Assembly: GCF_000467105.1 (NCBI RefSeq)
Contig: NZ_BATI01000024.1
Span: 1 to 64,000 of the forward strand
Direction of reading: 5' to 3'
From: Aquipseudomonas alcaligenes NBRC 14159
GTDB lineage: Bacteria > Pseudomonadota > Gammaproteobacteria > Pseudomonadales > Pseudomonadaceae
DNA: 64,000 nucleotides
Shown: positions 1 to 64,000 of the stretch, piece by piece
Layout of the letters: the number at the start of each line of letters is the position of its first letter
Numbering within the stretch: the stretch's first letter is position 1
Notes under the pieces: model-generated
What the model was told of the DNA's origin: nothing
Database searches by the model: none
Seen by the model: only the letters and a program-made list of their open reading frames with translations
Program-made: the position numbers and the translations under genes

Positions 1-1136
1 CCCTGCGTATTCGTATTTGTTCGCGCCCGTATACCGTTCAAAAATGAATCTGACTTGAAGTAATAGAAAAGATAAATTCCAAGAACCTTTGAGAGGTCTG
101 GCTTAATTGTTACGCAAGAATATGAGACCAAAAACTCAGCATCTATATCGACATAGGAGACACTGCCAATCGTTGCGTATCTAGCCATCACAACATCGCC
201 CTTCGAGGTTTTTATCCTTCCAGACAATCTTAAGTAATCGTCGTACGCAACCTGCTTACACTCTTCGAACTGGATATCGCTAACAAGCTCCATCAGATCT
301 CCGGTCATGACATAAGGTATGCCTTTATCGACCGATTGAGGCATGTAATGGTCGACGTCCCCTATCGCCTCCAAGAAATATTTTATGTTGCCGACGCGCC
401 AATGCACCGGCACATCGCCCAGCCACTTCACGCCTGAGTCTTTCATCGGCAGCGTCGGATCGAGGCCTTTAGTGACGGCGTGCGAGATCACGGCCTGGCG
501 CTTTTCCTTGAGCAGTTCGATCAGGCGCTGCTGCTCTTCGATCAGCGCGTCGATGCGCGCGGTTTCGTGGTCAAGAAAGCGGGCGATTTTGGTTTGTTCA
601 GGCTTTGGTGGCTCCGCGAAAAGCAAGCCACGAAAATCATCCTGGCCAAGATTCTGCATGCTTGCGCTGGTTCCAGAACAGGCCATCTTTACCTGCTCCC
701 GGTATTCCCGAGACTTGCTGAAGTAGAAAAGGAACTCTGGAGAATGATTTACCAAGAAATAAACTTGCCAGAGTCGGTCTGGCAGGAAAATTCCATTGGG
801 AGCTTCGGTAACCAGACCCGTGGCTCCCACCAGATCGGGAGTGTTCATCCGACTAACAATGAGCGTGTCTTTACGAAGCGGACAGCTGACTCTGCTCAGG
901 TCTTCATCATTCACCGTCTTGTTTTCGGCCCAGTCGAATTTTCCTGTGTAAACACAACTGGTTTTCAGAACGCCCAAGGAACCAGGCTCGGCTGGAAAAT
1001 CCGCCGCATTGACACTGGTGCCAGACTCGATACGTTCAATAGCCCGCTTGAGTGGATGCACAGCCCAATGCTCCGGCACCTCACCCAGCCACTCAACCCC
1101 GGAATCCTTGTACGCCAGATACACGGGAAACGTCAT
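1..1136 (-). CDS. hsdS: Type I restriction-modification specificity subunit HsdS (partial)
   Basis: This subunit recognises the target sequence of a type I restriction-modification enzyme and guides HsdM (and HsdR) to it. The frame is open from the ATG at 1136 to the window edge, so the C-terminus is missing. About 378 residues are visible. Two target-recognition units are seen, each opening with the same motif ([15 protein letters not shown] near residue 10 and [15 protein letters not shown] near residue 256), separated by a helical spacer ending in [20 protein letters not shown], as in classical HsdS. The start overlaps the hsdM stop in an ATGA arrangement, indicating translational coupling. 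The second half is AT-richer than hsdM, which is common for recombining specificity domains. hsdR is not in the window and may lie further left. Family assignment is firm. Confidence 0.93.
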
Positions 1137-2989
1137 GCCGACAGCCCCTCAATCATCTGCTTGATGCGGTCTGTGCAGGCCTTAAGGTCGCGATCGATCT
1201 CTTCCAGCGGACGCGGCGGCTGGAATACATAGAAGTGGCGATTAAAGGGAATCTCGAAACCGACCACGCCGACTTCGCCATCCTGCTCATCGCGCTTGCT
1301 TTCGTCGATCCAGGCATCCGGCACATGGGGCTTCACTTCGCGCTCGAAGTAGTCGTACACCGACTCGCCCAGCTGCACGTTTTCATTATCGCGCAGGCCG
1401 GCATCGGCTTCCGGCTGGCCTTTGACCATGCAGATATCCGCTTCCGGGTCGCGTTCGCTCAGGGCATTGAGGATGGCCTTCAGCTCGGGCGTGCTGGGGA
1501 ACACGTCGTGGGCATTGAGCGCCTTCTTAAGCAGCTTGCTGAACTGCTCGCGGTTGCGGTGCAGCTGGCTTTCGTCCATGGCCTGCAGGGCTTCGATCAG
1601 ACGCTGGCGGGCCGGGGCGTCCAGCTTTTCGATGGCTTTTTCTTCCAGCACTTTGTTGATGCGCTCGGCACTGGCCTGGAAGTTCAGGCGCAACGGGCGC
1701 TCGACGGTGATGCGCCGGTAGCCAAAGGCCTCGACCGGGAAGATCTTGCTCTGCGGGGTTGCCTCGAAGCGGCCATACAGGCGCACCAGTTCGTCGATTT
1801 GGTCTTCGGTGATGTACTGGCGCTTGCTGCCCAGCGATTTGCGCATCTTGGCAAAGTGCTGGCTGCCGTCGATCAACTGCACCTTGCCCTGGCGCACGGC
1901 GGCCTTGTGGTTGCTCAGCACCCACACATAGGTGGCGATGCCGGTGTTGTAGAACATGTCGGTGGGCAGGGCGATGATGGCTTCGACCAGATCGTTCTGC
2001 AGCAGGTAGCGGCGAATCTCCGACTCACCCGAGCCGGCGCCACCGGTAAACAGCGGCGAGCCGTTGAGGATGATGCCGATGCGCGAGCCGCCTTCACGCG
2101 GGTCACGCATCTTGCTGACCAGGTGCAAGAGGAACAGCAGCGAGCCATCGGACACACGCGGCAGGCCCGGGCCGAAACGGCCGTTGAAGCCCTTTTCGCT
2201 GTGCTCGTCGGTGATCTGCTTTTGTACCTTCTTCCACTCCACACCAAACGGCGGGTTGCTGAGCATGAAGTCGAAGCGGTTGTCGGCCAGTTGGTCGTCG
2301 GACAGGGTGTTGCCCAGCTTGATGCTGGTGACGTCCTGGCCCTTGATCAACATGTCCGCCTTGCAGATGGCGTAGGACTCGGGGTTGAGCTCCTGGCCGT
2401 GCAGCGACACGGTGACTTGCTGGCTGATGGACTGGATGTACTCGTCACCCTCGGAGAGGAAGCCGCCGGTCCCCGCTGTTGGGTCATAAATGGTGACGAT
2501 GCTGTTGGGCTTGAGCTTGTCGTCCTGCCCGGTGATCACCAGCGAGGTGGTCAGGTGCACGATATCGCGCGGGGTGAAGTGCTCCCCCGCGGTTTCGTTG
2601 GAGCTCTCCGCGAACTTGCGGATCAGCTCTTCGAAGATGATGCCCATGCCGAAGTTGCTGATGCGCTCGGGGCTCAGGTCCGTGGCAGCAAAGCGCTGCA
2701 CCACCTGATAGAGCAGGTTGGCGGCGGCGAGCTGCTGCACGAAGTCCTCGAAGTGGAAGTGCTCGAAGATCTCGCGGGCGTCCTTGCTGAAGGACTGCAC
2801 ATAGCTCATCAAGTCAGCGGCGGTCTGGGTGTCGGACAGCGTGCCGAGGGTCAGCTTGGAGGCATTGAAGAACTGCTGCCCGGCCGCGCGTAGCAACAGC
2901 CGCTCACGCACCAGATCAGGACGGCCTTCCTGCGCATAGGACTCACGGATCACCGCTTCCTTCGTCTGGGAATGGTTTTCCGTGTTCAC
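1133..2989 (-). CDS. hsdM: Type I restriction-modification DNA methyltransferase HsdM
   Basis: This is the N6-adenine methyltransferase subunit that works with HsdS. S-adenosylmethionine motif I ([10 protein letters not shown]) and catalytic motif IV (NPPFG) are both intact. The N-terminal helical HsdM domain precedes them, with an [15 protein letters not shown] segment typical of the family. I chose the GTG at 2989 (VNTENHSQ), which has AGGAG seven bases upstream, giving 618 residues. The frame extends upstream to 3055, but that extension is not HsdM-like. The gene overlaps hsdS by 4 bp. It lies immediately outside the left attachment repeat of the mobile element, so it belongs to the flanking chromosome or to a different neighbouring island. 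Confidence 0.95.
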
Positions 2990-3102
2990 GCAACTTCTCC
3001 TGGAACAGGACAGCAAAAGCACGAGTTTAACCTGACGGAAAGGTCGGGACCGCATCTCTGTGAGCGCGTTTACCCCGGTGTTTATGCCTTAGCCAAAAAC
3101 AA

Positions 3103-3132
3103 AAAAGCCTGACCATTTCTGATCAGGCTTTG
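3103..3132. terminator. Rho-independent terminator, probably the original tRNA-Pro terminator
   Basis: An AGCCTGA/TCAGGCT stem is preceded by an A-run that reads as a T-run on the minus strand. It lies just outside the left attachment repeat. If the island were excised, this hairpin would sit directly downstream of tRNA-Pro. The role is inferred from position. Confidence 0.6.
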
Positions 3133-3144
3133 ATGTTGGGATTA

Positions 3145-3194
3145 TTTGGTCGGGACGGAGTGATTCGAACACTCGACCCCTTGCACCCCATGCA
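3145..3194. repeat. Left attachment site (att), 50-bp copy of the tRNA-Pro 3' end
   Basis: This 50-bp stretch is identical to 36894-36943, which is the 3' portion of the intact tRNA-Pro(GGG) gene, from the anticodon stem-loop to just beyond the CCA end. Identity stops abruptly at 3194/36943. A direct repeat of a tRNA 3' end next to a tyrosine integrase is the standard footprint of tRNA-targeted integration. Confidence 0.93.
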
Positions 3195-3325
3195 CTTATT
3201 TTATAGATCCCCATAGATCGTACCGGACGCCATGAGACAGACTTAACCCTAGCAAATACGAGCCTTACAGGCTAATCTTGCATCCAATAACGTCCGACAC
3301 CGCCCACCACCAGCCAAGCATTTTG

Positions 3326-3353
3326 GTGGCACAAAAGTGGCACAAAATTCGGG
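3326..3353. repeat. Paired GTGGCACAAAA boxes inside the left end (candidate integrase arm sites)
   Basis: Two tandem copies of GTGGCACAAAA end in TTCGGG, between the left att and the integrase start. Almost the same arrangement occurs at 36799-36826 just inside the right att, differing by one extra A. Direct repeats at both inner ends of an integrative element are typical of integrase arm-type binding sites. The binding function is inferred. Confidence 0.6.
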
Positions 3354-3380
3354 CGCGAGGAATTTTACTAGGGGTAGAGA

Positions 3381-4790
3381 GTGTCCAAGGTAACGATCAA
3401 GCAATTGGAGGCACTGACAGCGCAAGATGACGGCAAGGTCTTCCGTGAGGATGGAGGACTGGTTGCTGAGGTGCGTGCCGGAGTCCGCGGGATCACAGTT
3501 CAGTTCAGCTATGAATTCAAGCTGGATGGAGCGCGCACCAGGAAGCGCTTGGGTAGTTGGCCGAAGAAAAGCTTGGCGCAAATTCGGTCTGAGCGAGACG
3601 AAGCCCGGGTACTTGTCACAAAAGGATTGCACCCCACGCTTGCAGCAAAAGCAGCACGGATCCAAGCGCAAGCGGCAATCGCCACCACTATTGCTGAAGC
3701 AGAGCGTGAAGCCGCAGAAAACAAGACAGTGGCCGATCTCTTTGATGAGTGGATACGTGACGGCGTCTCCCGCCAGGACGGCAATGCCGAGCTGATCCGC
3801 AGCTTTAAGAAGGACGTCCTGCCACTAGTTGGTAAGAAGCCGCTGCGCAATCTTACTGAAAAGGATCTGCTCGCTGTCCTTCGCTCAGTCAAATCTCGCG
3901 GCCTAAACCGCACCGTCGTTATCCGCAGCAAGGACATCGGCCAGATGCTGCGTTGGGCCGAGAAACGCAAACCATGGCGTGGTCTCATGACTGACGGCAA
4001 TCCAGCCGACCTGATAGACGTCAACAAGCTGCTCGACCATGACTACGAAGAACAGCGGGATCGACTGCTCTCCCCTGATGAGATTCGAGAACTGCGGGAC
4101 ATCCTCGAACGCCTGGAGAAAGACTACGAAGAGCTTCCTGCTGGCCAGAAGTATTCAGGCATTCGCCCGGTCAATACGCGCGTCCAGTGCGCGCTGTGGA
4201 TCTGCCTGAGCACCCTCTGCCGAATCGGCGAGTTACTTAAGGCCGAATGGCGCTTCGTGGATCTGGAGAAGAACACTTGGTTCATTCCGGCCGAGGCAAC
4301 CAAAGGCCATAAAGGCAAGCGTCAGGATCACCATGTGTTCTTGTCAGCGTTTTCCGTTGCGCAGTTCAAACGCCTTAAGAAAGAAACCGGCGATACGCCG
4401 TTCTGCTTCCCCAGCAGGGATGCTCGAAGCCACGTTGATACCAAGACTGTCAGCAAGCTCATTGGAGACCGCCAATGTCGATTCAAGAGCCGCAGCAAGC
4501 CACTGGCTGGCCGGCATCATGACGACTCACTGGTACTGAGCAAGGGAACCAAGGGTGAATGGACCCCGCATGATCTGCGCCGCACGGGCGCTACCATGAT
4601 GCAGGAGCTGGGTGTAACACTGGAAATCATCGACCGCTGCCAGAACCACCTGCTGGGCGGCTCGAAGGTCCGTCGACATTATCTGCACCACGATTACGCC
4701 AAGGAAAAAACTGAAGCCTGGCGCTTGTTGGGCGAGAAGTTAGAGTCGATTCTTGCCGGGAGCCCGGCAGCTGCTATCCAGCATCAGTAG
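3381..4790 (+). CDS. int: Tyrosine-type site-specific integrase (P4/bacteriophage family)
   Basis: This enzyme should integrate and excise the element at the tRNA-Pro 3' end. The protein has 469 residues, starting at GTG 3381. An N-terminal arm-binding domain of unknown-function-4102 type (about 1-90) is followed by a SAM-like core-binding domain (about 110-220) and the catalytic domain. Catalytic residues are recognisable: Arg in TLCRIGELL (about 280), Lys in EATKGHKGKR (about 308), the HDLRR box (about 396) and the nucleophilic Tyr in VRRHYLHHDY (about 434). It lies 187 bp from the left att and points into the island. This is the end opposite the intact tRNA, a less common layout. Its 3' end overlaps the convergent toxin gene by 7 bp. 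Confidence 0.95.
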   Translation: MSKVTIKQLEALTAQDDGKVFREDGGLVAEVRAGVRGITVQFSYEFKLDGARTRKRLGSWPKKSLAQIRSERDEARVLVTKGLHPTLAAKAARIQAQAAIATTIAEAEREAAENKTVADLFDEWIRDGVSRQDGNAELIRSFKKDVLPLVGKKPLRNLTEKDLLAVLRSVKSRGLNRTVVIRSKDIGQMLRWAEKRKPWRGLMTDGNPADLIDVNKLLDHDYEEQRDRLLSPDEIRELRDILERLEKDYEELPAGQKYSGIRPVNTRVQCALWICLSTLCRIGELLKAEWRFVDLEKNTWFIPAEATKGHKGKRQDHHVFLSAFSVAQFKRLKKETGDTPFCFPSRDARSHVDTKTVSKLIGDRQCRFKSRSKPLAGRHHDDSLVLSKGTKGEWTPHDLRRTGATMMQELGVTLEIIDRCQNHLLGGSKVRRHYLHHDYAKEKTEAWRLLGEKLESILAGSPAAAIQHQ

Positions 4791-5077
4791 CCAGCTTTTT
4801 TTTGATGGCGAAAGACCAAGACATAGGCCGTGTCATCTGCGCGCTCATAGCGGTAAAGCGCAACGTAACCTGAGTCACCAAACTCGATGATTAGCTCACG
4901 CAGCTCTGGCAGATCTGGAAATGGACGCCCTACTTCCGGACTTTCCTCCAATCGAGCGAATTGACGCTCGATTGCTTGTGAAGCACGGCGCGCGACCTGC
5001 GGATCTTTATCGGAGAGGAATCGTCGGCAACGCTCCAAGCCCTTCGCCGCGCCTTCAGTGACAATCAGTCGTGGCAC
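4784..5077 (-). CDS. RelE/ParE-family toxin
   Basis: This 97-residue protein fits the RelE/ParE toxin fold (mRNA interferase or gyrase inhibitor). It has an N-terminal MPRLIVTEGAAKGLERCRRFL helix region, a central RPFPDLPELRELIIEFGDSGYVALYRYE core and a C-terminal YVLVFRHQKKAGY strand with basic residues and a terminal Tyr. It overlaps the upstream RHH antitoxin gene by 13 bp, the usual arrangement for a coupled pair. RelE and ParE activities cannot be told apart from sequence alone. It probably helps stabilise the element. Confidence 0.88.
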   Translation of the reverse strand: MPRLIVTEGAAKGLERCRRFLSDKDPQVARRASQAIERQFARLEESPEVGRPFPDLPELRELIIEFGDSGYVALYRYERADDTAYVLVFRHQKKAGY

Positions 5078-5337
5078 TTGGGTAGCTCTGCCTCAGCATC
5101 TGTACCCCAGCTACCAAGCCAGGTGCGAGCCTCCTGGCCGGTCAAGTGCTGGCCGGTTTCCTGGTATGCAGCCCAAGATGCCAGCGCTTCTTGTTTGAAG
5201 CTCTCACGGGCCTCCTCTCGCTCGACGTACTGGGTAATCGCCTCACGCATGATCCAGTGAGATGAGCGTTGGCGCAAGTTGGCCAAATTCTGAATGCGCC
5301 CTTTCAGCTCGTCGTCAATTTTGATGGAAGTGGCCAT
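5065..5337 (-). CDS. Ribbon-helix-helix antitoxin (CopG/ParD-like)
   Basis: This 90-residue protein begins with a short strand MATSIKIDDEL followed by two helices ending in SSHWIMREAITQYVEREE, a ribbon-helix-helix DNA-binding domain. The C-terminal half (about 50-90) should bind and neutralise the toxin encoded downstream. It probably also represses its own operon: a perfect 15-nt palindrome lies 20 bp upstream of the start codon (5357-5371). The gene order antitoxin-toxin and the 13-bp overlap support the pairing. Confidence 0.88.
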   Translation of the reverse strand: MATSIKIDDELKGRIQNLANLRQRSSHWIMREAITQYVEREEARESFKQEALASWAAYQETGQHLTGQEARTWLGSWGTDAEAELPKCHD

Positions 5338-5356
5338 GGTCAGCCCTCAGTTATCT

Positions 5357-5371
5357 AAAGGTATTACCTTT
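5357..5371. promoter_or_regulatory. Palindromic operator of the toxin-antitoxin operon
   Basis: The sequence AAAGGTATTACCTTT is a perfect inverted repeat around a central T, 20 bp upstream of the antitoxin ATG. RHH antitoxins usually bind such short palindromes to autoregulate. Binding is inferred. Confidence 0.6.
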
Positions 5372-5463
5372 GAATATCGTAGCAGAGAAAAGAACTATGC
5401 TGCCTATGAAAACGCCGATGGGCATAACAGCGAATGACCCAAACCAAGCCGGGCATCTGCTGC

Positions 5464-5708
5464 TTACAGGTCTTCCAAGGACACCTGGATGGATTTTTCA
5501 GCTGCCCGAGCCCTCACCAATGAAGCCAGCTAGAAATCGTCCAGGCGCTCGAGTATTTGTTCGTACAGCTCTGCTGGCACCAGATATGCCATAACACGAT
5601 CCTGTTCGAGCAAGACTACAGGGGTACTTGCGGCTTCAGCCAAGATGCGGGATGGGTTTTCTTCAGATCAGAAATGCTGACTGCTGCCTGAGAGAAGATG
5701 TTTTGCAT
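5464..5708 (-). pseudogene. Decayed Phd/YefM-type antitoxin gene
   Basis: From the ATG at 5708 the reading begins MQNIFSQAAVSISDLKK, a typical Phd/YefM start. It then shifts frame at an A-run in AAGAAAACCC, consistent with loss of one A. In the shifted frame it continues NPSRILAEAASTPVVLLEQ and AYLVPAELYEQILERLDDF. An in-frame TAG follows, and after it LASLVRARAAEKSIQVSLEDL runs to a final TAA. All parts match an antitoxin of about 80 residues, so one frameshift and one nonsense mutation have inactivated it. No RelE-type partner is recognisable downstream. Confidence 0.75.
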
Positions 5709-6029
5709 AGAAAGCCTCTTTGCCCCTATTGCCCGAGGGTTTCAGGACGAATCTGGATGAAAGATCCCTACGCCGGATGAGCTTGAAGCCCACACGGCTT
5801 TTCAAATATAGATAGGCCAAACTTTTATTTGTTAACAGGGCCGGACACTGATGGTGGACTGGGCAGAGTTGTGCACGAGAGAAAATGACCATCCACAGCC
5901 AGCAACAAAGTAGCCGGTAGCAACAGGCAAAAACCGGCCAAAAGCAGCCATCGCGACTCATCGGACGTCATCGTCCTTGGGCATATCACCCGTCGTTACG
6001 CTTACTGGATACCGCTTGCGCCAGTTTCG
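5709..6029. other. Intergenic stretch without a recognisable gene
   Basis: This region lies between the decayed antitoxin and the DUF262 operon and holds no convincing gene. It contains CCGGCCAAAAGCAGCCATCGCGAC at 5934-5957 in part, a motif that recurs in inverted orientation around the IS insertion site near 10550/12226. It is probably debris of earlier insertions. Confidence 0.5.
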
Positions 6030-8060
6030 CTAGTCGATATTGAAAGCCCTTTGATAATGTCTCCGCAGTGCCGACAGCATGGCTGAATGATGAGCATCGG
6101 CCACGGCCTCTCCCCACTTATCGTTTGAATAGATCAGGTCCATCTTCAAGGAGTCGGGCCGCTTCTCATACTCCCGCTTGTTGAGGAATCGCTGGCGCTT
6201 TTCGTTGAAGGGCAGATTGCCGTATTCCGAGTTGATACTGCGCGAGACCAGCGCGAGATTGCCAAAGCGGTCCAGCCATTCCTTCGAGACCGTATTGGTA
6301 TCGGTCGCCTGTGGATTCTGCGGCGAAATATGCTCTACCGAGTTCTTCGCGGTGAAACGGAAATTGCCCCAGAATTCACGGTCAGCTTGTTGTTCATACC
6401 AGAGCACGAAGTCCAGCTTGTAGAACCAGTAATGCGCAAATCTGACGCCATCGTTCTCCGCCAGCGCCGATTCGAACTGCAGTACCGAAGCGTTACGCCA
6501 AGGGGTATCCATGAAGCGGCGGCTACGTGCGACCAGCGAAGAATCAGTCACTTCGCCAAGCAACTGGTTATCCAAATGGCACAGGAAGCCGTAGTAACGC
6601 TCGATTTCACCGCCGCCACCGCGCACTGTATGCGCATGCTTGTGGATGAAGTACAGGAAGGGGGTCAGCCAGTAATGGGTGGTAATTTCCTGCGTGTGAT
6701 ACAGCATGCTCTGCAGCAACGACAGCCCCTGATGCAGAGTATTGTCGCGGCTACGATTGATATAGCGCTTGTCTTCGCTGGCGGAAATCGAAGTGTGGCA
6801 GACCTGATGGATTTCCTCATCGCCTTGGTCGACCCACTTGATCACGTACTCGTCCCACAGCACACGCATACGCCAGAGCAGATCGATGAAGCCTTGTGCC
6901 CTCGCCGCACGCTGTGCTGGCTCCGCTGGCACCAGCAAGTAGGCCTCGAACAGGGCGAGCAGCTGCCGGTCCAGCACACGTGGCAGGTCCTGCGGCCCTT
7001 GCTCCTTCAGCCAAATACGCAGGACATGAAGTAGGAAAAGCGGAAAACCGATGATGCTGCGCGCCCAAGGGGCTTCGCCGTCGTCCTCGGTGATGGTTGT
7101 TCGCGCCGGGCCGGTATCACCAATCGAGCCACCAACAATGTCCTCCAAAGTCAGGCGATCGTCGTCATCCGTTTGCGTGGCGTCGGCCTTGCGCCCGAGC
7201 AAGCCATGCACCGCGCCGGCATGCAACAGTTGCCCCTTGCTGTAGAGATCTCCCAGCCGATGCGCATCCAGCTGGGTTTCCAGACACAGATTGCGCTCGA
7301 CGAAACCGCTCATGTCGGCACAGGCATTCCACAAGGCCGCGTAGCGGGAACGGTTTTCCGCGGGGATGTCGTGCAACAACCTAGCCTTGAGGATCTCATG
7401 ATGCTGTAGCTGGATGCCGCGGTTGTTGATGACCTCGAACAGCTTGTTCAGGTCCATGCCCTCGGGCACCTGTGTTAGCACCAGCGAGACAGTGCGATAC
7501 ACGAAGCCAGCCAGCGCCTTCAGATATTCATCATCCACAGGCCCGCCGTCCGCACGCTTGTACGTCTGCGCGAAGGAGGCCATCAATTGCTGAGCCTCTC
7601 TCATGCTCCGGGTATCGATGGCTTCACTGTTCACCGCCTTGCCGCCCGGCATCATGCTGGCAAGGAAGTCATTGACCTCCTCGCGGATCGAGAACTGTAG
7701 ACGCGGAATCGTCCCGTTCTTCAGCACCACCCTGCTGAAGTCTCCCATCACCTCGCGCCATACAGGCACAGTGCTGAGCATCCATAACGTGGTGAAACGC
7801 TGCTGCCCATCGATCAGGTCGAAGCGACGCATGCCCTGGTCGCGGTCTTCAGCGGTGGTCTTTTCCACCAACAACGTGCCGCCCAGGAAAAACTGTGTGT
7901 CTCTGCGATCGAATGCATTTGCCATGTCAGTCAGAAGCGTCTTGATCTGGTCATCACCCCACACGTAAAGGCGCTGGTAGATCGGCACGTTGAAACACCA
8001 TGCGGCGTCTTCTCTGTTGGTCAGCTGCTCCAGGGTGCAAAGGCTGGAATCAATGCTCAT
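6030..8060 (-). CDS. DUF262/DUF1524 protein (GmrSD-like putative modification-dependent nuclease)
   Basis: This 676-residue protein has an N-terminal DUF262 (ParB/sulfiredoxin-like) domain with the signatures PIYQR (about 26-30) and IDGQQRFTTL (about 83-92), which in GmrS-type proteins bind and hydrolyse nucleotides. The C-terminus carries a DUF1524-like HNH region: SVEHISPQ near residue 573, then FGNLALVSRSINSEYGNLPFNEKR, as in GmrD and SspE. The family includes type IV restriction enzymes that attack modified phage DNA. It starts at ATG 8060 with an AGGAGG site and overlaps the end of the upstream DUF262 gene by 11 bp. It is the last gene of a three-gene operon. A defence role is inferred; the substrate is unknown. 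Confidence 0.85.
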   Translation of the reverse strand: MSIDSSLCTLEQLTNREDAAWCFNVPIYQRLYVWGDDQIKTLLTDMANAFDRRDTQFFLGGTLLVEKTTAEDRDQGMRRFDLIDGQQRFTTLWMLSTVPVWREVMGDFSRVVLKNGTIPRLQFSIREEVNDFLASMMPGGKAVNSEAIDTRSMREAQQLMASFAQTYKRADGGPVDDEYLKALAGFVYRTVSLVLTQVPEGMDLNKLFEVINNRGIQLQHHEILKARLLHDIPAENRSRYAALWNACADMSGFVERNLCLETQLDAHRLGDLYSKGQLLHAGAVHGLLGRKADATQTDDDDRLTLEDIVGGSIGDTGPARTTITEDDGEAPWARSIIGFPLFLLHVLRIWLKEQGPQDLPRVLDRQLLALFEAYLLVPAEPAQRAARAQGFIDLLWRMRVLWDEYVIKWVDQGDEEIHQVCHTSISASEDKRYINRSRDNTLHQGLSLLQSMLYHTQEITTHYWLTPFLYFIHKHAHTVRGGGGEIERYYGFLCHLDNQLLGEVTDSSLVARSRRFMDTPWRNASVLQFESALAENDGVRFAHYWFYKLDFVLWYEQQADREFWGNFRFTAKNSVEHISPQNPQATDTNTVSKEWLDRFGNLALVSRSINSEYGNLPFNEKRQRFLNKREYEKRPDSLKMDLIYSNDKWGEAVADAHHSAMLSALRRHYQRAFNID

Positions 8061-9546
8061 GGCGACCTCCTAGAGAAGCTTTCAAAAACGCCTCGATCCA
8101 TTGATATTTGTCCGCAAGGCTGCGGCATTCAGAGTCCGTCTGCTCCCGGTAAAACGCCAGGACAGCCCGTTTGTATCGACCTTGCACACCATTGCCAACT
8201 TCAATCGTTTCCTCGGCATACAACGATGCCACGACCAATTGGCGCTTCTGCAGAAAGTCCAGTACCTGCTTCGGGTGATAGCTCTGCGCGATCACATCTA
8301 GCAGGTTCAGCTCGGCCAGCCTGAAGAAGTTGGCGGCGGTTTCCTGCTTGACCAGTTGTTGCTTCAGACGAATCGCACCTAGCAGAAACTCCAGGCGCAG
8401 AGCAAAAGCAGTCAGTTGCTCGACATCGAACTGATCCACATACACCAAGCTGCAGAGCATGAAGATCTCGCGCAGATACTCTTGGTTGTTGCACAGCAGC
8501 TGTCGATAGATCGCGCGGAACGTACTCACTTGCGAGCAGGGTGCAGGGGCATTCATCAGCCTTTGCAGCAATGCAGCGTACTTGTCGGCGTAGAGAAAAA
8601 AGCCCACGCCTTCATGGATGGGCTGGCGCAGCGCGATGGGCAGGTTCGCGGGGTTCTGGCTGACACGCAGTTGGTTGCCCTGCAGTACATACTCTCCATC
8701 ACCCTCCAGCGTAAGCGCAGTCGCCAGCCGGTTGGGCCGGGTGGCATAGAGCGGCACGCTGTCGACGCTGCTGTGGCTGTCTGCGTCATGGTGCCAAGTG
8801 TCGTTCTGGAACTCTGTCAGCAGCGTTTCGTGCCTGCCCGCTGGTGTTTGCGCACCACGCCAGCGGCGCGCACGCCAGAGAAAACGATTGAAGAGGTTGG
8901 GGGCAAAATCCTGTCCCGGCGACAGTACCGCGGGCAGACGTTGCAACGCTTCCCAGCGCTCGGCGCAGTGCTTCTGCAGAGCAATCTTGAGCTTGCCCTC
9001 GCCGTCCGCATGATCGATCGCCCGCAGGTGATAGGCCTTGAGCAGATCGGTGGCCCGCAGGGGCACGCCGCGATTGTTCTGGGTATCGAAAAAGGTGAAG
9101 GCAAGGTCGCTGCTGCCCACTTCGATCACTGTCAGACGCAGCTTTTCGATGATCTCCTGTGCTATAGCCTCTTGTTGCTGCAACGCCAGCATCCCTTCAC
9201 GGATATGCCGTGCGGACTGCCCCGAATAGCTGAGCGCCTGGCCCGCGGGCAGCTTGCCGGTAGCGCGGTGATACAGCAGCGACAACGCCGTGATGCGCTG
9301 CTGACCATCGATGATGAACCTTTTCGACTGGCGCGCATCGCGATGCAGTAATACCGCACCAATGTAGTAAGGCAAGCGATTGTCTGGCTGGCCTGCGAAT
9401 TCCACGAGATCACTGTTCAACTGCAGCAGCTTGTCCGGCCCCCAGACAAAGCCTCGCTGGTAACTGTCCAATGCCAATGGCGTACCTGCCTTCAGCAGAT
9501 CGGCGAAGGCCAGGGTGCTAACCTGAACAAGAGATTCCTGTGTCAT
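8050..9546 (-). CDS. DUF262 protein without HNH tail
   Basis: This 498-residue protein has an N-terminal DUF262 domain with DSYQRGFVWG (about 28-37) and FIIDGQQRITAL (about 77-88). It also has FFDTQNNRGVPLRATDLLKAYHLR (quoted in parts: FFDTQNNRG, LRATDLLKAY), the third conserved block of the family. The C-terminal half is mostly helical and lacks the EHI-x-P motif of DUF1524, so it is probably the nucleotide-sensing partner of the following DUF262/DUF1524 protein rather than a nuclease. The stop overlaps the next gene by 11 bp and the start follows the acidic protein gene by 16 bp. It may form a hetero-complex with its neighbour; this is inference. Confidence 0.82.
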   Translation of the reverse strand: MTQESLVQVSTLAFADLLKAGTPLALDSYQRGFVWGPDKLLQLNSDLVEFAGQPDNRLPYYIGAVLLHRDARQSKRFIIDGQQRITALSLLYHRATGKLPAGQALSYSGQSARHIREGMLALQQQEAIAQEIIEKLRLTVIEVGSSDLAFTFFDTQNNRGVPLRATDLLKAYHLRAIDHADGEGKLKIALQKHCAERWEALQRLPAVLSPGQDFAPNLFNRFLWRARRWRGAQTPAGRHETLLTEFQNDTWHHDADSHSSVDSVPLYATRPNRLATALTLEGDGEYVLQGNQLRVSQNPANLPIALRQPIHEGVGFFLYADKYAALLQRLMNAPAPCSQVSTFRAIYRQLLCNNQEYLREIFMLCSLVYVDQFDVEQLTAFALRLEFLLGAIRLKQQLVKQETAANFFRLAELNLLDVIAQSYHPKQVLDFLQKRQLVVASLYAEETIEVGNGVQGRYKRAVLAFYREQTDSECRSLADKYQWIEAFLKASLGGRHEH

Positions 9547-9562
9547 CTATCGAATTCCTTGC

Positions 9563-10294
9563 TCAGCTCTCTTCCCAGCGTTTGCGCAACGTCCTGATCC
9601 GGGCATCACCGCGAAGCGCACGCCGATCTGGTCCGCAGAGCGCGACCGAGCCCGCCGGCAGGCCAAAGACCTCCTCGATGGCGGCCCGAATGCTGCTGAC
9701 CTTCGCATCCGAACGTGCGGCCCGATATCGCGCTGCTCTGCGTTCGTTAGCGGTCACGCTCTGGTCTGCATCCTGCTCATCTTCGGCCTCCGCTTCCTCG
9801 GCCTCCCAGTCCTCGTCCTCTTCCTCTTCGTCTTCCTCCAGAGGTTGCGGATCATCTTCGGCCTCATCGGTCAAGTCAGCTAGGTTCTGGCCGTTGGAAT
9901 ACCAAGTGTTGGCGTCCTCCGGTTCCCATACCAATCCACCTTCGACATGGAACGCTCGAAGGGCGGCGGCAGACGACACGTAATCGCTGAACCGCGACTT
10001 CACCGCCGGCAATCGCTCGAAGCCAGCGCCCAAGGCCAGCAGAACCTTCCTGGGGCCCGCAACCAGCAGAAACTCAGACCAGCCCGGCTCACGGAAATTG
10101 CTGCTGGCAGAAACGTACAGATAGAGGGTGGCGCGAAGTGAGGCATCCTGTTCGGCCAACCGAGTCAGGACCTGCATCACGGTGTGGTGGAAACTGAAGC
10201 CCGCATTCTCGATGGAGTCCGAGTCGACCTCGACAGTGGGCATTGGCGAGCCGCTGTTGACGAAAGCGAGTTCCGACACTGATTTCCTGATCAT
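9563..10294 (-). CDS. Acidic protein of unknown function, first gene of the DUF262 operon
   Basis: I do not recognise this 243-residue protein. Residues about 1-130 look globular (FSFHHTVMQVLTRLAEQD, LYLYVSASSNFREPGW). Residues about 140-175 are an extremely acidic linker (PLEEDEEEEDEDWEAEEAE). The C-terminus is basic (NERRAARYRAARSD and GPDRRALRGDARIRTLRKRW) and contains a VFGLPAGSVALCGPD segment. The layout suggests a nucleic-acid-binding tail tethered to a globular head, possibly a DNA-mimic or adaptor. It starts at ATG 10294 after AAGGA and leads the operon with the two DUF262 genes, so it is probably part of the same system. Confidence 0.7.
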   Translation of the reverse strand: MIRKSVSELAFVNSGSPMPTVEVDSDSIENAGFSFHHTVMQVLTRLAEQDASLRATLYLYVSASSNFREPGWSEFLLVAGPRKVLLALGAGFERLPAVKSRFSDYVSSAAALRAFHVEGGLVWEPEDANTWYSNGQNLADLTDEAEDDPQPLEEDEEEEDEDWEAEEAEAEDEQDADQSVTANERRAARYRAARSDAKVSSIRAAIEEVFGLPAGSVALCGPDRRALRGDARIRTLRKRWEES

Positions 10295-10546
10295 TGCATT
10301 CGTTCCTTGAACGATTCGTGAGTGGGCCGTCGCGATTTGCGGCGATGTTAACCGCTATTTCGCACACCCTCCGATTGGATATGGAGAGGTCACGCTCGAT
10401 AGTGGCAATTAAATAGCACATTGCATAAATGGTGACGGGATAGCGCAGTAGCGGCAAGCCCTGAAAGTACATGCCCATGCTGGGGCGAATCCTGGAACAG
10501 GATTACCGTGAAACAGGCTCGGCGTCAGTTTGCAATGGCTGCTTCT

Positions 10547-12225
10547 GGCCCAGGCTGTGTAAAAACGCTGGCATCGACCTTGCTGTGATTTGATGGGTTC
10601 AAATCAGCGGGGGGATACCGATGAAGCGTTTTATCCAGGGACAGCATCGAGGCCAAAGCGCGTTGCTTCCCGAGAGCCTGGATGACTACGTGGCGGACAC
10701 CAACCCGGTGCGGGTGGTCGATGTTTTCGTCGATGAACTCGACCTTGGCCAACTGGGTTTCGGGGGTGTCATCCCGGCTGAAACTGGTCGGCCCGCCTAC
10801 CATCCTGCCGACCTGCTGAAGATCTATATCTATGGCTACCTCAATCGCATCCAATCCAGTCGCCGCCTTGAGCGAGAGGCTCAGCGCAACGTCGAGCTGA
10901 TGTGGCTGACCGGGCGTTTGATGCCGGACTTCAAGACCATCGCCAACTTCCGCAAGGATAATGGCAAGGCAATCCGCGGCGTTTGTCGGCAGTTCGTGGT
11001 GCTGTGTCAGCAGCTCGGGCTGTTCGCCGAGGCACTGGTGGCCATCGACGGCAGCAAGTTCAAGGCGGTCAACAATCGTGACCGCAACTTCACCAGCGCC
11101 AAGCTGCAACGTCGGATGGAGGAGATCGAGTCCAGCATCAGCCGCTACCTGACGGCGCTAGATACTGCTGACCGTCAGGAGCCCGCAGTGGCACAGGCCA
11201 AGGCAGAGCGCCTGCACGGCAAGATTGCCACCCTGAAAACCAAGATGCAGGAACTGCGAGACATCGGGGCTCAGCTTGAGTCCGTCCCGGACAAGCAGAT
11301 CTCCCTGACCGATCCAGATGCCCGCTCGATGATGACTCGCGGCACCGGCCTGGTTGGCTACAACGTCCAGGCTGCGGTCGATACGAAGCATCACCTGATT
11401 GTGACGCACGAGGTCACCAACAACGGTGTCGACCGCGACCAATTGAGTGCCATGGCCAAGCAGGCACGGGACGCGATGGGCGTGGAGTCACTGTCGGTAG
11501 TCGCCGACCGGGGCTATTTCAAAAGCGAGGAAATCCTCGCCTGCCACGAAGCAGGCATCACCGCCTTCGTGCCCAAGGCTAAGACATCGGCCGCCGCAGC
11601 AGCGGGTCGCTTTGGCCGTGATGATTTCATCTACGACGCGGCCCATGACGAGTACCGTTGCCCAGCCGGAGAACGCTTGGTCTGGCGATTCTCGACGGTT
11701 GAGAAAGGTCTAAAACTGCACCGTTACTGGAGTTCGCATTGCCAAGGTTGTGCGTTGAAAGATCAGTGCACGCCGAGCGCACAGCGGCGGGTGAGTCGCT
11801 GGGAGCACGAGTCGGTGCTCGATGCGATGCAGTCCCGCCTAGATCAGGCTCCGGAGATGATGCGCATCCGCCGCCAGACGGTTGAGCATCCGTTCGGGAC
11901 ATTGAAAGCCTGGATGGGCGCCACTCATTTCCTCACCAAGACGCTCGACCGAGTGAGCACGGAAATGAGCCTGCATGTGCTCGCCTACAACTTCAAACGG
12001 GTGCTGAACCTGCTGGGCAATAGTGCGCTAATGGCCGCGATGAGGGCCTGAACCCCCATTGGCAGCCCGTTGAACTCGTCCCCAAGCATCGCAGAGCCAC
12101 ACTTGCCCGAATTGGCTGAATAACTCGGATCGACACACCAGTGGCCCGTAGGGACGCTGGGCGCCGCTAAAACAACCCAATATCCAGCTATCCATCACCC
12201 GCTGCGTTTTTACACGGTCTGGGCC
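10547..12225 (+). mobile_element. IS1182-family insertion sequence with GGCC target duplication
   Basis: The element proper spans 10551-12221 (1671 bp). Imperfect 18-bp terminal inverted repeats (CAGGCTGTGTAAAAACGC at 10551-10568, and its counterpart at 12204-12221 with two differences) are flanked on both sides by GGCC (10547-10550 and 12222-12225). GGCC is a 4-bp palindromic target duplication. One full-length transposase gene lies inside. It inserted between the DUF262 operon and the glycine-zipper gene without interrupting a recognisable gene. Confidence 0.88.
10621..12051 (+). CDS. tnp: IS1182-family DDE transposase
   Basis: This 476-residue transposase moves the surrounding insertion sequence. 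It has the DUF772-type N-terminal domain (RPAYHPADLLKIYIYGYLN, FKTIANFRKDN), a coiled middle insertion and a DDE catalytic core: Asp in AIDGSKFKAVN, Asp in VVADRGYFKSEEI and Glu in VEHPFGTLKAWMG. A Cys-rich stretch (CQGCALKDQC) lies before the last acidic residue, as is usual in IS1182/IS5-like enzymes. The frame is intact and full length, so the copy may still be active. Confidence 0.95.
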   Translation: MKRFIQGQHRGQSALLPESLDDYVADTNPVRVVDVFVDELDLGQLGFGGVIPAETGRPAYHPADLLKIYIYGYLNRIQSSRRLEREAQRNVELMWLTGRLMPDFKTIANFRKDNGKAIRGVCRQFVVLCQQLGLFAEALVAIDGSKFKAVNNRDRNFTSAKLQRRMEEIESSISRYLTALDTADRQEPAVAQAKAERLHGKIATLKTKMQELRDIGAQLESVPDKQISLTDPDARSMMTRGTGLVGYNVQAAVDTKHHLIVTHEVTNNGVDRDQLSAMAKQARDAMGVESLSVVADRGYFKSEEILACHEAGITAFVPKAKTSAAAAAGRFGRDDFIYDAAHDEYRCPAGERLVWRFSTVEKGLKLHRYWSSHCQGCALKDQCTPSAQRRVSRWEHESVLDAMQSRLDQAPEMMRIRRQTVEHPFGTLKAWMGATHFLTKTLDRVSTEMSLHVLAYNFKRVLNLLGNSALMAAMRA

Positions 12226-12336
12226 GACTCCAGCCAGTTCGCACTCAGTTAGCGCTGCTGAAAATTAGCCATTCGATCCAAAAAAATTTCAACCACACAT
12301 TACCGCAATGACATCAGCACCAAGGAGGTTCGTCTC

Positions 12337-12666
12337 ATGTCATTGCAGTGCCCCCGCTGTCACTCACCCAAAGTCGCTTCGTTCCATCACGCCATGAAAA
12401 CCGGCGCGGCCATCGGCGCAGTCGGTGGTCTCGCACGTGGTATCAGCGCTGCTCTGGCAGGCGGCAAGGCCGGTGCAGCACTCGGCCTAATTGCCGGCCC
12501 TGTCGGTATCACACTCGGCTCGGTATCCGGTGCCATTCTCGGAGGCCTTGCCGGTGGCGTCGGTGGTTGTGCGCTCGGTGCCCAGCTCGGTGAGTCGCTC
12601 GACCGCCATGTACTGGCCCACAATCTCTGCTTGCTTTGCGGTCACCGCTTCAACCTGCCGGCCTGA
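12337..12666 (+). CDS. Small glycine-zipper membrane protein with Cys-pair ends
   Basis: This 109-residue protein begins MSLQCPRCHSPK and ends LCLLCGHRFNLPA, so two Cys pairs at opposite ends could form one zinc ribbon. Between them lies a Gly/Ala-rich hydrophobic core with glycine-zipper spacing (about residues 22-85: GAAIGAVGGLARG, LGGLAGGVGGCALGAQLG). This suggests two membrane-inserted helices. The start has a strong AAGGAGG site. It heads the cluster of DUF932, YqaJ and RadC genes found together on plasmids and integrative elements. No function is known to me. Confidence 0.75.
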   Translation: MSLQCPRCHSPKVASFHHAMKTGAAIGAVGGLARGISAALAGGKAGAALGLIAGPVGITLGSVSGAILGGLAGGVGGCALGAQLGESLDRHVLAHNLCLLCGHRFNLPA

Positions 12667-12763
12667 TCCGGCCATAGCTCCCCTCTTCCTTATCTCTCAT
12701 TGATTGCCGGTGCTGCGCTCTGCGCGGCGCTTTATGCCGGCCTGCACCCAAAGGAAATTCGTC

Positions 12764-13732
12764 ATGGCTCATCAAATCGAACAAATGGCCTATGTTGGCG
12801 CTACCCCGTGGCACGGCTTAGGCAACAACCTTCCGCAGAAACAGCCCATCGAAGTCTGGCAGCGCGAAGCCGGTATGGACTGGCAGATCCTGGAAAGCCC
12901 CGTGCACTTTAAGTCGGACGCCATAGGCCACCTGGGCGCGATTCATTCGTTCCCGGAACAGAAGGTGCTCTACCGCTCGGATACCAAGTCACCGCTGTCG
13001 GTGGTCTCGCAGCGCTACCACACCGTCCAGCCTCGTGAGGTGCTGGAGTTCTACCGCGATCTGACCGAGGTCTCCGGCTACGAGCTGGAAACCGCTGGCG
13101 TGCTCAAAGGCGGGCGCAAGTTCTGGGCGCTGGCGCGTACCGGCCAAGGTGCAGCGATCAAGGGTAACGACCAGGTGAATGGCTACCTGCTGTTGGCCAC
13201 TTCCTGCGACGGCACTCTGGCCACCACAGCAACCCCCACCACCATCCGCGTGGTCTGCAACAACACGCTGACCATCGCTCTGGACGGCACTAGCCGTGCG
13301 ATCAAGGTGCCGCACAGCACACGCTTCGACGGCGACCTGGTGAAGAAGCAGCTTGGCATCGCCGTCTCGCAATGGGACGACTTCATGTACCGCATGCGCC
13401 ACTTGGCTGAACGCAAAGTGCAGTGGCATGAGGCGCTGGGCTTCTTTATGAACGTGATGTGTGAAACCAGCGCGACCGGCGCACTGCCGGAGCAACTGCC
13501 CAACGAGCGCGCCCTGCGCAAAGTGCAAGAGCTGTATGAAGGTCGTGGCCGAGGCAGCCAGCTGGATTCAGCACGTGGCACTGCCTGGGGCCTGCTCAAC
13601 GCCGTGACCGAGTACGTCGATCACGAGCGCCGGGCACGTAGCACCGAGTACCGCCTCGACTCCGCCTGGTTCGGCCAAGGTTCCCAGATCAAGCAACGCG
13701 CTCTGGATACGGCCCTGCAACTGGTCGCCTGA
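12764..13732 (+). CDS. DUF932 phage/plasmid-related protein
   Basis: The 322-residue product matches the DUF932 family of phage- and plasmid-borne proteins (TPWHGLGNNLP near the N-terminus, YRSDTKSPLSVVSQRYHTVQP in parts, and VCNNTLTIAL in the middle). Members occur on plasmids and ICEs beside recombination genes; their biochemical role is not established. I chose ATG 12764, preceded by AAAGGAA; the frame extends upstream without family similarity. A hairpin terminator follows at 13755-13786. Confidence 0.88.
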   Translation: MAHQIEQMAYVGATPWHGLGNNLPQKQPIEVWQREAGMDWQILESPVHFKSDAIGHLGAIHSFPEQKVLYRSDTKSPLSVVSQRYHTVQPREVLEFYRDLTEVSGYELETAGVLKGGRKFWALARTGQGAAIKGNDQVNGYLLLATSCDGTLATTATPTTIRVVCNNTLTIALDGTSRAIKVPHSTRFDGDLVKKQLGIAVSQWDDFMYRMRHLAERKVQWHEALGFFMNVMCETSATGALPEQLPNERALRKVQELYEGRGRGSQLDSARGTAWGLLNAVTEYVDHERRARSTEYRLDSAWFGQGSQIKQRALDTALQLVA

Positions 13733-13754
13733 CCTTTTACTGACTCAACGCCTA

Positions 13755-13786
13755 ACGCCCGACCCGCTTCGCTGCAGGACGGGCGT
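13755..13786 (+). terminator. Terminator after the DUF932 gene
   Basis: A stem ACGCCCG/CGGGCGT is followed by TTTCTATTTCT. It separates the DUF932 gene from the YqaJ gene, so the two may be transcribed or tuned separately. Confidence 0.65.
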
Positions 13787-13810
13787 TTCTATTTCTGCAA
13801 GGTGAACGCT

Positions 13811-14815
13811 ATGAAAGCTATTTCATTGAATCGCAGCACCAGCAAATCCCGCCCGGCCCTGCGTCTGGTCAGCACCAAGGAGCTGCCGCGCGAGGACTGG
13901 CTGCAGATCCGCAAGCAAGGTATCGGTAGCTCAGATGCAGCAGCGGCCGTGGGTCTCAATCCCTATAAGTCGCAGCTGGAGCTGTGGATGGAAAAGACCG
14001 GTCGCGATGCTGGCATGCCCAAGTCCGATCCACAGGATGAGGAAAGCCCAATGTACTGGGGCAACGTTCTGGAGCCCATCGTGGCCTGGCACTACAGCAA
14101 GCGCACCAAGAACAAGGTACGGCGCATAAACACCGTGCTGCAGCACCCGGATCCGGAGCTGCCCTGGATGCTGGCCAACATCGACCGCGAGGTGATCGGG
14201 GCGGACGATGTGCAGATCCTTGAATGCAAGACAGCCGGCATAAACGGGGCACGCCTCTGGAAAGAGGGCGTGCCTGAGTATGTGCAGCTGCAAGTCATGC
14301 ACCAGCTCGCCGTCACTGGCAAGCAGGCGGCGGATGTAGCGGTTCTGCTGGGTGGCCAAACGCTGGAGATCCATCGCATTGAGCGAGACGAGCAGATGAT
14401 CGCTCGCCTGATCGAGCTGGAGCGCAAGTTCTGGCACTACGTGGAAACCGACACGCCACCACCTGCTGATGGCACCGCTTCCGCTGAGTTGGCGCTGCGC
14501 TGCCTCTACCCGGAGGACAACGGCCAGGTCGTCGACTTTAGTGGCCATGCAGGGCTGGCCGCAGCCTTCATTGAACTGAAGGCCGTGCGTCAGTCGATTG
14601 CCGACAAGGAAAAGCGCGAGGCCGACCTCAAGCAGATGCTGCAGCAGGCCATGGGCGACGCGAGTCGGGCGGAGTTCTCCAGCGGCTATGTCACCTGGCG
14701 CAAGGCCAAGGACAGCATCGGCCTCGATGTCGTGCAGTTGCTCCAGGACAAGCCCTACCTGCAGGCCAAGTACCCACTGCTGAAACCGGGTGCACGACGC
14801 TTCCTGGTCGGCTGA
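13811..14815 (+). CDS. YqaJ-family viral recombinase (exonuclease)
   Basis: YqaJ nucleases are lambda-exonuclease-like enzymes that resect DNA ends for single-strand annealing. The 334-residue protein shows the family motifs: GIGSSDAAAAVGLNPYKS near residue 38, Glu in GNVLEPIVAWHY, the D and E-x-K pair in WMLANIDREV and QILECKTAG, and VPEYVQLQVMHQLAVTG. A C-terminal helical region (about 250-334) follows. I chose ATG 13811, which has AAGG at a normal distance. It fits a recombination cassette with the neighbouring RDF-like and RadC genes. Confidence 0.92.
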   Translation: MKAISLNRSTSKSRPALRLVSTKELPREDWLQIRKQGIGSSDAAAAVGLNPYKSQLELWMEKTGRDAGMPKSDPQDEESPMYWGNVLEPIVAWHYSKRTKNKVRRINTVLQHPDPELPWMLANIDREVIGADDVQILECKTAGINGARLWKEGVPEYVQLQVMHQLAVTGKQAADVAVLLGGQTLEIHRIERDEQMIARLIELERKFWHYVETDTPPPADGTASAELALRCLYPEDNGQVVDFSGHAGLAAAFIELKAVRQSIADKEKREADLKQMLQQAMGDASRAEFSSGYVTWRKAKDSIGLDVVQLLQDKPYLQAKYPLLKPGARRFLVG

Positions 14816-14847
14816 AACCCTGCCTTTCCAACCCTTCCCTCCCCTCG

Positions 14848-14886
14848 GCCAGTCCATGCAGTTCGCGCTGCATGGCTGGCTTTTTT
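14848..14886 (+). terminator. Terminator after the YqaJ gene
   Basis: A long stem (GCCAGTCCATGCAG with CTGCATGGCTGGC) and a TTTTTT run lie between the YqaJ gene and the next gene. This is a strong intrinsic terminator or attenuator. Confidence 0.75.
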
Positions 14887-14906
14887 CATTTCCAGGAGAC
14901 TCAGCC

Positions 14907-15857
14907 ATGCTCAAAGGTCTGGCTATCACTCCGCCGGTACTCGGGCGGATTTCCATCGGCAAGGTCATCGAGAAGAACGGCAAGCGCCTGCCGGAGAAAG
15001 ATGACCAGTTCACCATCACTTCCCAAGTGCAAGGCAAGGACGGATGGCTGCTGCACCCGCTCAACGACCAGCTGCGCCACGGTAAGGACGACAAGCTGCG
15101 CAGCATTCCAGTACGCCTACTATTCAACGAGCCGGAGCTGAATTTCCGCGCGGATTACACGCTGTTCGACCGGCAATCGGGCCGACCGGTTTGCGTCGGC
15201 AATGGCGAGACCTGCAAGCGGGTCACTCAGGACGGCATGCAGTCGATGCCATGCCCGTCACCGGATGCCTGCCCGCTGGCGAAAGGCGGTGCCTGCAAGC
15301 CCTATGGCCGACTGAATGTGGTGATTGGTGATGAGGATCCGCTGGGTAGTTTTGTGTTTCGCACCACCGGCTTCAACAGCATCCGTACCCTCGCCGCTCG
15401 GTTGCATTACTTCCAGGCCATATCAGGCAACCGCCTGGCATGCCTGCCGCTAGAACTGCGGCTGCGTGGCAAGTCCACTCGCCAGAGCCATGGCACACCG
15501 ATCTTCTACGCCGACCTGACAGTACGCGGCGGCATGGACATGGCTGAAGCACTGGTGACAGCCAGTGAAATCGATTCGCGACGGCAGGCTGCGGGCTTCG
15601 ATCAAGCGGCTTTGGATGAGGCAGCAAGACGAGGCTTCGGCAATGGTGCCTTTGAAGACTGCGAGGAGGATGTCAGCGCCATCGTCGAGGAGTTCTACCC
15701 CGAGGGTGAAGCACCTGCAGCAGCGCCCGCCGCTTCACTCCACCCCACCAAACCCAGCCTGATTGAAAAGCTCGATGCACAGGCTGCTCGTCAAACACCA
15801 CCCACAGACCAAGACCAAGGAGGCCGACATGCGCCTGCACAAGCTGAAAGCCAGTGA
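14907..15857 (+). CDS. Recombination-directionality-factor-like / putative metal-binding protein
   Basis: The 316-residue protein begins MLKGLAITPPVLGRISIGKV, as in plasmid/ICE proteins often labelled hydrolase or metal-binding and related to the phage Gp3 recombination directionality factor family. A Cys cluster at about 103-130 (CVGNGETC, then CPSPDACPLAKGGAC) could bind a metal such as zinc or an Fe-S cluster. A conserved FVFRTTGFNSIRTLAARL block follows. The start at ATG 14907 has AGGAG nine bases upstream. It overlaps the radC start by 29 bp. Whether it directs excision of this element, or acts in recombination in another way, is unknown. Confidence 0.78.
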   Translation: MLKGLAITPPVLGRISIGKVIEKNGKRLPEKDDQFTITSQVQGKDGWLLHPLNDQLRHGKDDKLRSIPVRLLFNEPELNFRADYTLFDRQSGRPVCVGNGETCKRVTQDGMQSMPCPSPDACPLAKGGACKPYGRLNVVIGDEDPLGSFVFRTTGFNSIRTLAARLHYFQAISGNRLACLPLELRLRGKSTRQSHGTPIFYADLTVRGGMDMAEALVTASEIDSRRQAAGFDQAALDEAARRGFGNGAFEDCEEDVSAIVEEFYPEGEAPAAAPAASLHPTKPSLIEKLDAQAARQTPPTDQDQGGRHAPAQAESQ

Positions 15858-16326
15858 CACGACCGGCACCTACCTGGTCGAGTCACCGGTGACGGAAAAC
15901 GACATCCTGCTGATGGCCAAGCAACTGGCCAGTCTGCGCCTACGCAAGGGACGCGCCCTGACGTCGCCTAAGGAGGTGTTCAGTCATCTGCAGGCGCTGC
16001 TGGCTGCTTATGAGCACGAGGTGTTCGCCCTCCTCATGCTCGACAGCCGGCACCGGGTGATTGCGTTCGAGGAGCTGTTCAGGGGGACTCTCGATGGCTC
16101 CAGCGTGTACCCCAGGGAGGTCGTGAAACTAGCCCTGGAGCACAACGCCGCCGCCTTGATCCTGGTGCACAACCACCCATCAGGTGATCCCGAACCCAGC
16201 ATGGCGGATCGTAACCTCACCACGAAACTACAGGACGCGCTGAATCTCGTCGGTGTGCGCACGCTCGATCACATCGTGGTGGGGGACGAAGGCTGCGTGT
16301 CACTGGCAGAACTGGGCTACCTGTAA
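15829..16326 (+). CDS. radC: RadC/JAB-domain protein
   Basis: This 165-residue protein carries the JAB/MPN metalloprotease-like fold of RadC-family proteins. The metal-binding motif is intact (LVHNHPSGDPEPSMADRNLT, with H-x-H and Asp ligands), and the upstream Glu lies in AFEELFRGTLDG. It lacks the N-terminal helix-hairpin-helix region of chromosomal RadC, as is usual for the short copies on mobile elements. The start ATG 15829 has AAGGAGG. The name RadC is historical; a role in DNA repair is doubtful. Confidence 0.92.
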   Translation: MRLHKLKASDTTGTYLVESPVTENDILLMAKQLASLRLRKGRALTSPKEVFSHLQALLAAYEHEVFALLMLDSRHRVIAFEELFRGTLDGSSVYPREVVKLALEHNAAALILVHNHPSGDPEPSMADRNLTTKLQDALNLVGVRTLDHIVVGDEGCVSLAELGYL

Positions 16327-16335
16327 GGAGGCGAA

Positions 16336-16500
16336 ATGAAGCTACTGCTACGCACGCTCGCAGCCGCGGTCATGTTTGCCGGGATCCTGGCTGGCTGCCT
16401 GGCGTTATTGCTGCTAGTGATTCTGATGGTGCGCTTTCCGCCACTGCTCGTGGCTGTGGTGCTGGCGTGCTGGATCCTCAATCGGTTCCAACGGTCCTAA
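16336..16500 (+). CDS. Small two-helix membrane protein
   Basis: A 54-codon frame starts ten bases after the radC stop with a GGAGG site. The product has two hydrophobic segments (about 7-31 and 34-48: LLLLVILMVRF, LLVAVVLACWIL) and a short basic tail. It is probably an inner-membrane peptide co-transcribed with radC. No family is recognised. Confidence 0.6.
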   Translation: MKLLLRTLAAAVMFAGILAGCLALLLLVILMVRFPPLLVAVVLACWILNRFQRS

Positions 16501-16622
16501 TTTGATAGCGAATGTTCAGGGAGAGCTGCTTCCAAGCAGTTCTCTCTGGACAGGCTACTTGCTGTTCTTTTTTTGTCAGTCAGGCAGAATCCATCGCCCA
16601 TTCGAAAGACAGCTAAGCACCG

Positions 16623-16925
16623 ATGAAACTACTCAACACTTACGACGACCGAGACGAGGCCGAAGCAGCAGCGGATAAGCTCACCGGAGAAAAGCGCCTG
16701 GCAAGCGAACGCGATGCTACCGTGGTCATCTACAACCTATTCGGCATTCCCAGCTGGGGTAATTTTCATCGGCTTGGCATGTACAACCTGGACGAGCTGA
16801 AAAGCCTCTTGGAACGCAGAGCGAACTGGAACGCGGCCGATCAAGCACGCCACTCTGAAATTATCACCACGCTTATTACAGTTGCCAAAAACTACGCCAT
16901 AGATTTACCAGCTCATTGGATTTAG
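16623..16925 (+). CDS. Hypothetical protein
   Basis: I do not recognise this 100-residue soluble protein. It begins MKLLNTYDDRDEAEAAADKL, a helix that resembles the start of putative-signal-transducing or DUF2007-like proteins, and contains VVIYNLFGIPSWGNFHRLGMYN. The ribosome binding site is weak. It ends 9 bp before the convergent end of the BREX operon. Confidence 0.55.
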   Translation: MKLLNTYDDRDEAEAAADKLTGEKRLASERDATVVIYNLFGIPSWGNFHRLGMYNLDELKSLLERRANWNAADQARHSEIITTLITVAKNYAIDLPAHWI

Positions 16926-16934
16926 CGCTGATAC

Positions 16935-17657
16935 TCAAGGCTGGTCGCGCAAAGCAACGAACTGGTTACTCGGTCCTTCCGACCGCAGCATCAGGTTTGC
17001 GCTGTTCGACACCAAGTAGGCCAGGGGCCGCGTCAAGTTGAACGGGAACAGCACGGGCAGCGACTGCAGGCTGGGCACTGAGACGGGCTTGCCGGCGTAG
17101 CGCACGGCCGCCTCGATCAACCAGGCCGTCAGTCCGTCGTTGACGATCGCGGTTGGTGCCAGTCGGATGACGCGCTTGCCTTTCTCAACCCGCTCCACAG
17201 CTCCCCAGCTCGCCTGGCTCTGGATGACCATGTTGGTCATGCGCCGAGTGCCTTCGCGCTCTCCGTAGGTTTCACTCATGCGGCGGTGTACTTCGGCAGA
17301 CGCGCAATCACCCTGGATGGCGGACAGGCGGCCCACCAGCTCGGCCACCTTGCCAAAGAACGGGTACGTCGCCACAGACATGCCCCAGCACAGCGCCGCG
17401 ACCGGTATGTTCGGCTGCGTCTTGTGGATGGCCACGCCGCGATCCGCGTAATCGACCAGTTCGGCACGTGGCTCCAGCCACAGCCGGTTAAGTACGGTGC
17501 GTGTTTTCTTCTTGGCTTCCGCGCCAAGTCCGGCTGCATCGAGCAGTGCATTCAGATCATCTAGTCCAGCTGCGCCAGCACGAACATTCAGCGCCGCAGC
17601 CGCCCAATCAAGCTGAATGAACCGATCAAAGCCTATTTTTGGTGCTGATGAATTCAT
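16935..17657 (-). CDS. brxA: BREX type 3 terminal gene, brxA candidate
   Basis: The 240-residue protein closes the BREX operon, the position brxA (DUF1819, NusB-like) takes in type 3 systems. I could not confirm DUF1819 motifs by eye. The N-terminus (FDRFIQLDWAAAALNVRAG) and helical middle (RRMSETYGEREGTRRMTNM) suggest an all-helical, DNA-associated protein, and GAVERVEKGKRVIRLAP could be a winged segment. The ATG overlaps the pglZ stop by 4 bp, so translation is coupled. A divergent BrxA is the best reading; an unrelated operon partner is possible. Confidence 0.6.
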   Translation of the reverse strand: MNSSAPKIGFDRFIQLDWAAAALNVRAGAAGLDDLNALLDAAGLGAEAKKKTRTVLNRLWLEPRAELVDYADRGVAIHKTQPNIPVAALCWGMSVATYPFFGKVAELVGRLSAIQGDCASAEVHRRMSETYGEREGTRRMTNMVIQSQASWGAVERVEKGKRVIRLAPTAIVNDGLTAWLIEAAVRYAGKPVSVPSLQSLPVLFPFNLTRPLAYLVSNSANLMLRSEGPSNQFVALRDQP

Positions 17658-19669
17658 TCGGTACCAATCACATAACTGACTTTCACAAAGGGCACGATCA
17701 ACTCTTCGATCGACACCCCGCCGTGGACCACCACCTGCTCGCCCTCCGGCACAAAGGCGGTTCGTCCGCCTGCGAATAGGGGCATGAAGTTCGCGGGTAG
17801 TCCAGCGATGTCAAACCTGACTGTGGTGGGATAGGCCGCAGCGGAATCGGCCAGCAATGGCTCACTCCTGTAGACCCGAACACGCTCGCCGCGCGTCTCT
17901 GCAATCACGCCCTGGCTGGGCCTGCCGACGCCGGTGGACTCCACGTTGCCGTGGTCCGCCGTGAGATAGATGTGGTATCCCTTGTCCAGCAGCAGCGAGA
18001 ACAACCGGTCGACGAAACCAGTCGTCAGCCAGTTCCCGATCCACATCGCTACGTCCTTCTTGGACCGCTCCTTGTGGAGCCGATCGTCAACCTCATCGAT
18101 GACCAGGCCCACCACCTTCGGACGGCGGTCGTTCAAGTCCGCCTCAAGCGCGTCCAGTTGATCAACCTGGCGCAGCGCTCGTCGGTACATCACCTCATTC
18201 GAGTTGACGCCTTCGTTCTGCCAGAACGTCTTCCACAAGGATTCCTCCTTGTCCGTTCGGTCGATGGAGTCGTCGAACTCACGCGGTTTCAGGCCGGAGA
18301 ACAGCGCTTGGCGCGACACCGATGTCACAGTCGGCAGCCATGCAAACGCGGTTCCCTCGTCGAAGGCGAAACGTTTCGTGGTGGCGATCAGGCGCTCGCG
18401 GATCTGCACCCACTGGTCGAAGGCCAGCCCGTCGAAGACCAGCAGAGCGACCTTGGTTTCCCCTGCGGACCGCCGATGGCGCAAGAAGCGTGGCACGTGG
18501 TGCACCATCACCGGACCTTTGGTCACCGGCTGCAGGATCAGGTCGGCGTAATGCTTGGCTGCGACCCAGGCTCGCAGACCCTCGTCTGATTGCGCCTGCA
18601 AGGTCTTGATCCGCTCTCGAATCACCGGCAGGTGTTCGCTGCCTTCCGTGCCTGGCAGACTATGCGTGCGGGCCAGGATCTCACCGTAGCGTTTGGCGAA
18701 CTCACTCCAGTCCTTGTGCGAAGAGGCCGCTGTTGGGGTCGTCTCGATTAGGCCATCGATGCCTTTGAGCACCAAGGCCTGCAGTGCCGCCGGGTCCTGG
18801 ACGATCCCGGCCTTGATCCAACTCGGCATCCCCGCCGGAACGCTGTGCACCGCCAGCGGATGCAAGCTGCCGTCGAGAAACATGGAATCGACCAGCACCT
18901 GTACATCGGAGTGGTCGAACGGAATCTCGATCTTGGCGACGTAGTCTGGTGGTGGCGGTTCGCCAGTGCGGGTTCCGTCCAGCCCCTGAGTCGTCAGATA
19001 GCGGTACCACGCATCCTGCACCACGCGTAGCAGCGCGCTCTTGGATGCCAGCCATGTGGCGACGGGAAGGTCCGTGAACAGCCCCTTGCCCTGAATGATG
19101 CCTGCCGCGTGCTGAGCGAACAGGGGTGGCAACGAGCGGTTGGCGAAGTGCATTCGCAGTAGCTCACGCCAGAAGTCGACCGGGTTGCGAATGGATCTCG
19201 GCGCCAATTGGTAGACGTGTTCGAGGATGAAGTCCTTCGACTCGTTCTCGCCCCTGGCCGACTGCAGCTCGGTCTGGTGGGCAAGAAACAGCCCGGCAAA
19301 GTGCTCCGGCTCGACTTGCTGTACCGCGCTGTAAGCCAGCTTCGGGAATAGCTCCGCAAGGGAGAGCCGGACCACACGACCGTGATGCACGATGTCCCAC
19401 GGTAAGACATTCGCATCGGCGCTGCGCAGATGCAGAACCAGCGAGGGCGCAGGCCCTTGCTCACCGCGATCCCATGCGGCGCGGTAACGCTCCTCATATT
19501 CCGCGCGGAAGGCAAATGGGTCCTCGTACAGCATCAGCTCGAAGCCGCGACCGCGCAGCTCGGTCAACAGCCTCTCGTCGAGCAACACATCATCAGGGTC
19601 GCACGCCACCCAGAGTCGGGTGAGATCGGCCGTGAAGTGGCTGAGAATGCGTTCTGACCACTGGCTCAT
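17654..19669 (-). CDS. pglZ: BREX alkaline-phosphatase-superfamily protein PglZ
   Basis: PglZ is the hallmark protein of BREX phage-resistance systems, needed for exclusion and, in some systems, for methylation. The 671-residue product has the PglZ domain in its C-terminal half: LLVFDGLAFDQW (about 412) with the metal-binding Asp, the LPTVTSVSRQALFSG block, LTADHGNVEST with Asp/His ligands and HGGVSIEELIVPFV near the end. The N-terminal 300 residues are the variable region. It overlaps brxHII and the brxA candidate by 4 bp each, so the genes are tightly coupled. Confidence 0.93.
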   Translation of the reverse strand: MSQWSERILSHFTADLTRLWVACDPDDVLLDERLLTELRGRGFELMLYEDPFAFRAEYEERYRAAWDRGEQGPAPSLVLHLRSADANVLPWDIVHHGRVVRLSLAELFPKLAYSAVQQVEPEHFAGLFLAHQTELQSARGENESKDFILEHVYQLAPRSIRNPVDFWRELLRMHFANRSLPPLFAQHAAGIIQGKGLFTDLPVATWLASKSALLRVVQDAWYRYLTTQGLDGTRTGEPPPPDYVAKIEIPFDHSDVQVLVDSMFLDGSLHPLAVHSVPAGMPSWIKAGIVQDPAALQALVLKGIDGLIETTPTAASSHKDWSEFAKRYGEILARTHSLPGTEGSEHLPVIRERIKTLQAQSDEGLRAWVAAKHYADLILQPVTKGPVMVHHVPRFLRHRRSAGETKVALLVFDGLAFDQWVQIRERLIATTKRFAFDEGTAFAWLPTVTSVSRQALFSGLKPREFDDSIDRTDKEESLWKTFWQNEGVNSNEVMYRRALRQVDQLDALEADLNDRRPKVVGLVIDEVDDRLHKERSKKDVAMWIGNWLTTGFVDRLFSLLLDKGYHIYLTADHGNVESTGVGRPSQGVIAETRGERVRVYRSEPLLADSAAAYPTTVRFDIAGLPANFMPLFAGGRTAFVPEGEQVVVHGGVSIEELIVPFVKVSYVIGTE

Positions 19670-22494
19670 CCCACCTGTCCTCCGGGCATCACATCGCCGG
19701 AGACGCGCACCATCATCACGGCATTCAAATCTGGCACGCTGGCCTCCATGTCATCGAGAGCGGCCATGCGCGCATCGTGTTCCTGCTGCAGTCGCTTGCG
19801 CCGATGCTCGCGCACGGCGGGCAGGCCGATTCGCCCAATGGCCTGACCTCGGGCTTCGAAGGCATACACCGCACGCTCGCGTTCTTCCTTCAGTCGGGCA
19901 CGGTGCTCGTTCAGCAGCTCGGTGAAGATCCGTTCGCCTTGGGCGCTGGCGGCCACATGGGATGCCTCGAACCACTTCACCGACTCCTCGGCGCCGGTCA
20001 CGGCATGAACATCCACGGTCTCGGTCAGCAGTAGGTCCCACACGCGCTTGGCAGTGGGTACGAAGGGGCGACCTTCCTCGTTGACGAACAACGGCAGGAA
20101 GCGCTTCCGGCTCAAGCCTTCCGCCGCCAGGCTGATCTCCCATAGCGACCAGATGCCGCGCACCGAATCCGGCAGACCAGAAACACGGATCACCGGCAGT
20201 GGTTGGCCAGCGACAAAGCGTGGCAACTCGCTGATCACCGCCCGGGCCCGTGGGTCTTCCATCGTGACCCATTCCAGTTCCGGGTTTTCATCGGCGGTGC
20301 GGGCGTCAAAACAAGCCTGCGCCGATTCGCTGCCGTCGACCCACTTCACCCGCCATGCATTGCCCATCTTGGCGGCCGAGCCACCCCGGGCGGCCAGCCC
20401 ACTGGTGATGGCACGCTCCAACCAGAACTGCGCCGGGTGGTCACGCCACTTACGGGCGTCGTCGGCATCAAGATCGTGTTCGGTGGTGAGCAGGTCGCTG
20501 TTCTTCTTCGACTCCGCCAGGGTGGATCGAAGCTGCGACACCACCGCGTCGCACTCTTGTTCGATGGCATCCGGGTTCTGCAGGCCATGCACGAACAGTT
20601 CGTCGAAGATCGGGTCGGCTTCGACCGAATCCATAACGTCGGCCGCCTTGTCTACGCCGAACTCTTGCGCGATGACCTCGAGCTTTTCTTCCAGCACCTG
20701 GCGCACGCGATGCTCCACGGTGTCTTCGAGCACGAAGTTGATGGCACGAACCACGTGCTTCTGCCCGATGCGGTCTACCCGGCCAATGCGCTGTTCTATC
20801 CGCATCGGGTTCCACGGCATGTCGAAGTTGACGATGACGTGGCAGAACTGCAGGTTCAGGCCTTCGCCACCGGCATCCGTCGAAATCAGCACGCGAACAT
20901 CCTTGGAGAACGCCTGCTGCGCACGGGTGCGGGTTTCCAGGTCCATGCTGCCGTTGAGCGTCGCTACAGAGAAACCACGGCTCTCCAGGTAGTCGGCCAG
21001 CATCGCTTGCGTCGGCACGAACTCGGTGAAGATCAGTACCTTCAGGGCCGGGTCGCCTTCCTCTTGCTGCAGCTTGTAGATCAGCTCCAGCAGTGCCTCA
21101 GCCTTGGCATCAGTGCCAGCGGCCTCGGTTTCCCGCGCCAGCTCCAGCAGCATCTCGACTTCTGACTTCTCCAGCTCCCAGCCGCTGGACTGCATGGCCA
21201 GATCCACTTGGGACTGGCCGTCCAGATCCGCCCACTCATCAGCGCTGGTGTTCTCGAACAGGTTGGCCTGCGGCTGTGGCGTATCGAGCAGGGCTTGGCG
21301 CTTCTCCAGCGTGGTGCGGATGGCTGCCGTGCTGGAGGTCACCAGCCGCTGCATCAGGATCATTAAGAAGCCGATGTGGCGCTGCTTGGCTGCCATCGCC
21401 TGGTTGTAGCCGTGGCGCACATAGTCGGTCACCGCCTCGTACAGCCTCTGCTGCGCGCCGTGTCGGGCCTGCCAAGCGACCGCCTGCAACCGGGTAACAC
21501 GCGGCTTGAACAGCGGCTGGCCCTCGGCGTTGATGGACAGCCGCTTTTCAGTCCGAATCACAAACGGGCGCACCCGGTCGTGGCTGACGCTGCTCTCGTC
21601 CGGGAAGGCTTCGCGGTCCAGTAACTGCATCAGCCGCATGAACTGGTCGGTCTTGCCCTGGTGCGGCGTGGCCGACAGCAGCAAGAGATAGGGCGATGCC
21701 TCCGCCAGCGCAGCGCCCAGCTTGTAGCGGGCCACCTGCTCGGTGCTGCCACCCATGCGGTGGGCTTCGTCGATGATGACCAGATCCCACGACGCCGAGA
21801 TGAGGTCCTCGAAGCGCTCGCGGTTGTAGGTGTTGAGTTGTTCCAGACTCCAGCCGCGCCGGCCTTCCAGCGGCTTCACCGAATCCAGCGAGCAGATCAC
21901 CTGGTCGTGCATGCGCCACAGGTTTTCCTCCTCACCCGCGCCGCCGCTGCGCCACTGGCGAAAGGCCGCCAGCTCGGACGGCTCAATGAACTGGAACTTC
22001 TCGCCGAAGTGCAGGCGCATTTCCGCCTGCCACTGGCGCACCAGCCCCTTGGGCGCCACCACCAGGATGCGCTTTACCCGGCCACGCAACTTCAGCTCGC
22101 GCAGCACCAAGCCGGCCTCAATGGTCTTGCCGAGGCCCACCTCATCGGCCAGCAGGTAGCGGATGCGATCGCGGCTGATCGCGCGATTCAACGCATAGAG
22201 CTGGTGCGGCAGCGGCACCACGCTGGACTGGATGGGCGCCAGCAGCAGGTTGTCCTCCAGCGCATCGAGCAGCTTGGCCGCCGCTGTGGTGTACAGGATC
22301 TGCTCCACGCTCGGGCGCACGCTTTCCAACGAGGCCAGATCCACCGCCCGAGCGCGCACCACCACGTCTTTGGCTGGCAACCAGACTCGGTAAGCTACCT
22401 CGCCCCACACATCCTGCCGCTCGATCACCCGGCACGGCGATGCCTGCCGGGTGAACCAGCACCAGTCGCCGATGGTGAATCCGCTACCGGCCAC
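19666..22494 (-). CDS. brxHII: BREX type 3 SNF2-family helicase BrxHII
   Basis: This 942-residue SF2/SNF2-like ATPase carries motif I LLADEVGLGKTIEAG (about 114), motif II VIIDEAHRMG (about 236), motif III LLLSATPHQGK, and motifs V-VI in GGEGLNLQFCHVIVN and QRIGRVDRIGQK. The C-terminal third (about 600-940) is family-specific with a basic coiled segment (REHRRKRLQQEHDARMAAL). The gene starts at GTG 22494, two bases after the pglXI stop. The methylase-helicase-PglZ order is diagnostic of type 3 BREX. Confidence 0.92.
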   Translation of the reverse strand: MAGSGFTIGDWCWFTRQASPCRVIERQDVWGEVAYRVWLPAKDVVVRARAVDLASLESVRPSVEQILYTTAAAKLLDALEDNLLLAPIQSSVVPLPHQLYALNRAISRDRIRYLLADEVGLGKTIEAGLVLRELKLRGRVKRILVVAPKGLVRQWQAEMRLHFGEKFQFIEPSELAAFRQWRSGGAGEEENLWRMHDQVICSLDSVKPLEGRRGWSLEQLNTYNRERFEDLISASWDLVIIDEAHRMGGSTEQVARYKLGAALAEASPYLLLLSATPHQGKTDQFMRLMQLLDREAFPDESSVSHDRVRPFVIRTEKRLSINAEGQPLFKPRVTRLQAVAWQARHGAQQRLYEAVTDYVRHGYNQAMAAKQRHIGFLMILMQRLVTSSTAAIRTTLEKRQALLDTPQPQANLFENTSADEWADLDGQSQVDLAMQSSGWELEKSEVEMLLELARETEAAGTDAKAEALLELIYKLQQEEGDPALKVLIFTEFVPTQAMLADYLESRGFSVATLNGSMDLETRTRAQQAFSKDVRVLISTDAGGEGLNLQFCHVIVNFDMPWNPMRIEQRIGRVDRIGQKHVVRAINFVLEDTVEHRVRQVLEEKLEVIAQEFGVDKAADVMDSVEADPIFDELFVHGLQNPDAIEQECDAVVSQLRSTLAESKKNSDLLTTEHDLDADDARKWRDHPAQFWLERAITSGLAARGGSAAKMGNAWRVKWVDGSESAQACFDARTADENPELEWVTMEDPRARAVISELPRFVAGQPLPVIRVSGLPDSVRGIWSLWEISLAAEGLSRKRFLPLFVNEEGRPFVPTAKRVWDLLLTETVDVHAVTGAEESVKWFEASHVAASAQGERIFTELLNEHRARLKEERERAVYAFEARGQAIGRIGLPAVREHRRKRLQQEHDARMAALDDMEASVPDLNAVMMVRVSGDVMPGGQVG

Positions 22495-22496
22495 GT

Positions 22497-25286
22497 TCAG
22501 ATCCCGTCCTCGGTACGGGTCAGCGCGAGGTCATAGAGGGTGAGTAGTTTCTCGTCCTCTTGCAGCGTTTCATCTGGCAGCTTATTGGCGATGCCGATGA
22601 TGGTTTTGTAGTCTTTTGCTGCCCAAGCGGCCCGGAAGCCAGCACGTAGCACTTCCAGACGAGACTCTTTGATCTTGCGACCGGTGAACGAACGATAGGC
22701 ATCGAACTCCTTGAGCAGCGCTTTCTCACGCTTTTTCTCCAAGTCCTGTGCCTTATTCGGATCGGGCACGTACCAGCGATCTTTCGCCTTGGCCACCAGC
22801 GCCGGACTGTTCTTCTCCAGCCCGCGCAGATCCTTGTGGTTGGTCGAGAGGTAGCTGTGGATTTGGCTGGGGACCTCACCTGCGCCGTCATACTTCAGGA
22901 AGTTGTCTTCCAGCAAGGCGGACAGTTCAGGTTTGGCTTCGTGCTTCTTCCAACCCGCGCCAAGCTGCCCCATGAACTCAGGGCTGATTTCCTGGTAGGT
23001 CGAAGGGCGACGCTTCAGAAAATCTGTTAGCCAATCGATCGCACTTCGTTCATCAGAGACAAACATCTCCATCTGCGGCGCAACAGTGACCTGCAAACGC
23101 TTCTTGTCGTACTCGGCCACTTGTTCAGACAAGAACACCATACCGTCACGCTCAACGAAACGCTGAGCAAGCCCAGATTGAAACTCTTGGGACGACATGG
23201 GGACCGGTGTGTTGTGCCGAACAAACCAAGCCACCATTCGGTCAAAAATTATCCGAGGATCTCGCTCCGCTATAAACTCCAGTTCGCCCGCCTTAACTTT
23301 AACTATTGGCAGGTAATGAAGATGCGTGCGCACAAAATCCCATACGGAGTCCTCAGTACCGCCCGACTCAGCAAAACGATCCTCGAGGCCTCCATTAGGT
23401 TTATATGCAGAGATGACCAGATCCTGTTTTACGGCAGTGGCAGTAGTTACTGCTTTGAAGCTGCCTTTTTGCTTATCGATCGCAGAAACGTTTGCAACGA
23501 CAAAACCCGCTTCCTGAAGACCGATTTGAATAGTGTTCCAGACAGCCGCCTGTGTGTTTGAGAACTCAACTGTCATCCAGCGGCCAGGCTTTAAGATCCG
23601 AAACAGTTCCTTGAAACAGCGGGCCATCAAGTGCCGGTAATCGTCTATCGATTTCCCCTGCGCACGATTTTCGATGGCCTCAAAGTCGTTTCTGGTCTTC
23701 ACGCCAAGCCAGGACTCCCAGAGGAAACTCAGCTCTGAGTAATTGAGGTTCGCACCAAATGGCGGGTCTATGAATATGTAGTCGACAGAGTTGCTTGGTG
23801 CGGAAATTGCCGTTGAAGACTGAGTAGAAACGAGCGAGCGATTTTTGATCGTCGCCAAAGCTCTATCGAGCCTACTGCGAAGCTTGAAACGATCAATGGG
23901 ATTAACCTCGAGGGAAATCGATGGAAGGTAGAGCGTTCCCTCAAGTGGCTTATCGACAGTTCCGCCCTTCTTGTTGAAGTGATTCCCGATATGTAGCCTG
24001 CAGAGGCGATTAACGTACTGGTGCGCGGATGTGAAGGCGAATTTCGCATGATTCGCATCCTTAAACGTCGCGCAAAGCGCCCATATTTTAGAAAGCGCAA
24101 GCAAGTTTCTTCGAGTGTAGAAATGATGAACATTTGTTAGCCCAAAAGGATCATTTCTACGGCTTTCAGAGCCCTCAATCATTCGATCGTCCGGGAACCA
24201 ATTTTCTATACCAATACGATCGATCCGATCTATGACTTGCAGGTCGTAGCTATCTACGCGCTTCTCAAATCGCTTATTACCGATGCTGTAATTAATCAAA
24301 ACAGGGATCTGCTTTGCTTGAATGTGTGGCTTCGCTGTGCTGGCATCAATGCCTGTAAAGCTTGCTCGTTCAAGTCCCTTCTTTGATAAGTTCGCCCCGC
24401 AATGTGGACAGTCGAACACATCGCGCAATTTCCCTGCGACTTGATCAATTGCAGCATCCCAAAAGACAACTTCACCAGCACATTGAGGGCAGGAAAAAAC
24501 ATCGGACCATATCGTGTAGTTGATCGTCCCTTTTGTCTTTTTGTCGGTATGTAGTGTTTCGTACATCCAACCTAGATCTGATTCAGCGGCGTGCAGCACG
24601 CGATCGAGATCATGCGAAAACGAATCGGCATCCAGCGGCGTCGTGAAGTTTGAGGCAATGAATGTTGCGACCGTTGATAGGTCACTTAGAACGGCCTTCC
24701 TCTCACCAATTGTAGAGAAAGGAACCCACGCATTTTTAGTGCCGTCATTTCTCTGCTCTGCAATCTTTCCATCGGGTAACACTCTATAACCTAGAGCCTC
24801 TACTGCAGAAATTTCTCCACAGAGTTGAGCAGCAACACCCGTCATTCCAGTTCCACAAAATCCATCGAAAACTATATCGCCCGGATTTGTGTAATGAAGC
24901 AGGTACCGCATGATTGCCTTATGGGGGACCTTCGTGTGATAGCTGTGGGCGTTATATATGGGATCATTCTTCCCTTCGCTAACATCTGCCGCGTATGGCT
25001 CCTTTATTGCCGTTGCGCTGTTTTGATACGTCGTTCCATAAAGTTCCAGAAATTCTCGGATGAATGGATTGGGGCATGCCGTGTAATACGGCGGATCGGA
25101 TAGCGCGAGGATGGCTTCGTCTGTCCCGATTGGAAAACCTTCGATCTTCCGGAACACTGGATCTTTAAGTTTCTCGGCAAGCAACTTCAGGTAGTGCTCG
25201 CGGCGAGCCTCGTCGCTCGGGAACGTTTGCCCGAGGCATTCAACCGGGCCTGACTTGGCCGCATGGTTCTGGAATAGGTCACTCAT
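22497..25286 (-). CDS. pglXI: BREX type 3 adenine-specific DNA methyltransferase PglXI
   Basis: PglXI marks host DNA so that BREX spares it. The 929-residue protein contains ALSDPPYYTACPNPF (about 70) and, further on, the SAM-binding DGFCGTGMTGVAAQLCG (about 140). A zinc ribbon has four Cys (CPQCAGEV and CPHCGANL, about 265-300), and a second DPPF motif is in FIDPPFGANLNYSEL (about 508). Two DPP[YF] sites separated by a zinc ribbon are seen in large COG1743-type methylases. The central part (23300-24900) is less GC-rich than the neighbouring genes, suggesting a foreign or recombined specificity region. It lies 46 bp after brxC. Confidence 0.9.
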   Translation of the reverse strand: MSDLFQNHAAKSGPVECLGQTFPSDEARREHYLKLLAEKLKDPVFRKIEGFPIGTDEAILALSDPPYYTACPNPFIREFLELYGTTYQNSATAIKEPYAADVSEGKNDPIYNAHSYHTKVPHKAIMRYLLHYTNPGDIVFDGFCGTGMTGVAAQLCGEISAVEALGYRVLPDGKIAEQRNDGTKNAWVPFSTIGERKAVLSDLSTVATFIASNFTTPLDADSFSHDLDRVLHAAESDLGWMYETLHTDKKTKGTINYTIWSDVFSCPQCAGEVVFWDAAIDQVAGKLRDVFDCPHCGANLSKKGLERASFTGIDASTAKPHIQAKQIPVLINYSIGNKRFEKRVDSYDLQVIDRIDRIGIENWFPDDRMIEGSESRRNDPFGLTNVHHFYTRRNLLALSKIWALCATFKDANHAKFAFTSAHQYVNRLCRLHIGNHFNKKGGTVDKPLEGTLYLPSISLEVNPIDRFKLRSRLDRALATIKNRSLVSTQSSTAISAPSNSVDYIFIDPPFGANLNYSELSFLWESWLGVKTRNDFEAIENRAQGKSIDDYRHLMARCFKELFRILKPGRWMTVEFSNTQAAVWNTIQIGLQEAGFVVANVSAIDKQKGSFKAVTTATAVKQDLVISAYKPNGGLEDRFAESGGTEDSVWDFVRTHLHYLPIVKVKAGELEFIAERDPRIIFDRMVAWFVRHNTPVPMSSQEFQSGLAQRFVERDGMVFLSEQVAEYDKKRLQVTVAPQMEMFVSDERSAIDWLTDFLKRRPSTYQEISPEFMGQLGAGWKKHEAKPELSALLEDNFLKYDGAGEVPSQIHSYLSTNHKDLRGLEKNSPALVAKAKDRWYVPDPNKAQDLEKKREKALLKEFDAYRSFTGRKIKESRLEVLRAGFRAAWAAKDYKTIIGIANKLPDETLQEDEKLLTLYDLALTRTEDGI

Positions 25287-25332
25287 CAGTCGTTCCTCAA
25301 ATTCTTGTTGTCATGGTCGAGCCATCACCGTG

Positions 25333-28300
25333 TCACTCGATCACGAAGCGCAGCTTGGTCGAATCCTTGCCCTTGCAGCGCTCGTTCATGAAGGTATCGA
25401 AGCGCTTGCGAAGGTCGTCCGGCGTGGCCGGCGAGCCGCCTTGCAGTAGCGCCTGCTTGATCTCGTCGCCCTTGACCGCGATCTTCTCCAGCCCCGACAG
25501 CGCCTCTTGCACGGCATTGGCGAACTCCGTGGTCATCGGGTCTGGCAACTTGCGTGAGGTGAGGAAGGCGTCGATCAGTTTCTTGGACGCGGGCGGCAAT
25601 AATCCCAGGCTGTCCTGCGTGAATGGGTCTTCCAGGTTCTCCAGCAGAGTCTGCTGCCAGTTGGTCATCAACTGATCCAGATCGTCATCCAGCTTGTGCA
25701 GGCGGTTGGCTGCCGGGATCAGCTCCAACTGCTCGGCAGAAGGGCGGAACTGGCAGTGCGGGCAAACGGCGGCCGTGATCAGCGTCGGCTCATCCAGCGA
25801 GGAACAACTCTTCAGGCCGTTGAGGGACTCCTCGAACGCGGTGAGCTGGCTGGTGGGCATTAGCGACACGCCGGCGAGCACCCGCAGCGCCAGCAGGCGG
25901 TCGTCCTTGCGCAGGGCGTTGCGGGTCTTGTCCTCGGCCACACCCAGCCGCGCCTTGCTGTGGCTGGCGATGTAGGCGGTGATGTAGTCCTTCTTGAGCT
26001 GGTTGAGCGTCTGCCGGTATTCGGAAGCGTGCTCGGCCGTGCGGTCTTGGCTCAGCTTTTCCTGCAGGGCCTTGCGGGCCGCCTCTGCCTGCTTCACCCA
26101 CGGATGCTCGGCGGGCAACACCATCTCGGCCTGCGAGAGGTAGGACGCCGTGCTGCCCAACTCCACCACCAGTTCGAGCAGACGCTCGACGGCGGCCAGG
26201 ATCTCCAGATTCTTCTTCTGGCTGTCCAGGTCTTCCTGCGTGACGCGCAGGTTCTTGAGCTTGCCGACGGTGTTGTACGGCGCCAGCGACTCCGTGAACT
26301 TCTTCAGCGAATCCAGCCGGGCGTGCCAGTCCTTGGCTTCTTCTTCACGAAGCAGGTTCTGGCCCCAGAAGCCGAGCTTGCCTTGCTGCAGGTCGGAGCC
26401 AGCCTTGAGCACACGCGGTACCAGCGCGCTGACTTTCTCCTGCAGTTTGATGACCGGCTCGGTGTCGCCCTGGCTGGCCTTCTGGGCCAGACCGGACGGT
26501 AGGTCGAACAACTCGAACAAGGCACGCAGCACCGCGAGGTTAATCTCCTTGGGCGCCTCGACGTGCTTGAACTGCTTGAGCTCTTCCAGCGAACGCTCTG
26601 CGAGTTGCACCAGCTTGCCGGAGTCGATCTTGTCTCCGGTGATCGACAGCACGATGTCGCCGGAGTAGACCAGGCCACCCAGCACCGTAACCAGCAGATC
26701 TGGCTCCAGCCGGTACTTGATCGGGGCGAAATATTCCACATCAGACGTGCCCGACAGCAGTTCGCTGCGGTTGAGCACCTGGCCGTGGCCCTTGGCCTTG
26801 AGTCGGTTCAGCACCTCCTGCGCGTAGCGGGAGTTGGCGGGATCGACACGGTCACCATCGAGCAGCTCCAGGGCATCGAGGATGGCAGCGGCGTCCTTGG
26901 TGCGGGTGCCTCCGGCTAGGGCGCGCAGGGCATTGCCCACCAGTTGCTTGCGGTTGGCCTCGGTGACCAGCACCGAGAAGGTGGGGTAGTCGGGTGAGAT
27001 GTCGGCAAAGCGCTGGCCCAGTGCCAGGCCGGAGACGATGTTCACCACGTCGCGGAAGTTGATGCGCTCATCCGGACCCAGTCGCGCGCGGTCGCGCAGG
27101 GACACGCCCTTTGACCAGTCCTGCAGCGTCTTGGTCTTGCCCTGGTAGGTGACCTCGAATGCGGTCATCTGCTTTTCCTGCAGCCACTTGCTCATAGACC
27201 GCAGTGAGTCCTGCGCCTTGGACAGGTAGATGGCCTTCGCGCCACCGCTGGCGGTGGAGGCCAGATCCAGTGCCGCAGCGTATTGCGACAGGTGGCGCTT
27301 GTAGTCCTCGTCCGGTGACTTCAGGCGAAAGAACACTTCGTCGGCCAGGTTGTTGTCGCTGAACTTCGGCTTGTCGAATGGCTGGATGAAGTAGATGTAG
27401 AAATCGCGCTCGGGCTGGGCCGTGGGCCGGTCATTCGGGGCGCCAAAGAACAGGTAGCCCATGCGCTCGACGCGGCGCTCCTGCCACTCGATCTGGTACT
27501 GCCAAATCTGGAAGCCGGGGTAACGCAGATCGTCGCTGCATTCCATCAGCGCCTTGATGGCGCTGTAGTAGGCGCGATCCAGCGCGTCGTCGGACAGGGC
27601 TTCGGCGCGCTTCTCGATCTGCGCGTCGTAGTCGATGTCTTTCTTGAGGTCGAGGTAGTACTGCTCGGTGTCCGGTGCCTTGGAGATGAACTGGCCGTTG
27701 ACGGTCTTGAGCACCTCGCGCAGCACGGTCTGCACCATCGACAACAGGTTCTCGGCCGGATCGCCCGGCATGTCTTCCACGCCCGGCTGGAACAGACACA
27801 GGGCATCGCGCAGCTCGGCGGCCGTGGGGCCGATGGGCACATGGATGTCGCCGCCCGTGGTCAGCCGGTGGACGGCCAGCGCGTTGATGACCCGCTGCGC
27901 CATGGCTTTGTAGGCCGGGCGCGTGAAGGCCTGCTGCACGCGGGACTCCAGCACCTCGGAGACGCGCATGACTTCCTTGATATTGGGGTCAGCGCGCAGG
28001 ACCGAGTTGGCCTTGATGGTGTTCCAGAAGCTCTCGTAGCTGATGAACAGCGGTTTGTCGGCGGGCACTTCCTGGTCGAGGATGGCCAGCATGGCGGCCT
28101 CGATGGTCTTGAGCGCGCCGCGCTTCTCGGTGAAATGGATCTGCTCGAAGGTCTTCAGGTAATCCGGGTGAACCGGGAACAACCGCACGTACTCGTCCAT
28201 GCGCTCGTTCATGGAGCCGTAGAACTTGGCGAACGGCGTCAGGTATTCGCGGATCTTGTTTTGCTGGTCAGCCGTCTTCTTGAGCAGGCGCGCGGAGACG

Positions 28301-29073
28301 ACGAAGCTGACGTCCTGGCGGTCGATCAGGATCTGGGTGAAGCGCTCGTTGACGCGGCGCATGCTGTCGGCCACATGCTGGAAACGCACGCTGTCGAAGA
28401 TGGCTTCCTGCACACCGGCCACGAAGCGGAACTTCAGGTGCTTAGTGACTTCACCGATCTGACGCAGGATGGCCAGATCCTGCACGAGCTCGTGATCGCG
28501 GCGGGACTGCAGGTACTCCAGGAACTCGTCGACCACCAGCAGCACGCCCTGGTCCGGGAATTTCTCGCCGAACGCGGCCATCATCTCCTCGAAGGAGTCC
28601 TTGTTGTTGAGCTCCTTGTCCGCGGTCGGGAAGGTGTAGTCGACGCCGAGCTTTTCAAGGAAGCGTTCAAGCTGCAGGGTGATGATCTGGCGCAGCGGCA
28701 TCTGCAGCCCGCCCACCTCGATGCGCAGCACTTTGAAGCGGCCAGCGATCGGGGCAACCGCCTCGGCGACCTTGGGGTGTCGGATCATCGGCGCGTAGGC
28801 AGCGTCCTCAGCCACCAGCGACAGCACCGACATCAAGTGCGACTTACCGGTACCGTAGTTGCCGACGATGAGCACGCCCTTGTGATCGACGGAGTCGTCG
28901 AAACTGAGCTGAGGAACCATGAGCTTGGAGATCCGCTCGGCCATGTCGTCGGAGATGACGTAGGTCGCGACGAGCTTTTTGGCCTCGTCTGGGCGCCCGG
29001 CATCGAGCAGCTGAATGACTGACTCGATCTGCTCGAACTGAATCAGATCCCCGTATTTCATGTTCTTGGCCAT
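25333..29073 (-). CDS. brxC: BREX ATPase BrxC (DUF6079 type)
   Basis: BrxC is the large AAA-type ATPase of BREX, related to PglY. The 1246-residue protein has Walker A in LIVGNYGTGKSHLMSVL (about 70-86) and Walker B in VLLVVDEFLEYLQ (about 175). These are followed by a long helical region with a Cys pair (AAVCPHCQFRPSAEQ, about 1110). The size and fold pattern match type 3 BrxC (DUF6079). The start ATG 29073 (MAKNMKYGDLIQFEQIE) is 39 bp after brxF. It probably assembles with BrxF and PglZ on DNA. Confidence 0.92.
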   Translation of the reverse strand: MAKNMKYGDLIQFEQIESVIQLLDAGRPDEAKKLVATYVISDDMAERISKLMVPQLSFDDSVDHKGVLIVGNYGTGKSHLMSVLSLVAEDAAYAPMIRHPKVAEAVAPIAGRFKVLRIEVGGLQMPLRQIITLQLERFLEKLGVDYTFPTADKELNNKDSFEEMMAAFGEKFPDQGVLLVVDEFLEYLQSRRDHELVQDLAILRQIGEVTKHLKFRFVAGVQEAIFDSVRFQHVADSMRRVNERFTQILIDRQDVSFVVSARLLKKTADQQNKIREYLTPFAKFYGSMNERMDEYVRLFPVHPDYLKTFEQIHFTEKRGALKTIEAAMLAILDQEVPADKPLFISYESFWNTIKANSVLRADPNIKEVMRVSEVLESRVQQAFTRPAYKAMAQRVINALAVHRLTTGGDIHVPIGPTAAELRDALCLFQPGVEDMPGDPAENLLSMVQTVLREVLKTVNGQFISKAPDTEQYYLDLKKDIDYDAQIEKRAEALSDDALDRAYYSAIKALMECSDDLRYPGFQIWQYQIEWQERRVERMGYLFFGAPNDRPTAQPERDFYIYFIQPFDKPKFSDNNLADEVFFRLKSPDEDYKRHLSQYAAALDLASTASGGAKAIYLSKAQDSLRSMSKWLQEKQMTAFEVTYQGKTKTLQDWSKGVSLRDRARLGPDERINFRDVVNIVSGLALGQRFADISPDYPTFSVLVTEANRKQLVGNALRALAGGTRTKDAAAILDALELLDGDRVDPANSRYAQEVLNRLKAKGHGQVLNRSELLSGTSDVEYFAPIKYRLEPDLLVTVLGGLVYSGDIVLSITGDKIDSGKLVQLAERSLEELKQFKHVEAPKEINLAVLRALFELFDLPSGLAQKASQGDTEPVIKLQEKVSALVPRVLKAGSDLQQGKLGFWGQNLLREEEAKDWHARLDSLKKFTESLAPYNTVGKLKNLRVTQEDLDSQKKNLEILAAVERLLELVVELGSTASYLSQAEMVLPAEHPWVKQAEAARKALQEKLSQDRTAEHASEYRQTLNQLKKDYITAYIASHSKARLGVAEDKTRNALRKDDRLLALRVLAGVSLMPTSQLTAFEESLNGLKSCSSLDEPTLITAAVCPHCQFRPSAEQLELIPAANRLHKLDDDLDQLMTNWQQTLLENLEDPFTQDSLGLLPPASKKLIDAFLTSRKLPDPMTTEFANAVQEALSGLEKIAVKGDEIKQALLQGGSPATPDDLRKRFDTFMNERCKGKDSTKLRFVIE

Positions 29074-29112
29074 ATGGTTCTCTCTTCCCTGCTCTCTACT
29101 TTCAAATTCAGG

Positions 29113-29568
29113 TCAAATTTCTAATACAACCGCACCGTCGCGGCTGTAGTCACGATGTTCTGGATGGCTCATGTCCGCGTACACCAAGCGGTCGCCGCGC
29201 AGCTCGCCAGGCCAGACAGCCACGACGCGCTTGGAATGAGCCAGCCGCCTGACGAGGTCAAGCGGGTTGATCTGCAGGCTGGGCTCGAACAATAACTCGA
29301 GGTTGTCGAGCAACAGCGGATCTTCAGTGCGTTCCCTGTCCGCGATCTCCCGCAGGAGCTCACCGGCATAGAAGCCACGCTTACTGTTTGGCGTGGCGGC
29401 CAAACGGCGTCCCAGCTCCAGGCCAACGTTGAGCGGCTCGATATTGAGCTTGGCGCAGAGCTGGCGAAGGAGTTGGGTCTTGCCACTGCGGCTGGGACCA
29501 ACCAGCAGGATCAACTTGCTGTTTAGGTCGCCGATTTCGCCGATGAGCCGTTCGAGTTTTGTCAGCAC
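29113..29568 (-). CDS. brxF: BREX type 3 P-loop protein BrxF
   Basis: BrxF is a small P-loop protein that heads type 3 BREX operons. The 151-residue product has Walker A in LILLVGPSRSGKTQLLRQL (about 18-36) and a Walker B-like ERTEDPLLLDNLELLF (about 80). I chose GTG 29568 (VLTKLERLIGEIGD) with a purine-rich AGGAAAGGGA site. The frame extends to 29664, but that part lies over the promoter region. A 6-bp inverted repeat (29617-29639) lies about 50 bp upstream and may be the operator. Confidence 0.85.
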   Translation of the reverse strand: MLTKLERLIGEIGDLNSKLILLVGPSRSGKTQLLRQLCAKLNIEPLNVGLELGRRLAATPNSKRGFYAGELLREIADRERTEDPLLLDNLELLFEPSLQINPLDLVRRLAHSKRVVAVWPGELRGDRLVYADMSHPEHRDYSRDGAVVLEI

Positions 29569-29616
29569 ACTAATTCCCTTTCCTGGGCCGACCACAGTTG
29601 ACAGATCGGAGTGAAA

Positions 29617-29639
29617 TCTTATCACTTTACGATATAAGA
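29617..29639. promoter_or_regulatory. Candidate BREX promoter/operator (inverted repeat)
   Basis: TCTTAT and ATAAGA flank an 11-bp spacer. On the minus strand TAAGAT here could be the -10 box of the brxF promoter, with only a weak -35 match, as expected for a regulated promoter. The divergently located WYL regulator is the natural candidate to bind it. All inferred. Confidence 0.4.
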
Positions 29640-29674
29640 ACAGCGACTGCTGAGCTGAGCGCAATACTTCTAGT

Positions 29675-30154
29675 TCATTTCCTGCGCCTCAATTCAGCCA
29701 ATGTCTCTCCTTGAAAGCACCAGTAATCCGGCCCACGTACAGCCTTGACACTGCGACCATGTGTTCCGAGAGCCAGATCCCGCAACCGCCCAGTGGGGTT
29801 GTGCGTCAGCCCAATCAGCGCTTCCGCCTGTTCAAAATCAACCCAACGGGTAGCCTGGGTTTTCCAGTCGAATTTGCCCTGTGGGCCGATATGACGCATG
29901 ACAAAATAGGCATTGGTACTCAAGCCGCCTTTAAATAGCCCTGGCAAGACATCAACGATCTCTACCTCGTAGCCAGTCTCCCTGACTTCTCGCAGTGCCG
30001 TCATCTCCGGTGTATCCCCTGCCTCTGGCGTGCTTCTAGCAAAGGTCCAAACATAGCCAGCGAAGTGGTTGGCCGGTTCGCGCTAGAGGATCTGACCGGT
30101 ACGGATCAGAGGAATGCCACCGTAGGCTGAGGCCTTATCGATACTCCAGGTCAT
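29675..30154 (-). pseudogene. NUDIX hydrolase gene with nonsense mutation
   Basis: From ATG 30154 (GGGGAAG site) the reading is MTWSIDKASAYGGIPLIRTGQIL, then TAG at 30085-30083 as codon 24, then REPANHFAGYVWTFARSTPE and on in the same frame to 29675. The Nudix region reads AGDTPEMTALREVRETGYEV: one residue of the REVxEExGy box is missing and the preceding GG/KG pair is absent. So both the reading frame and the catalytic box are damaged. The remaining open frame (30004-29675) could not make an active enzyme. It lies between brxF and the zinc-ribbon gene. Confidence 0.75.
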
Positions 30155-30217
30155 GGTGCTTCCCCTTCAATTCATCCATGCTAGGTAAAACATGCTCGGC
30201 GCTCTCTGGTATCCAGG

Positions 30218-30886
30218 TCAATTTGCCGGCACGCAGCCTTTCGACATTGGCGTCTTGGCCACATCACCGCCCCCAATGCAGATCAAGCTGATGCGCATAC
30301 CGCTCTGCAGGCCTGCGGCGTAGTTGGCATGGGCGTCATCGAGCTGGAATTGCGGCTCCATGAACTGGTTTACCCCGCCACGCAGGGTGACGTAAGGATT
30401 ACCGAACAGATCGGTATTGATCGACTCCACCACGCCAGTGACCTTGAAGCGCTTACCTTTGAACTGCTGATCGGCTGCGACCGTATTGCGGTCATACGCC
30501 TGAGCCAGTTGCTGAGCGCTTACTTCAAACACGGGTACAACCGGGGCTGCCACCTCTGCAGGCTGACTCTGGCTAGTCGTGGGCGCAGCAGCCTTGCCGG
30601 ACGGACGCTCCCCTGAAGCCATCGCAACCAGCATCAGCGCCAGCCATGCAAAACCGACTATCCGGCTGGCAGTGCTATGCCCCTGGCGCAGCAGGAACCA
30701 GACAAAAATGATCGGAAAAAGGAAAATCCCGACGCCCAGCCAGAAGCCGACATTACGGCTTGCGGGTTGGGCGGGATGCATTTGAACGGCGGCAGTCTGC
30801 TTAGCGATAGGCGCACCACAATGCGGACAGGCAGCAGCCTGGTCGCTGGCCATGCGGTCGCACTCGTTGCAGTTGATCAATGCCAT
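30218..30886 (-). CDS. Zinc-ribbon membrane protein with OB-fold (tRNA_anti-like) domain
   Basis: The 222-residue protein begins MALINCNECDRMASDQAAAC followed by PHCGAP, a zinc ribbon (about 4-26). One or two membrane segments follow (GFWLGVGIFLFPIIFVWFLL about 48-67, and IVGFAWLALMLVAMASG about 80). After a Pro/Ala linker comes a C-terminal OB-fold like the tRNA_anti-like family (AYDRNTVAADQQFKGKRFKV, NPYVTLRGG, ISLICIGGGDVAKTP). The ATG at 30886 has AGGAG seven bases upstream. It lies between the BREX operon and brxR and might sense or bind nucleic acid or oligonucleotides at the membrane; that is speculative. Confidence 0.78.
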   Translation of the reverse strand: MALINCNECDRMASDQAAACPHCGAPIAKQTAAVQMHPAQPASRNVGFWLGVGIFLFPIIFVWFLLRQGHSTASRIVGFAWLALMLVAMASGERPSGKAAAPTTSQSQPAEVAAPVVPVFEVSAQQLAQAYDRNTVAADQQFKGKRFKVTGVVESINTDLFGNPYVTLRGGVNQFMEPQFQLDDAHANYAAGLQSGMRISLICIGGGDVAKTPMSKGCVPAN

Positions 30887-30981
30887 TTCACTACTCCTTG
30901 ATTGCACTTCCTGAGCCGGCCTGGATTGGCCGACTTGTTTGTCAGGATCAAGATATGTAGCGTGGCTTGACGCATCTAGAG

Positions 30982-30995
30982 TGTGCGTTCGTACA
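30982..30995. promoter_or_regulatory. Imperfect palindrome upstream of brxR
   Basis: TGTGCGTTCGTACA is a near-perfect inverted repeat 30 bp upstream of the regulator start. A TTGACG at 30967-30972 could be the -35 box. It is a candidate autoregulatory operator, inferred only from position and symmetry. Confidence 0.35.
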
Positions 30996-31024
30996 GGTAA
31001 AGTTTTCGAGCAAGTGAGGCCGGG

Positions 31025-31900
31025 ATGAAACGCAAACAGGAAATCGAGTCCGTGCGCTGGGATCTGGCGCTGCGCTATCGCCTGATCGAAACGGTGGTGT
31101 GGTGGGAAGGACGTTTAACCACCGGGCATCTGATGCAGAGCTTCGGTATCAGCAGGCAGCAGGCGTCGAAGGACATCAATTCCTACATCACCGACTACGC
31201 GCCGAAGAACCTGGAATACGACAAGCATTTGAAGGGGTATGTGCTAAGCCGCCACTTCAAACCGCTGTTTATCGATGACAGCGCCAGCGCCTACCTGCAC
31301 TTGCTCAACGAGAGTCACGACCGTGCACCGTATGTTGAAGGGCTGGCATTGGCCTATGCGCACACTGAGGTACTGGATGTGCCGGATCGCTCAGTGCGCC
31401 CGGAGGTGCTGCGCCCACTACTCAAGGCCTGCCGCGATGGGCTGCGACTGGAGTGCGAGTATGTGTCCTTCACGACGCCGGACGGCGAAACCCGCCTGAT
31501 CGCGCCGCATACGCTGATCTACACCGGTATGCGCTGGCACGTGCGCGCCTATTGCGAGAAGAATCGAGATTACCGGGACTTTGTGCTCAGCCGCTTTCGT
31601 AGTGAGCCAGAGTTAATGGACGACGAAACCGAAAACACCCGTGAGCAGGATCCGGGCTGGAACAGTCAGGTGCAGGTCATCATTGAACCGGATTCTCGTC
31701 TCAAGCTGGAGCAGCGCGCGATTATCGAAGCCGACTACGGCATGCGTGACGGACAGCTGGTGATCGAGACACGAGGTGCGTTGGTGCAGTACGTGCTGCA
31801 GCGCTACCAGATCGATCCGACCAAGGTGCATGCCAAGGCCACGGCTCAGCAGATCGTGGTCGCCAACCTGGAAGAGCTACAGCCCTGGCTGTATCACTGA
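31025..31900 (+). CDS. brxR: WYL-domain transcriptional regulator, BrxR/CapW type
   Basis: The 291-residue protein has an N-terminal winged helix (RLIETVVWWEGRLTTGHLMQ, FGISRQQASKDINSYI), a central WYL domain (LRLECEYVSFTTPDGETRLI in parts, HTLIYTGMRWHVRAYCEKN, FVLSRF) and a C-terminal dimerisation WCX domain. BrxR/CapW regulators with this architecture repress BREX, CBASS and other defence operons and are thought to respond to nucleic-acid ligands. It is divergent from the BREX operon, separated from it by a broken NUDIX gene and the zinc-ribbon gene. The target is inferred. Confidence 0.85.
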   Translation: MKRKQEIESVRWDLALRYRLIETVVWWEGRLTTGHLMQSFGISRQQASKDINSYITDYAPKNLEYDKHLKGYVLSRHFKPLFIDDSASAYLHLLNESHDRAPYVEGLALAYAHTEVLDVPDRSVRPEVLRPLLKACRDGLRLECEYVSFTTPDGETRLIAPHTLIYTGMRWHVRAYCEKNRDYRDFVLSRFRSEPELMDDETENTREQDPGWNSQVQVIIEPDSRLKLEQRAIIEADYGMRDGQLVIETRGALVQYVLQRYQIDPTKVHAKATAQQIVVANLEELQPWLYH

Positions 31901-31953
31901 CTAACGGCAGGCACGCCTGGCTTTGAGTCGATGCCGCCAGGCGAGGCTATCTC

Positions 31954-32055
31954 TCAATCAGTCGTGCCGCCGTAGGCCAGCTTGGCCAGCCCGAGCAGTG
32001 CAGGCAGCAACAGCGCCAGCGGCAAAAGATCGTTAAGGGTAGGTAGCAAGCTCAT
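31954..32055 (-). CDS. 33-residue hydrophobic peptide
   Basis: A 34-codon frame (ATG 32055, TGA 31956-31954) has a near-consensus AGGAGG eight bases upstream. The peptide has a single Leu-rich membrane segment (LNDLLPLALLLPALLGLAKL) and a short polar tail. It is too short to assign by homology. Its size and composition resemble small membrane proteins and type I toxin-like peptides. It is transcribed away from the SOS-controlled umuDC pair and towards the end of brxR. Confidence 0.5.
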   Translation of the reverse strand: MSLLPTLNDLLPLALLLPALLGLAKLAYGGTTD

Positions 32056-32199
32056 AGGAGATCCTCCTGGTCGGTTTTGACCAACCTAGCGATAACATCC
32101 CGACAGCGCGATCTGTCTACATTTCGCCTGTAAACAATCCGTGCATACCCCAGACACCGGCGACGAACGCACCTTGCCTGGATGGCGGAGCGCTTATTA

Positions 32200-32215
32200 C
32201 TGTATATAAATACAG
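32200..32215. promoter_or_regulatory. LexA (SOS) box upstream of umuD
   Basis: CTGTATATAAATACAG matches the CTGT-N8-ACAG consensus exactly. It lies 18 bp upstream of the umuD ATG. This places the umuDC pair under SOS control. Confidence 0.85.
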
Positions 32216-32232
32216 TTAACGGACGACCCGTC

Positions 32233-32670
32233 ATGAGCACCGCACTTATCCTCGGCCCGCTTCAGAGCAGCAGCACAGCCCTTCCCCTCTTTGATGCACG
32301 CGTTCCGGCTGGCTTTCCCAGCCCTGCGCTTGATCACATGGAGCACAAGCTATCGCTTGATGCTCTGCTAGATCTGCAAGCTACGCACACCTATGTGGTC
32401 GCAGTGAGTGGTGACAGCATGACTGGGGCTGGCATCTTCGACGGTGACCATCTGATCGTCAGCCGCGCCATCCCAGCAAAACCGGGCCATGTGGTCGTTG
32501 CCTGCCTAAACGGCGATGTCCTGGTAAAGCGCCTGACCCAGGAACAGGGCCAGTTCATCCTGCAGTCGGAGAACCCGGCCTACTCTCCGCGTTACATCCT
32601 GGAAAACGATGAGCTGACGATCTGGGGCGTCGTCACTCACAGCCTGCGGAATCACCTCATCCATGGCTGA
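32233..32670 (+). CDS. umuD: UmuD-like SOS mutagenesis peptidase (RulA-type)
   Basis: This 145-residue S24-family protein is cleaved after RecA activation to form part of DNA polymerase V. The cleavage site is seen in [14 protein letters not shown] (Ala-Gly). The catalytic Ser is in [13 protein letters not shown] (about 61) and Lys in NGDVLVKRL (about 98). I chose ATG 32233 after the SOS box; the longer frame would start upstream of that box. It overlaps umuC by 8 bp. Confidence 0.95.
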
Positions 32671-33937
32671 GCCGGTATACGCACTGGTCGACTGCAACAG
32701 CTTCTACGCCAGTTGCGAGCGCGTGTTTCGCCCTGACCTGTTGCGAACGCCCATCGTCGTGCTCAGCAACAACGACGGCTGCGTGATTGCTCGCTCTGCC
32801 GATGCTAAGCCGTTCGTGAAAATGGGCGCCCTGTTCCACGAGATCAGGGGCGACCTCAAGCGCCACGGCATCGTCGCCTTCAGCAGCAACTACGCCCTCT
32901 ATGGCGACATGAGCGAGCGTGTGATGACGATCCTAGAGGCCTGCTTTCCAAGCATCGAGGTCTACAGCATCGATGAGGCCTTTGCCGATATGACCGGGCT
33001 GCCCGAGCCGCTGGAGTCGATAGGCCGCCAGGTGCAGGCAGAGATCAGGCAGAAGACCGGTATCCCCGTCGGCATTGGCATTGCCACCACCAAGACACTG
33101 GCCAAGCTCGCCAATAACGCTGCTAAGCGCTGGCAGAAGCAAACCGGAGGTGTCGTGGACATCCGTGACCCCGTGCGGCGCGACAAGCTGCTCAAGGCCA
33201 TGCCCGTAGAAGAAGTCTGGGGCGTTGGTCCCCGCATGCGTGCGCACCTGGAAGGTATGCAGATCAAAACCGCTTGGGACTTGGCACAGATGGATGCCTG
33301 GACACTGCGCAAACGATTCAATGTCGTGATCGAGAAAACCGTGCGCGAGCTGCGCGGGGTGGCGTGCTTGGAGATCGAGAACGAGATCGAGCCCAAGCAG
33401 GAGATCTGCTCCAGCCGCTCATTTGGCAAGCGGCTGCGCGAGCTAGCGCCTATCCAGGAGGCCGTCACCAGCTACGCCACGCGCGCAGCTGAAAAGCTGC
33501 GCAAGCAAGAGTCGCTATGCCGGCAGGTACGAGTCAGCTTGCGCACTGGCATGTTCAACCCCACTGAAGCCAAATATGCCAATGGCATCCTCTGCCAACT
33601 GCCCTACCCGACCGACGACAGTAGACTGATCATCAAGGCTGTTCAGGCTGGGCTGAAGCAGCTATACCGCGAGGGCTTCAGCTACGCCAAAGCTCAGGTG
33701 ATGCTGCTGGATCTGTGTCACAAGAACGAATACACGCCGGATCTGTTTGCTCCCGAGCAGCCCGTGAAAACCGAGCGACTGATGAACACAATGGACGCGA
33801 TCAACAATCGCTGGGGACGCGGCACGCTGCAGCCAGGACGCATCGCAAAGCCAACCGAGTGGGCTATGCGAAGAGAATTGCTCTCCCCCGCATACACCAC
33901 CCGCTGGTCTGAGCTGATGGTTGCAAAGGCCACGTAG
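32663..33937 (+). CDS. umuC: UmuC-like Y-family DNA polymerase (RulB-type)
   Basis: This is the catalytic subunit of polymerase V, which copies damaged DNA. The 424-residue protein has [15 protein letters not shown] (about 6-20) and [12 protein letters not shown] (about 99-110) with the catalytic Asp and Glu. Helix-hairpin-helix and little-finger regions follow ([20 protein letters not shown]), and a C-terminal UmuC-specific tail ([16 protein letters not shown]). Such pairs are common on Pseudomonas plasmids and integrative elements and confer UV tolerance. The frame is intact. Confidence 0.96.
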
Positions 33938-33950
33938 CTTTCCCGTTCAC

Positions 33951-34922
33951 TTATATGCGACGAACACGGTTCAGAGCCCCCTTACGCAGGCAACGAGCCC
34001 CTGCAGGCTTCACACGCAGGTGCTGATCGTCTTTGACCAGGTACCTCATTGCCTCGTGGGTATTAGGCCGCTTCGACTGATCATCCCTATGGATCTGGCC
34101 GATGCCGAGCTTGTCGCCGTACTGATCCTTGTCATGGTTGCAGCTGTGGGCATAACCCTGACGACGAGTGATCTCCTCCCACAGCTTGCCGATCCTAGTT
34201 GCCTTACAGACATCCCGGCACACTATGTTGCCATTGAAGTAGTAGGCCGCATGGATGTGGTACCCCCGCCCCTTCTTGCACTCCCCCTGCTCGACTGAGT
34301 AGGTGTAGCCAATCAGGTGCTCGAATATCGGATTACGGCTGTGCTCATAGATCAGATCATCCAGGTGATCGAATACCTGCTCGACTCGCTGCCTGGCCTG
34401 GGCTTCAGTGCGGTAGTAAAGGTCCAGCCGGATGATCGTAGTGCGTGAGTAAAGGCTCATCACTGCATCGTTGTAAGCGATGATCTCCTTCGCCTGCTTG
34501 CGTGCCTCGTAGGCTCGATCCCCAGCTTTGCGCTGATACCACCGCTGACGGGTCAACTCGCGGATCCGCTCGGTCAGGACGTTCATGCTCTGCTCATAAC
34601 TGAGCCAGTAAGTACCCGTCTCGCTCATGCAGACGGGACCATTGGGTGAGCGCTGAAGACCAACGTCGTCACAGGCTTCCCGGAACGCTAACAGGTGCTC
34701 GCTGTAGTCGTATGGCACTCGATCATCAAACAGGTTGCACATCTGCTGCACGTGGGTGAAGTGGTGGGACAGTCTGGTCCGCTCGACACGCTCATAGCCT
34801 GAACGTTTGTGCGTGATCCGGTATGCAGGTGTATCGCTGTACTCGATAGCCTGGACGAGTGCGTCGATCTGCAGGGCTATGTCTGACTGTGAGAGGTGGG
34901 TGTTGTGCTTGCGGTTGGTCAT
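33951..34922 (-). CDS. Inovirus-Gp2-like protein (YagK/YfjJ C-terminal domain)
   Basis: The 323-residue protein matches the inovirus Gp2 / YagK-YfjJ family, whose members occur in prophage-like and satellite-like elements next to AlpA regulators and are thought to act in replication initiation. Recognisable parts are IIRLDLYYRTEAQARQRVEQ, GYTYSVEQGECKKGRGYHIH (a H-x-H motif of HUH type within YHIHAAYYF) and RYLVKDDQHLRVK near the end. I chose ATG 34922 (MTNRKHNTHLSQ) over a longer frame to 34952. It converges with umuC, with 13 bp between stops. Confidence 0.82.
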   Translation of the reverse strand: MTNRKHNTHLSQSDIALQIDALVQAIEYSDTPAYRITHKRSGYERVERTRLSHHFTHVQQMCNLFDDRVPYDYSEHLLAFREACDDVGLQRSPNGPVCMSETGTYWLSYEQSMNVLTERIRELTRQRWYQRKAGDRAYEARKQAKEIIAYNDAVMSLYSRTTIIRLDLYYRTEAQARQRVEQVFDHLDDLIYEHSRNPIFEHLIGYTYSVEQGECKKGRGYHIHAAYYFNGNIVCRDVCKATRIGKLWEEITRRQGYAHSCNHDKDQYGDKLGIGQIHRDDQSKRPNTHEAMRYLVKDDQHLRVKPAGARCLRKGALNRVRRI

Positions 34923-35243
34923 GGTGCAGTACCTGGTTGGTTGATGGTGCATACCAGGTACGTGATGTGTTTCTTTTTACTGGTCTCTCCCGCTGGTGTA
35001 GTCAGTGGTGATAGGTAGTGGTGGTTACTATTGATTATTAAGAGTAGATAGTTAATAGCTATATCAATAGATGCAGCCCTAACCAGAGCCGCCCCTCCCG
35101 ATCAGGCCGGGCAATGGGGAGCATCATTGCCAAGCCTGTCGAGAGATTTTCCGTACTGAGCGCTGGGGGAGTTAGCTGAGAGCAGAGCCCTACCAGAACG
35201 GCATAAGCGCCATGACCAGCCGAAGCCGGTCATGGCGGAAAGT
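34923..35243. other. AT-rich non-coding region, candidate replication origin
   Basis: This 321-bp gap lies between alpA and the Gp2-like gene (both minus strand) and has no gene. It holds a nested inverted repeat at 35028-35070: CTATTGAT/ATCAATAG outside and TATTAA/TTAATA inside, in a locally AT-rich stretch. A nested palindrome next to an HUH-like protein could be an origin or an operator. The role is inferred. Confidence 0.45.
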
Positions 35244-35498
35244 TTACTTGGCGACGCTCAGATGGTTGCTTGGACGTGTGGCGGATCCCTCAGCCATATC
35301 CCGCTCCTCGATTCTTGCCAGGATCCAATCTTCGACTTCCGATTGGATCCAGCCCACGCCTCGGGTATTCGGCACATCTATACCGCCAGGGGCCAGACTC
35401 ACAGGCTTGGGGAAGATTCCGTCCGCGATGTATTTGTAAATAGTTGACCTGGCAAGACCGGTCGTATCGAGTACTTCTTTTAATCGCATTATACGCAT
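35244..35498 (-). CDS. alpA: AlpA-family phage regulatory protein
   Basis: AlpA proteins are small MerR-like helix-turn-helix activators that, in P4-like elements, stimulate integrase or excision. The 84-residue product has the hallmark MRLKEVLDTTGLARSTIYKY, then IADGIFPKPVSL and WIQSEVEDWILARIEERD. The ATG at 35498 has GAGGAG upstream. It may act as the excision factor for this island; the integrase is at the opposite end. Confidence 0.92.
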   Translation of the reverse strand: MRIMRLKEVLDTTGLARSTIYKYIADGIFPKPVSLAPGGIDVPNTRGVGWIQSEVEDWILARIEERDMAEGSATRPSNHLSVAK

Positions 35499-35930
35499 GA
35501 GCAGGCTCCTCTCTATGGCTCAGAGGATGTGCTGGGTCTGTCAAAAATTAACCGACTGAAGCCTACCCAAGCCCCGCCAACACAACTCACGACCATCAGA
35601 AGCCCTGACTAGTCACTGGCCGCCAGCACAGCCACGCCGATAGATCCTTCCACTGAAGTCGTCCCCTATTAAAGCAGCCAAGCAAACGAGCATAAGAGCC
35701 TGTTGCTGCGCTGTCCGCATCTGATAAATGTCTGTCCTCCTAAAACACCATCTGAAGGCTGATCAAGGCACGAAACCACCGAAATTCAGGGGTTCCTATG
35801 ATTGTCAGACATCTATAAATAATCTATTTTTATTCTTTTTAAGAGATAGATTTGATCTATTAATTGACTAGAAATGTACTTAAATTGGTCTAGGATTATT
35901 CTTTAATACATCTTGATTTGGACCAATACG
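35499..35930. other. AT-rich intergenic region with palindromes
   Basis: This 432-bp region between the divergent alpA and RHH-protein genes has no gene. Its right part is strongly AT-rich. It holds a perfect palindrome ATAGAT-TTG-ATCTAT (35846-35860) and a spaced inverted repeat ATTGGTC/GACCAAT (35884-35890 and 35921-35927) ending 3 bp before the ATG at 35931. A TTGACT (35864-35869) may be a -35 box. The symmetry suggests autoregulation by the RHH protein, which is inference. Confidence 0.45.
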
Positions 35931-36773
35931 ATGGCATTTAACGATAATGACAATCTTTCCAACATACTCAGCGACTGGAGACTCGACGATAGGGAGGTGA
36001 CATGGCTATGGCTAACCTTAAAGACGAATCCAAAATTCGAGCTCGCCGATTGCCAGCTGAACAGCGCAACCATGCGCGATGAAATTTATAAGGTGATGAG
36101 TCAGGAACCAGCGCTTCGATGGCATCTAAACGACGCGAAGGCGAGAACGCTTCTGCCAGAGGAAGCATTCAAATGGATCGACAAGGCAGGAAGACAGCCA
36201 AAGTGGCTGACAGCTCAAGCCCAAAAATTACTCGGTAAAGAAGTCGTAAGCAGCGTTTTCCAGATGCTCACTGACAAGGCAAAGCTGATTGCCCTTTTTG
36301 ATCTTTGGGATGAGAGCTTCGACGAAAAAAAGAGAACACTGAACCAACTGTCCAACAGCTGGAATAGGCAGCTGAAGACCGACAAGCTATTCAGCTGGTT
36401 CAAGGATGACGATGAACATGAAAAATGTGCTCTAGCCTGGAGCTGGATGGAAAAAAACAAGTCTTGGCTGACATGGCGAGCAGCGCCCTTTACGAAGCTC
36501 AATGAGATGCTGGAGTTCTTCGACCTCAGCGAAGCATCCGCCGAGGAAAAGGAGCTCTACATCGAGAAAATAAAGAGACGCTGGAACACCCAAAAAACGC
36601 GCGAGAAGGCCACCGAGAGGAAGCAGTACAACTTTGTACTCCCTATCAGCGTCAATGCAGTCTTGGACAAACTGGCTGAGGATCGCCAGCTATCACGAAC
36701 ACGGGTCCTGGAGCTGCTTATCTTGGGCGAGGAACAGCACGAACTGTACCTCCCCAAACCTCCCTCGACATGA
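35931..36773 (+). CDS. Putative DNA-binding protein with C-terminal ribbon-helix-helix domain
   Basis: I do not recognise this 280-residue protein as a named family. Most of it is helical and Trp-rich (SWNRQLKTDKLFSWFKDD, AWSWMEKNKSWLTWR). The C-terminus (about 218-270) reads KRRWNTQKTREKATERKQYN, then FVLPISVNAVLDKLAEDRQ and LSRTRVLELLI. This is a basic arm, a beta strand and two helices, like the ribbon-helix-helix region of MatP. I chose ATG 35931. The gene has lower GC than the chromosome. It lies at the extreme right of the element, reading towards the tRNA, where a partition, replication or integration role would fit. Confidence 0.7.
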   Translation: MAFNDNDNLSNILSDWRLDDREVTWLWLTLKTNPKFELADCQLNSATMRDEIYKVMSQEPALRWHLNDAKARTLLPEEAFKWIDKAGRQPKWLTAQAQKLLGKEVVSSVFQMLTDKAKLIALFDLWDESFDEKKRTLNQLSNSWNRQLKTDKLFSWFKDDDEHEKCALAWSWMEKNKSWLTWRAAPFTKLNEMLEFFDLSEASAEEKELYIEKIKRRWNTQKTREKATERKQYNFVLPISVNAVLDKLAEDRQLSRTRVLELLILGEEQHELYLPKPPST

Positions 36774-36798
36774 GCCATCTGAAGCCTCGAAAAGCCAG

Positions 36799-36826
36799 TG
36801 GCACAAAAAGTGGCACAAAATTCGGG
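36799..36826. repeat. Paired GTGGCACAAAA boxes inside the right end (candidate integrase arm sites)
   Basis: Two tandem GTGGCACAAAA copies followed by TTCGGG match the left-end pair at 3326-3353 almost exactly, in the same orientation, with one extra A between them. They lie about 70 bp inside the right att. Confidence 0.6.
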
Positions 36827-36852
36827 AGAGACAGAAAACCATCAGGCATAAA

Positions 36853-36884
36853 AAAATCCAGTCACCGTTAAGTGACTGGATTTT
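36853..36884. terminator. Bidirectional terminator at the right end of the element
   Basis: A stem AAAATCCAGTCAC/GTGACTGGATTTT with a 6-nt loop and A/T runs on both sides. It can end transcription of the RHH-protein gene and also of tRNA-Pro from the other side, replacing the tRNA terminator displaced to 3103-3132. Confidence 0.75.
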
Positions 36885-36893
36885 CTAGGGTTT

Positions 36894-36943
36894 TTTGGTC
36901 GGGACGGAGTGATTCGAACACTCGACCCCTTGCACCCCATGCA
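36894..36943. repeat. Right attachment site (att), within tRNA-Pro
   Basis: This is the 50-bp direct repeat of 3145-3194. It covers the tRNA 3' half, including the anticodon region and the encoded CCA, so the tRNA stays intact after integration. Confidence 0.93.
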
Positions 36944-36972
36944 AGTGCGCTACCGGGCTGCGCTACGCCCCG
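36896..36972 (-). tRNA. tRNA-Pro (anticodon GGG)
   Basis: A 77-nt tRNA folds with acceptor CGGGGCG/CGTCCCG, an anticodon stem CTTGC/GCAAG with loop ATGGGGT (anticodon GGG), T-loop TTCGAAT and encoded CCA. It decodes CCC. The gene follows merR and ihfA on the minus strand and is the integration target of the element. Confidence 0.95.
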
Positions 36973-37054
36973 ACGATGCTTCCGTGTTACCGGAAGCGAG
37001 GTGGACTTTACAATAAGCTGCTGAATTGTGGAAGTTTTTTTTACTGCAGGGCAC

Positions 37055-37411
37055 TTATTTACGGAGTACCAGCAGAACATCCTCAAGCTCGGCAATCATC
37101 TGCCGGATCAGCTGCCTGTACTGGGTGGTGTCGTCCTTGGCCTCGTCGCCGGAGAGACGCTGACGCGCCCCGCCGATGGTGAAGCCCTGGTCGTACAGGA
37201 GCGCCCGGATCTGGCGGATCATCAGCACGTCTTGGCGCTGATAATAGCGACGGTTACCCCGCCGCTTCACCGGATTGAGCTGGGGAAACTCCTGCTCCCA
37301 GTAACGCAAAACATGAGGTTTGACGGCACAGAGGTCGCTGACTTCGCCAATGGTGAAGTAGCGTTTGCCAGGGATAGGCGGCAGCTCGTCGTTATGACTT
37401 GGTTCCAGCAT
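37055..37411 (-). CDS. MerR-family transcriptional regulator
   Basis: The 118-residue protein starts with a MerR helix-turn-helix ([45 protein letters not shown]) and ends with a short coiled-coil. It lacks a clear effector-binding domain and metal-binding Cys residues. This gene conservatively follows ihfA in pseudomonads and overlaps it by 20 bp. Its target is unknown. Confidence 0.9.
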
Positions 37412-37694
37412 ATGCCTCTACTCTGGCCTTCAATTTCTGGCCCGGACGAAAGGTGACGACACGGCGAGCCGTGATCGGGATTTCTTCGCCTGTCTTGGGA
37501 TTGCGACCTGGGCGCTGACGTTTATCGCGCAGGTCAAAATTGCCGAAACCGGACAATTTGACCTGCTCGTTGTCTTCCAGCGCGTGGCGGATTTCCTCGA
37601 AAAACAGCTCCACCAACTCCTTGGCTTCCCGCTTATTCAGGCCAAGCTCTTCATACAGACGTTCCGCCATTTCAGCTTTCGTCAGAGCCCCCAT
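37392..37694 (-). CDS. ihfA: Integration host factor subunit alpha
   Basis: IHF-alpha pairs with IHF-beta to bend DNA at promoters, origins and attachment sites. The 100-residue protein has the family core ([48 protein letters not shown] with the minor-groove-inserting Pro, and [13 protein letters not shown]). It follows pheT by 3 bp, the standard gammaproteobacterial arrangement. Confidence 0.98.
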
Positions 37695-37697
37695 ACG

Positions 37698-40076
37698 CTA
37701 CTTCCTTAACGTGGCGTTGAACCTTTCTTCCAGCGAGGTGATGATGTTTTGCGTAGTTGTACTCACCTCATCGTCGTTAAGAGTGCGCGATGGATGTTGC
37801 CAGGTCAAGCCGACTGCCAGGCTTTTTCTATGCGGATCAATACCTTTACCGTGATAGACGTCAAATAGCTTGAGGTCAGTCAGCCATTCGCCTGCAGCCT
37901 CGCGAATGGTGGCGAGCACGGCTTCGGCCGGCTGTTCGCGATCCACCAGCAACGCCAGGTCACGGCGCACCTCGGGGAAGCGCGACAACTCGCTGAACGC
38001 CGGCATGCGCCCGGTGGCGACTTCGGCCAGTACCAGCTCGAAGAGGAACACCGGCTGATCCAGACCGAGGGTCTTGGCCAGCTCCGGGTGCAGTGCCCCC
38101 ACGAAGCCGACCAGGCGCCCTTCCCGCTCGATGCGCGCGGTCTGGCCCGGATGCAGAGCCGGGTGCTCGCCCGGTACGAAGCTGAATGCAGCGGCGGCGC
38201 CGGCATAGCCCAGCAGCGCCTCGACGTCGGCCTTGAGGTCGTAGAAGTCCACGCTCTCGCGGCCGTTGGCCCAGCCTTCCGGCAGGCGGCTACCGCTGAT
38301 CACACCCGCCAGCATGGCTTCCTGCTTCAGCCCTTCGAGCTGACCGACAAAACGCAGGCCGCTCTCGAACAGACGCACGCGCGATTGCTGGCGATTGAGG
38401 TTGTGCTCCAGCGCCCTGACCAGACCCGGCCACAGCGAGGAACGCATGGCGGCCATGTCGGCGGAGATCGGGTTGGCCAGTTGCAGCGGCGCCACGCCCG
38501 GATTGAACAGCTCGAACAGCTTGGGATCGATGAAGCTGTAGGTGATGGCTTCCTGATAGCCGCGCGCCACCAACAGGCGACGCAGGGCCGGCAGCTCGGC
38601 ACGGGCCTCGGCCTTGGCCTGCGGAGCCAGACGGGCCTGCGGGTAACGCACCGGCAGGCGGTTGTAGCCGTACAGGCGGCCCAGCTCTTCGATCAGGTCC
38701 ACTTCCAGGCTGATGTCGAAGCGGTGGCTCGGCACGCTGACCAGCCACTGGCTAGCGCCCTGAGCGGTCACACCCAGGCCCAGCGCGGTGAGCAGGCGCT
38801 CGACCTCGGCACCGTCCATGTCCATGCTCAGCATCTGGCTGATTCGTTCGGCACGCAAGGTGATCGGCGCAACGTTCGGCAGGTCGGCGGCGCTGGCCAC
38901 TTCGATGATCGGACCGGCTTCGCCGCCGACGATCTCCAGCAGCAGCGCGGTGGCGCGCTCCATGGCGTTGCGCGCCAGCTGCGAGTCCACACCACGCTCG
39001 AAGCGGTGCGAGGAGTCGGTGTGCAGGCCATAGGAGCGGGCCTTGCCGGCCACCGAGATGGTGTCGAAGAAGGCGCTTTCGAGGAACAGGTCGCGGGTCT
39101 TGCCGCTGACACCGCTGTGCTCGCCACCCATCACGCCGGCGATGGCCAGGGCGCGGTTGTGGTCGGCGATCACCAGGGTGTCGGCGCGCAGGCTGACTTC
39201 CTGGCCATCCAGCAGGACCAGCTTCTCGCCCTCTTCCGCCATGCGTACGCGGATGCCGCCGTTGATCTCGGCGAGGTCGAAAGCGTGCATCGGCTGACCG
39301 AGCTCGAGCATCACGTAGTTGGTGATGTCGACGGCGGCGTCGATGCTGCGGATATCGGAACGACGCAGGCGCTCGACCATCCACAGCGGAGTCGGCTTGG
39401 ACAGGTCGACGCTACGGATCACGCGACCCAGGTAGCGCGGGCAGGCCTTGGGCGCCAGCACTTCAACCGGGCGCACTTCGTCATGCGCGGCGGCGACCGG
39501 CGCGATGGACACCGCGGTGACCGGCGCGCCGTAGATGGCACCGACTTCGCGGGCCAGGCCGGCCAGCGACAGGCAGTCGCCTCGGTTGGGGGTCAGGCCG
39601 ATCTCGATGCTGGCATCGTCCAGGCCCAGGTAGGCACGGACGTCCTGGCCGAGCGGAGCGTCCGCCGCCAACTCCATCAGGCCGCTGTTGTCGTCGCTGA
39701 TCTGCAGCTCGGAGGCCGAGCAGAGCATGCCCTGGGACTCCACGCCGCGCAGCTTGGCCTGCTTGATCTTGAAGTCGCCCGGCAGCTCGGCGCCGATCAT
39801 GGCGAAGGGGATCTTGATGCCGGCACGGGCGTTGGGCGCTCCGCAGACCACCTGGAAGGTGGCGCTGCCATTGCTGACCTGACACACGCGCAGCTTGTCG
39901 GCATCCGGGTGCTGCTCGGCACTGAGGATCTCGCCCACTACCACGCCGCTGAACTGGCCGGCGACCGGGATCACGGCGTCCACTTCCAGGCCGACCATGG
40001 ACAGGCGGGCCACCAGTTCGTCGCGCGAGACCGCCGGGTTTACCCAGCTGCGCAGCCACTGTTCACTGAATTTCAT
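37698..40076 (-). CDS. pheT: Phenylalanyl-tRNA synthetase beta subunit
   Basis: With PheS it charges tRNA-Phe as an alpha2-beta2 enzyme. The 792-residue protein starts MKFSEQWLRSWVNPAVSRDE and carries, in order, an EMAP-like tRNA-binding domain (about 40-148), the B3/B4 editing domain (about 210-370), B5 (about 400-475), a class II-like core and a C-terminal FDX-ACB anticodon-binding domain (FSELSRFPEVRRDLALLVDR). It lies 43 bp after pheS. Confidence 0.98.
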   Translation of the reverse strand: MKFSEQWLRSWVNPAVSRDELVARLSMVGLEVDAVIPVAGQFSGVVVGEILSAEQHPDADKLRVCQVSNGSATFQVVCGAPNARAGIKIPFAMIGAELPGDFKIKQAKLRGVESQGMLCSASELQISDDNSGLMELAADAPLGQDVRAYLGLDDASIEIGLTPNRGDCLSLAGLAREVGAIYGAPVTAVSIAPVAAAHDEVRPVEVLAPKACPRYLGRVIRSVDLSKPTPLWMVERLRRSDIRSIDAAVDITNYVMLELGQPMHAFDLAEINGGIRVRMAEEGEKLVLLDGQEVSLRADTLVIADHNRALAIAGVMGGEHSGVSGKTRDLFLESAFFDTISVAGKARSYGLHTDSSHRFERGVDSQLARNAMERATALLLEIVGGEAGPIIEVASAADLPNVAPITLRAERISQMLSMDMDGAEVERLLTALGLGVTAQGASQWLVSVPSHRFDISLEVDLIEELGRLYGYNRLPVRYPQARLAPQAKAEARAELPALRRLLVARGYQEAITYSFIDPKLFELFNPGVAPLQLANPISADMAAMRSSLWPGLVRALEHNLNRQQSRVRLFESGLRFVGQLEGLKQEAMLAGVISGSRLPEGWANGRESVDFYDLKADVEALLGYAGAAAAFSFVPGEHPALHPGQTARIEREGRLVGFVGALHPELAKTLGLDQPVFLFELVLAEVATGRMPAFSELSRFPEVRRDLALLVDREQPAEAVLATIREAAGEWLTDLKLFDVYHGKGIDPHRKSLAVGLTWQHPSRTLNDDEVSTTTQNIITSLEERFNATLRK

Positions 40077-40119
40077 GCTGTCTGTTCTCCATTAAGCGAA
40101 TTCGATACGGGGCATGCGG

Positions 40120-41218
<1,099 letters not shown>

Positions 41219-41231
41219 ATTGTCGGGGGAC

Positions 41232-41588
41232 TTAAGCCAGAACGGCCTTAGCTTTCTCGACAATCGCAGCAAACGCCGCTTTTTCGTTCACTGCCAGATC
41301 GGCCAGAACCTTGCGGTCGATTTCGATCGACGCTTTTTTCAGGCCAGCGATCAGACGGCTGTAGGACAGACCGTTGATGCGAGCACCAGCGTTGATACGA
41401 GCGATCCACAGAGCGCGGAACTGACGCTTGCGCTGACGGCGGTCACGGTAGGCGTATTGGCCTGCCTTGATCACAGCCTGCTTGGCAACGCGGAACACGC
41501 GCGAACGCGCGCCGTAGTAGCCTTTGGCGAGTTTCAGGATTTTCTTGTGACGGGCACGAGCGATAACGCCACGCTTAACACGAGCCAT
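41232..41588 (-). CDS. rplT: 50S ribosomal protein L20
   Basis: This 118-residue basic protein binds 23S rRNA early in large-subunit assembly and, in other bacteria, represses its own operon. The sequence ([59 protein letters not shown]) is typical L20. It follows rpmI in the thrS-infC-rpmI-rplT cluster. Confidence 0.99.
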
Positions 41589-41619
41589 GAGTAATAACCT
41601 CTAAAATATCTTGACCGAA

Positions 41620-41814
41620 TTAACGAACGCGCAGCATGCGCTCGACTTTTGCCTTGTCCGACGGATGCATCAGCTCGCTACCGCGCAGTTGACGCTTACG
41701 CTTGGTGGACATTTTGGTCAGGATGTGGCTCTTGAAAGCGTGCTTGTGCTTGTAGCCAGCAGCGGTCTTTAGGAAACGCTTGGCTGCACCGCTCTTGGTT
41801 TTCATCTTTGGCAT
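41620..41814 (-). CDS. rpmI: 50S ribosomal protein L35
   Basis: This 64-residue basic ribosomal protein ([40 protein letters not shown]) is between infC and rplT, its conserved place. Length and sequence match the family. Confidence 0.99.
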
Positions 41815-41874
41815 GTTTAGTACTCCGCATTCATTAACAACTGATAACCATCAGGCCTGCCAGTGCCCGGGAGG

Positions 41875-42423
41875 TTATTTACGCTTCTTGGGAGCGATGA
41901 CCATCATCAGCTGGCGTCCTTCCAGCTTGGGATGCTGTTCGACGGTGCCGATTTCGGCGAGGTCGGCTTCGACCCGCTTCAACAGCTCCATCCCCAGCTC
42001 CTGGTGGGCCATCTCACGACCACGGAATCGCAAGGATACCTTGGCCTTGTCCCCTTCATTAAGGAAACGTACCAGGTTGCGTAGCTTTACCTGGTAATCC
42101 CCTTCTTCCGTCCCTGGACGAAACTTGATTTCTTTGATCTGCTGCTGGTGCTGATTCTTCTTCGCAATCGCAGCCTGCTTCTTTTTCTCGAACAGGTGTT
42201 TGCCGTAGTCCATGATTCGGCAAACTGGCGGTACCGCGTCAGCCGAGATCTCTACCAGATCCAGCTTGGCTTCTTCAGCCACGCGCAATGCCTCATCAAT
42301 CGAAACAATACCGATCTGCTCGCCATCCGCACCAATCAGGCGGACCTCACGAGCAGTGATGTTCTCGTTGATCGGGGCCTTGGGGGCGGCCCGCTTATCC
42401 TGTCTCATTTCACGCTTAATAAT
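41875..42423 (-). CDS. infC: Translation initiation factor IF-3
   Basis: IF-3 binds the 30S subunit and checks the start codon. From the first ATG (42408) the product would have 177 residues. Family-typical sequence ([15 protein letters not shown]) begins further upstream at non-AUG codons ATC-ATT-ATT directly after GGAG, which overlaps the thrS stop. The real start is therefore most likely an ATT, here placed at 42423 (ATT at 42420 and ATC at 42426 are alternatives). A rare start codon is known to let IF-3 regulate itself. Core motifs include [18 protein letters not shown] and [15 protein letters not shown]. Confidence 0.93.
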
Positions 42424-42425
42424 GA

Positions 42426-44348
42426 TTACTCCGAATCTTGGCGACCACGCCGGGAAACCGCTTGCTTGAGCTGATCGGCGAACTGTTCCAGAGGCATGGA
42501 GCCTAGGTCGACACCTTCGCGGGTACGCACAGCAACGGATCGTGTCTCAACTTCCCTGTCGCCAATAACCAGGAGATAGGGAACCTTGAGCAAAGTATGC
42601 TCTCGGATTTTAAAGCCGATTTTTTCGTTTCTCAAGTCCGACTTGGCACGGAATCCGCTTTGGTTGAGAGTTTTCTCGACTTCCAAGGCGAAATCGGCCT
42701 GCTTGTCGGTGATATTCATGATCACCGCCTGGGTCGGAGCCAGCCAGGCCGGGAACGCACCGGCGTAATGCTCGATGAGCATGCCGATGAAGCGCTCGAA
42801 GGAACCGAGAATGGCGCGGTGCAGCATCACCGGGCGCGTACGGCTGTTGTCTTCGGCGATGTAGTTGGCATCCAGGCGCTCTGGCAGGTTCGGATCGTAC
42901 TGCAGGGTACCGCACTGCCAGTTACGGCCGAGGCAGTCCTTCAGGGTGAACTCGATCTTCGGGCCGTAGAAGGCACCCTCGCCCGGCTGGTATTCCCAGG
43001 CCAGGCCAGACTCGTTCAGCGCATCCGCCAACGCGGTTTCAGCACGATCCCACAGCTCGTCAGAACCCACGCGCTTGGCCGGGCGGGTCGACAGCTTCAT
43101 GGAGATGTCGGTAAAGCCGAAGTCGGCGTAGACCTGCAAAGTCAGCTTGATGAAGTCGGAAGCCTCTTTCTTCACCTGCTCTTCGGTGCAGAAGATGTGC
43201 GCGTCATCCTGAGTGAAACCGCGCACGCGCATGATGCCGTGCAAGGCGCCGGACGCCTCGTTGCGGTGGCAGGAGCCGAATTCGGCCATGCGCAGCGGCA
43301 GATCACGGTAGGACTTCAGACCCTGATTGAAGATCTGCACGTGGCACGGGCAATTCATCGGTTTCACCGCGTAGTCGCGGTTTTCCGAACTGGTGGTGAA
43401 CATGTTCTCGGCGTAGTTCGACCAGTGGCCGGACTTCTCCCAGAGAATGCGATCGACCACCTGCGGCGTGCGCACCTCGACGTAGCCGTTCTCGCGCTGC
43501 ACCTGGCGCATGTACTGCTCCAGCACCTGGTAGACGGTCCAGCCAGCCGGATGCCAGAACACCATGCCCGGCGCCTCTTCCTGCAGGTGGAACAGGTCCA
43601 GCTGCTTGCCGATGCGGCGGTGGTCGCGCTTCTCGGCTTCCTCGATGCGCTGGATGTAGGCCGCCAGCTGCTTCTTGTCCGCCCAGGCGGTGCCGTAGAT
43701 ACGCTGCAGCTGCTCGTTCTTCGAGTCGCCGCGCCAGTAGGCACCGGAGATCTTGGTCAGCTTGAAGGACTTGAGGAAGCGGGTATTGGGCACGTGCGGG
43801 CCACGGCACATGTCCACGTACTCTTCATGGAAGTACAGGCCCATGGCCTTTTCGTCCGGCATGTCGTCGATCAGGCGCAGCTTGTATTCCTCGCCACGCG
43901 CGCGGAACAGCTCGATGACCTCGGCACGCGGCGTCATTTTCTTGATGACGTCGTAGTCCTTGTCGATCAGCTCGGCCATGCGCTTCTCGATCGCCGCCAT
44001 GTCTTCCGGCGTGAAAGGACGATCGATGGCAATGTCGTAATAGAAGCCTTCTTCGATCACCGGGCCGATGACCATCTTGGCGTTCGGATAGAGCTGCTTG
44101 ACCGCATGCCCCACCAGGTGTGCGCAGGAGTGGCGAATGATCTCCAGCCCTTCCTCGTCCTTCGGCGTAATGATCTGCAGGGTCGCATCGGCCTCGATCA
44201 GATCGCAGGCATCCACCTGCTTGCCGTTGACCTTGCCGGCCAGAGTGGCCTTGGCCAGACCGGCACCGATGGACTGAGCCACCTCAAGCACGGATACCGC
44301 ATGATCAAACGAACGCTGACTACCGTCGGGAAGAGTAATGGTGGGCAT
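42426..44348 (-). CDS. thrS: Threonyl-tRNA synthetase
   Basis: The 640-residue enzyme charges tRNA-Thr and edits mischarged Ser. It has an N-terminal TGS domain ([20 protein letters not shown]), an editing domain with [11 protein letters not shown], and the class II core ([35 protein letters not shown]). An HGTP anticodon-binding domain ends the protein. I chose ATG 44348 (MPTITLP) with GGAGAGGAGG upstream; the longer frame to 44381 adds non-conserved residues. Confidence 0.98.
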
Positions 44349-44540
44349 GGCGCCTCCTCTCCTAGTGGTGACCCCTACCAAAGGTCACATGGGTTGGGAT
44401 GAGCCAGGAAGCGATCCGGCGGTATACCTGCCTGACGATGGCAGGAGCCTTACGGGCCAACCAGAACCGAACCAGAGTCACTGGAGGTAAACAGAATCGC
44501 GGATGCTTCCAGAAAGCCTATTCTCTGGCAAGCAGCCAAT

Positions 44541-44570
44541 AAAAAAGGGGTCGTATCAACGACCCCTTTC
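44541..44570. terminator. Terminator of tRNA-Val
   Basis: A stem GGGGTCG/CGACCCC follows the 3' end of tRNA-Val on the minus strand and ends in a T-run (AAAAAA on the plus strand). Confidence 0.75.
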
Positions 44571-44575
44571 GGATT

Positions 44576-44652
44576 TGGTAGGCACAATTGGACTCGAACC
44601 AACGACCCCCACCATGTCAAGGTGGTGCTCTAACCAACTGAGCTATGTGCCT
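44576..44652 (-). tRNA. tRNA-Val (anticodon GAC)
   Basis: A 77-nt tRNA with acceptor AGGCACA/TGTGCCT, D-arm TAGCTCAGTTGGTTAGAGC, anticodon stem CCACC/GGTGG with loop TTGACAT (anticodon GAC), T-loop TTCGAGT and encoded CCA. It reads GUC and GUU. Confidence 0.96.
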
Positions 44653-44837
44653 GCAATGGAGGCGCATTTTAGGGAGATTCGCCGCGGTGTCAACACCTTT
44701 TTTCGCTAAGCCTCTGAAAAAGTGGATTTTTTGCCGCACAGCGGCACGTTGAAAATTTTGCACAGAGGCTAGCCGGCGCATTTTGACTCGGGTAGCATCC
44801 GCTCATTCCGTAAAAAATAAAGAACATAGGTTCAAAT

Positions 44838-46121
44838 ATGGCGCACACCTCCTACCCCCAGTCCTACTACGCCGCTTCGGCCAATCCGGTGCCGCAGCGC
44901 CCGGCCCTGCAGGGCGAGACCGAGACCGATGTCTGCATCATCGGCGCCGGCTACACCGGCCTGTCCACCGCTCTGTTCCTGCTGGAGAACGGCTTCAAGG
45001 TCAGCATCGTCGAGGCGGCCAAGGTCGGCTTCGGCGCCTCCGGCCGTAACGGCGGCCAGATCGTCAACAGCTACAGCCGCGACATCGACGTGATCGAACG
45101 CACCGTCGGCCCGAAGCAGGCTCAGCTGATGGGCCAGATGGCCTTCGAAGGCGGTCGCATCATTCGCGAGCGCATCGCCAAGTACGACATCAAGTGCGAC
45201 CTGAAGGACGGTGGCGTGTTTGCCGCCTTCACGCCCAAGCAGATGAAGCACCTGGAAGCGCAGAAGAAGCTGTGGGAGCGCTTCGGCCACACCCAGCTGG
45301 AGATCATGGACGCCCAGCGCATCCGTGAAGTGGTCAAGACCGAGAACTACATCGGCGGCATGCTCGACATGAGCGGCGGCCACATCCATCCGCTGAACTT
45401 GGCGCTCGGCGAAGCCGCAGCGGTGGAGAGCCTGGGTGGCGTCATCTACGAACAGAGCCCGGCCGTGCGCATCGAGCGCGGTGCCAACCCGGTGGTACAT
45501 ACCCCCGAAGGCCGCGTGAAGGCCAAGTTCATCGTGGTCGCCGGCAACGCCTACCTGGGCAATCTGGTGCCGGAACTGGCGGCCAAGACCATGCCATGCG
45601 GCAGCCAGGTGGTTGCCACCGAGCCGCTCAGCGAAGAAGTGGCCAAGAGCCTGCTGCCGCAGGACTACTGCGTGGAAGACTGCAACTACCTGCTCGACTA
45701 CTTCCGTCTGACCGGTGACCGTCGCCTGATCTACGGCGGCGGCGTGGTCTACGGCGCCAAGGACCCGGCTAACATCGAGGCAATGATCCGCCCGATGATG
45801 CTCAAGACCTTCCCGCAACTGAAAAACGTGAAGATCGACTACGCCTGGACCGGCAACTTCCTGCTGACCCTGTCGCGCCTGCCGCAGGTCGGCCGCATCG
45901 GCGACAATATCTACTACTCGCAAGGCTGCAGCGGCCATGGCGTGACCTACACCCACCTGGCCGGCAAGATCCTCGCCGAAGCCCTGCGTGGCCAGGCCGA
46001 GCGTTTCGACGCCTTCGGCAGCCTGCCGCACTACCCCTTCCCGGGTGGTCGTCTGTTCCGCGTGCCCTTCACCGCCATGGGCGCCTGGTACTACAGCCTG
46101 CGCGACAAGCTGGGCCTGTAA
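44838..46121 (+). CDS. FAD-dependent amine oxidase, gamma-glutamylputrescine oxidase-like
   Basis: This 427-residue DAO-superfamily flavoprotein resembles PuuB/PauB/OrdL enzymes that oxidise gamma-glutamylated polyamines. The Rossmann FAD motif is DVCIIGAGYTGLSTALFLLE (about 31-50), followed by FGASGRNGGQIVNSYS and, near the C-terminus, the FAD-binding YYSQGCSGHGVTYTHLAGK. Pseudomonads carry several such paralogues, so the exact substrate is unsure. It is monocistronic and ends at a bidirectional terminator. Confidence 0.88.
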   Translation: MAHTSYPQSYYAASANPVPQRPALQGETETDVCIIGAGYTGLSTALFLLENGFKVSIVEAAKVGFGASGRNGGQIVNSYSRDIDVIERTVGPKQAQLMGQMAFEGGRIIRERIAKYDIKCDLKDGGVFAAFTPKQMKHLEAQKKLWERFGHTQLEIMDAQRIREVVKTENYIGGMLDMSGGHIHPLNLALGEAAAVESLGGVIYEQSPAVRIERGANPVVHTPEGRVKAKFIVVAGNAYLGNLVPELAAKTMPCGSQVVATEPLSEEVAKSLLPQDYCVEDCNYLLDYFRLTGDRRLIYGGGVVYGAKDPANIEAMIRPMMLKTFPQLKNVKIDYAWTGNFLLTLSRLPQVGRIGDNIYYSQGCSGHGVTYTHLAGKILAEALRGQAERFDAFGSLPHYPFPGGRLFRVPFTAMGAWYYSLRDKLGL

Positions 46122-46137
46122 CACCGACCGCAAACAA

Positions 46138-46161
46138 AAACGGCGCCCAAGGGCGCCGTTT
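46138..46161. terminator. Bidirectional terminator between convergent genes
   Basis: AAACGGCGCCC-AA-GGGCGCCGTTT forms a perfect stem with T-rich ends, between the oxidase gene and the convergent DUF2388 gene. Confidence 0.85.
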
Positions 46162-46179
46162 CTCATTTCAGCGGGGTGC

Positions 46180-46485
46180 TCAGATGGCCAGGATGGCCTG
46201 AGCCAGCTGCATATCGTCCATCTGCAGCGTCGGCTGCTGGCTGCGAATGTGCAGGAAGGCTGCTTCCAGATGTGCACCACGGATGGCGCCGGCACTGGCG
46301 ACGAAGCTGGCGGCATCATCCTTGGCCTCGCGCACCACCTTGTCGTCGCCGAAGCTGGAAGATGTCACGTCGCTGGTACCGTCCACGGTATTGACGATGC
46401 CGTCGGTGGTCACCACGAAACTGGTGGCACCGGCCTGCAGGCTCAGTCCCAAGGCCAGGGCGGCCAGCCAGTACTTGCTTTGCAT
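46180..46485 (-). CDS. DUF2388 periplasmic protein
   Basis: The 101-residue protein has a signal peptide (MQSKYWLAALALGLSLQAGA) followed by TSFVVTTDGIVNTVDGTSDV and an Ala/Asp-rich body. This is the Pseudomonas-specific DUF2388 family, often in multiple copies and sometimes mislabelled as a Holliday-junction helicase subunit. Its function is unknown. The ATG 46485 has AGGAG. Confidence 0.9.
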   Translation of the reverse strand: MQSKYWLAALALGLSLQAGATSFVVTTDGIVNTVDGTSDVTSSSFGDDKVVREAKDDAASFVASAGAIRGAHLEAAFLHIRSQQPTLQMDDMQLAQAILAI

Positions 46486-46582
46486 AGGGCAAACTCCTGT
46501 TAGCAGATGAAGCCGTTCTACGAAACGCCTGGCGACATGATCAAGGTATAGCAGCCTCCCACGCAACTGCCGAGCCCACCGC

Positions 46583-47653
46583 TCATGGTGCTGGCGGGCC
46601 GAAATCCTCCATCGCGCCGAAGGTATCGGCGAACTGCTCGCGAATGCGCAGCATCTCCGGCAAGGCCTGGCGGAAAGGCTCGATCAGCCCCGGGTCGAAA
46701 TGACTGCCGACCTGTGCCTCGATATGGCTGACAGCCGCCTCGATCGTCCAGGCCTTCTTGTAGGGGCGCTCGGTCGTCAGCGCATCGAACACATCGGCCA
46801 GCGCGGCAATGCGCGCCATCAGCGGGATGTCCTCGCCCTTGAGTCCGGTAGGGTATCCCGTTCCGTCCCACTTCTCGTGGTGACACAGGGCGATGGCCCA
46901 AGCGCTCTGCAACAGCTCGTCGGAGTGCTGGCCGATGATGTCGGCACCGATCCGCGGGTGCCTGCGCATCACCTGCCACTCCTCCTCGTTCAGCTTGCCG
47001 GGCTTGAGCAGGATATGGTCGGGAATGCCGATCTTGCCCACGTCGTGCATGGGCGAGGCGTTGTAGAGGATCTCCACGGTCTTTTCCCCGAGGCCGGCAG
47101 CAATACCGATCAGGCGGCAGAAATGGCTCATGCGGATGATGTGGTTGCCGGTTTCGTTGTCACGAAACTCCGCGGCACGACCGAGGCGGCGAATGATCTG
47201 CTGGCGGGTCTTGAACAGATCGGCGGTGCGCTCGCGGACCTGGCGCGCCAGCTCGCGATTCTGGTCGTAGAGGGCCAGGTGGGTGCGCACACGCGCCAGC
47301 ACGATGGCGGGATTGACCGGCTTGGTGATGTAGTCCACCGCGCCCAGCTCGAGGCCATGCTGCTCGTCCTCCACCTCGCTCATGGCCGTGATGAAGATGA
47401 TCGGAATATCGCGCGTATCCGGATTGTCCTTGAGACGCTGGCAGACCTCGTAGCCGTTGAGCCCCGGCATCATGATGTCGAGCAGAATCAGATCCGGCGG
47501 ATTGGCCGAACCAACGATCTTCAGGGCCTTTTCGCCATTGAGGGCAATCCGGGTGTGATAGTGCGGCAGCAGGATGCTGTTGAGAATATCGATGTTGTCG
47601 ACGATATCGTCGACCAGCAGAATCGTTGCGCGCGAATCGGTGCGGTCCATCAT
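46583..47653 (-). CDS. Response regulator with HD-GYP phosphodiesterase output
   Basis: The 356-residue protein has an N-terminal receiver domain (ILLVDDIVDNIDILNSILLP; phospho-acceptor Asp in LILLDIMMPGLNGYEV) and a C-terminal HD-GYP domain. The HD motif is in NASPMHDVGKIGIPDHILLK and the GYP motif in HHEKWDGTGYPTGLKGEDIP. It should hydrolyse cyclic-di-GMP when phosphorylated by the upstream hybrid kinase, whose stop it overlaps by 4 bp. Confidence 0.95.
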   Translation of the reverse strand: MMDRTDSRATILLVDDIVDNIDILNSILLPHYHTRIALNGEKALKIVGSANPPDLILLDIMMPGLNGYEVCQRLKDNPDTRDIPIIFITAMSEVEDEQHGLELGAVDYITKPVNPAIVLARVRTHLALYDQNRELARQVRERTADLFKTRQQIIRRLGRAAEFRDNETGNHIIRMSHFCRLIGIAAGLGEKTVEILYNASPMHDVGKIGIPDHILLKPGKLNEEEWQVMRRHPRIGADIIGQHSDELLQSAWAIALCHHEKWDGTGYPTGLKGEDIPLMARIAALADVFDALTTERPYKKAWTIEAAVSHIEAQVGSHFDPGLIEPFRQALPEMLRIREQFADTFGAMEDFGPPAP

Positions 47654-50600
47654 CTTCCCTTCTCGATACTCAGCGCCTGACGCAGCGCGCTCAGGCCCTG
47701 CAGCGCCTCCTCGTAGGCATAGCGCCTGATCAGCTCGGCGAGAGCGTCCGCCTCGCGTCCATGCCCCCGGGCCCGCAGGGCAGGCAACAGCGGCTCCAGC
47801 ACATGCATCGACTCACCATCATCCTCGTCCAGGAGGCTGTGCAGCCGGTCGAGACCGGCGAACAGCGTCGCGGCATCCAGGTCGGTCGTTTCCTGCGCAG
47901 CCGGGGCAAGCGGCTCGGCCAGTCGCAGCGCCGCCTCGATCGACTCGACCAGCCTGGCCAGATCCTGCTCGACTTGCAACAGCATGGACTCGAGCTCGGC
48001 CGCCTCACGCGGATGACGCAGAAGACTTTCCAGATCGACCGCGCGCTGCGCCAGCTCACGCGCGCCGATATTGCCGGCCAGCCCCTTGAGCGAATGGACC
48101 ATGCGCACGGCATCACCCTGCGCCTGCGCGGCAAGCGCCTGACGCACCCGCGCGATGCAGTCGCGCTCGGTTTCACAGAAGCGCCCCAGCAGCCGGCGCA
48201 GCAGCGCACCGTCGCCGGCGAGGCGCTGCAGGGCGCTGTCCAGCTCCAGGCCGTCGATCACCGGCAAGCTCACGGCCGCCTGCGGCGCAGGCGCAAACTG
48301 CACACCGTGGCCCTTGATCCAACGATTGAGGGTGATGAACAGCTGATTGACATCCAGCGGCTTGGCAATGTGCTCGTTCATGCCGGCATCCAGGCAGCGC
48401 TGCCGGTCACCGGCCATGGCGTTGGCCGTCATGGCCAGGATCGGCAGCTGCGCCAGGCCAGGTAGCTGGCGAATGCGCTGCGTGGCCTCGAAGCCATCCA
48501 TCACCGGCATCTGGCAATCCATCAGCACGCCGTCGTAGGCCTTCTGCACCACCATCGCCAGGGCCTGGGCACCATTGTTGGCGACGTCCACGCGAATACC
48601 GGCGCGTCCGAGAATCTCGACCGTCATTTCCTGGTTGACCAGGTTGTCCTCGACCAGCAACAGGTAGGCTCCAGACAGCTGCTGCTGCGCCTGCTCGACT
48701 TCCTGGGCGACCTCGCGGCGCCGCGGACGGGCCAGCGCCTCGCGCCCGAAGGCGTTGAGGATGCTGTCCAGCAGTGTCGAAGGTGTTACCGGCTTGACCA
48801 GCACGTCCTGCACCTCCATTTCGCCCAGCCGCTCCAGCAGCTCATCGCGGCTATAGGCCGTGACCATGATGAACAGCGGCGTTCCGGAGATCTGTTCATC
48901 GTTGCGAATGCGCCGGAGTGCCTCGACACCATCCACACCCGGCATCATCCAGTCCATCAGCACCAGGCGGAATGGCTTGCCGGCGGCATTCGCCTGCTCC
49001 AGCTTGGCGATCGCCTGCTCCGCAGAAGCCGCGCTGTCCACCTGGAACTTCAGGGAGACCAGCATGCTGGTCAGAATTTCCCGGGCGGTGGCGTTGTCAT
49101 CCACCACCAGAATCGCCATCCCCTGCAGGTCATCCGTGCTGATGCTCAGCTGACGCTGCTCCTGCTGCAGCCCGAAGGGCGCGCGGAAATAGAAGCTGCT
49201 GCCGACGCCGAGCTCCGAGTCGACCCCGATCTCGCCGCCCATCAGCTGCACCAGGCGCTGGCAGATGGTCAGCCCCAGGCCGGTTCCGCCGTATTTGCGC
49301 GAGGTGGAGCTGTCGGCCTGGGTGAAGGCCCTGAACAGCCGGGAAATCTGCTCGGCGCTCATGCCGATGCCGGTGTCCTGAATCTCGAAATACAGCCAGA
49401 CCTTGCCCTCGCTCTCCTGCTCCAGGCGTATACGCAGGGTGACCTCGCCGCGTTCGGTGAACTTCAGCGCATTGCTCAGCAGATTGTTGAGGATCTGCCC
49501 CAGGCGCAGAGGATCGCCTACCAACCCGGTCGGCACGCTGGTGGCAATGTCGAACAGCAGCTCCAGGCCCTTTTCCTGGGCCTTGAGCGTGGCCTGGTCG
49601 ACCAGGCCGCCGAGAACATCCTCGAGAAAGAAATCGATCTGCTCGAAATGCATCCGGCCGGCCTCGATCTTCGAGAAGTCGAGAATGTCGTTGATGATGC
49701 CGAGTAGCCCCTGGGCGGCCGTCTGGATCTTTTCCACGTAGTTGCGCTGGCGCCCTTCCAGTCCGCTGTCCAGAGCCAGGTGCGCCATGCCCATGATCAC
49801 GTTCATCGGCGTGCGGATTTCATGGCTCATGTTGGCCAGGAAGTCGGACTTGAGGCGCGTGGCCTCCTCCGCCAGCTCCTTGGCACGCGCCTGATCGAGT
49901 TCCGCCTGCTTCTGCGCGCTGATATCGATCAGCGTGCCCACCAGGCCGGCGACACGACCGTCGCTGCCGTTGTAGCTGGTCAGGCAGTAGATGGCCGGGT
50001 GCAACTGGCCGTCGGCGAGCGGGACGCGTACCTCGGCCGTGTGGCTGCCACCTTCACGGATCACCTTCTGATTGGCTTCCAGGTAGCGGGGAATATCCTC
50101 GGCCGGCAGCCCCTTGAACTGCACAACCGTGCGCCCCAGCAGCTCGTCGCGGCTGATCCCGAAGGTATCGAGGAACGCCTGGTTGAAGTCGATGTAACGC
50201 ATTTCGGCGTCCTTGACGAACACCGGGTAAGGCAGCGTATCGAGCAGAACCCGCTGGAAGGCCAGCTGATCGGTAATCTGCTGGTCGAGGCGTTTGCGCT
50301 CGCTGATATCACGGATGGTCACGCAGGCGCAGGGGCTGCGCCCTTCGATCAGCGGCAGGCGGGTTAGGCCCAGCTCCACTGGAAACTCGCGGCCCTGGCG
50401 ATCAACCGCGCGAAAATCGCCGCTGATGCTGCCCATCGCCCGGGAGCGGTTGGAGCTCATGAACTTGGCGCGCATCTGCGCATGCTGGGGGCGGATATTC
50501 GGCGGCACCAGGTCATCGACACAAAGCCCGAGCATGGCGCCATGGACATAACCGAACAGCTGGTGGGCCTTGGGGTTGGCAATCAGGATGGTGCCGCCTT

Positions 50601-51462
50601 CGTCCACCACCAGCATGCCATCGGGCGCGAATTCGATGATCTGCCGATACCAGGCCTCCGCCTCGGAAAACTGCCGACGCTGGCTGTCGAGCTCCTGCAT
50701 GACATCGCGGTAGCGACACAGCGCGCGGCTGAGGTCACCGATTTCCGAATGCTCTTCGGCATAGCGGTACTGGATATCGCGCTGGCCGTGCAACAGATGG
50801 TCGGTCAGCGTGGTCATCTCGACCAGCGGCTTGAGGACCCGGCGGTGATAGAAGCTGCGTAACGCCAGAGCCACCAGCAGCAGCCCCCCAAGGGTGAGGA
50901 GCACGGCAACGTACATGGCCGTGCGGGCATTGCGCTCGACCTGGTTGACCTGCGCCCGCCCCTGCTCGTGCAGCGCCTGTTCTATCGCCTGCAGCGGTGC
51001 CTGCACCGCCAGCGAGGCCTGCTGGTACTCCTGGCCGAAGACCTTCTCGATGGCCTGCTTCCAGTCACCGGCACGCGCCAGCGCGAATGCCTGCAACTCG
51101 TACTCGCCCATCTGCGTCGATTTGTCCCGGGCCGCCAGTAACTGCATCACGTAGCTTTCCGGCATGCGCTGGATGACGAAGCTCTGCACCACCTGGTCGA
51201 AGTCATTCGCCGACTCGCGTAGCGCCTGGTAGTCGCGGTAGTAGAACTCCTCGGTGGTGCTCACATAACTGCGCACCGCCATGCTGCGCTGGTGGGCCAG
51301 CAGCTGCAGGTGATTGATCGCGTCACCAGCCCGGTGCAGCTGATCGACCTCTGCGCGGTAGCGGCCATTCAGCTCGAACGCCAGCCATACCGAAACACAG
51401 GCACTCACCAGCAGCCCTGCGACCAGCCATGTCAGCAGATTACTTATTCTCGCCAACTTCAC
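47650..51462 (-). CDS. Hybrid sensor histidine kinase with two receivers and Hpt
   Basis: This 1270-residue membrane kinase has two N-terminal transmembrane helices (about 10-30 and 185-205) with a sensor loop between them. HAMP, two PAS domains (about 270-500), a HisKA domain ([20 protein letters not shown], about 545) and an HATPase domain ([19 protein letters not shown]) follow. Then come two receiver domains ([14 protein letters not shown] with [24 protein letters not shown] with [13 protein letters not shown]) and an Hpt domain ([20 protein letters not shown]). The start is GTG 51462. It likely passes phosphate to the downstream HD-GYP regulator. Signal unknown. Confidence 0.94.
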
Positions 51463-51656
51463 CCGGTGAAATCCTCGGAGACTTTCCTGCCTGTATAGCT
51501 CAGAGCCCGAGCCGAATGAAATCCCGACGGCGCAACGAGCCCATAGATATCAATATGACATCATTCGAGCCCGTCGCGCGAGAATCCCAGGCAGTGACAG
51601 TCGTCACGCAGGTTGCAGCGCCCCGGCTGGCGCTCTATGCAGCACCGCCGGCACGC

Positions 51657-52451
51657 TCAATGGCGTGGGACGAGAAACGCCAGCACGCCTTGGGTGAACT
51701 GTGCAGCCGCCTGCACATTCGACAGGTGTGCCGCCGGCAGCACCAGCAGCTCGGCAGCCGGAATGCCGGACTGCAGGAAGCGGCCATGCTCGATCGTGGT
51801 CACCGCATCGGCGTCGCCACAGACCACCAGAGTCGGCGCCTGGATGGCCCGGATCTGCTCGCGGAAATCGGCGTCACGCACCGCCGCGCAGTTGGCGGCA
51901 TAGCCCTGCGCCGAGGTGGCCGCGAGCATGTCGACCACCGGCGCGACCTGGGCAGGCTGCGCGGCGGCGAACTCGGCAGTGAACCAGCGGGCAACGGAGG
52001 CATCACGCAGGGCCAGCATCGCCGCCTGGCCGTCGCGCAGTACCGTTTCGATGCGAGGATTCCAGACCTCGGGCCCGGCAATCTTCGCAGCGGTGTTGCA
52101 CAGCACAAGGCGCTCGATGCGCTCAGGGCTGTTGATCGCCAGCCACTGACCGATCAGCCCGCCCATGGACAGGCCACAGAAGCTGGCCTGGGCGATATCC
52201 AGCGCATCCAGCAGGGCCAGCACATCGCGCCCCAGCTGTTCGATGCTGTAGGGGCCCGGCGTGACCAGTGATGCGCCATGGCCACGGGTGTCGTAACGCA
52301 GCACACGGAAATGCCGGATCAGCTCGGGCATCTGCACATCCCACATGTGCAGATCGGTGCCCAGGGAGTTGGACAGCACCAGCACCGGCGCGCCGGCCGG
52401 GCCCTCGAGCTGGTAATGCAGGTCGCCGTCGGCGAGTCGTACGCTAGGCAT
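51657..52451 (-). CDS. pcaD: 3-oxoadipate enol-lactonase
   Basis: PcaD hydrolyses 3-oxoadipate enol-lactone to 3-oxoadipate. The 264-residue alpha/beta-hydrolase has the nucleophile Ser in FCGLSMGGLIGQW (about 92), Asp in VVCGDADAVTT and His in LPAAHLSNVQ. It is the last gene of the ben/cat/pca series on the minus strand, 98 bp after pcaF. The catalytic triad is complete. Confidence 0.94.
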   Translation of the reverse strand: MPSVRLADGDLHYQLEGPAGAPVLVLSNSLGTDLHMWDVQMPELIRHFRVLRYDTRGHGASLVTPGPYSIEQLGRDVLALLDALDIAQASFCGLSMGGLIGQWLAINSPERIERLVLCNTAAKIAGPEVWNPRIETVLRDGQAAMLALRDASVARWFTAEFAAAQPAQVAPVVDMLAATSAQGYAANCAAVRDADFREQIRAIQAPTLVVCGDADAVTTIEHGRFLQSGIPAAELLVLPAAHLSNVQAAAQFTQGVLAFLVPRH

Positions 52452-52549
52452 GGAAAACTCCGTTCAGGCCATGCTGCAGGGATCCAGGACACCTGCGCAG
52501 GGTTAAGGTTGGCAAGGCCGTGGCTGTCGCAGCAGTACGGCCGAATGAT

Positions 52550-53755
52550 TCAGACACGCTCGACGGCCAGTGCCACGCCCTGCCCCACGCCTACACACAT
52601 GGTGCAGAGTCCGCGCTTGCCGGCGGATTTCTCCAGCTGGTGCAGGGCAGTCTGCACCAGCCGCGCGCCGCTGGCGCCCAGCGGATGACCGAGGGCGATG
52701 GCGCCACCGTTGGGATTGACCCGTGCATCGTCGTCGGCGAGGCCCAGTTCGCGAGTCACAGCCAGGCCCTGGGCGGCAAAAGCTTCGTTCAGCTCGATGA
52801 CATCGAAGTCGGCCATGGCCAGGTTGAGCCGCTCCAGCAGCTTGCGCACCGCCGGCACCGGGCCGATGCCCATCACGCGCGGGGCAACACCGGCGCTGGC
52901 CATGCCCAGCACTTTGGCCCGAGGCACCAGCCCATGCCGTTTGACAGCCTCGGCAGAGGCCAGAATCAGAGCGACCGAGCCGTCGTTGACACCCGAGGCG
53001 TTGCCGGCAGTGACACTCTTGTCCGGGCCGTTGACCGGCTTCAGCCTGGCCAGCATCTCCAGCGTAGTGTCCGGGCGCAGATGCTCATCTGCTTCGATCA
53101 CGGTGTCGCCCTTCTTGCCCCTGATCACCACCGGGACAATTTCCTCGGCGAAGTAGCCGCTGGCCTGGGCGATACCCGCACGTTGCTGGCTGCGCAGGGC
53201 GAACGCATCCTGATCGGCGCGGCTGATGCCATAGTCCTCGGCCACGTTGTCGGCGGTTTCCGGCATGGCATCAACACCGTACTGCGCCTTCATCAGCGGA
53301 TTGACGAAGCGCCAGCCGATGGTGGTGTCTTCGATCTTCTGGCCACGGCCAAAGGCGCTGTCGGCCTTGCCCATCACATAGGGCGCGCGGGACATTGACT
53401 CCACACCGCCGGCGATCACCAGTTCGGCCTCACCGCTGGCGATGGCACGAAAGGCCGTGCCGACCGCATCCATACCGGAGGCGCACAGGCGATTGAGGGT
53501 CACGCCGGGGATGCTCTGCGGCAGCCCGGCCAGCAACAGGGCCATGCGCGCCACATTGCGGTTGTCCTCGCCGGCCTGATTGGCACAGCCGAGATAAACC
53601 TCATCGAGTTGCGCCCAGTCGACCTGCGGATTGCGCTCGACCAGTGCCTTGAGCGGAACGGCAGCCAGATCGTCGGCCCGCACCGCCGAGAGCGCGCCGC
53701 CGAAACGGCCGATGGGCGTGCGGACCGCATCGCAGATAAAGACCTCGCGGCTCAT
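52550..53755 (-). CDS. pcaF: 3-oxoadipyl-CoA thiolase
   Basis: PcaF cleaves 3-oxoadipyl-CoA to succinyl-CoA and acetyl-CoA. The 401-residue thiolase has active-site Cys in [14 protein letters not shown] (about 90), His in [17 protein letters not shown] (about 357) and Cys in [12 protein letters not shown] (about 387). The start [20 protein letters not shown] is typical. It overlaps the CoA-transferase beta gene by 4 bp. Confidence 0.97.
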
Positions 53756-54540
53756 TCCTCACCTCCGGCCTGGCCGTGGGCGGCCGCCGTGCGGGCTTCC
53801 AGCGCACGCAGGGCCTGCAGCTCGACCTCGGTGGGCGGCGCAGTCTCGATCACCTGCTCGGCGAAACGGATGGCCCAGCCAGTGTGCTCGATCACCTGTT
53901 CGCGGGTCACGCCCGGATGCAGCGCGGTGACGATGAACTCATGGGTGCCGGCTTCAGGCTCCATGATGCACAGGTCGGTAATGATGCCCACCGGCCCCTT
54001 GCCCGGCAGTCCCAGCTGCTGGCGGTGCTCGCCGCCCTCGCCGAAGCCCACCGAGGTGATGAAGGCCAGTTTGTCGACGAAAGTGCGGTGCGACTGCTTG
54101 AGGATGATCAGCACCTCCTTGGCGCTGCCGGCAATCTCCGGCGCGCCACCGGCGCCGGGCAGGCGCACCTTGGGGTTGTGGTAATCGCCGATCACGGTGG
54201 TGTTGATGTTGCCGTACTTGTCGACCTGGGCCGCGCCGAGGAAGCCCACGTCGATGCGCCCGCCCTGCAGCCAGTAGCGGAAGATCTCGCCGGTCGGCAC
54301 CACGGTGTCGGCAGTCTCGGCCAGTTCGCCGTCACCGATGGACAGTGGCAACACGCTCGGTTTGGCGCCGATCGGGCCGGATTCATAGATCAGGACCACA
54401 TCCGGCGAGGACGTCAGACGTGCCAGGTTGGCTGCCTTGGACGGCAGGCCGATGCCGACGAAGCAGACCGCGCCGTTCTTCAGGCGGCGGGCGGCGGCCA
54501 CGGTCATCATCTCATTGGTGCTGTAGTCGGTGCTCATCAC
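53752..54540 (-). CDS. catJ: 3-oxoadipate CoA-transferase, beta subunit
   Basis: With its partner subunit it transfers CoA from succinyl-CoA to 3-oxoadipate. The 262-residue protein starts [20 protein letters not shown] and contains the catalytic-Glu segment [20 protein letters not shown]. The size pair of about 282 and 262 residues matches the CatI/CatJ class rather than the shorter PcaI/PcaJ. It overlaps both neighbours by 4 bp. Confidence 0.92.
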
Positions 54541-55385
54541 TTGTCCTCCGCGATCTTTTGCTGGAACTCACTGAAATCCCGGGTGCCACGGATGTACTCA
54601 TCGATCCAGGCGCTGAAGGCTTCCCGGTCACGGGCAATCGGATCCCAGGCCTGGTAGAAGCGGTTGTCGCGCTCGTAGTAGCCGTGGGCGTAGGACGGAT
54701 GGGCGCCGCCGGGCACGTGGCAGACCGCGCTCAGCGCCCAGCCCGGCAGGACGCAGGCGTTCATCGGCGCGTTGAGGTCGTCGACGATCTCCTCCACCGT
54801 GACGATGCAGCGCTTCGCCGCCAGGGCCGCTTCCTTCTGCACGCCGAGGATGCCCCAGAGCAGCACATTGCCCTTGCGGTCGGCTTTCTGCGCATGGATC
54901 ACGGTGACGTCCGGACGCACCGCCGGAGTGGCGGCCAGCTTCTCGCCGGTAAAGGGACAGGTGATGAACCTGATGCTCGGGTTGACCTTGGGCAGGTCGG
55001 AGCCGGCATAGGCGCGCAGCAAGGCGAATGGCAGACCGGAGGCTCCGGCGACATAGGCGTTGGCCAGGTCGGCATGGCTGTGCTCGTCGATTTCCAGGGC
55101 GTTGGGCCACTGTTTTTCGACCGCATCGCGCAGGCGATGCAACGAGCCGACACCAGGGTTGCCGCCCCAGGAGAAGGTCAGCTTGCGCGCGCAACCGGCA
55201 CCGATCAGCAGGTCGTAGGCCAGGTCCGGCGTCATGCGCACCAGGTGCAGGTTCTGCTTGCCCTGGCGGATGATCTCGTGCGACGCGGCAGTGGGAATCA
55301 GGTGAGTAAAGCCTTCGAGGGCGATGCAGTCGCCGTCGTTGACGTGGCGCGAAATGGCTTCGCCCAGAGAAATGATGTCGGCCAT
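54537..55385 (-). CDS. catI: 3-oxoadipate CoA-transferase, alpha subunit
   Basis: This 282-residue alpha subunit of the CoA-transferase has the CoA-transferase I signatures (IALEGFTHLIPTAASHEIIR, TFSWGGNPGVGSLHRLRDAV). I chose ATG 55385 (MADIISLGEAISRHV); the frame extends to 55469 without similarity. It starts the four-gene set catI-catJ-pcaF-pcaD. Confidence 0.93.
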   Translation of the reverse strand: MADIISLGEAISRHVNDGDCIALEGFTHLIPTAASHEIIRQGKQNLHLVRMTPDLAYDLLIGAGCARKLTFSWGGNPGVGSLHRLRDAVEKQWPNALEIDEHSHADLANAYVAGASGLPFALLRAYAGSDLPKVNPSIRFITCPFTGEKLAATPAVRPDVTVIHAQKADRKGNVLLWGILGVQKEAALAAKRCIVTVEEIVDDLNAPMNACVLPGWALSAVCHVPGGAHPSYAHGYYERDNRFYQAWDPIARDREAFSAWIDEYIRGTRDFSEFQQKIAEDK

Positions 55386-55527
55386 CGGGTTCTTCTCGCT
55401 AGTGGTACGGGGGCTGCGAGGACGCAGCCGGTATGAAACGAGGTTAGGGTCGGCACCTGGGCGGAACAATGCGCTAACGGCCTTACTGGGCGATTATCGA
55501 ACCGTTCCGTCCCAGACCTGGCTCACC

Positions 55528-56808
55528 TCAGAGCAGGGTCCAGGTGTAGTTGAAGACCAGTCGGTTCTCGTCGATGTCGCTGCGGTAGTTGGAGCGCGCG
55601 GTGACGTTGCGCACGCGCACGCCAAGCCCCTTGAGCGCACCGCTCTGCACCACGTAGCCGATGTCCAGATCGCGCTCCCAGTCCTGCCCCTCGTAGCGCG
55701 AGCCGCCACGGTTGGTGGCCTGGGCATCGACGTTATCGCCTTCGATGTAGCGCACTCCGGCGATCAGTCCCGGCACGCCCAGGGCGGCGAAGTCGTAGTC
55801 ATAGCGCACCTGCCAGGAGCGCTCGTCGGCCGAGGCGAACTCGTAGGTCGGCACCTCGTTGCCCAGCGGCGAGATGTTGGCGAACACCCGCGGGAAGGCG
55901 TTGTCGCCGTCTATGGCCTGGTAGCCGAGGTAGAAGGTGTGGCCGCCGTGTTTGGCCGACAGCAGGGCGAAAGCCGCCTGGTTGTCGATATCGCCGAGCA
56001 GGGCCTGGCCGTCCTCGCTCGAGTCGTAGACGCCGAGGTTGGCGCCGAGGGTCCAGGCGCCCAGCGGCTGGCTGTGCTTGAGGCCGAGGAAGCGCTGCTG
56101 GTAGATGTCCTCCAGCTGGCCGTACCAGGCGCTGGCGGTCGTGCGCGCAGTGTTGAAGGAATAGTCGCCGCCGGCGTAGTTGAAGGCATCGCTGACCGCG
56201 CCGCGCTTTGGCAGATGGCCGAGCATGGCGATCATCTGGTCGTCGCCGGCCTCGTTGCGCAGGCTGGTGGAGTTGAGGTGGCCGGCCTGCAGGGTCAGCC
56301 CGGCGATCTCGCTGGAGGTCAGGTTCACGCCCTGGTAGCTCGGCGGCAGCAGGCGGATATCGGAGAACGCCAGCACGGGCAGGTTCGGCTGCAGCTCGCC
56401 GACCTTCAGCTCGGTATTCGACAAGCGCATCTTGCCGGCCACGCCCAGGCGGCTGTAGTCATCGGCCGCCTCGCCGTCCTCCTGAACCGGCAGCAGACCG
56501 CTGTTGACCCGCCCTCGCCCGCTGTCGAGCTTCACCCCCAGCAGGCCGATGGCGTCGACACCGAAGCCCACCGGCCCTTCCGTGTAGCCGGATTTGACGT
56601 TGAGGATGAAGCCCTGCGCCCACTCCTCCGCGCGGGACTGCTGATTCGGCCCGACGATATCGGAGAAGTCGCGGCTGAAGTAGTAGTTGCGCGCCGTGAT
56701 GCTGGCAGTGGTGTCTTCGATGAAGCCGCCCTCGCCGGCCTGGCTCAGGCTCGGCAGGCAGGCGGCAATGGCGGTGGACAGCAGGCAAAGGCGTGGGGTG
56801 TGCGTCAT
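55528..56808 (-). CDS. benF: OprD-family outer-membrane porin, BenF-like
   Basis: This 426-residue porin is probably the entry channel for benzoate. It has a signal peptide ([20 protein letters not shown], cut after SLSQA) and OprD-family starts ([20 protein letters not shown]). It ends in the aromatic strand VFNYTWTLL, with the C-terminal residue Leu rather than the usual Phe. It lies between benE and catI, supporting a role in aromatic acid uptake. Confidence 0.92.
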
Positions 56809-56894
56809 CGTCGTGGTGCTCTTGTTGTTATCCAGGTTGCAGGAACCCGCCCGGCTGCCTCGGGGGCGGCCGGCTCGGGGAATCAGGAAAGGGA

Positions 56895-58100
56895 TCAGTC
56901 GCGCGCGGGCACGGCGCGCGGTGCCGGTATTGGCGGCCGACGCAGACGCAGCAGCAGGTGCGCGCCGATACCGAACAGCAGGCCCCAGAAGGCCGCCGAC
57001 AGGCCGAGGAAACTCACCCCGGAGGCCGTCACCAGAAAGGTGAACAGCCCGGCGTCACGCTCGGCGGCCTCATTCAGGCTGCGCGCCAGCGCCTCGCTGA
57101 ACGCGCCGTACAGCGCCAGCCCGGCCAGGGCGGCGATCAGCGCCGCGGGAAAGGCGGCGAACAGCGACACCAGAGTGGCGCCACCGATGCCCAGCGCCAG
57201 ATAGGCCAGGCAGCCGACCACCGCGGCCACGTAGCGCCGCTCGGGGTCCTCGTGGGCCTCGCGGCCGGTGCACAGGCTGGCGGTGACCGCCGCCAGGTTC
57301 AGGCCGTGGCAGCCGAAAGGCGCCAGCAGCGCGCCCCCCAGGGCACTGGCGCCGATGATCGGGCTGGCCGGGGTGGCATAGCCGGCATTACGCAGCACCG
57401 CCATGCCCGGCATGAACTGCCCGGTGAGCGCCACCAGCACCAAGGGCAGCGCCAGGTTGAGGGTGGCGGCCAGGCTGAATTCGGGGGCGATCCACTGCGG
57501 CGTGGCCAGCTGCAGTACCAGCGCCTCGCTGCGCAGCTGGCCGCCGAGCAGGGTCAGTGCCGCGCCCACCAGCAGTACGCCAGCCACCGCGTAGCGTGGC
57601 GCCGCGCGACGCAGCAGCAGGTAGGTGACGAACATGCTGGCGATCAGCAGCGGCTGCTCGGGCAGCGCCTTGAACACCTCGATGCCGAAGGCGAACAGGA
57701 TGCCGGCCTGCAGGCCGGCGGCGATGGAGCCGGGCAGCCGGGCGATCAGCCGGTCGAAGCTGCCGCTCAGGGCGATCAGCAGCAGGATCAGGTTGGCCAC
57801 CAGGTAGGCGCCGATAGCCTGGTTCAGGCCCAGCTCGGGCAAGGCGCCGACCAGCAGCGCGCTGCCCGGGATCGACCAGGCGATCACCACCGGCGTGCGG
57901 TAGCGCAGGCTGAGCAAGAGGCCCAGCACGCCACTGCCGATGGAGATGGCCCAGACCCAGGACGACAGCAGCGCCTGCGACAGGCCGGCGCTTTCCGCGG
58001 CGTGGAAAATCAGCACCAGCGGGCCGGCGTAGGAGATGGTGGTGGCGAGCAGCCCGGCCACCAGGGCCGGCAGGCTGAAATCGTTGAGCAGGGCTTTCAT
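56895..58100 (-). CDS. benE: Benzoate/H+ symporter BenE
   Basis: BenE imports benzoate across the inner membrane. The 401-residue protein is almost wholly hydrophobic, with about 11-12 membrane segments. Family motifs include [20 protein letters not shown] near the start and [20 protein letters not shown] in the middle. I chose ATG 58100 ([16 protein letters not shown]); the frame upstream runs through palindromic repeats and is not coding. Confidence 0.95.
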
Positions 58101-58149
58101 GGTCCCTCGCAAGGTCAGGCTGGCACTTCTTGGGAAGCGCTCTTGTTGT

Positions 58150-58326
58150 TTGTGATGAGCCCCCCGCTCAAAGGGAGAGGTGACGGTACGGCTCATATCA
58201 GCGCACGGGCGCTTTAGCCCCCTCTCCCGTTTACGGGAGAGGGCTGGGGAGAGGGTTGGACAGGCAACTCGGTACTGCTTGTTCCCCTCTCCCCCGCCCC
58301 CTCTCCCATGAATGGGCGAGGGGAGC
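58150..58326. repeat. Intergenic palindromic repeats (REP-like)
   Basis: Between catA and benE lies a cluster of CCCTCTCCC/GGGAGAGGG units. The clearest is a perfect palindrome at 58220-58243 (CCCTCTCCCGT-TTACGGGAGAGGG). Related half-palindromes occur at 58155-58170 and 58283-58324. Such repeats are common between genes in pseudomonads and can stabilise or terminate mRNA. Confidence 0.7.
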
Positions 58327-58340
58327 AAAGCGTCTTGCGC

Positions 58341-59282
58341 TTAAGCGCCCTGCAATGCGCGCGGACGGGCGCTGCGCTGCTCGGCCTTGGGCGCCGGGGC
58401 CTTCTGCAGCTGGAAGTTGAATTCCAGGGTGGCGAAGCGGTTGCCCTCAAGGCCACGGTCGCGCGCGGCAGCGGCGTCCTCGACGAACTGGATATCGCCG
58501 ACCAGGCCGTCGCGGGTGGCGTAGGCGAAGTCGTCCCACAGGTACTTCTCGCCGGCCAGGTTGATCTGGGTGGTCAGGTGACGGTGGCCCGGCGCGGAGA
58601 TGAAGAAGTGGATATGCGCCGGGCGCTGGCCATGACGGCCGAGCAGGTCCAGGCATTCCTGGGTCGGGCCGTCCGGGGCGCAGCCGTAGCCACATGGCAC
58701 GATGCTGCGGGCGCGGTAGCGGCCCTCGGCATCGGTGACGATGCGGCGGCGCAGGTTGTAGGCGCTCTGGCTCTTGTCGAAGTAGGAGTAGTTGCCCTGG
58801 GTGTTGGCATGCCACAGGTCGACCACCGCGCCGGCGACCGGCTGGCCGTCGGTGTCGCGCACCACGCCTTCGAGGAACATCACGGTGGCCTTGTCCAGCT
58901 CAGTGCCATCGTCCATCCGCGCTTCGCCTTCGCAGACCGGGGCGCCGGCGACGTACAGCGGGCCTTCGATGGTGCGCGGGGTGCCGCCGGTGAGGCCGAC
59001 CTGAGCGTCCTTGGCATCCTGCAGCAGGTCGAGGAAGTGCTCAAGGCCCAGACCGGCCACCAGCAGGCCGGCTTCGTTGCGCCCGCCCAGGCGGTTGAGA
59101 TAATCCACCGCCTTCCAAAATTCGTCGTCGCTGACCTCCAGGTCTTCGACGATCCTGGCGATGTCACTGATGATGCGCAGGGTGAGCTGCTTGAGGCGCG
59201 GGCTGCCCTGATCGTTGTTGAGGCCGCTGGCCTCCTTGAACAGTTTCTGGACTTCGGCGGTGTGGCTGACTTTGACGGTCAT
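58341..59282 (-). CDS. catA: Catechol 1,2-dioxygenase
   Basis: CatA opens the catechol ring between the hydroxyls to give cis,cis-muconate. The 313-residue protein has the Fe(III) ligands: Tyr in TQGNYSYFD (about 165), Tyr in IVPCGYGCAPDGP (about 200) and two His in RPAHIHFFISAPGH (about 225). An N-terminal helical dimerisation domain precedes them. It lies 30 bp after catC, so catB-catC-catA form one operon. Confidence 0.98.
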   Translation of the reverse strand: MTVKVSHTAEVQKLFKEASGLNNDQGSPRLKQLTLRIISDIARIVEDLEVSDDEFWKAVDYLNRLGGRNEAGLLVAGLGLEHFLDLLQDAKDAQVGLTGGTPRTIEGPLYVAGAPVCEGEARMDDGTELDKATVMFLEGVVRDTDGQPVAGAVVDLWHANTQGNYSYFDKSQSAYNLRRRIVTDAEGRYRARSIVPCGYGCAPDGPTQECLDLLGRHGQRPAHIHFFISAPGHRHLTTQINLAGEKYLWDDFAYATRDGLVGDIQFVEDAAAARDRGLEGNRFATLEFNFQLQKAPAPKAEQRSARPRALQGA

Positions 59283-59312
59283 GATGATTTCCTCGCTTGT
59301 TGTTGTCGGGGC

Positions 59313-59603
59313 TTAGCGGTCGTCGCTATGAATCGACGAGGGATGGCGGCACAGGCCGTCGATTTCGATATCCATGTAGGGGAACAGCGGCAGCTGCAGC
59401 AGGGTGTCGTGCAGGGCCTCGACGCTTTCCACGTCGAACACGCTGTAGTTGGCGTAGTGCCCGGCGATGCGCCACAGGTGGCGCCACTTGCCTTCGCGCA
59501 TCAGGCCCTGGGCCAGCGCCTTCTCGTCGGCCTTGAGCTGGGCGGCGCGCGCCGGGTCCATGTCGGCCGGCAGGCGGACGGTCATCTTCACGTGGAACAG
59601 CAT
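59313..59603 (-). CDS. catC: Muconolactone delta-isomerase
   Basis: CatC converts muconolactone to 3-oxoadipate enol-lactone. The 96-residue protein (MLFHVKMTVRLPADMDPARA, WRIAGHYANYSVFDVESVEA, LPLFPYMDIEIDGLCRHPSS) is a full-length family member. It lies between catB and catA with short gaps. Confidence 0.98.
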   Translation of the reverse strand: MLFHVKMTVRLPADMDPARAAQLKADEKALAQGLMREGKWRHLWRIAGHYANYSVFDVESVEALHDTLLQLPLFPYMDIEIDGLCRHPSSIHSDDR

Positions 59604-59620
59604 GGGAACTTCCTCTCAGG

Positions 59621-60742
59621 TCACTCGCGGGCGAAGAACGCCAGGCGCTCTTCGTCCAGGGTCAGGCCGAGGCCGGGGGTGCGCGGCACCTGCAGGGCGA
59701 AGTCGCGGTAGACCGGCGCCTCGGTGACGATTTCTTCGGTCAGCAGCAGCGGGCCGAACAGCTCGGTACCCCAGGTCAGCTGGCGCAGGGTGACGAAGGC
59801 ATGGGCCGAAGCCAGGGTGCCGATGGCGCCTTCGAGCATGGTCCCGCCATACAGGGCGATGCCGGCCGCTTCGGCGATCTGCGCGGTGCGCAGCACGGCG
59901 CGCGGGCCACCGTTCTTGGCGATCTTCAGGGCAAAGATGCTGGCCGCCCCATCAGCCGCCAGGCTAAAGGCGTCCTCGACGCTCTCGATGGATTCGTCGG
60001 CCATGATCGGCGCCGGGCTGCGCTGGTTCAGGCGCACCTGGCCGGCGCGGTTGATGCGCGAGATTGGCTGCTCGATAAGGTCGATACCGTTGTCGCCCAG
60101 TACCTGGCAGGCGCGGATGGCCTGGGACTCGTCCCAGTACTGGTTGACGTCGACGCGCACGCTGGCACGCTCGCCCAGGGCCTGCTTGATGGCGATGACG
60201 TGCTTGAGATCCTGGCTCACCGGGTTGGCGCCGATCTTCAGTTTGAAGATGCGGTGGCGGCGCAGATCGAGCATCTGCTCGGCCTCGGCGATGTCCTTGG
60301 CGGTGTCGCCGGAAGCCAGGGTCCAGGCCACTTCCAGGCTGTCGCGCACGCGGCCGCCGAGCAGCTCGCTGACCGCCAGGCCCAGGCGCTTGCCCTGAGC
60401 GTCGAGCAGCGCGCTTTCCAGGCCGGACTTGGCGAAGGTGTTGCCCTTGGCCGCCTTGTCCAGGCGCAGCATGCAGGCATTGATGTTGGCCGCGTCCTGA
60501 CCGACCAGCAGCGGGCCGAGGTGGCTGTCGATGTTCTGCTTGATGCTCTCCGGGCTCTCGTTGCCATAGGCCAGGCCACCGATGGTGGTCGACTCGCCGA
60601 TGCCTTCGAGGCCGTCGCTGCAACGCACGCGAATCACCACTAGGGTCTGCTGCTGCATGGTGTGCATCGCCAGCTTGTGCGGGCGGATGGTCGGCAGATC
60701 GACGATCACCGCCGACACGCTTTCGATCAGGACGTGGCTCAT
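59621..60742 (-). CDS. catB: Muconate cycloisomerase
   Basis: CatB lactonises cis,cis-muconate to muconolactone. The 373-residue enolase-superfamily enzyme has catalytic Lys in FKLKIGANP (about 167) and metal ligands in VRVDVNQYWDE, DLIEQPISR and IMADESIES. It has the second Lys in FALKIAKNGG (about 272). It lies 29 bp after the benK stop. The usual divergent catR regulator is absent here. Confidence 0.98.
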   Translation of the reverse strand: MSHVLIESVSAVIVDLPTIRPHKLAMHTMQQQTLVVIRVRCSDGLEGIGESTTIGGLAYGNESPESIKQNIDSHLGPLLVGQDAANINACMLRLDKAAKGNTFAKSGLESALLDAQGKRLGLAVSELLGGRVRDSLEVAWTLASGDTAKDIAEAEQMLDLRRHRIFKLKIGANPVSQDLKHVIAIKQALGERASVRVDVNQYWDESQAIRACQVLGDNGIDLIEQPISRINRAGQVRLNQRSPAPIMADESIESVEDAFSLAADGAASIFALKIAKNGGPRAVLRTAQIAEAAGIALYGGTMLEGAIGTLASAHAFVTLRQLTWGTELFGPLLLTEEIVTEAPVYRDFALQVPRTPGLGLTLDEERLAFFARE

Positions 60743-60771
60743 TTCAGGCTTCCAGTCAGAGGGTTAAAGGC

Positions 60772-62112
60772 TCAGGCCTTGGCCGCCGTCAGCACCGCGG
60801 ACGCCGCCTGGCGCCGCTGGCCGCTGAGGGTGAACACCGCCATGGCCAGGGCAGCGATGGCACCTGGCACGGCGAAGGCGATGAAGTTCAGTTGCAGCGG
60901 CAGGTTGATGGCCATCAGCGCACCACCGAGCAACGGGCCGACGATGGCGCCGTTGCGGCCGATGCCGGAGGCCCAACCGAGGCCGGTGGAGCGGATCGAC
61001 AGGCCATAGAACTGCGCGGCGCCGGCGTACAGCAGGATCTGCGTGCCGATGGTGGTGGCGCCGGCGATGAAGATCAGGCCGTACAGCAGCGGCGTCGGAC
61101 TGTTGAAGCCGAGGAGGCTGATCGACACGGCGGCGGCAATGAAGAAACCGACCATGACCTTGCCCAGGTTGAAGCGATCGCCCAGCCAGCCGCCGACGAT
61201 AGCCCCGGCCATGCCGCCGAAATTCAGCGCCAGCAGGAACGACAGGCTCGAACCCAGGCTGTAGCCGGCGCTGGCCATCAGCTTGGGCAGCCAGGAACTC
61301 AGCGCGTAGACCATCAGCAGGCAGCAGAAGAACGCCAGCCACAGACACAGGGTGCGTAGCGCGCGGCCGTCGCGGAACAGCTCGAACACGGCCACGCCCT
61401 GGCCTTGGCTGTCGCTCATGTGCAACTGGTCGGCCGCATCGATCAGCAGACCGGGCTCAACCTTCGCCAGTACCGCGCGGGCCGGCTCGTGACGGCCCTG
61501 GCGCACCAGGAAGCCAACCGACTCCGGCAGCTTCCACAGGATCAGCGGCAACAGCAGCAGCGGCACGGCGGCGGCGAAGAACATCGACTCCCAGCCGAAG
61601 CGCGGCAGCATGTAGATGCCCACGCCGGCGGCGAGCATGCCGCCCAGCGAGTAGCCGCTGAACATCACCGCCACCAGGGTGCTGCGCAGGCGCTTGGGCG
61701 CGTATTCGTTCATCAGCGCCACGGCGTTGGGCATCAGCCCGCCGCAGCCCAGGCCTGCGATGAAGCGGAAGATGCCGAACTCGGTCGGGCTGCTGGCGAA
61801 GCCGTTGAGGATGGTGGCGCTGGAGAACAGCACGAAGCAGATGGCGATGCCCTTCTTGCGCCCGATCTTGTCGGCCAGGGTGCCGAAACTCAGGGCGCCG
61901 AACATCATTCCGAACAGTGCATAGCTGCCCAGGGCACCGGCCTGCAGCGGGGTCAGATTCCACTCCTGCATGATCGCCGGCAGCACCACACCGAAGATGA
62001 ACAGGTCGTAGCCGTCGAAGATCAGCAGCAGCGCGCAGAGCGCCATGACCATCCAGTGAAAGCGGCTGAAGCGCGCGTTGTCGATAACCTGGTGAACGTC
62101 TATCTGTCGCAT
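60772..62112 (-). CDS. benK: Aromatic acid/H+ symporter, MFS family (BenK-like)
   Basis: This 446-residue MFS transporter of the aromatic acid:H+ symporter family has 12 predicted membrane segments. Motifs include LLIFDGYDLFIFGVVLPAIM in TM1 and GTLADKIGRKKGIAICFVLF in loop 2-3. RFIAGLGCGGLMPNAVALMN and EYAPKRLRSTLVAVMFSGYS follow. It lies between benD and catB, so benzoate is the likely substrate. Together with BenE it gives two uptake routes. Confidence 0.93.
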   Translation of the reverse strand: MRQIDVHQVIDNARFSRFHWMVMALCALLLIFDGYDLFIFGVVLPAIMQEWNLTPLQAGALGSYALFGMMFGALSFGTLADKIGRKKGIAICFVLFSSATILNGFASSPTEFGIFRFIAGLGCGGLMPNAVALMNEYAPKRLRSTLVAVMFSGYSLGGMLAAGVGIYMLPRFGWESMFFAAAVPLLLLPLILWKLPESVGFLVRQGRHEPARAVLAKVEPGLLIDAADQLHMSDSQGQGVAVFELFRDGRALRTLCLWLAFFCCLLMVYALSSWLPKLMASAGYSLGSSLSFLLALNFGGMAGAIVGGWLGDRFNLGKVMVGFFIAAAVSISLLGFNSPTPLLYGLIFIAGATTIGTQILLYAGAAQFYGLSIRSTGLGWASGIGRNGAIVGPLLGGALMAINLPLQLNFIAFAVPGAIAALAMAVFTLSGQRRQAASAVLTAAKA

Positions 62113-62176
62113 GGCATCGGTTCTCTCTGTTGTTTTTGTTGTGAACGACTGTTGGGCTGGAAAGCGCGACCGGGCA

Positions 62177-62950
62177 CTAGCCCAGATCGCCGCCGCCCAC
62201 CGGCAGGGTCACGCCAGTGATGTAGGAGGCTTCGTCAGAGGCCAGGAAGAGGATCGCGCCGACCTGTTCGTCGATGGTTCCGTAGCGCTTCATCAGGCTG
62301 CTCTGCACGGTCTGGTCGACGATCTGCTGGTACCAGCCCTTCTCCTCGGCGCTCGGTTCGGCGGCGTTGCGCGGGATGCGCCGCGGCGGCGCCTCGGTGC
62401 CACCGGGGGCGGTGGCGTTGACCCGGATGCCGCGCTCGGCGGTCTCGAACGCCAGGCAGGCGGTCAGCGCGTTGACGCCGCCCTTGGCCGCGCCGTAGGG
62501 CACGCGGTTGACCCCGCGGGTGGCGATGGAGGAGACGTTGACGATGGCGCCAGCGCCCTGCGCCAGCATCTGCGGCAGCGCGGCGTGGCAACACCACAGG
62601 GTGGGGAACAGCGAGCGACGCACCTCGGCCTCGATCTGCGCGGTTTCGTAGTGCTCGAACGGCTTGGCCCAGATGGTGCCGCCGACGTTATTGATCAGGA
62701 TGTCGAGGCGGCCGAAGCGCTCGACGGCAGAGCGCATCACGCCCTGGCAGTCGCCGGCCTGCTCCAGGTCGGCGGTCAGGGTCAGCACGTTGCCGCCCAG
62801 TTGCTCGGCAAGCTCGTGGACCAGCTCGGAGCGGTCCACCGCCACCAGTTGCGCGCCCTCCTCCAGCAGCCGCTCCGCGACGCGGCGGCCGATGCCCTGG
62901 GCGGCACCGGTGACCACGGCGACCTTGTCTTGGAAACGTTTCTTCATCAT
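62177..62950 (-). CDS. benD: Benzoate cis-diol dehydrogenase
   Basis: BenD oxidises benzoate 1,2-dihydrodiol to catechol with NAD+ and loss of CO2. The 257-residue short-chain dehydrogenase has TGAAQGIGRRVAERL at the nucleotide site, NNVGGTIW, the catalytic Ser in VSSIATRG and Y-x3-K in VPYGAAKGG. I chose the ATG at 62950 after GAGG; the upstream GTG and the next ATG (62947) are alternatives. It follows benC by 15 bp. Confidence 0.95.
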   Translation of the reverse strand: MMKKRFQDKVAVVTGAAQGIGRRVAERLLEEGAQLVAVDRSELVHELAEQLGGNVLTLTADLEQAGDCQGVMRSAVERFGRLDILINNVGGTIWAKPFEHYETAQIEAEVRRSLFPTLWCCHAALPQMLAQGAGAIVNVSSIATRGVNRVPYGAAKGGVNALTACLAFETAERGIRVNATAPGGTEAPPRRIPRNAAEPSAEEKGWYQQIVDQTVQSSLMKRYGTIDEQVGAILFLASDEASYITGVTLPVGGGDLG

Positions 62951-62965
62951 GCCCACCTCACTCGC

Positions 62966-63976
62966 TCACGCCGACGCGGCGAACTTCTCGTAGTAGAAAT
63001 TGGCCGGGGCGATGCCCTGCTCGCGGATGAACTGGCTGACGGCCTCGACCATCGGCGGCGGGCCGCATAGATAGATGTCCACTTCGCCGTCGTTGAGGTG
63101 CCTGGGTTCGATGTGCTGGGTGACGTAGCCCTTATGCGGGTAGCTGCTTTCCGGGTTGGCCACGCAGGCGCTGTAGGTGAAGTTGGGAATGCGCGCGGCC
63201 AGGGCCTCGAGCTTGTCCATTTCCACCAGGTCGAAGTCGTTGGTCACGCCGTAGATCAGGTGCAACGGATGGCTGCTGCCCTGCTCGGCGATCTTCTCCA
63301 GCATCGCGGTGAACGGTGCCAGGCCTGTGCCGCCGGCCAGCAGCAGCAACGGCCGCTTGATCTCGCGCAGGTAGAAGCTGCCCAGCGGGCCGGCCAGGGT
63401 CATGCTGTCGCCGGCCTTGGCCAGGCCGGTGAGGAAGCTGCTCATCAGCCCACCCGGCACATTGCGGATCAGGAAGCTGACTTCGCCGTCCTTGGGCAGG
63501 CTGCTGAAGGAGTAGGCGCGGGTCTGCTCGCTGCCCGGAACCTTGAGGTTGACGTACTGCCCCGGCAGGAAGGCCAGCTGGCTCAGGGCCTCCCCCTTGA
63601 TCGACAGGGCGATGGTGCTGTCGGAGAGCTTGCGCACCGCGCTGATGGCCGCCTCGAAGCTGGCCTGCTGGGTCTTGCACACTTGCGAGGAGGCCGGCAC
63701 GCGGATCACGCAGTCGCTCTCGGCGCGCATCTGGCAGGTCAGCACATAGCCCTGCTCGGCCTCGGCCTGGCTCAGGGCGTCCTCGATATACTCCTCGCCG
63801 AGGTCGTACTGGCCGGCTTCGGCGAAGCACTTGCAGGCGCCGCAGGCACCGTCGCGGCAATCCAGGGGAATGTTGATGCCCTGGCGATAGGCGGCATCGG
63901 CGACGGTTTCGCCGACCTTGGCGTCGATGAAGCGGGTAACCCCATCTTCGAAATTAAGGGCGATCTTGTGGCTCAT
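62966..63976 (-). CDS. benC: Benzoate 1,2-dioxygenase electron-transfer component
   Basis: BenC passes electrons from NADH through FAD and a [2Fe-2S] cluster to the BenAB oxygenase. The 336-residue protein has a plant-type ferredoxin domain with Cys ligands in CRDGACGACKC and GYVLTCQMR. Then come the FAD motif RAYSFSSLP and the NAD site LLLAGGTGLAPFTAML and CGPPPMVEA. The ATG at 63976 is 24 bp inside the right window edge; benAB presumably lie beyond it. Confidence 0.97.
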   Translation of the reverse strand: MSHKIALNFEDGVTRFIDAKVGETVADAAYRQGINIPLDCRDGACGACKCFAEAGQYDLGEEYIEDALSQAEAEQGYVLTCQMRAESDCVIRVPASSQVCKTQQASFEAAISAVRKLSDSTIALSIKGEALSQLAFLPGQYVNLKVPGSEQTRAYSFSSLPKDGEVSFLIRNVPGGLMSSFLTGLAKAGDSMTLAGPLGSFYLREIKRPLLLLAGGTGLAPFTAMLEKIAEQGSSHPLHLIYGVTNDFDLVEMDKLEALAARIPNFTYSACVANPESSYPHKGYVTQHIEPRHLNDGEVDIYLCGPPPMVEAVSQFIREQGIAPANFYYEKFAASA

Positions 63977-64000
63977 GGCGCACCTCGCAATGCGTTTTTC

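Follow-up and report, generated by a model that had tools for sequence, protein, structure and literature searches.

TgvAB, GrwAB and GmrSD-ECOR17 are tested pairs of DUF262 proteins in which one member carries a nuclease tail and neither gene protects alone (PMC11411939, PMC12137116, PMC12373910). In the GmrSD family, the DUF262 domain is reported to bind and hydrolyse NTP, and the DUF1524 domain to cut modified DNA (PMC8565348). The TgvAB pair protects E. coli with no further partner, and the available text of that report calls it unclear why the nuclease half fails without its DUF262 partner (PMC11411939). As 1,341 tgvAB matches are counted there against 79 of the five-gene operon, embedding in a type I restriction-modification (R-M) operon is not required of TgvAB. 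For GmrSD-ECOR17, gross toxicity is reported when both genes are induced together (PMC12373910).

Here we describe an operon of three genes in a 64,000-nt stretch of Aquipseudomonas alcaligenes NBRC 14159 (contig NZ_BATI01000024.1, positions 1 to 64,000), referred to as the window. It encodes an acidic protein followed by two DUF262 proteins, and we refer to the genes as acid, A and B, respectively. An initial annotation had set the operon apart from known GmrSD systems on the ground that these are not built from two DUF262 paralogues, a claim which the three published pairs contradict. The reading we prefer, with a probability of roughly 0.4, is that A-B is a TgvAB-like Type IV (modification-dependent) enzyme and that acid is its dedicated accessory subunit, most likely a restraint.

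Layout of the operon and its DUF262 pair

All three ORFs lie on the minus strand in the order acid, A, B, with a 16-nt gap between acid and A and an 11-nt overlap between A and B, in agreement with the initial annotation. The acid gene (9563..10294, 243 aa) is the first gene of the operon and is followed by A (8050..9546, 498 aa) and B (6030..8060, 676 aa). Purine-rich stretches resembling ribosome sites precede the starts of acid, A and B (AAGGAA, AAGGAA and AGGAGG, respectively), and a promoter scan of 5300-10640, which is of little weight, detected no sigma-70-like site. The region 5′ of the operon (10295..10415, minus strand, approximate limits) is conserved in relatives, as seen in a DNA alignment with the loci L035 and L036. 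Directly upstream of the operon lies an insertion sequence (10527..12245, plus strand) with 42-nt inverted ends and a DDE transposase gene at 10621-12051 (DUF772/DDE_Tnp_1).

Pfam confirmed the two DUF262 proteins that had been annotated, one with DUF1524 and one without. The TgvA-like A showed GmrSD_N (DUF262, PF03235, 8.4e-24) and DUF7834 (PF25202, 6.3e-44) and has no DUF1524, while B, a predicted TgvB-like nuclease of the His-Me/HNH kind, showed GmrSD_N (PF03235, 1.3e-27) and GmrSD_C (DUF1524, PF07510, 3e-18), the nuclease domain being encoded at 6075..6458 on the minus strand. The QR, DGQQR and FxxxN motifs were found in both DUF262 domains, as YQR, DGQQR and FDTQNNRG in A and YQR, DGQQR and FEVINNRG in B, and the His and Asn of the His-Me finger were found in B (EHI at 576, FGN at 599); motif names follow the available parts of PMC12137116 and PMC11411939, and the Asn positions in B were read directly off the sequence. 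In six comparisons, dN/dS was 0.13-0.15 for A and 0.10-0.14 for B. Taken alone, B has the DUF262+DUF1524 architecture of single-chain GmrSD, yet the A gene, which also encodes a DUF262 protein, overlaps it.

A midpoint-rooted tree with several long branches was built from 24 A proteins, two of the 26 A loci (L056 and L060) being omitted as their A is incomplete. In it, the window group has as its closest outgroup the pair of locus L090 (62% identity for A and 67% for B). The layout of L090 is hsdM-hsdS-A-B-hsdR, in which Pfam detected each of the three hsd genes. Since this is the five-gene layout reported for TgvAB, the window pair appears to be TgvAB-like, a likeness drawn from domains, motifs, gene order and the L090 layout. 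Type I R-M genes precede 5/18 further A loci, with HsdM detected by Pfam in L055, L062, L090, L091 and L092, and no type I R-M operon was found around the window pair when the window ORFs were searched with Pfam. Of these 18 loci, at 24-62% identity, nine were the weaker A matches of the genus sample and nine came from a class sample, in which A matched 45/369 genomes and 9 of the 44 other genomes were fetched.

Anatomy and conservation of the acidic protein

The initial annotation had described an unrecognised protein with an acidic linker and a basic C-terminus, and this description stands. A 47-residue stretch of acid has a net charge of -25 (26 D/E), the last 58 residues carry +7, and no family passed the cut-off in Pfam, NCBIfam or PADLOC (best E-values 0.041 in Pfam and 0.039) or came below E 0.2 in PHROGs. 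One KH-like (ribosomal protein S3) match was dropped, as its whole-sequence E of 0.0011 arose from a short stretch found twice in one chain, each at 7.1.

Ten full-length homologues were found, and 11 sequences were aligned with acid itself included. Three parts were distinguished, all on the minus strand: an N-terminal domain (9875..10294, residues 1-140, the boundary being approximate and taken from the alignment of 11 sequences), the acidic linker (9740..9874, residues 141-185, with 25 D/E in 45 residues) and the basic C-terminal domain, here the C-domain (9566..9739, residues 186-243), with the pattern IExVFGLPxGSVxL...LRxRW. Against six relatives, whole-protein dN/dS was 0.125-0.207; by parts it was 0.10-0.19 in the N-terminal domain, 0.26-0.53 in the linker and 0.02-0.06 in the C-domain in 5/6 comparisons, the sixth being saturated. 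Judged by these values, the C-domain appears nearly frozen and the N-terminal domain conserved. The AlphaFold model of acid with three rows allowed was poor (pLDDT 47.4), and that of the C-domain alone, all helix, was weak (pLDDT 71.0, pTM 0.50). A ubiquitin-like fold, to which the C-domain pattern is similar by eye, was rejected (hhalign probability 0.3, E 0.21).

Although the linker sequence drifts, the net charge of its region stays between -21 and -25 in 9/9 Pseudomonas-type copies; the copies of L034 and L073 have less of this charge or have it elsewhere in the protein. Under a null model of random amino-acid changes, mean charges were less negative in 8/8 comparisons, and values fell below 0.05 in only 3/8, where the eight comparisons are non-independent and 41-43 aligned columns stand against 45-codon simulations, which works against the effect.

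The initial annotation suggested a DNA mimic, inhibitor or regulator, and acid may be one of these. We counted the small number of values below 0.05 against a restraint and the kept charge itself in its favour, together with the place of acid as first gene of the operon and the electropositive cleft, ~21 Å wide, reported for BrxU (PMC8565348). A restraint would also be useful, because joint induction of the GmrSD-ECOR17 genes is grossly toxic. Gene content, domains, motifs, linkage and selection come directly from this analysis, and by analogy A-B would act as NTPase and nuclease on modified DNA. The DUF262 domains of A and B would provide NTP binding and hydrolysis and the sensing of modified DNA, which the His-Me/HNH tail of B would cut. 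The acidic protein would be made first from the same operon, and its basic C-domain may dock on the A-B complex or on DNA; the acidic linker could then fill the electropositive cleft for DNA, from which modified DNA would displace it and so release the enzyme.

Linkage of acid to the pair

The trio was found in identical order in eight loci (the window, L035, L036, L046, L047, L048, L049 and L050). A and B overlap by 11 nt in 8/8, and the acid-A junction is +16 nt in 5/8 and -16 nt in 3/8; in these three, TTG as the start of A is no more than the ORF finder's choice. In L049, B ends after 457 residues, short of the nuclease domain. Since order and overlap are the same in all eight loci and acid dN/dS is 0.125-0.207, the trio is more than a chance arrangement.

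In the genus sample of 398 genomes, nine were matched by the acid profile, seven with the whole protein and two with the C-domain only, and A-B lies directly behind acid in six of the seven, the exception being G400 (L051). Searching the same 398 genomes with A gave 15 genomes at E<=1e-15. The A homologues of at least 78% identity were 6/6 behind an acid gene, in the same six genomes as found with the acid profile, and acid was absent at the other nine (<=62% identity). At least two further trios, L035 and L036 from Pseudomonas, came from a genome_contigs scan with acid, which favours acid carriers by design and in which one pattern was the acidic stretch. The 18 more distant A loci gave 0/18 for acid or its C-domain in a profile search at E<=1, where the contig of L060 ends inside A with the upstream side unseen. 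These counts support linkage of the acidic gene to the pair in relatives. Because of the 0/18, and because TgvAB alone is reported to protect E. coli, such enzymes do not generally need acid. On the A tree the acid label changes once (support 99/99), which fits one gain with later spread.

Around three of the 11 full-length acid homologues (L034, L051 and L073), the visible 17-20 kb contain no DUF262 gene, so that the linkage claimed for related genomes holds for the eight trio loci and not for these. Such copies count against a dedicated accessory subunit. They would suit an independent acid gene, with a defence, anti-defence or regulatory role of its own, carried along with the pair as a hitch-hiker in Pseudomonas islands, and so would a single gain event behind the eight linked loci. 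We consider pure hitch-hiking rather improbable, because the junctions are fixed (+16 or -16 nt for acid-A and 11 nt for A-B in 8/8 loci) though the outer neighbours change, and because a second architecture with DUF262-DUF1524 genes exists (L052 and L053, below).

The window island holds an integrase gene at 3381-4790 and BREX-3 genes at 16935-29664, from which the trio is separated by the insertion sequence. BREX does lie in the same island, as the initial annotation had it. In roughly 6-10 kb on each side of the other trio copies, the outer neighbours are HEPN-like, 510-aa and helicase genes (L035, L036, L046 and L047), dynamin-like, patatin and SNF2 genes (L048) or the Zorya I genes ZorABC (L050). 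As these neighbours differ, the link to BREX looks incidental, and BREX was rejected as a needed partner. The HEPN-like gene was rejected as a fourth member; it is whole beside 4/8 trios and not seen whole at the other four, with short remnants in L048, and it also lies behind an acid-less A-B in L057, so it is an optional neighbour. The window encodes a WYL-domain protein that has 72% identity to another encoded near the L035 trio, and for this reason the islands probably have a common backbone on which defence cargo is exchanged.

The C-domain in other settings and comparison with known systems

Adjoining DUF262 genes were seen at 10 of the 14 clear C-domain loci, eight of these 10 perhaps deriving from one gain; these loci are those found, at least 14, and no census, from 1997 of 2000 genomes with repeats between searches. 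In L052 and L053, a protein of 178/179 aa closes with the C-domain but has another N-terminal part and no strongly acidic linker; its gene follows, at 31 and 121 nt, that of a 564-aa single-chain DUF262+DUF1524 protein. The C-domain also forms the end of an 87-aa protein in L104, which begins with a lysine-rich part and has an SNF2-methylase gene beside it on the other strand. Full-length acid was found on a plasmid of Vibrio ponticus, with an annotated SIR2 and genes of weak similarity to CHAT/C25 proteases in its vicinity (L034), and between a type III-like methyltransferase gene, in a Mod/Res-like setting, and a UvrD helicase gene (L073).

With the C-domain, 9/369 genomes of the class sample matched at E<=0.01, own genome included, and one further genome was clear (G367), in which a broken copy lies on contig 3 (L074). 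Matches in G048, G079, G150 and G262 lay either inside long ORFs of unrelated proteins or amid ribosomal genes, and G031, G362 and G363 were left out of inspection. At family level 2/147 genomes matched, one being new and clear (G833); at order level 2/145 matched with the own genome included, the other being an undecided match in G1008 (L105, E 2e-6); and the profile found no new genome among 170 at phylum level. Four scans of viral contigs (acid, C-domain, 11-row acid alignment and A) gave no match, nor did phage records with acid or the 178-aa protein, nor E. coli DNA with acid. Among plasmids, one record matched acid and none matched A at E<=1e-20. The plasmid matches to the 178-aa protein were dropped, three from Variovorax covering the N-terminal part only (one inspected) and one from Roseomonas covering 39 residues (inspected).

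The restraint reading has to be weighed here against acid being a targeting or recognition subunit, whose C- or N-terminal domain would bind modified or foreign DNA or recruit the A-B nuclease. This is doubtful in itself and nearly as likely as restraint, because the most constrained part of acid is the basic C-domain (dN/dS 0.02-0.06) and because the L052/L053 partner has no acidic linker; that the C-domain stands right behind single-chain GmrSD genes there, recurs in the lysine-rich protein of L104 and has a full-length relative beside type III-like Mod/Res genes in L073 also points to targeting. Sequence searches brought up no DNA-binding or modified-base domain in acid, however, and the published DUF262 enzymes, as far as their reports are available, sense modification without such a partner. 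Such a subunit would have widened or changed specificity once A-B had departed from a type I R-M operon.

Acid might also be a decoy for phage-injected GmrSD inhibitors such as Ip1-3 of T4, leaving A-B free. T4 is reported to have three subtype-specific GmrSD inhibitors (PMC12373910), which an acidic protein could perhaps bind, but acid homologues also lie beside unrelated systems, and we regard a decoy as very improbable.

That acid, A and B form a unit is favoured by the eight loci with fixed junctions and differing neighbours, by the 6/6 close A homologues with acid, by the single change of the acid label on the A tree and by the second C-domain architecture. Against the restraint reading, the L052/L053 partner carries the C-domain without a strongly acidic linker, so that filling a cleft cannot be what the C-domain does in all these proteins. 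We tentatively suggest that the C-domain defines an accessory-protein family for restriction nucleases, undescribed so far and with exchangeable members, which would set when or where these enzymes cut. The form with the N-terminal domain and acidic linker might serve two-protein GmrSD and perhaps type III R-M (L073), and the form with the other N-terminal domain might serve single-chain GmrSD (L052 and L053). Acid would offer a direct handle on why the nuclease half of such pairs depends on its partner and on the toxicity of the pair, and should the C-domain be a general cofactor of restriction enzymes, it would be a new marker for finding such systems.

BrxU and single-chain GmrSD share the DUF262+DUF1524 chemistry and occur beside BREX, but act as one polypeptide alone (PMC8565348). 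PtuXYZ is also a three-gene operon with a DUF262 protein, but there the remaining genes encode a PtuA-like ATPase and an RNase of the PIN/BECR kind (PMC11980606). In GrwAB two DUF262 proteins also work together, but the nuclease gene comes first, the second-gene partner has several further C-terminal domains and the accessible text describes no third member (PMC12137116); the window order, A then B, and the 498-aa A with DUF262 and DUF7834 match neither the order nor that partner. GmrSD-ECOR17 (GmrS1 + GmrSD2) likewise consists of two DUF262-type (ParB_n) proteins, one with HNH, but the available parts of its report describe no acidic partner (PMC12373910).

TgvAB (VC1767/VC1766) of the V. cholerae island VPI-2 is alike in having two DUF262 proteins with DUF1524 only in the second, A before B and the same motifs, and the sister locus L090 has the same five genes as TgvAB, including hsdM, hsdS and hsdR, whereas the window pair lies in no type I operon and is preceded by the acidic gene as a third member. 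Literature on GmrSD-type pairs, searched mostly outside subscription papers and partly as titles and abstracts, did not describe the acid gene or the trio, and neither it nor the family libraries gave the trio a name, as the initial annotation had supposed. Its candidate new defence system survives in part, since the locus looks like a defence operon with a new third gene around an A-B pair of known kind. A two-DUF262 pair with one nuclease tail is already known, and the acidic third protein appears to be what is new.

Genes adjoining the trios and the A-B pairs

Upstream of four of the eight loci with the trio (the acidic protein and the two DUF262 proteins A and B), we identified a HEPN-like gene, in L035 (8166-8813), L036, L046 and L047, and the same four trios are adjoined by a gene encoding 510 aa. 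The HEPN-like assignment was based on an RNxxxH motif, with a weak Pfam match only. No HEPN-like gene was detected in the window, whose trio has an insertion sequence upstream. Genes of these two kinds also adjoin two other A-B pairs: in L057, a HEPN-like gene (11198-11836) lies directly 3′ of a pair that lacks the acidic protein, at 49% identity, and in L094 a homologue of the 510-aa gene (12470-14077, 43%) follows the pair by 18 nt. In the L049 trio, B (11689-13062) ends early at 457 aa, without its nuclease domain, although the reading frames of the acidic protein and of A remain open.

Island backbone and other genes of the window

The WYL-domain regulator of the window (31025-31900) showed 72% identity to a regulator near the L035 trio, and ORFs of 290/291 aa and of similar appearance were detected near L036, L046, L049, L050, L051 and L098. 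The resemblance of these sequences suggests islands with a common backbone, among which defence cargo may have been exchanged. Other ORFs within the window encode a ParE toxin with a ribbon-helix-helix antitoxin (4784-5337), adjoining the integrase gene, a UmuD-like S24 peptidase and a UmuC-like Y-family polymerase (32182-33937), and, immediately outside the integrase, a type I R-M methyltransferase (HsdM, 1133-3055).

Homologues of the acidic protein outside the trios

In Vibrio ponticus pVPon1 (L034, 4397-8777), the homologue is preceded by an ORF of 121 aa and by a gene with weak similarity to CHAT/C25 proteases, and SIR2 and ParA-like genes are nearby; these surroundings are possibly a separate defence cluster. 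In L073 (7253-16907), genes for a type III-like methyltransferase and for a UvrD helicase flank the homologue; a Res-like gene lies farther upstream, beyond the methyltransferase gene, and the helicase has a weakly RelE/HigB-like N-terminus.

A single-chain DUF262+DUF1524 gene followed by one for a 178/179-aa protein ending in the C-terminal domain of the acidic protein was detected in L052 (7764-10026) and, in the same order, in L053 (9460-11815). No description of this two-gene GmrSD arrangement was found in the parts of the published GmrSD-family literature examined. The domain also occurs in an 87-aa protein (L104, 9779-10042), the lysine/alanine-rich start of which is histone-like.
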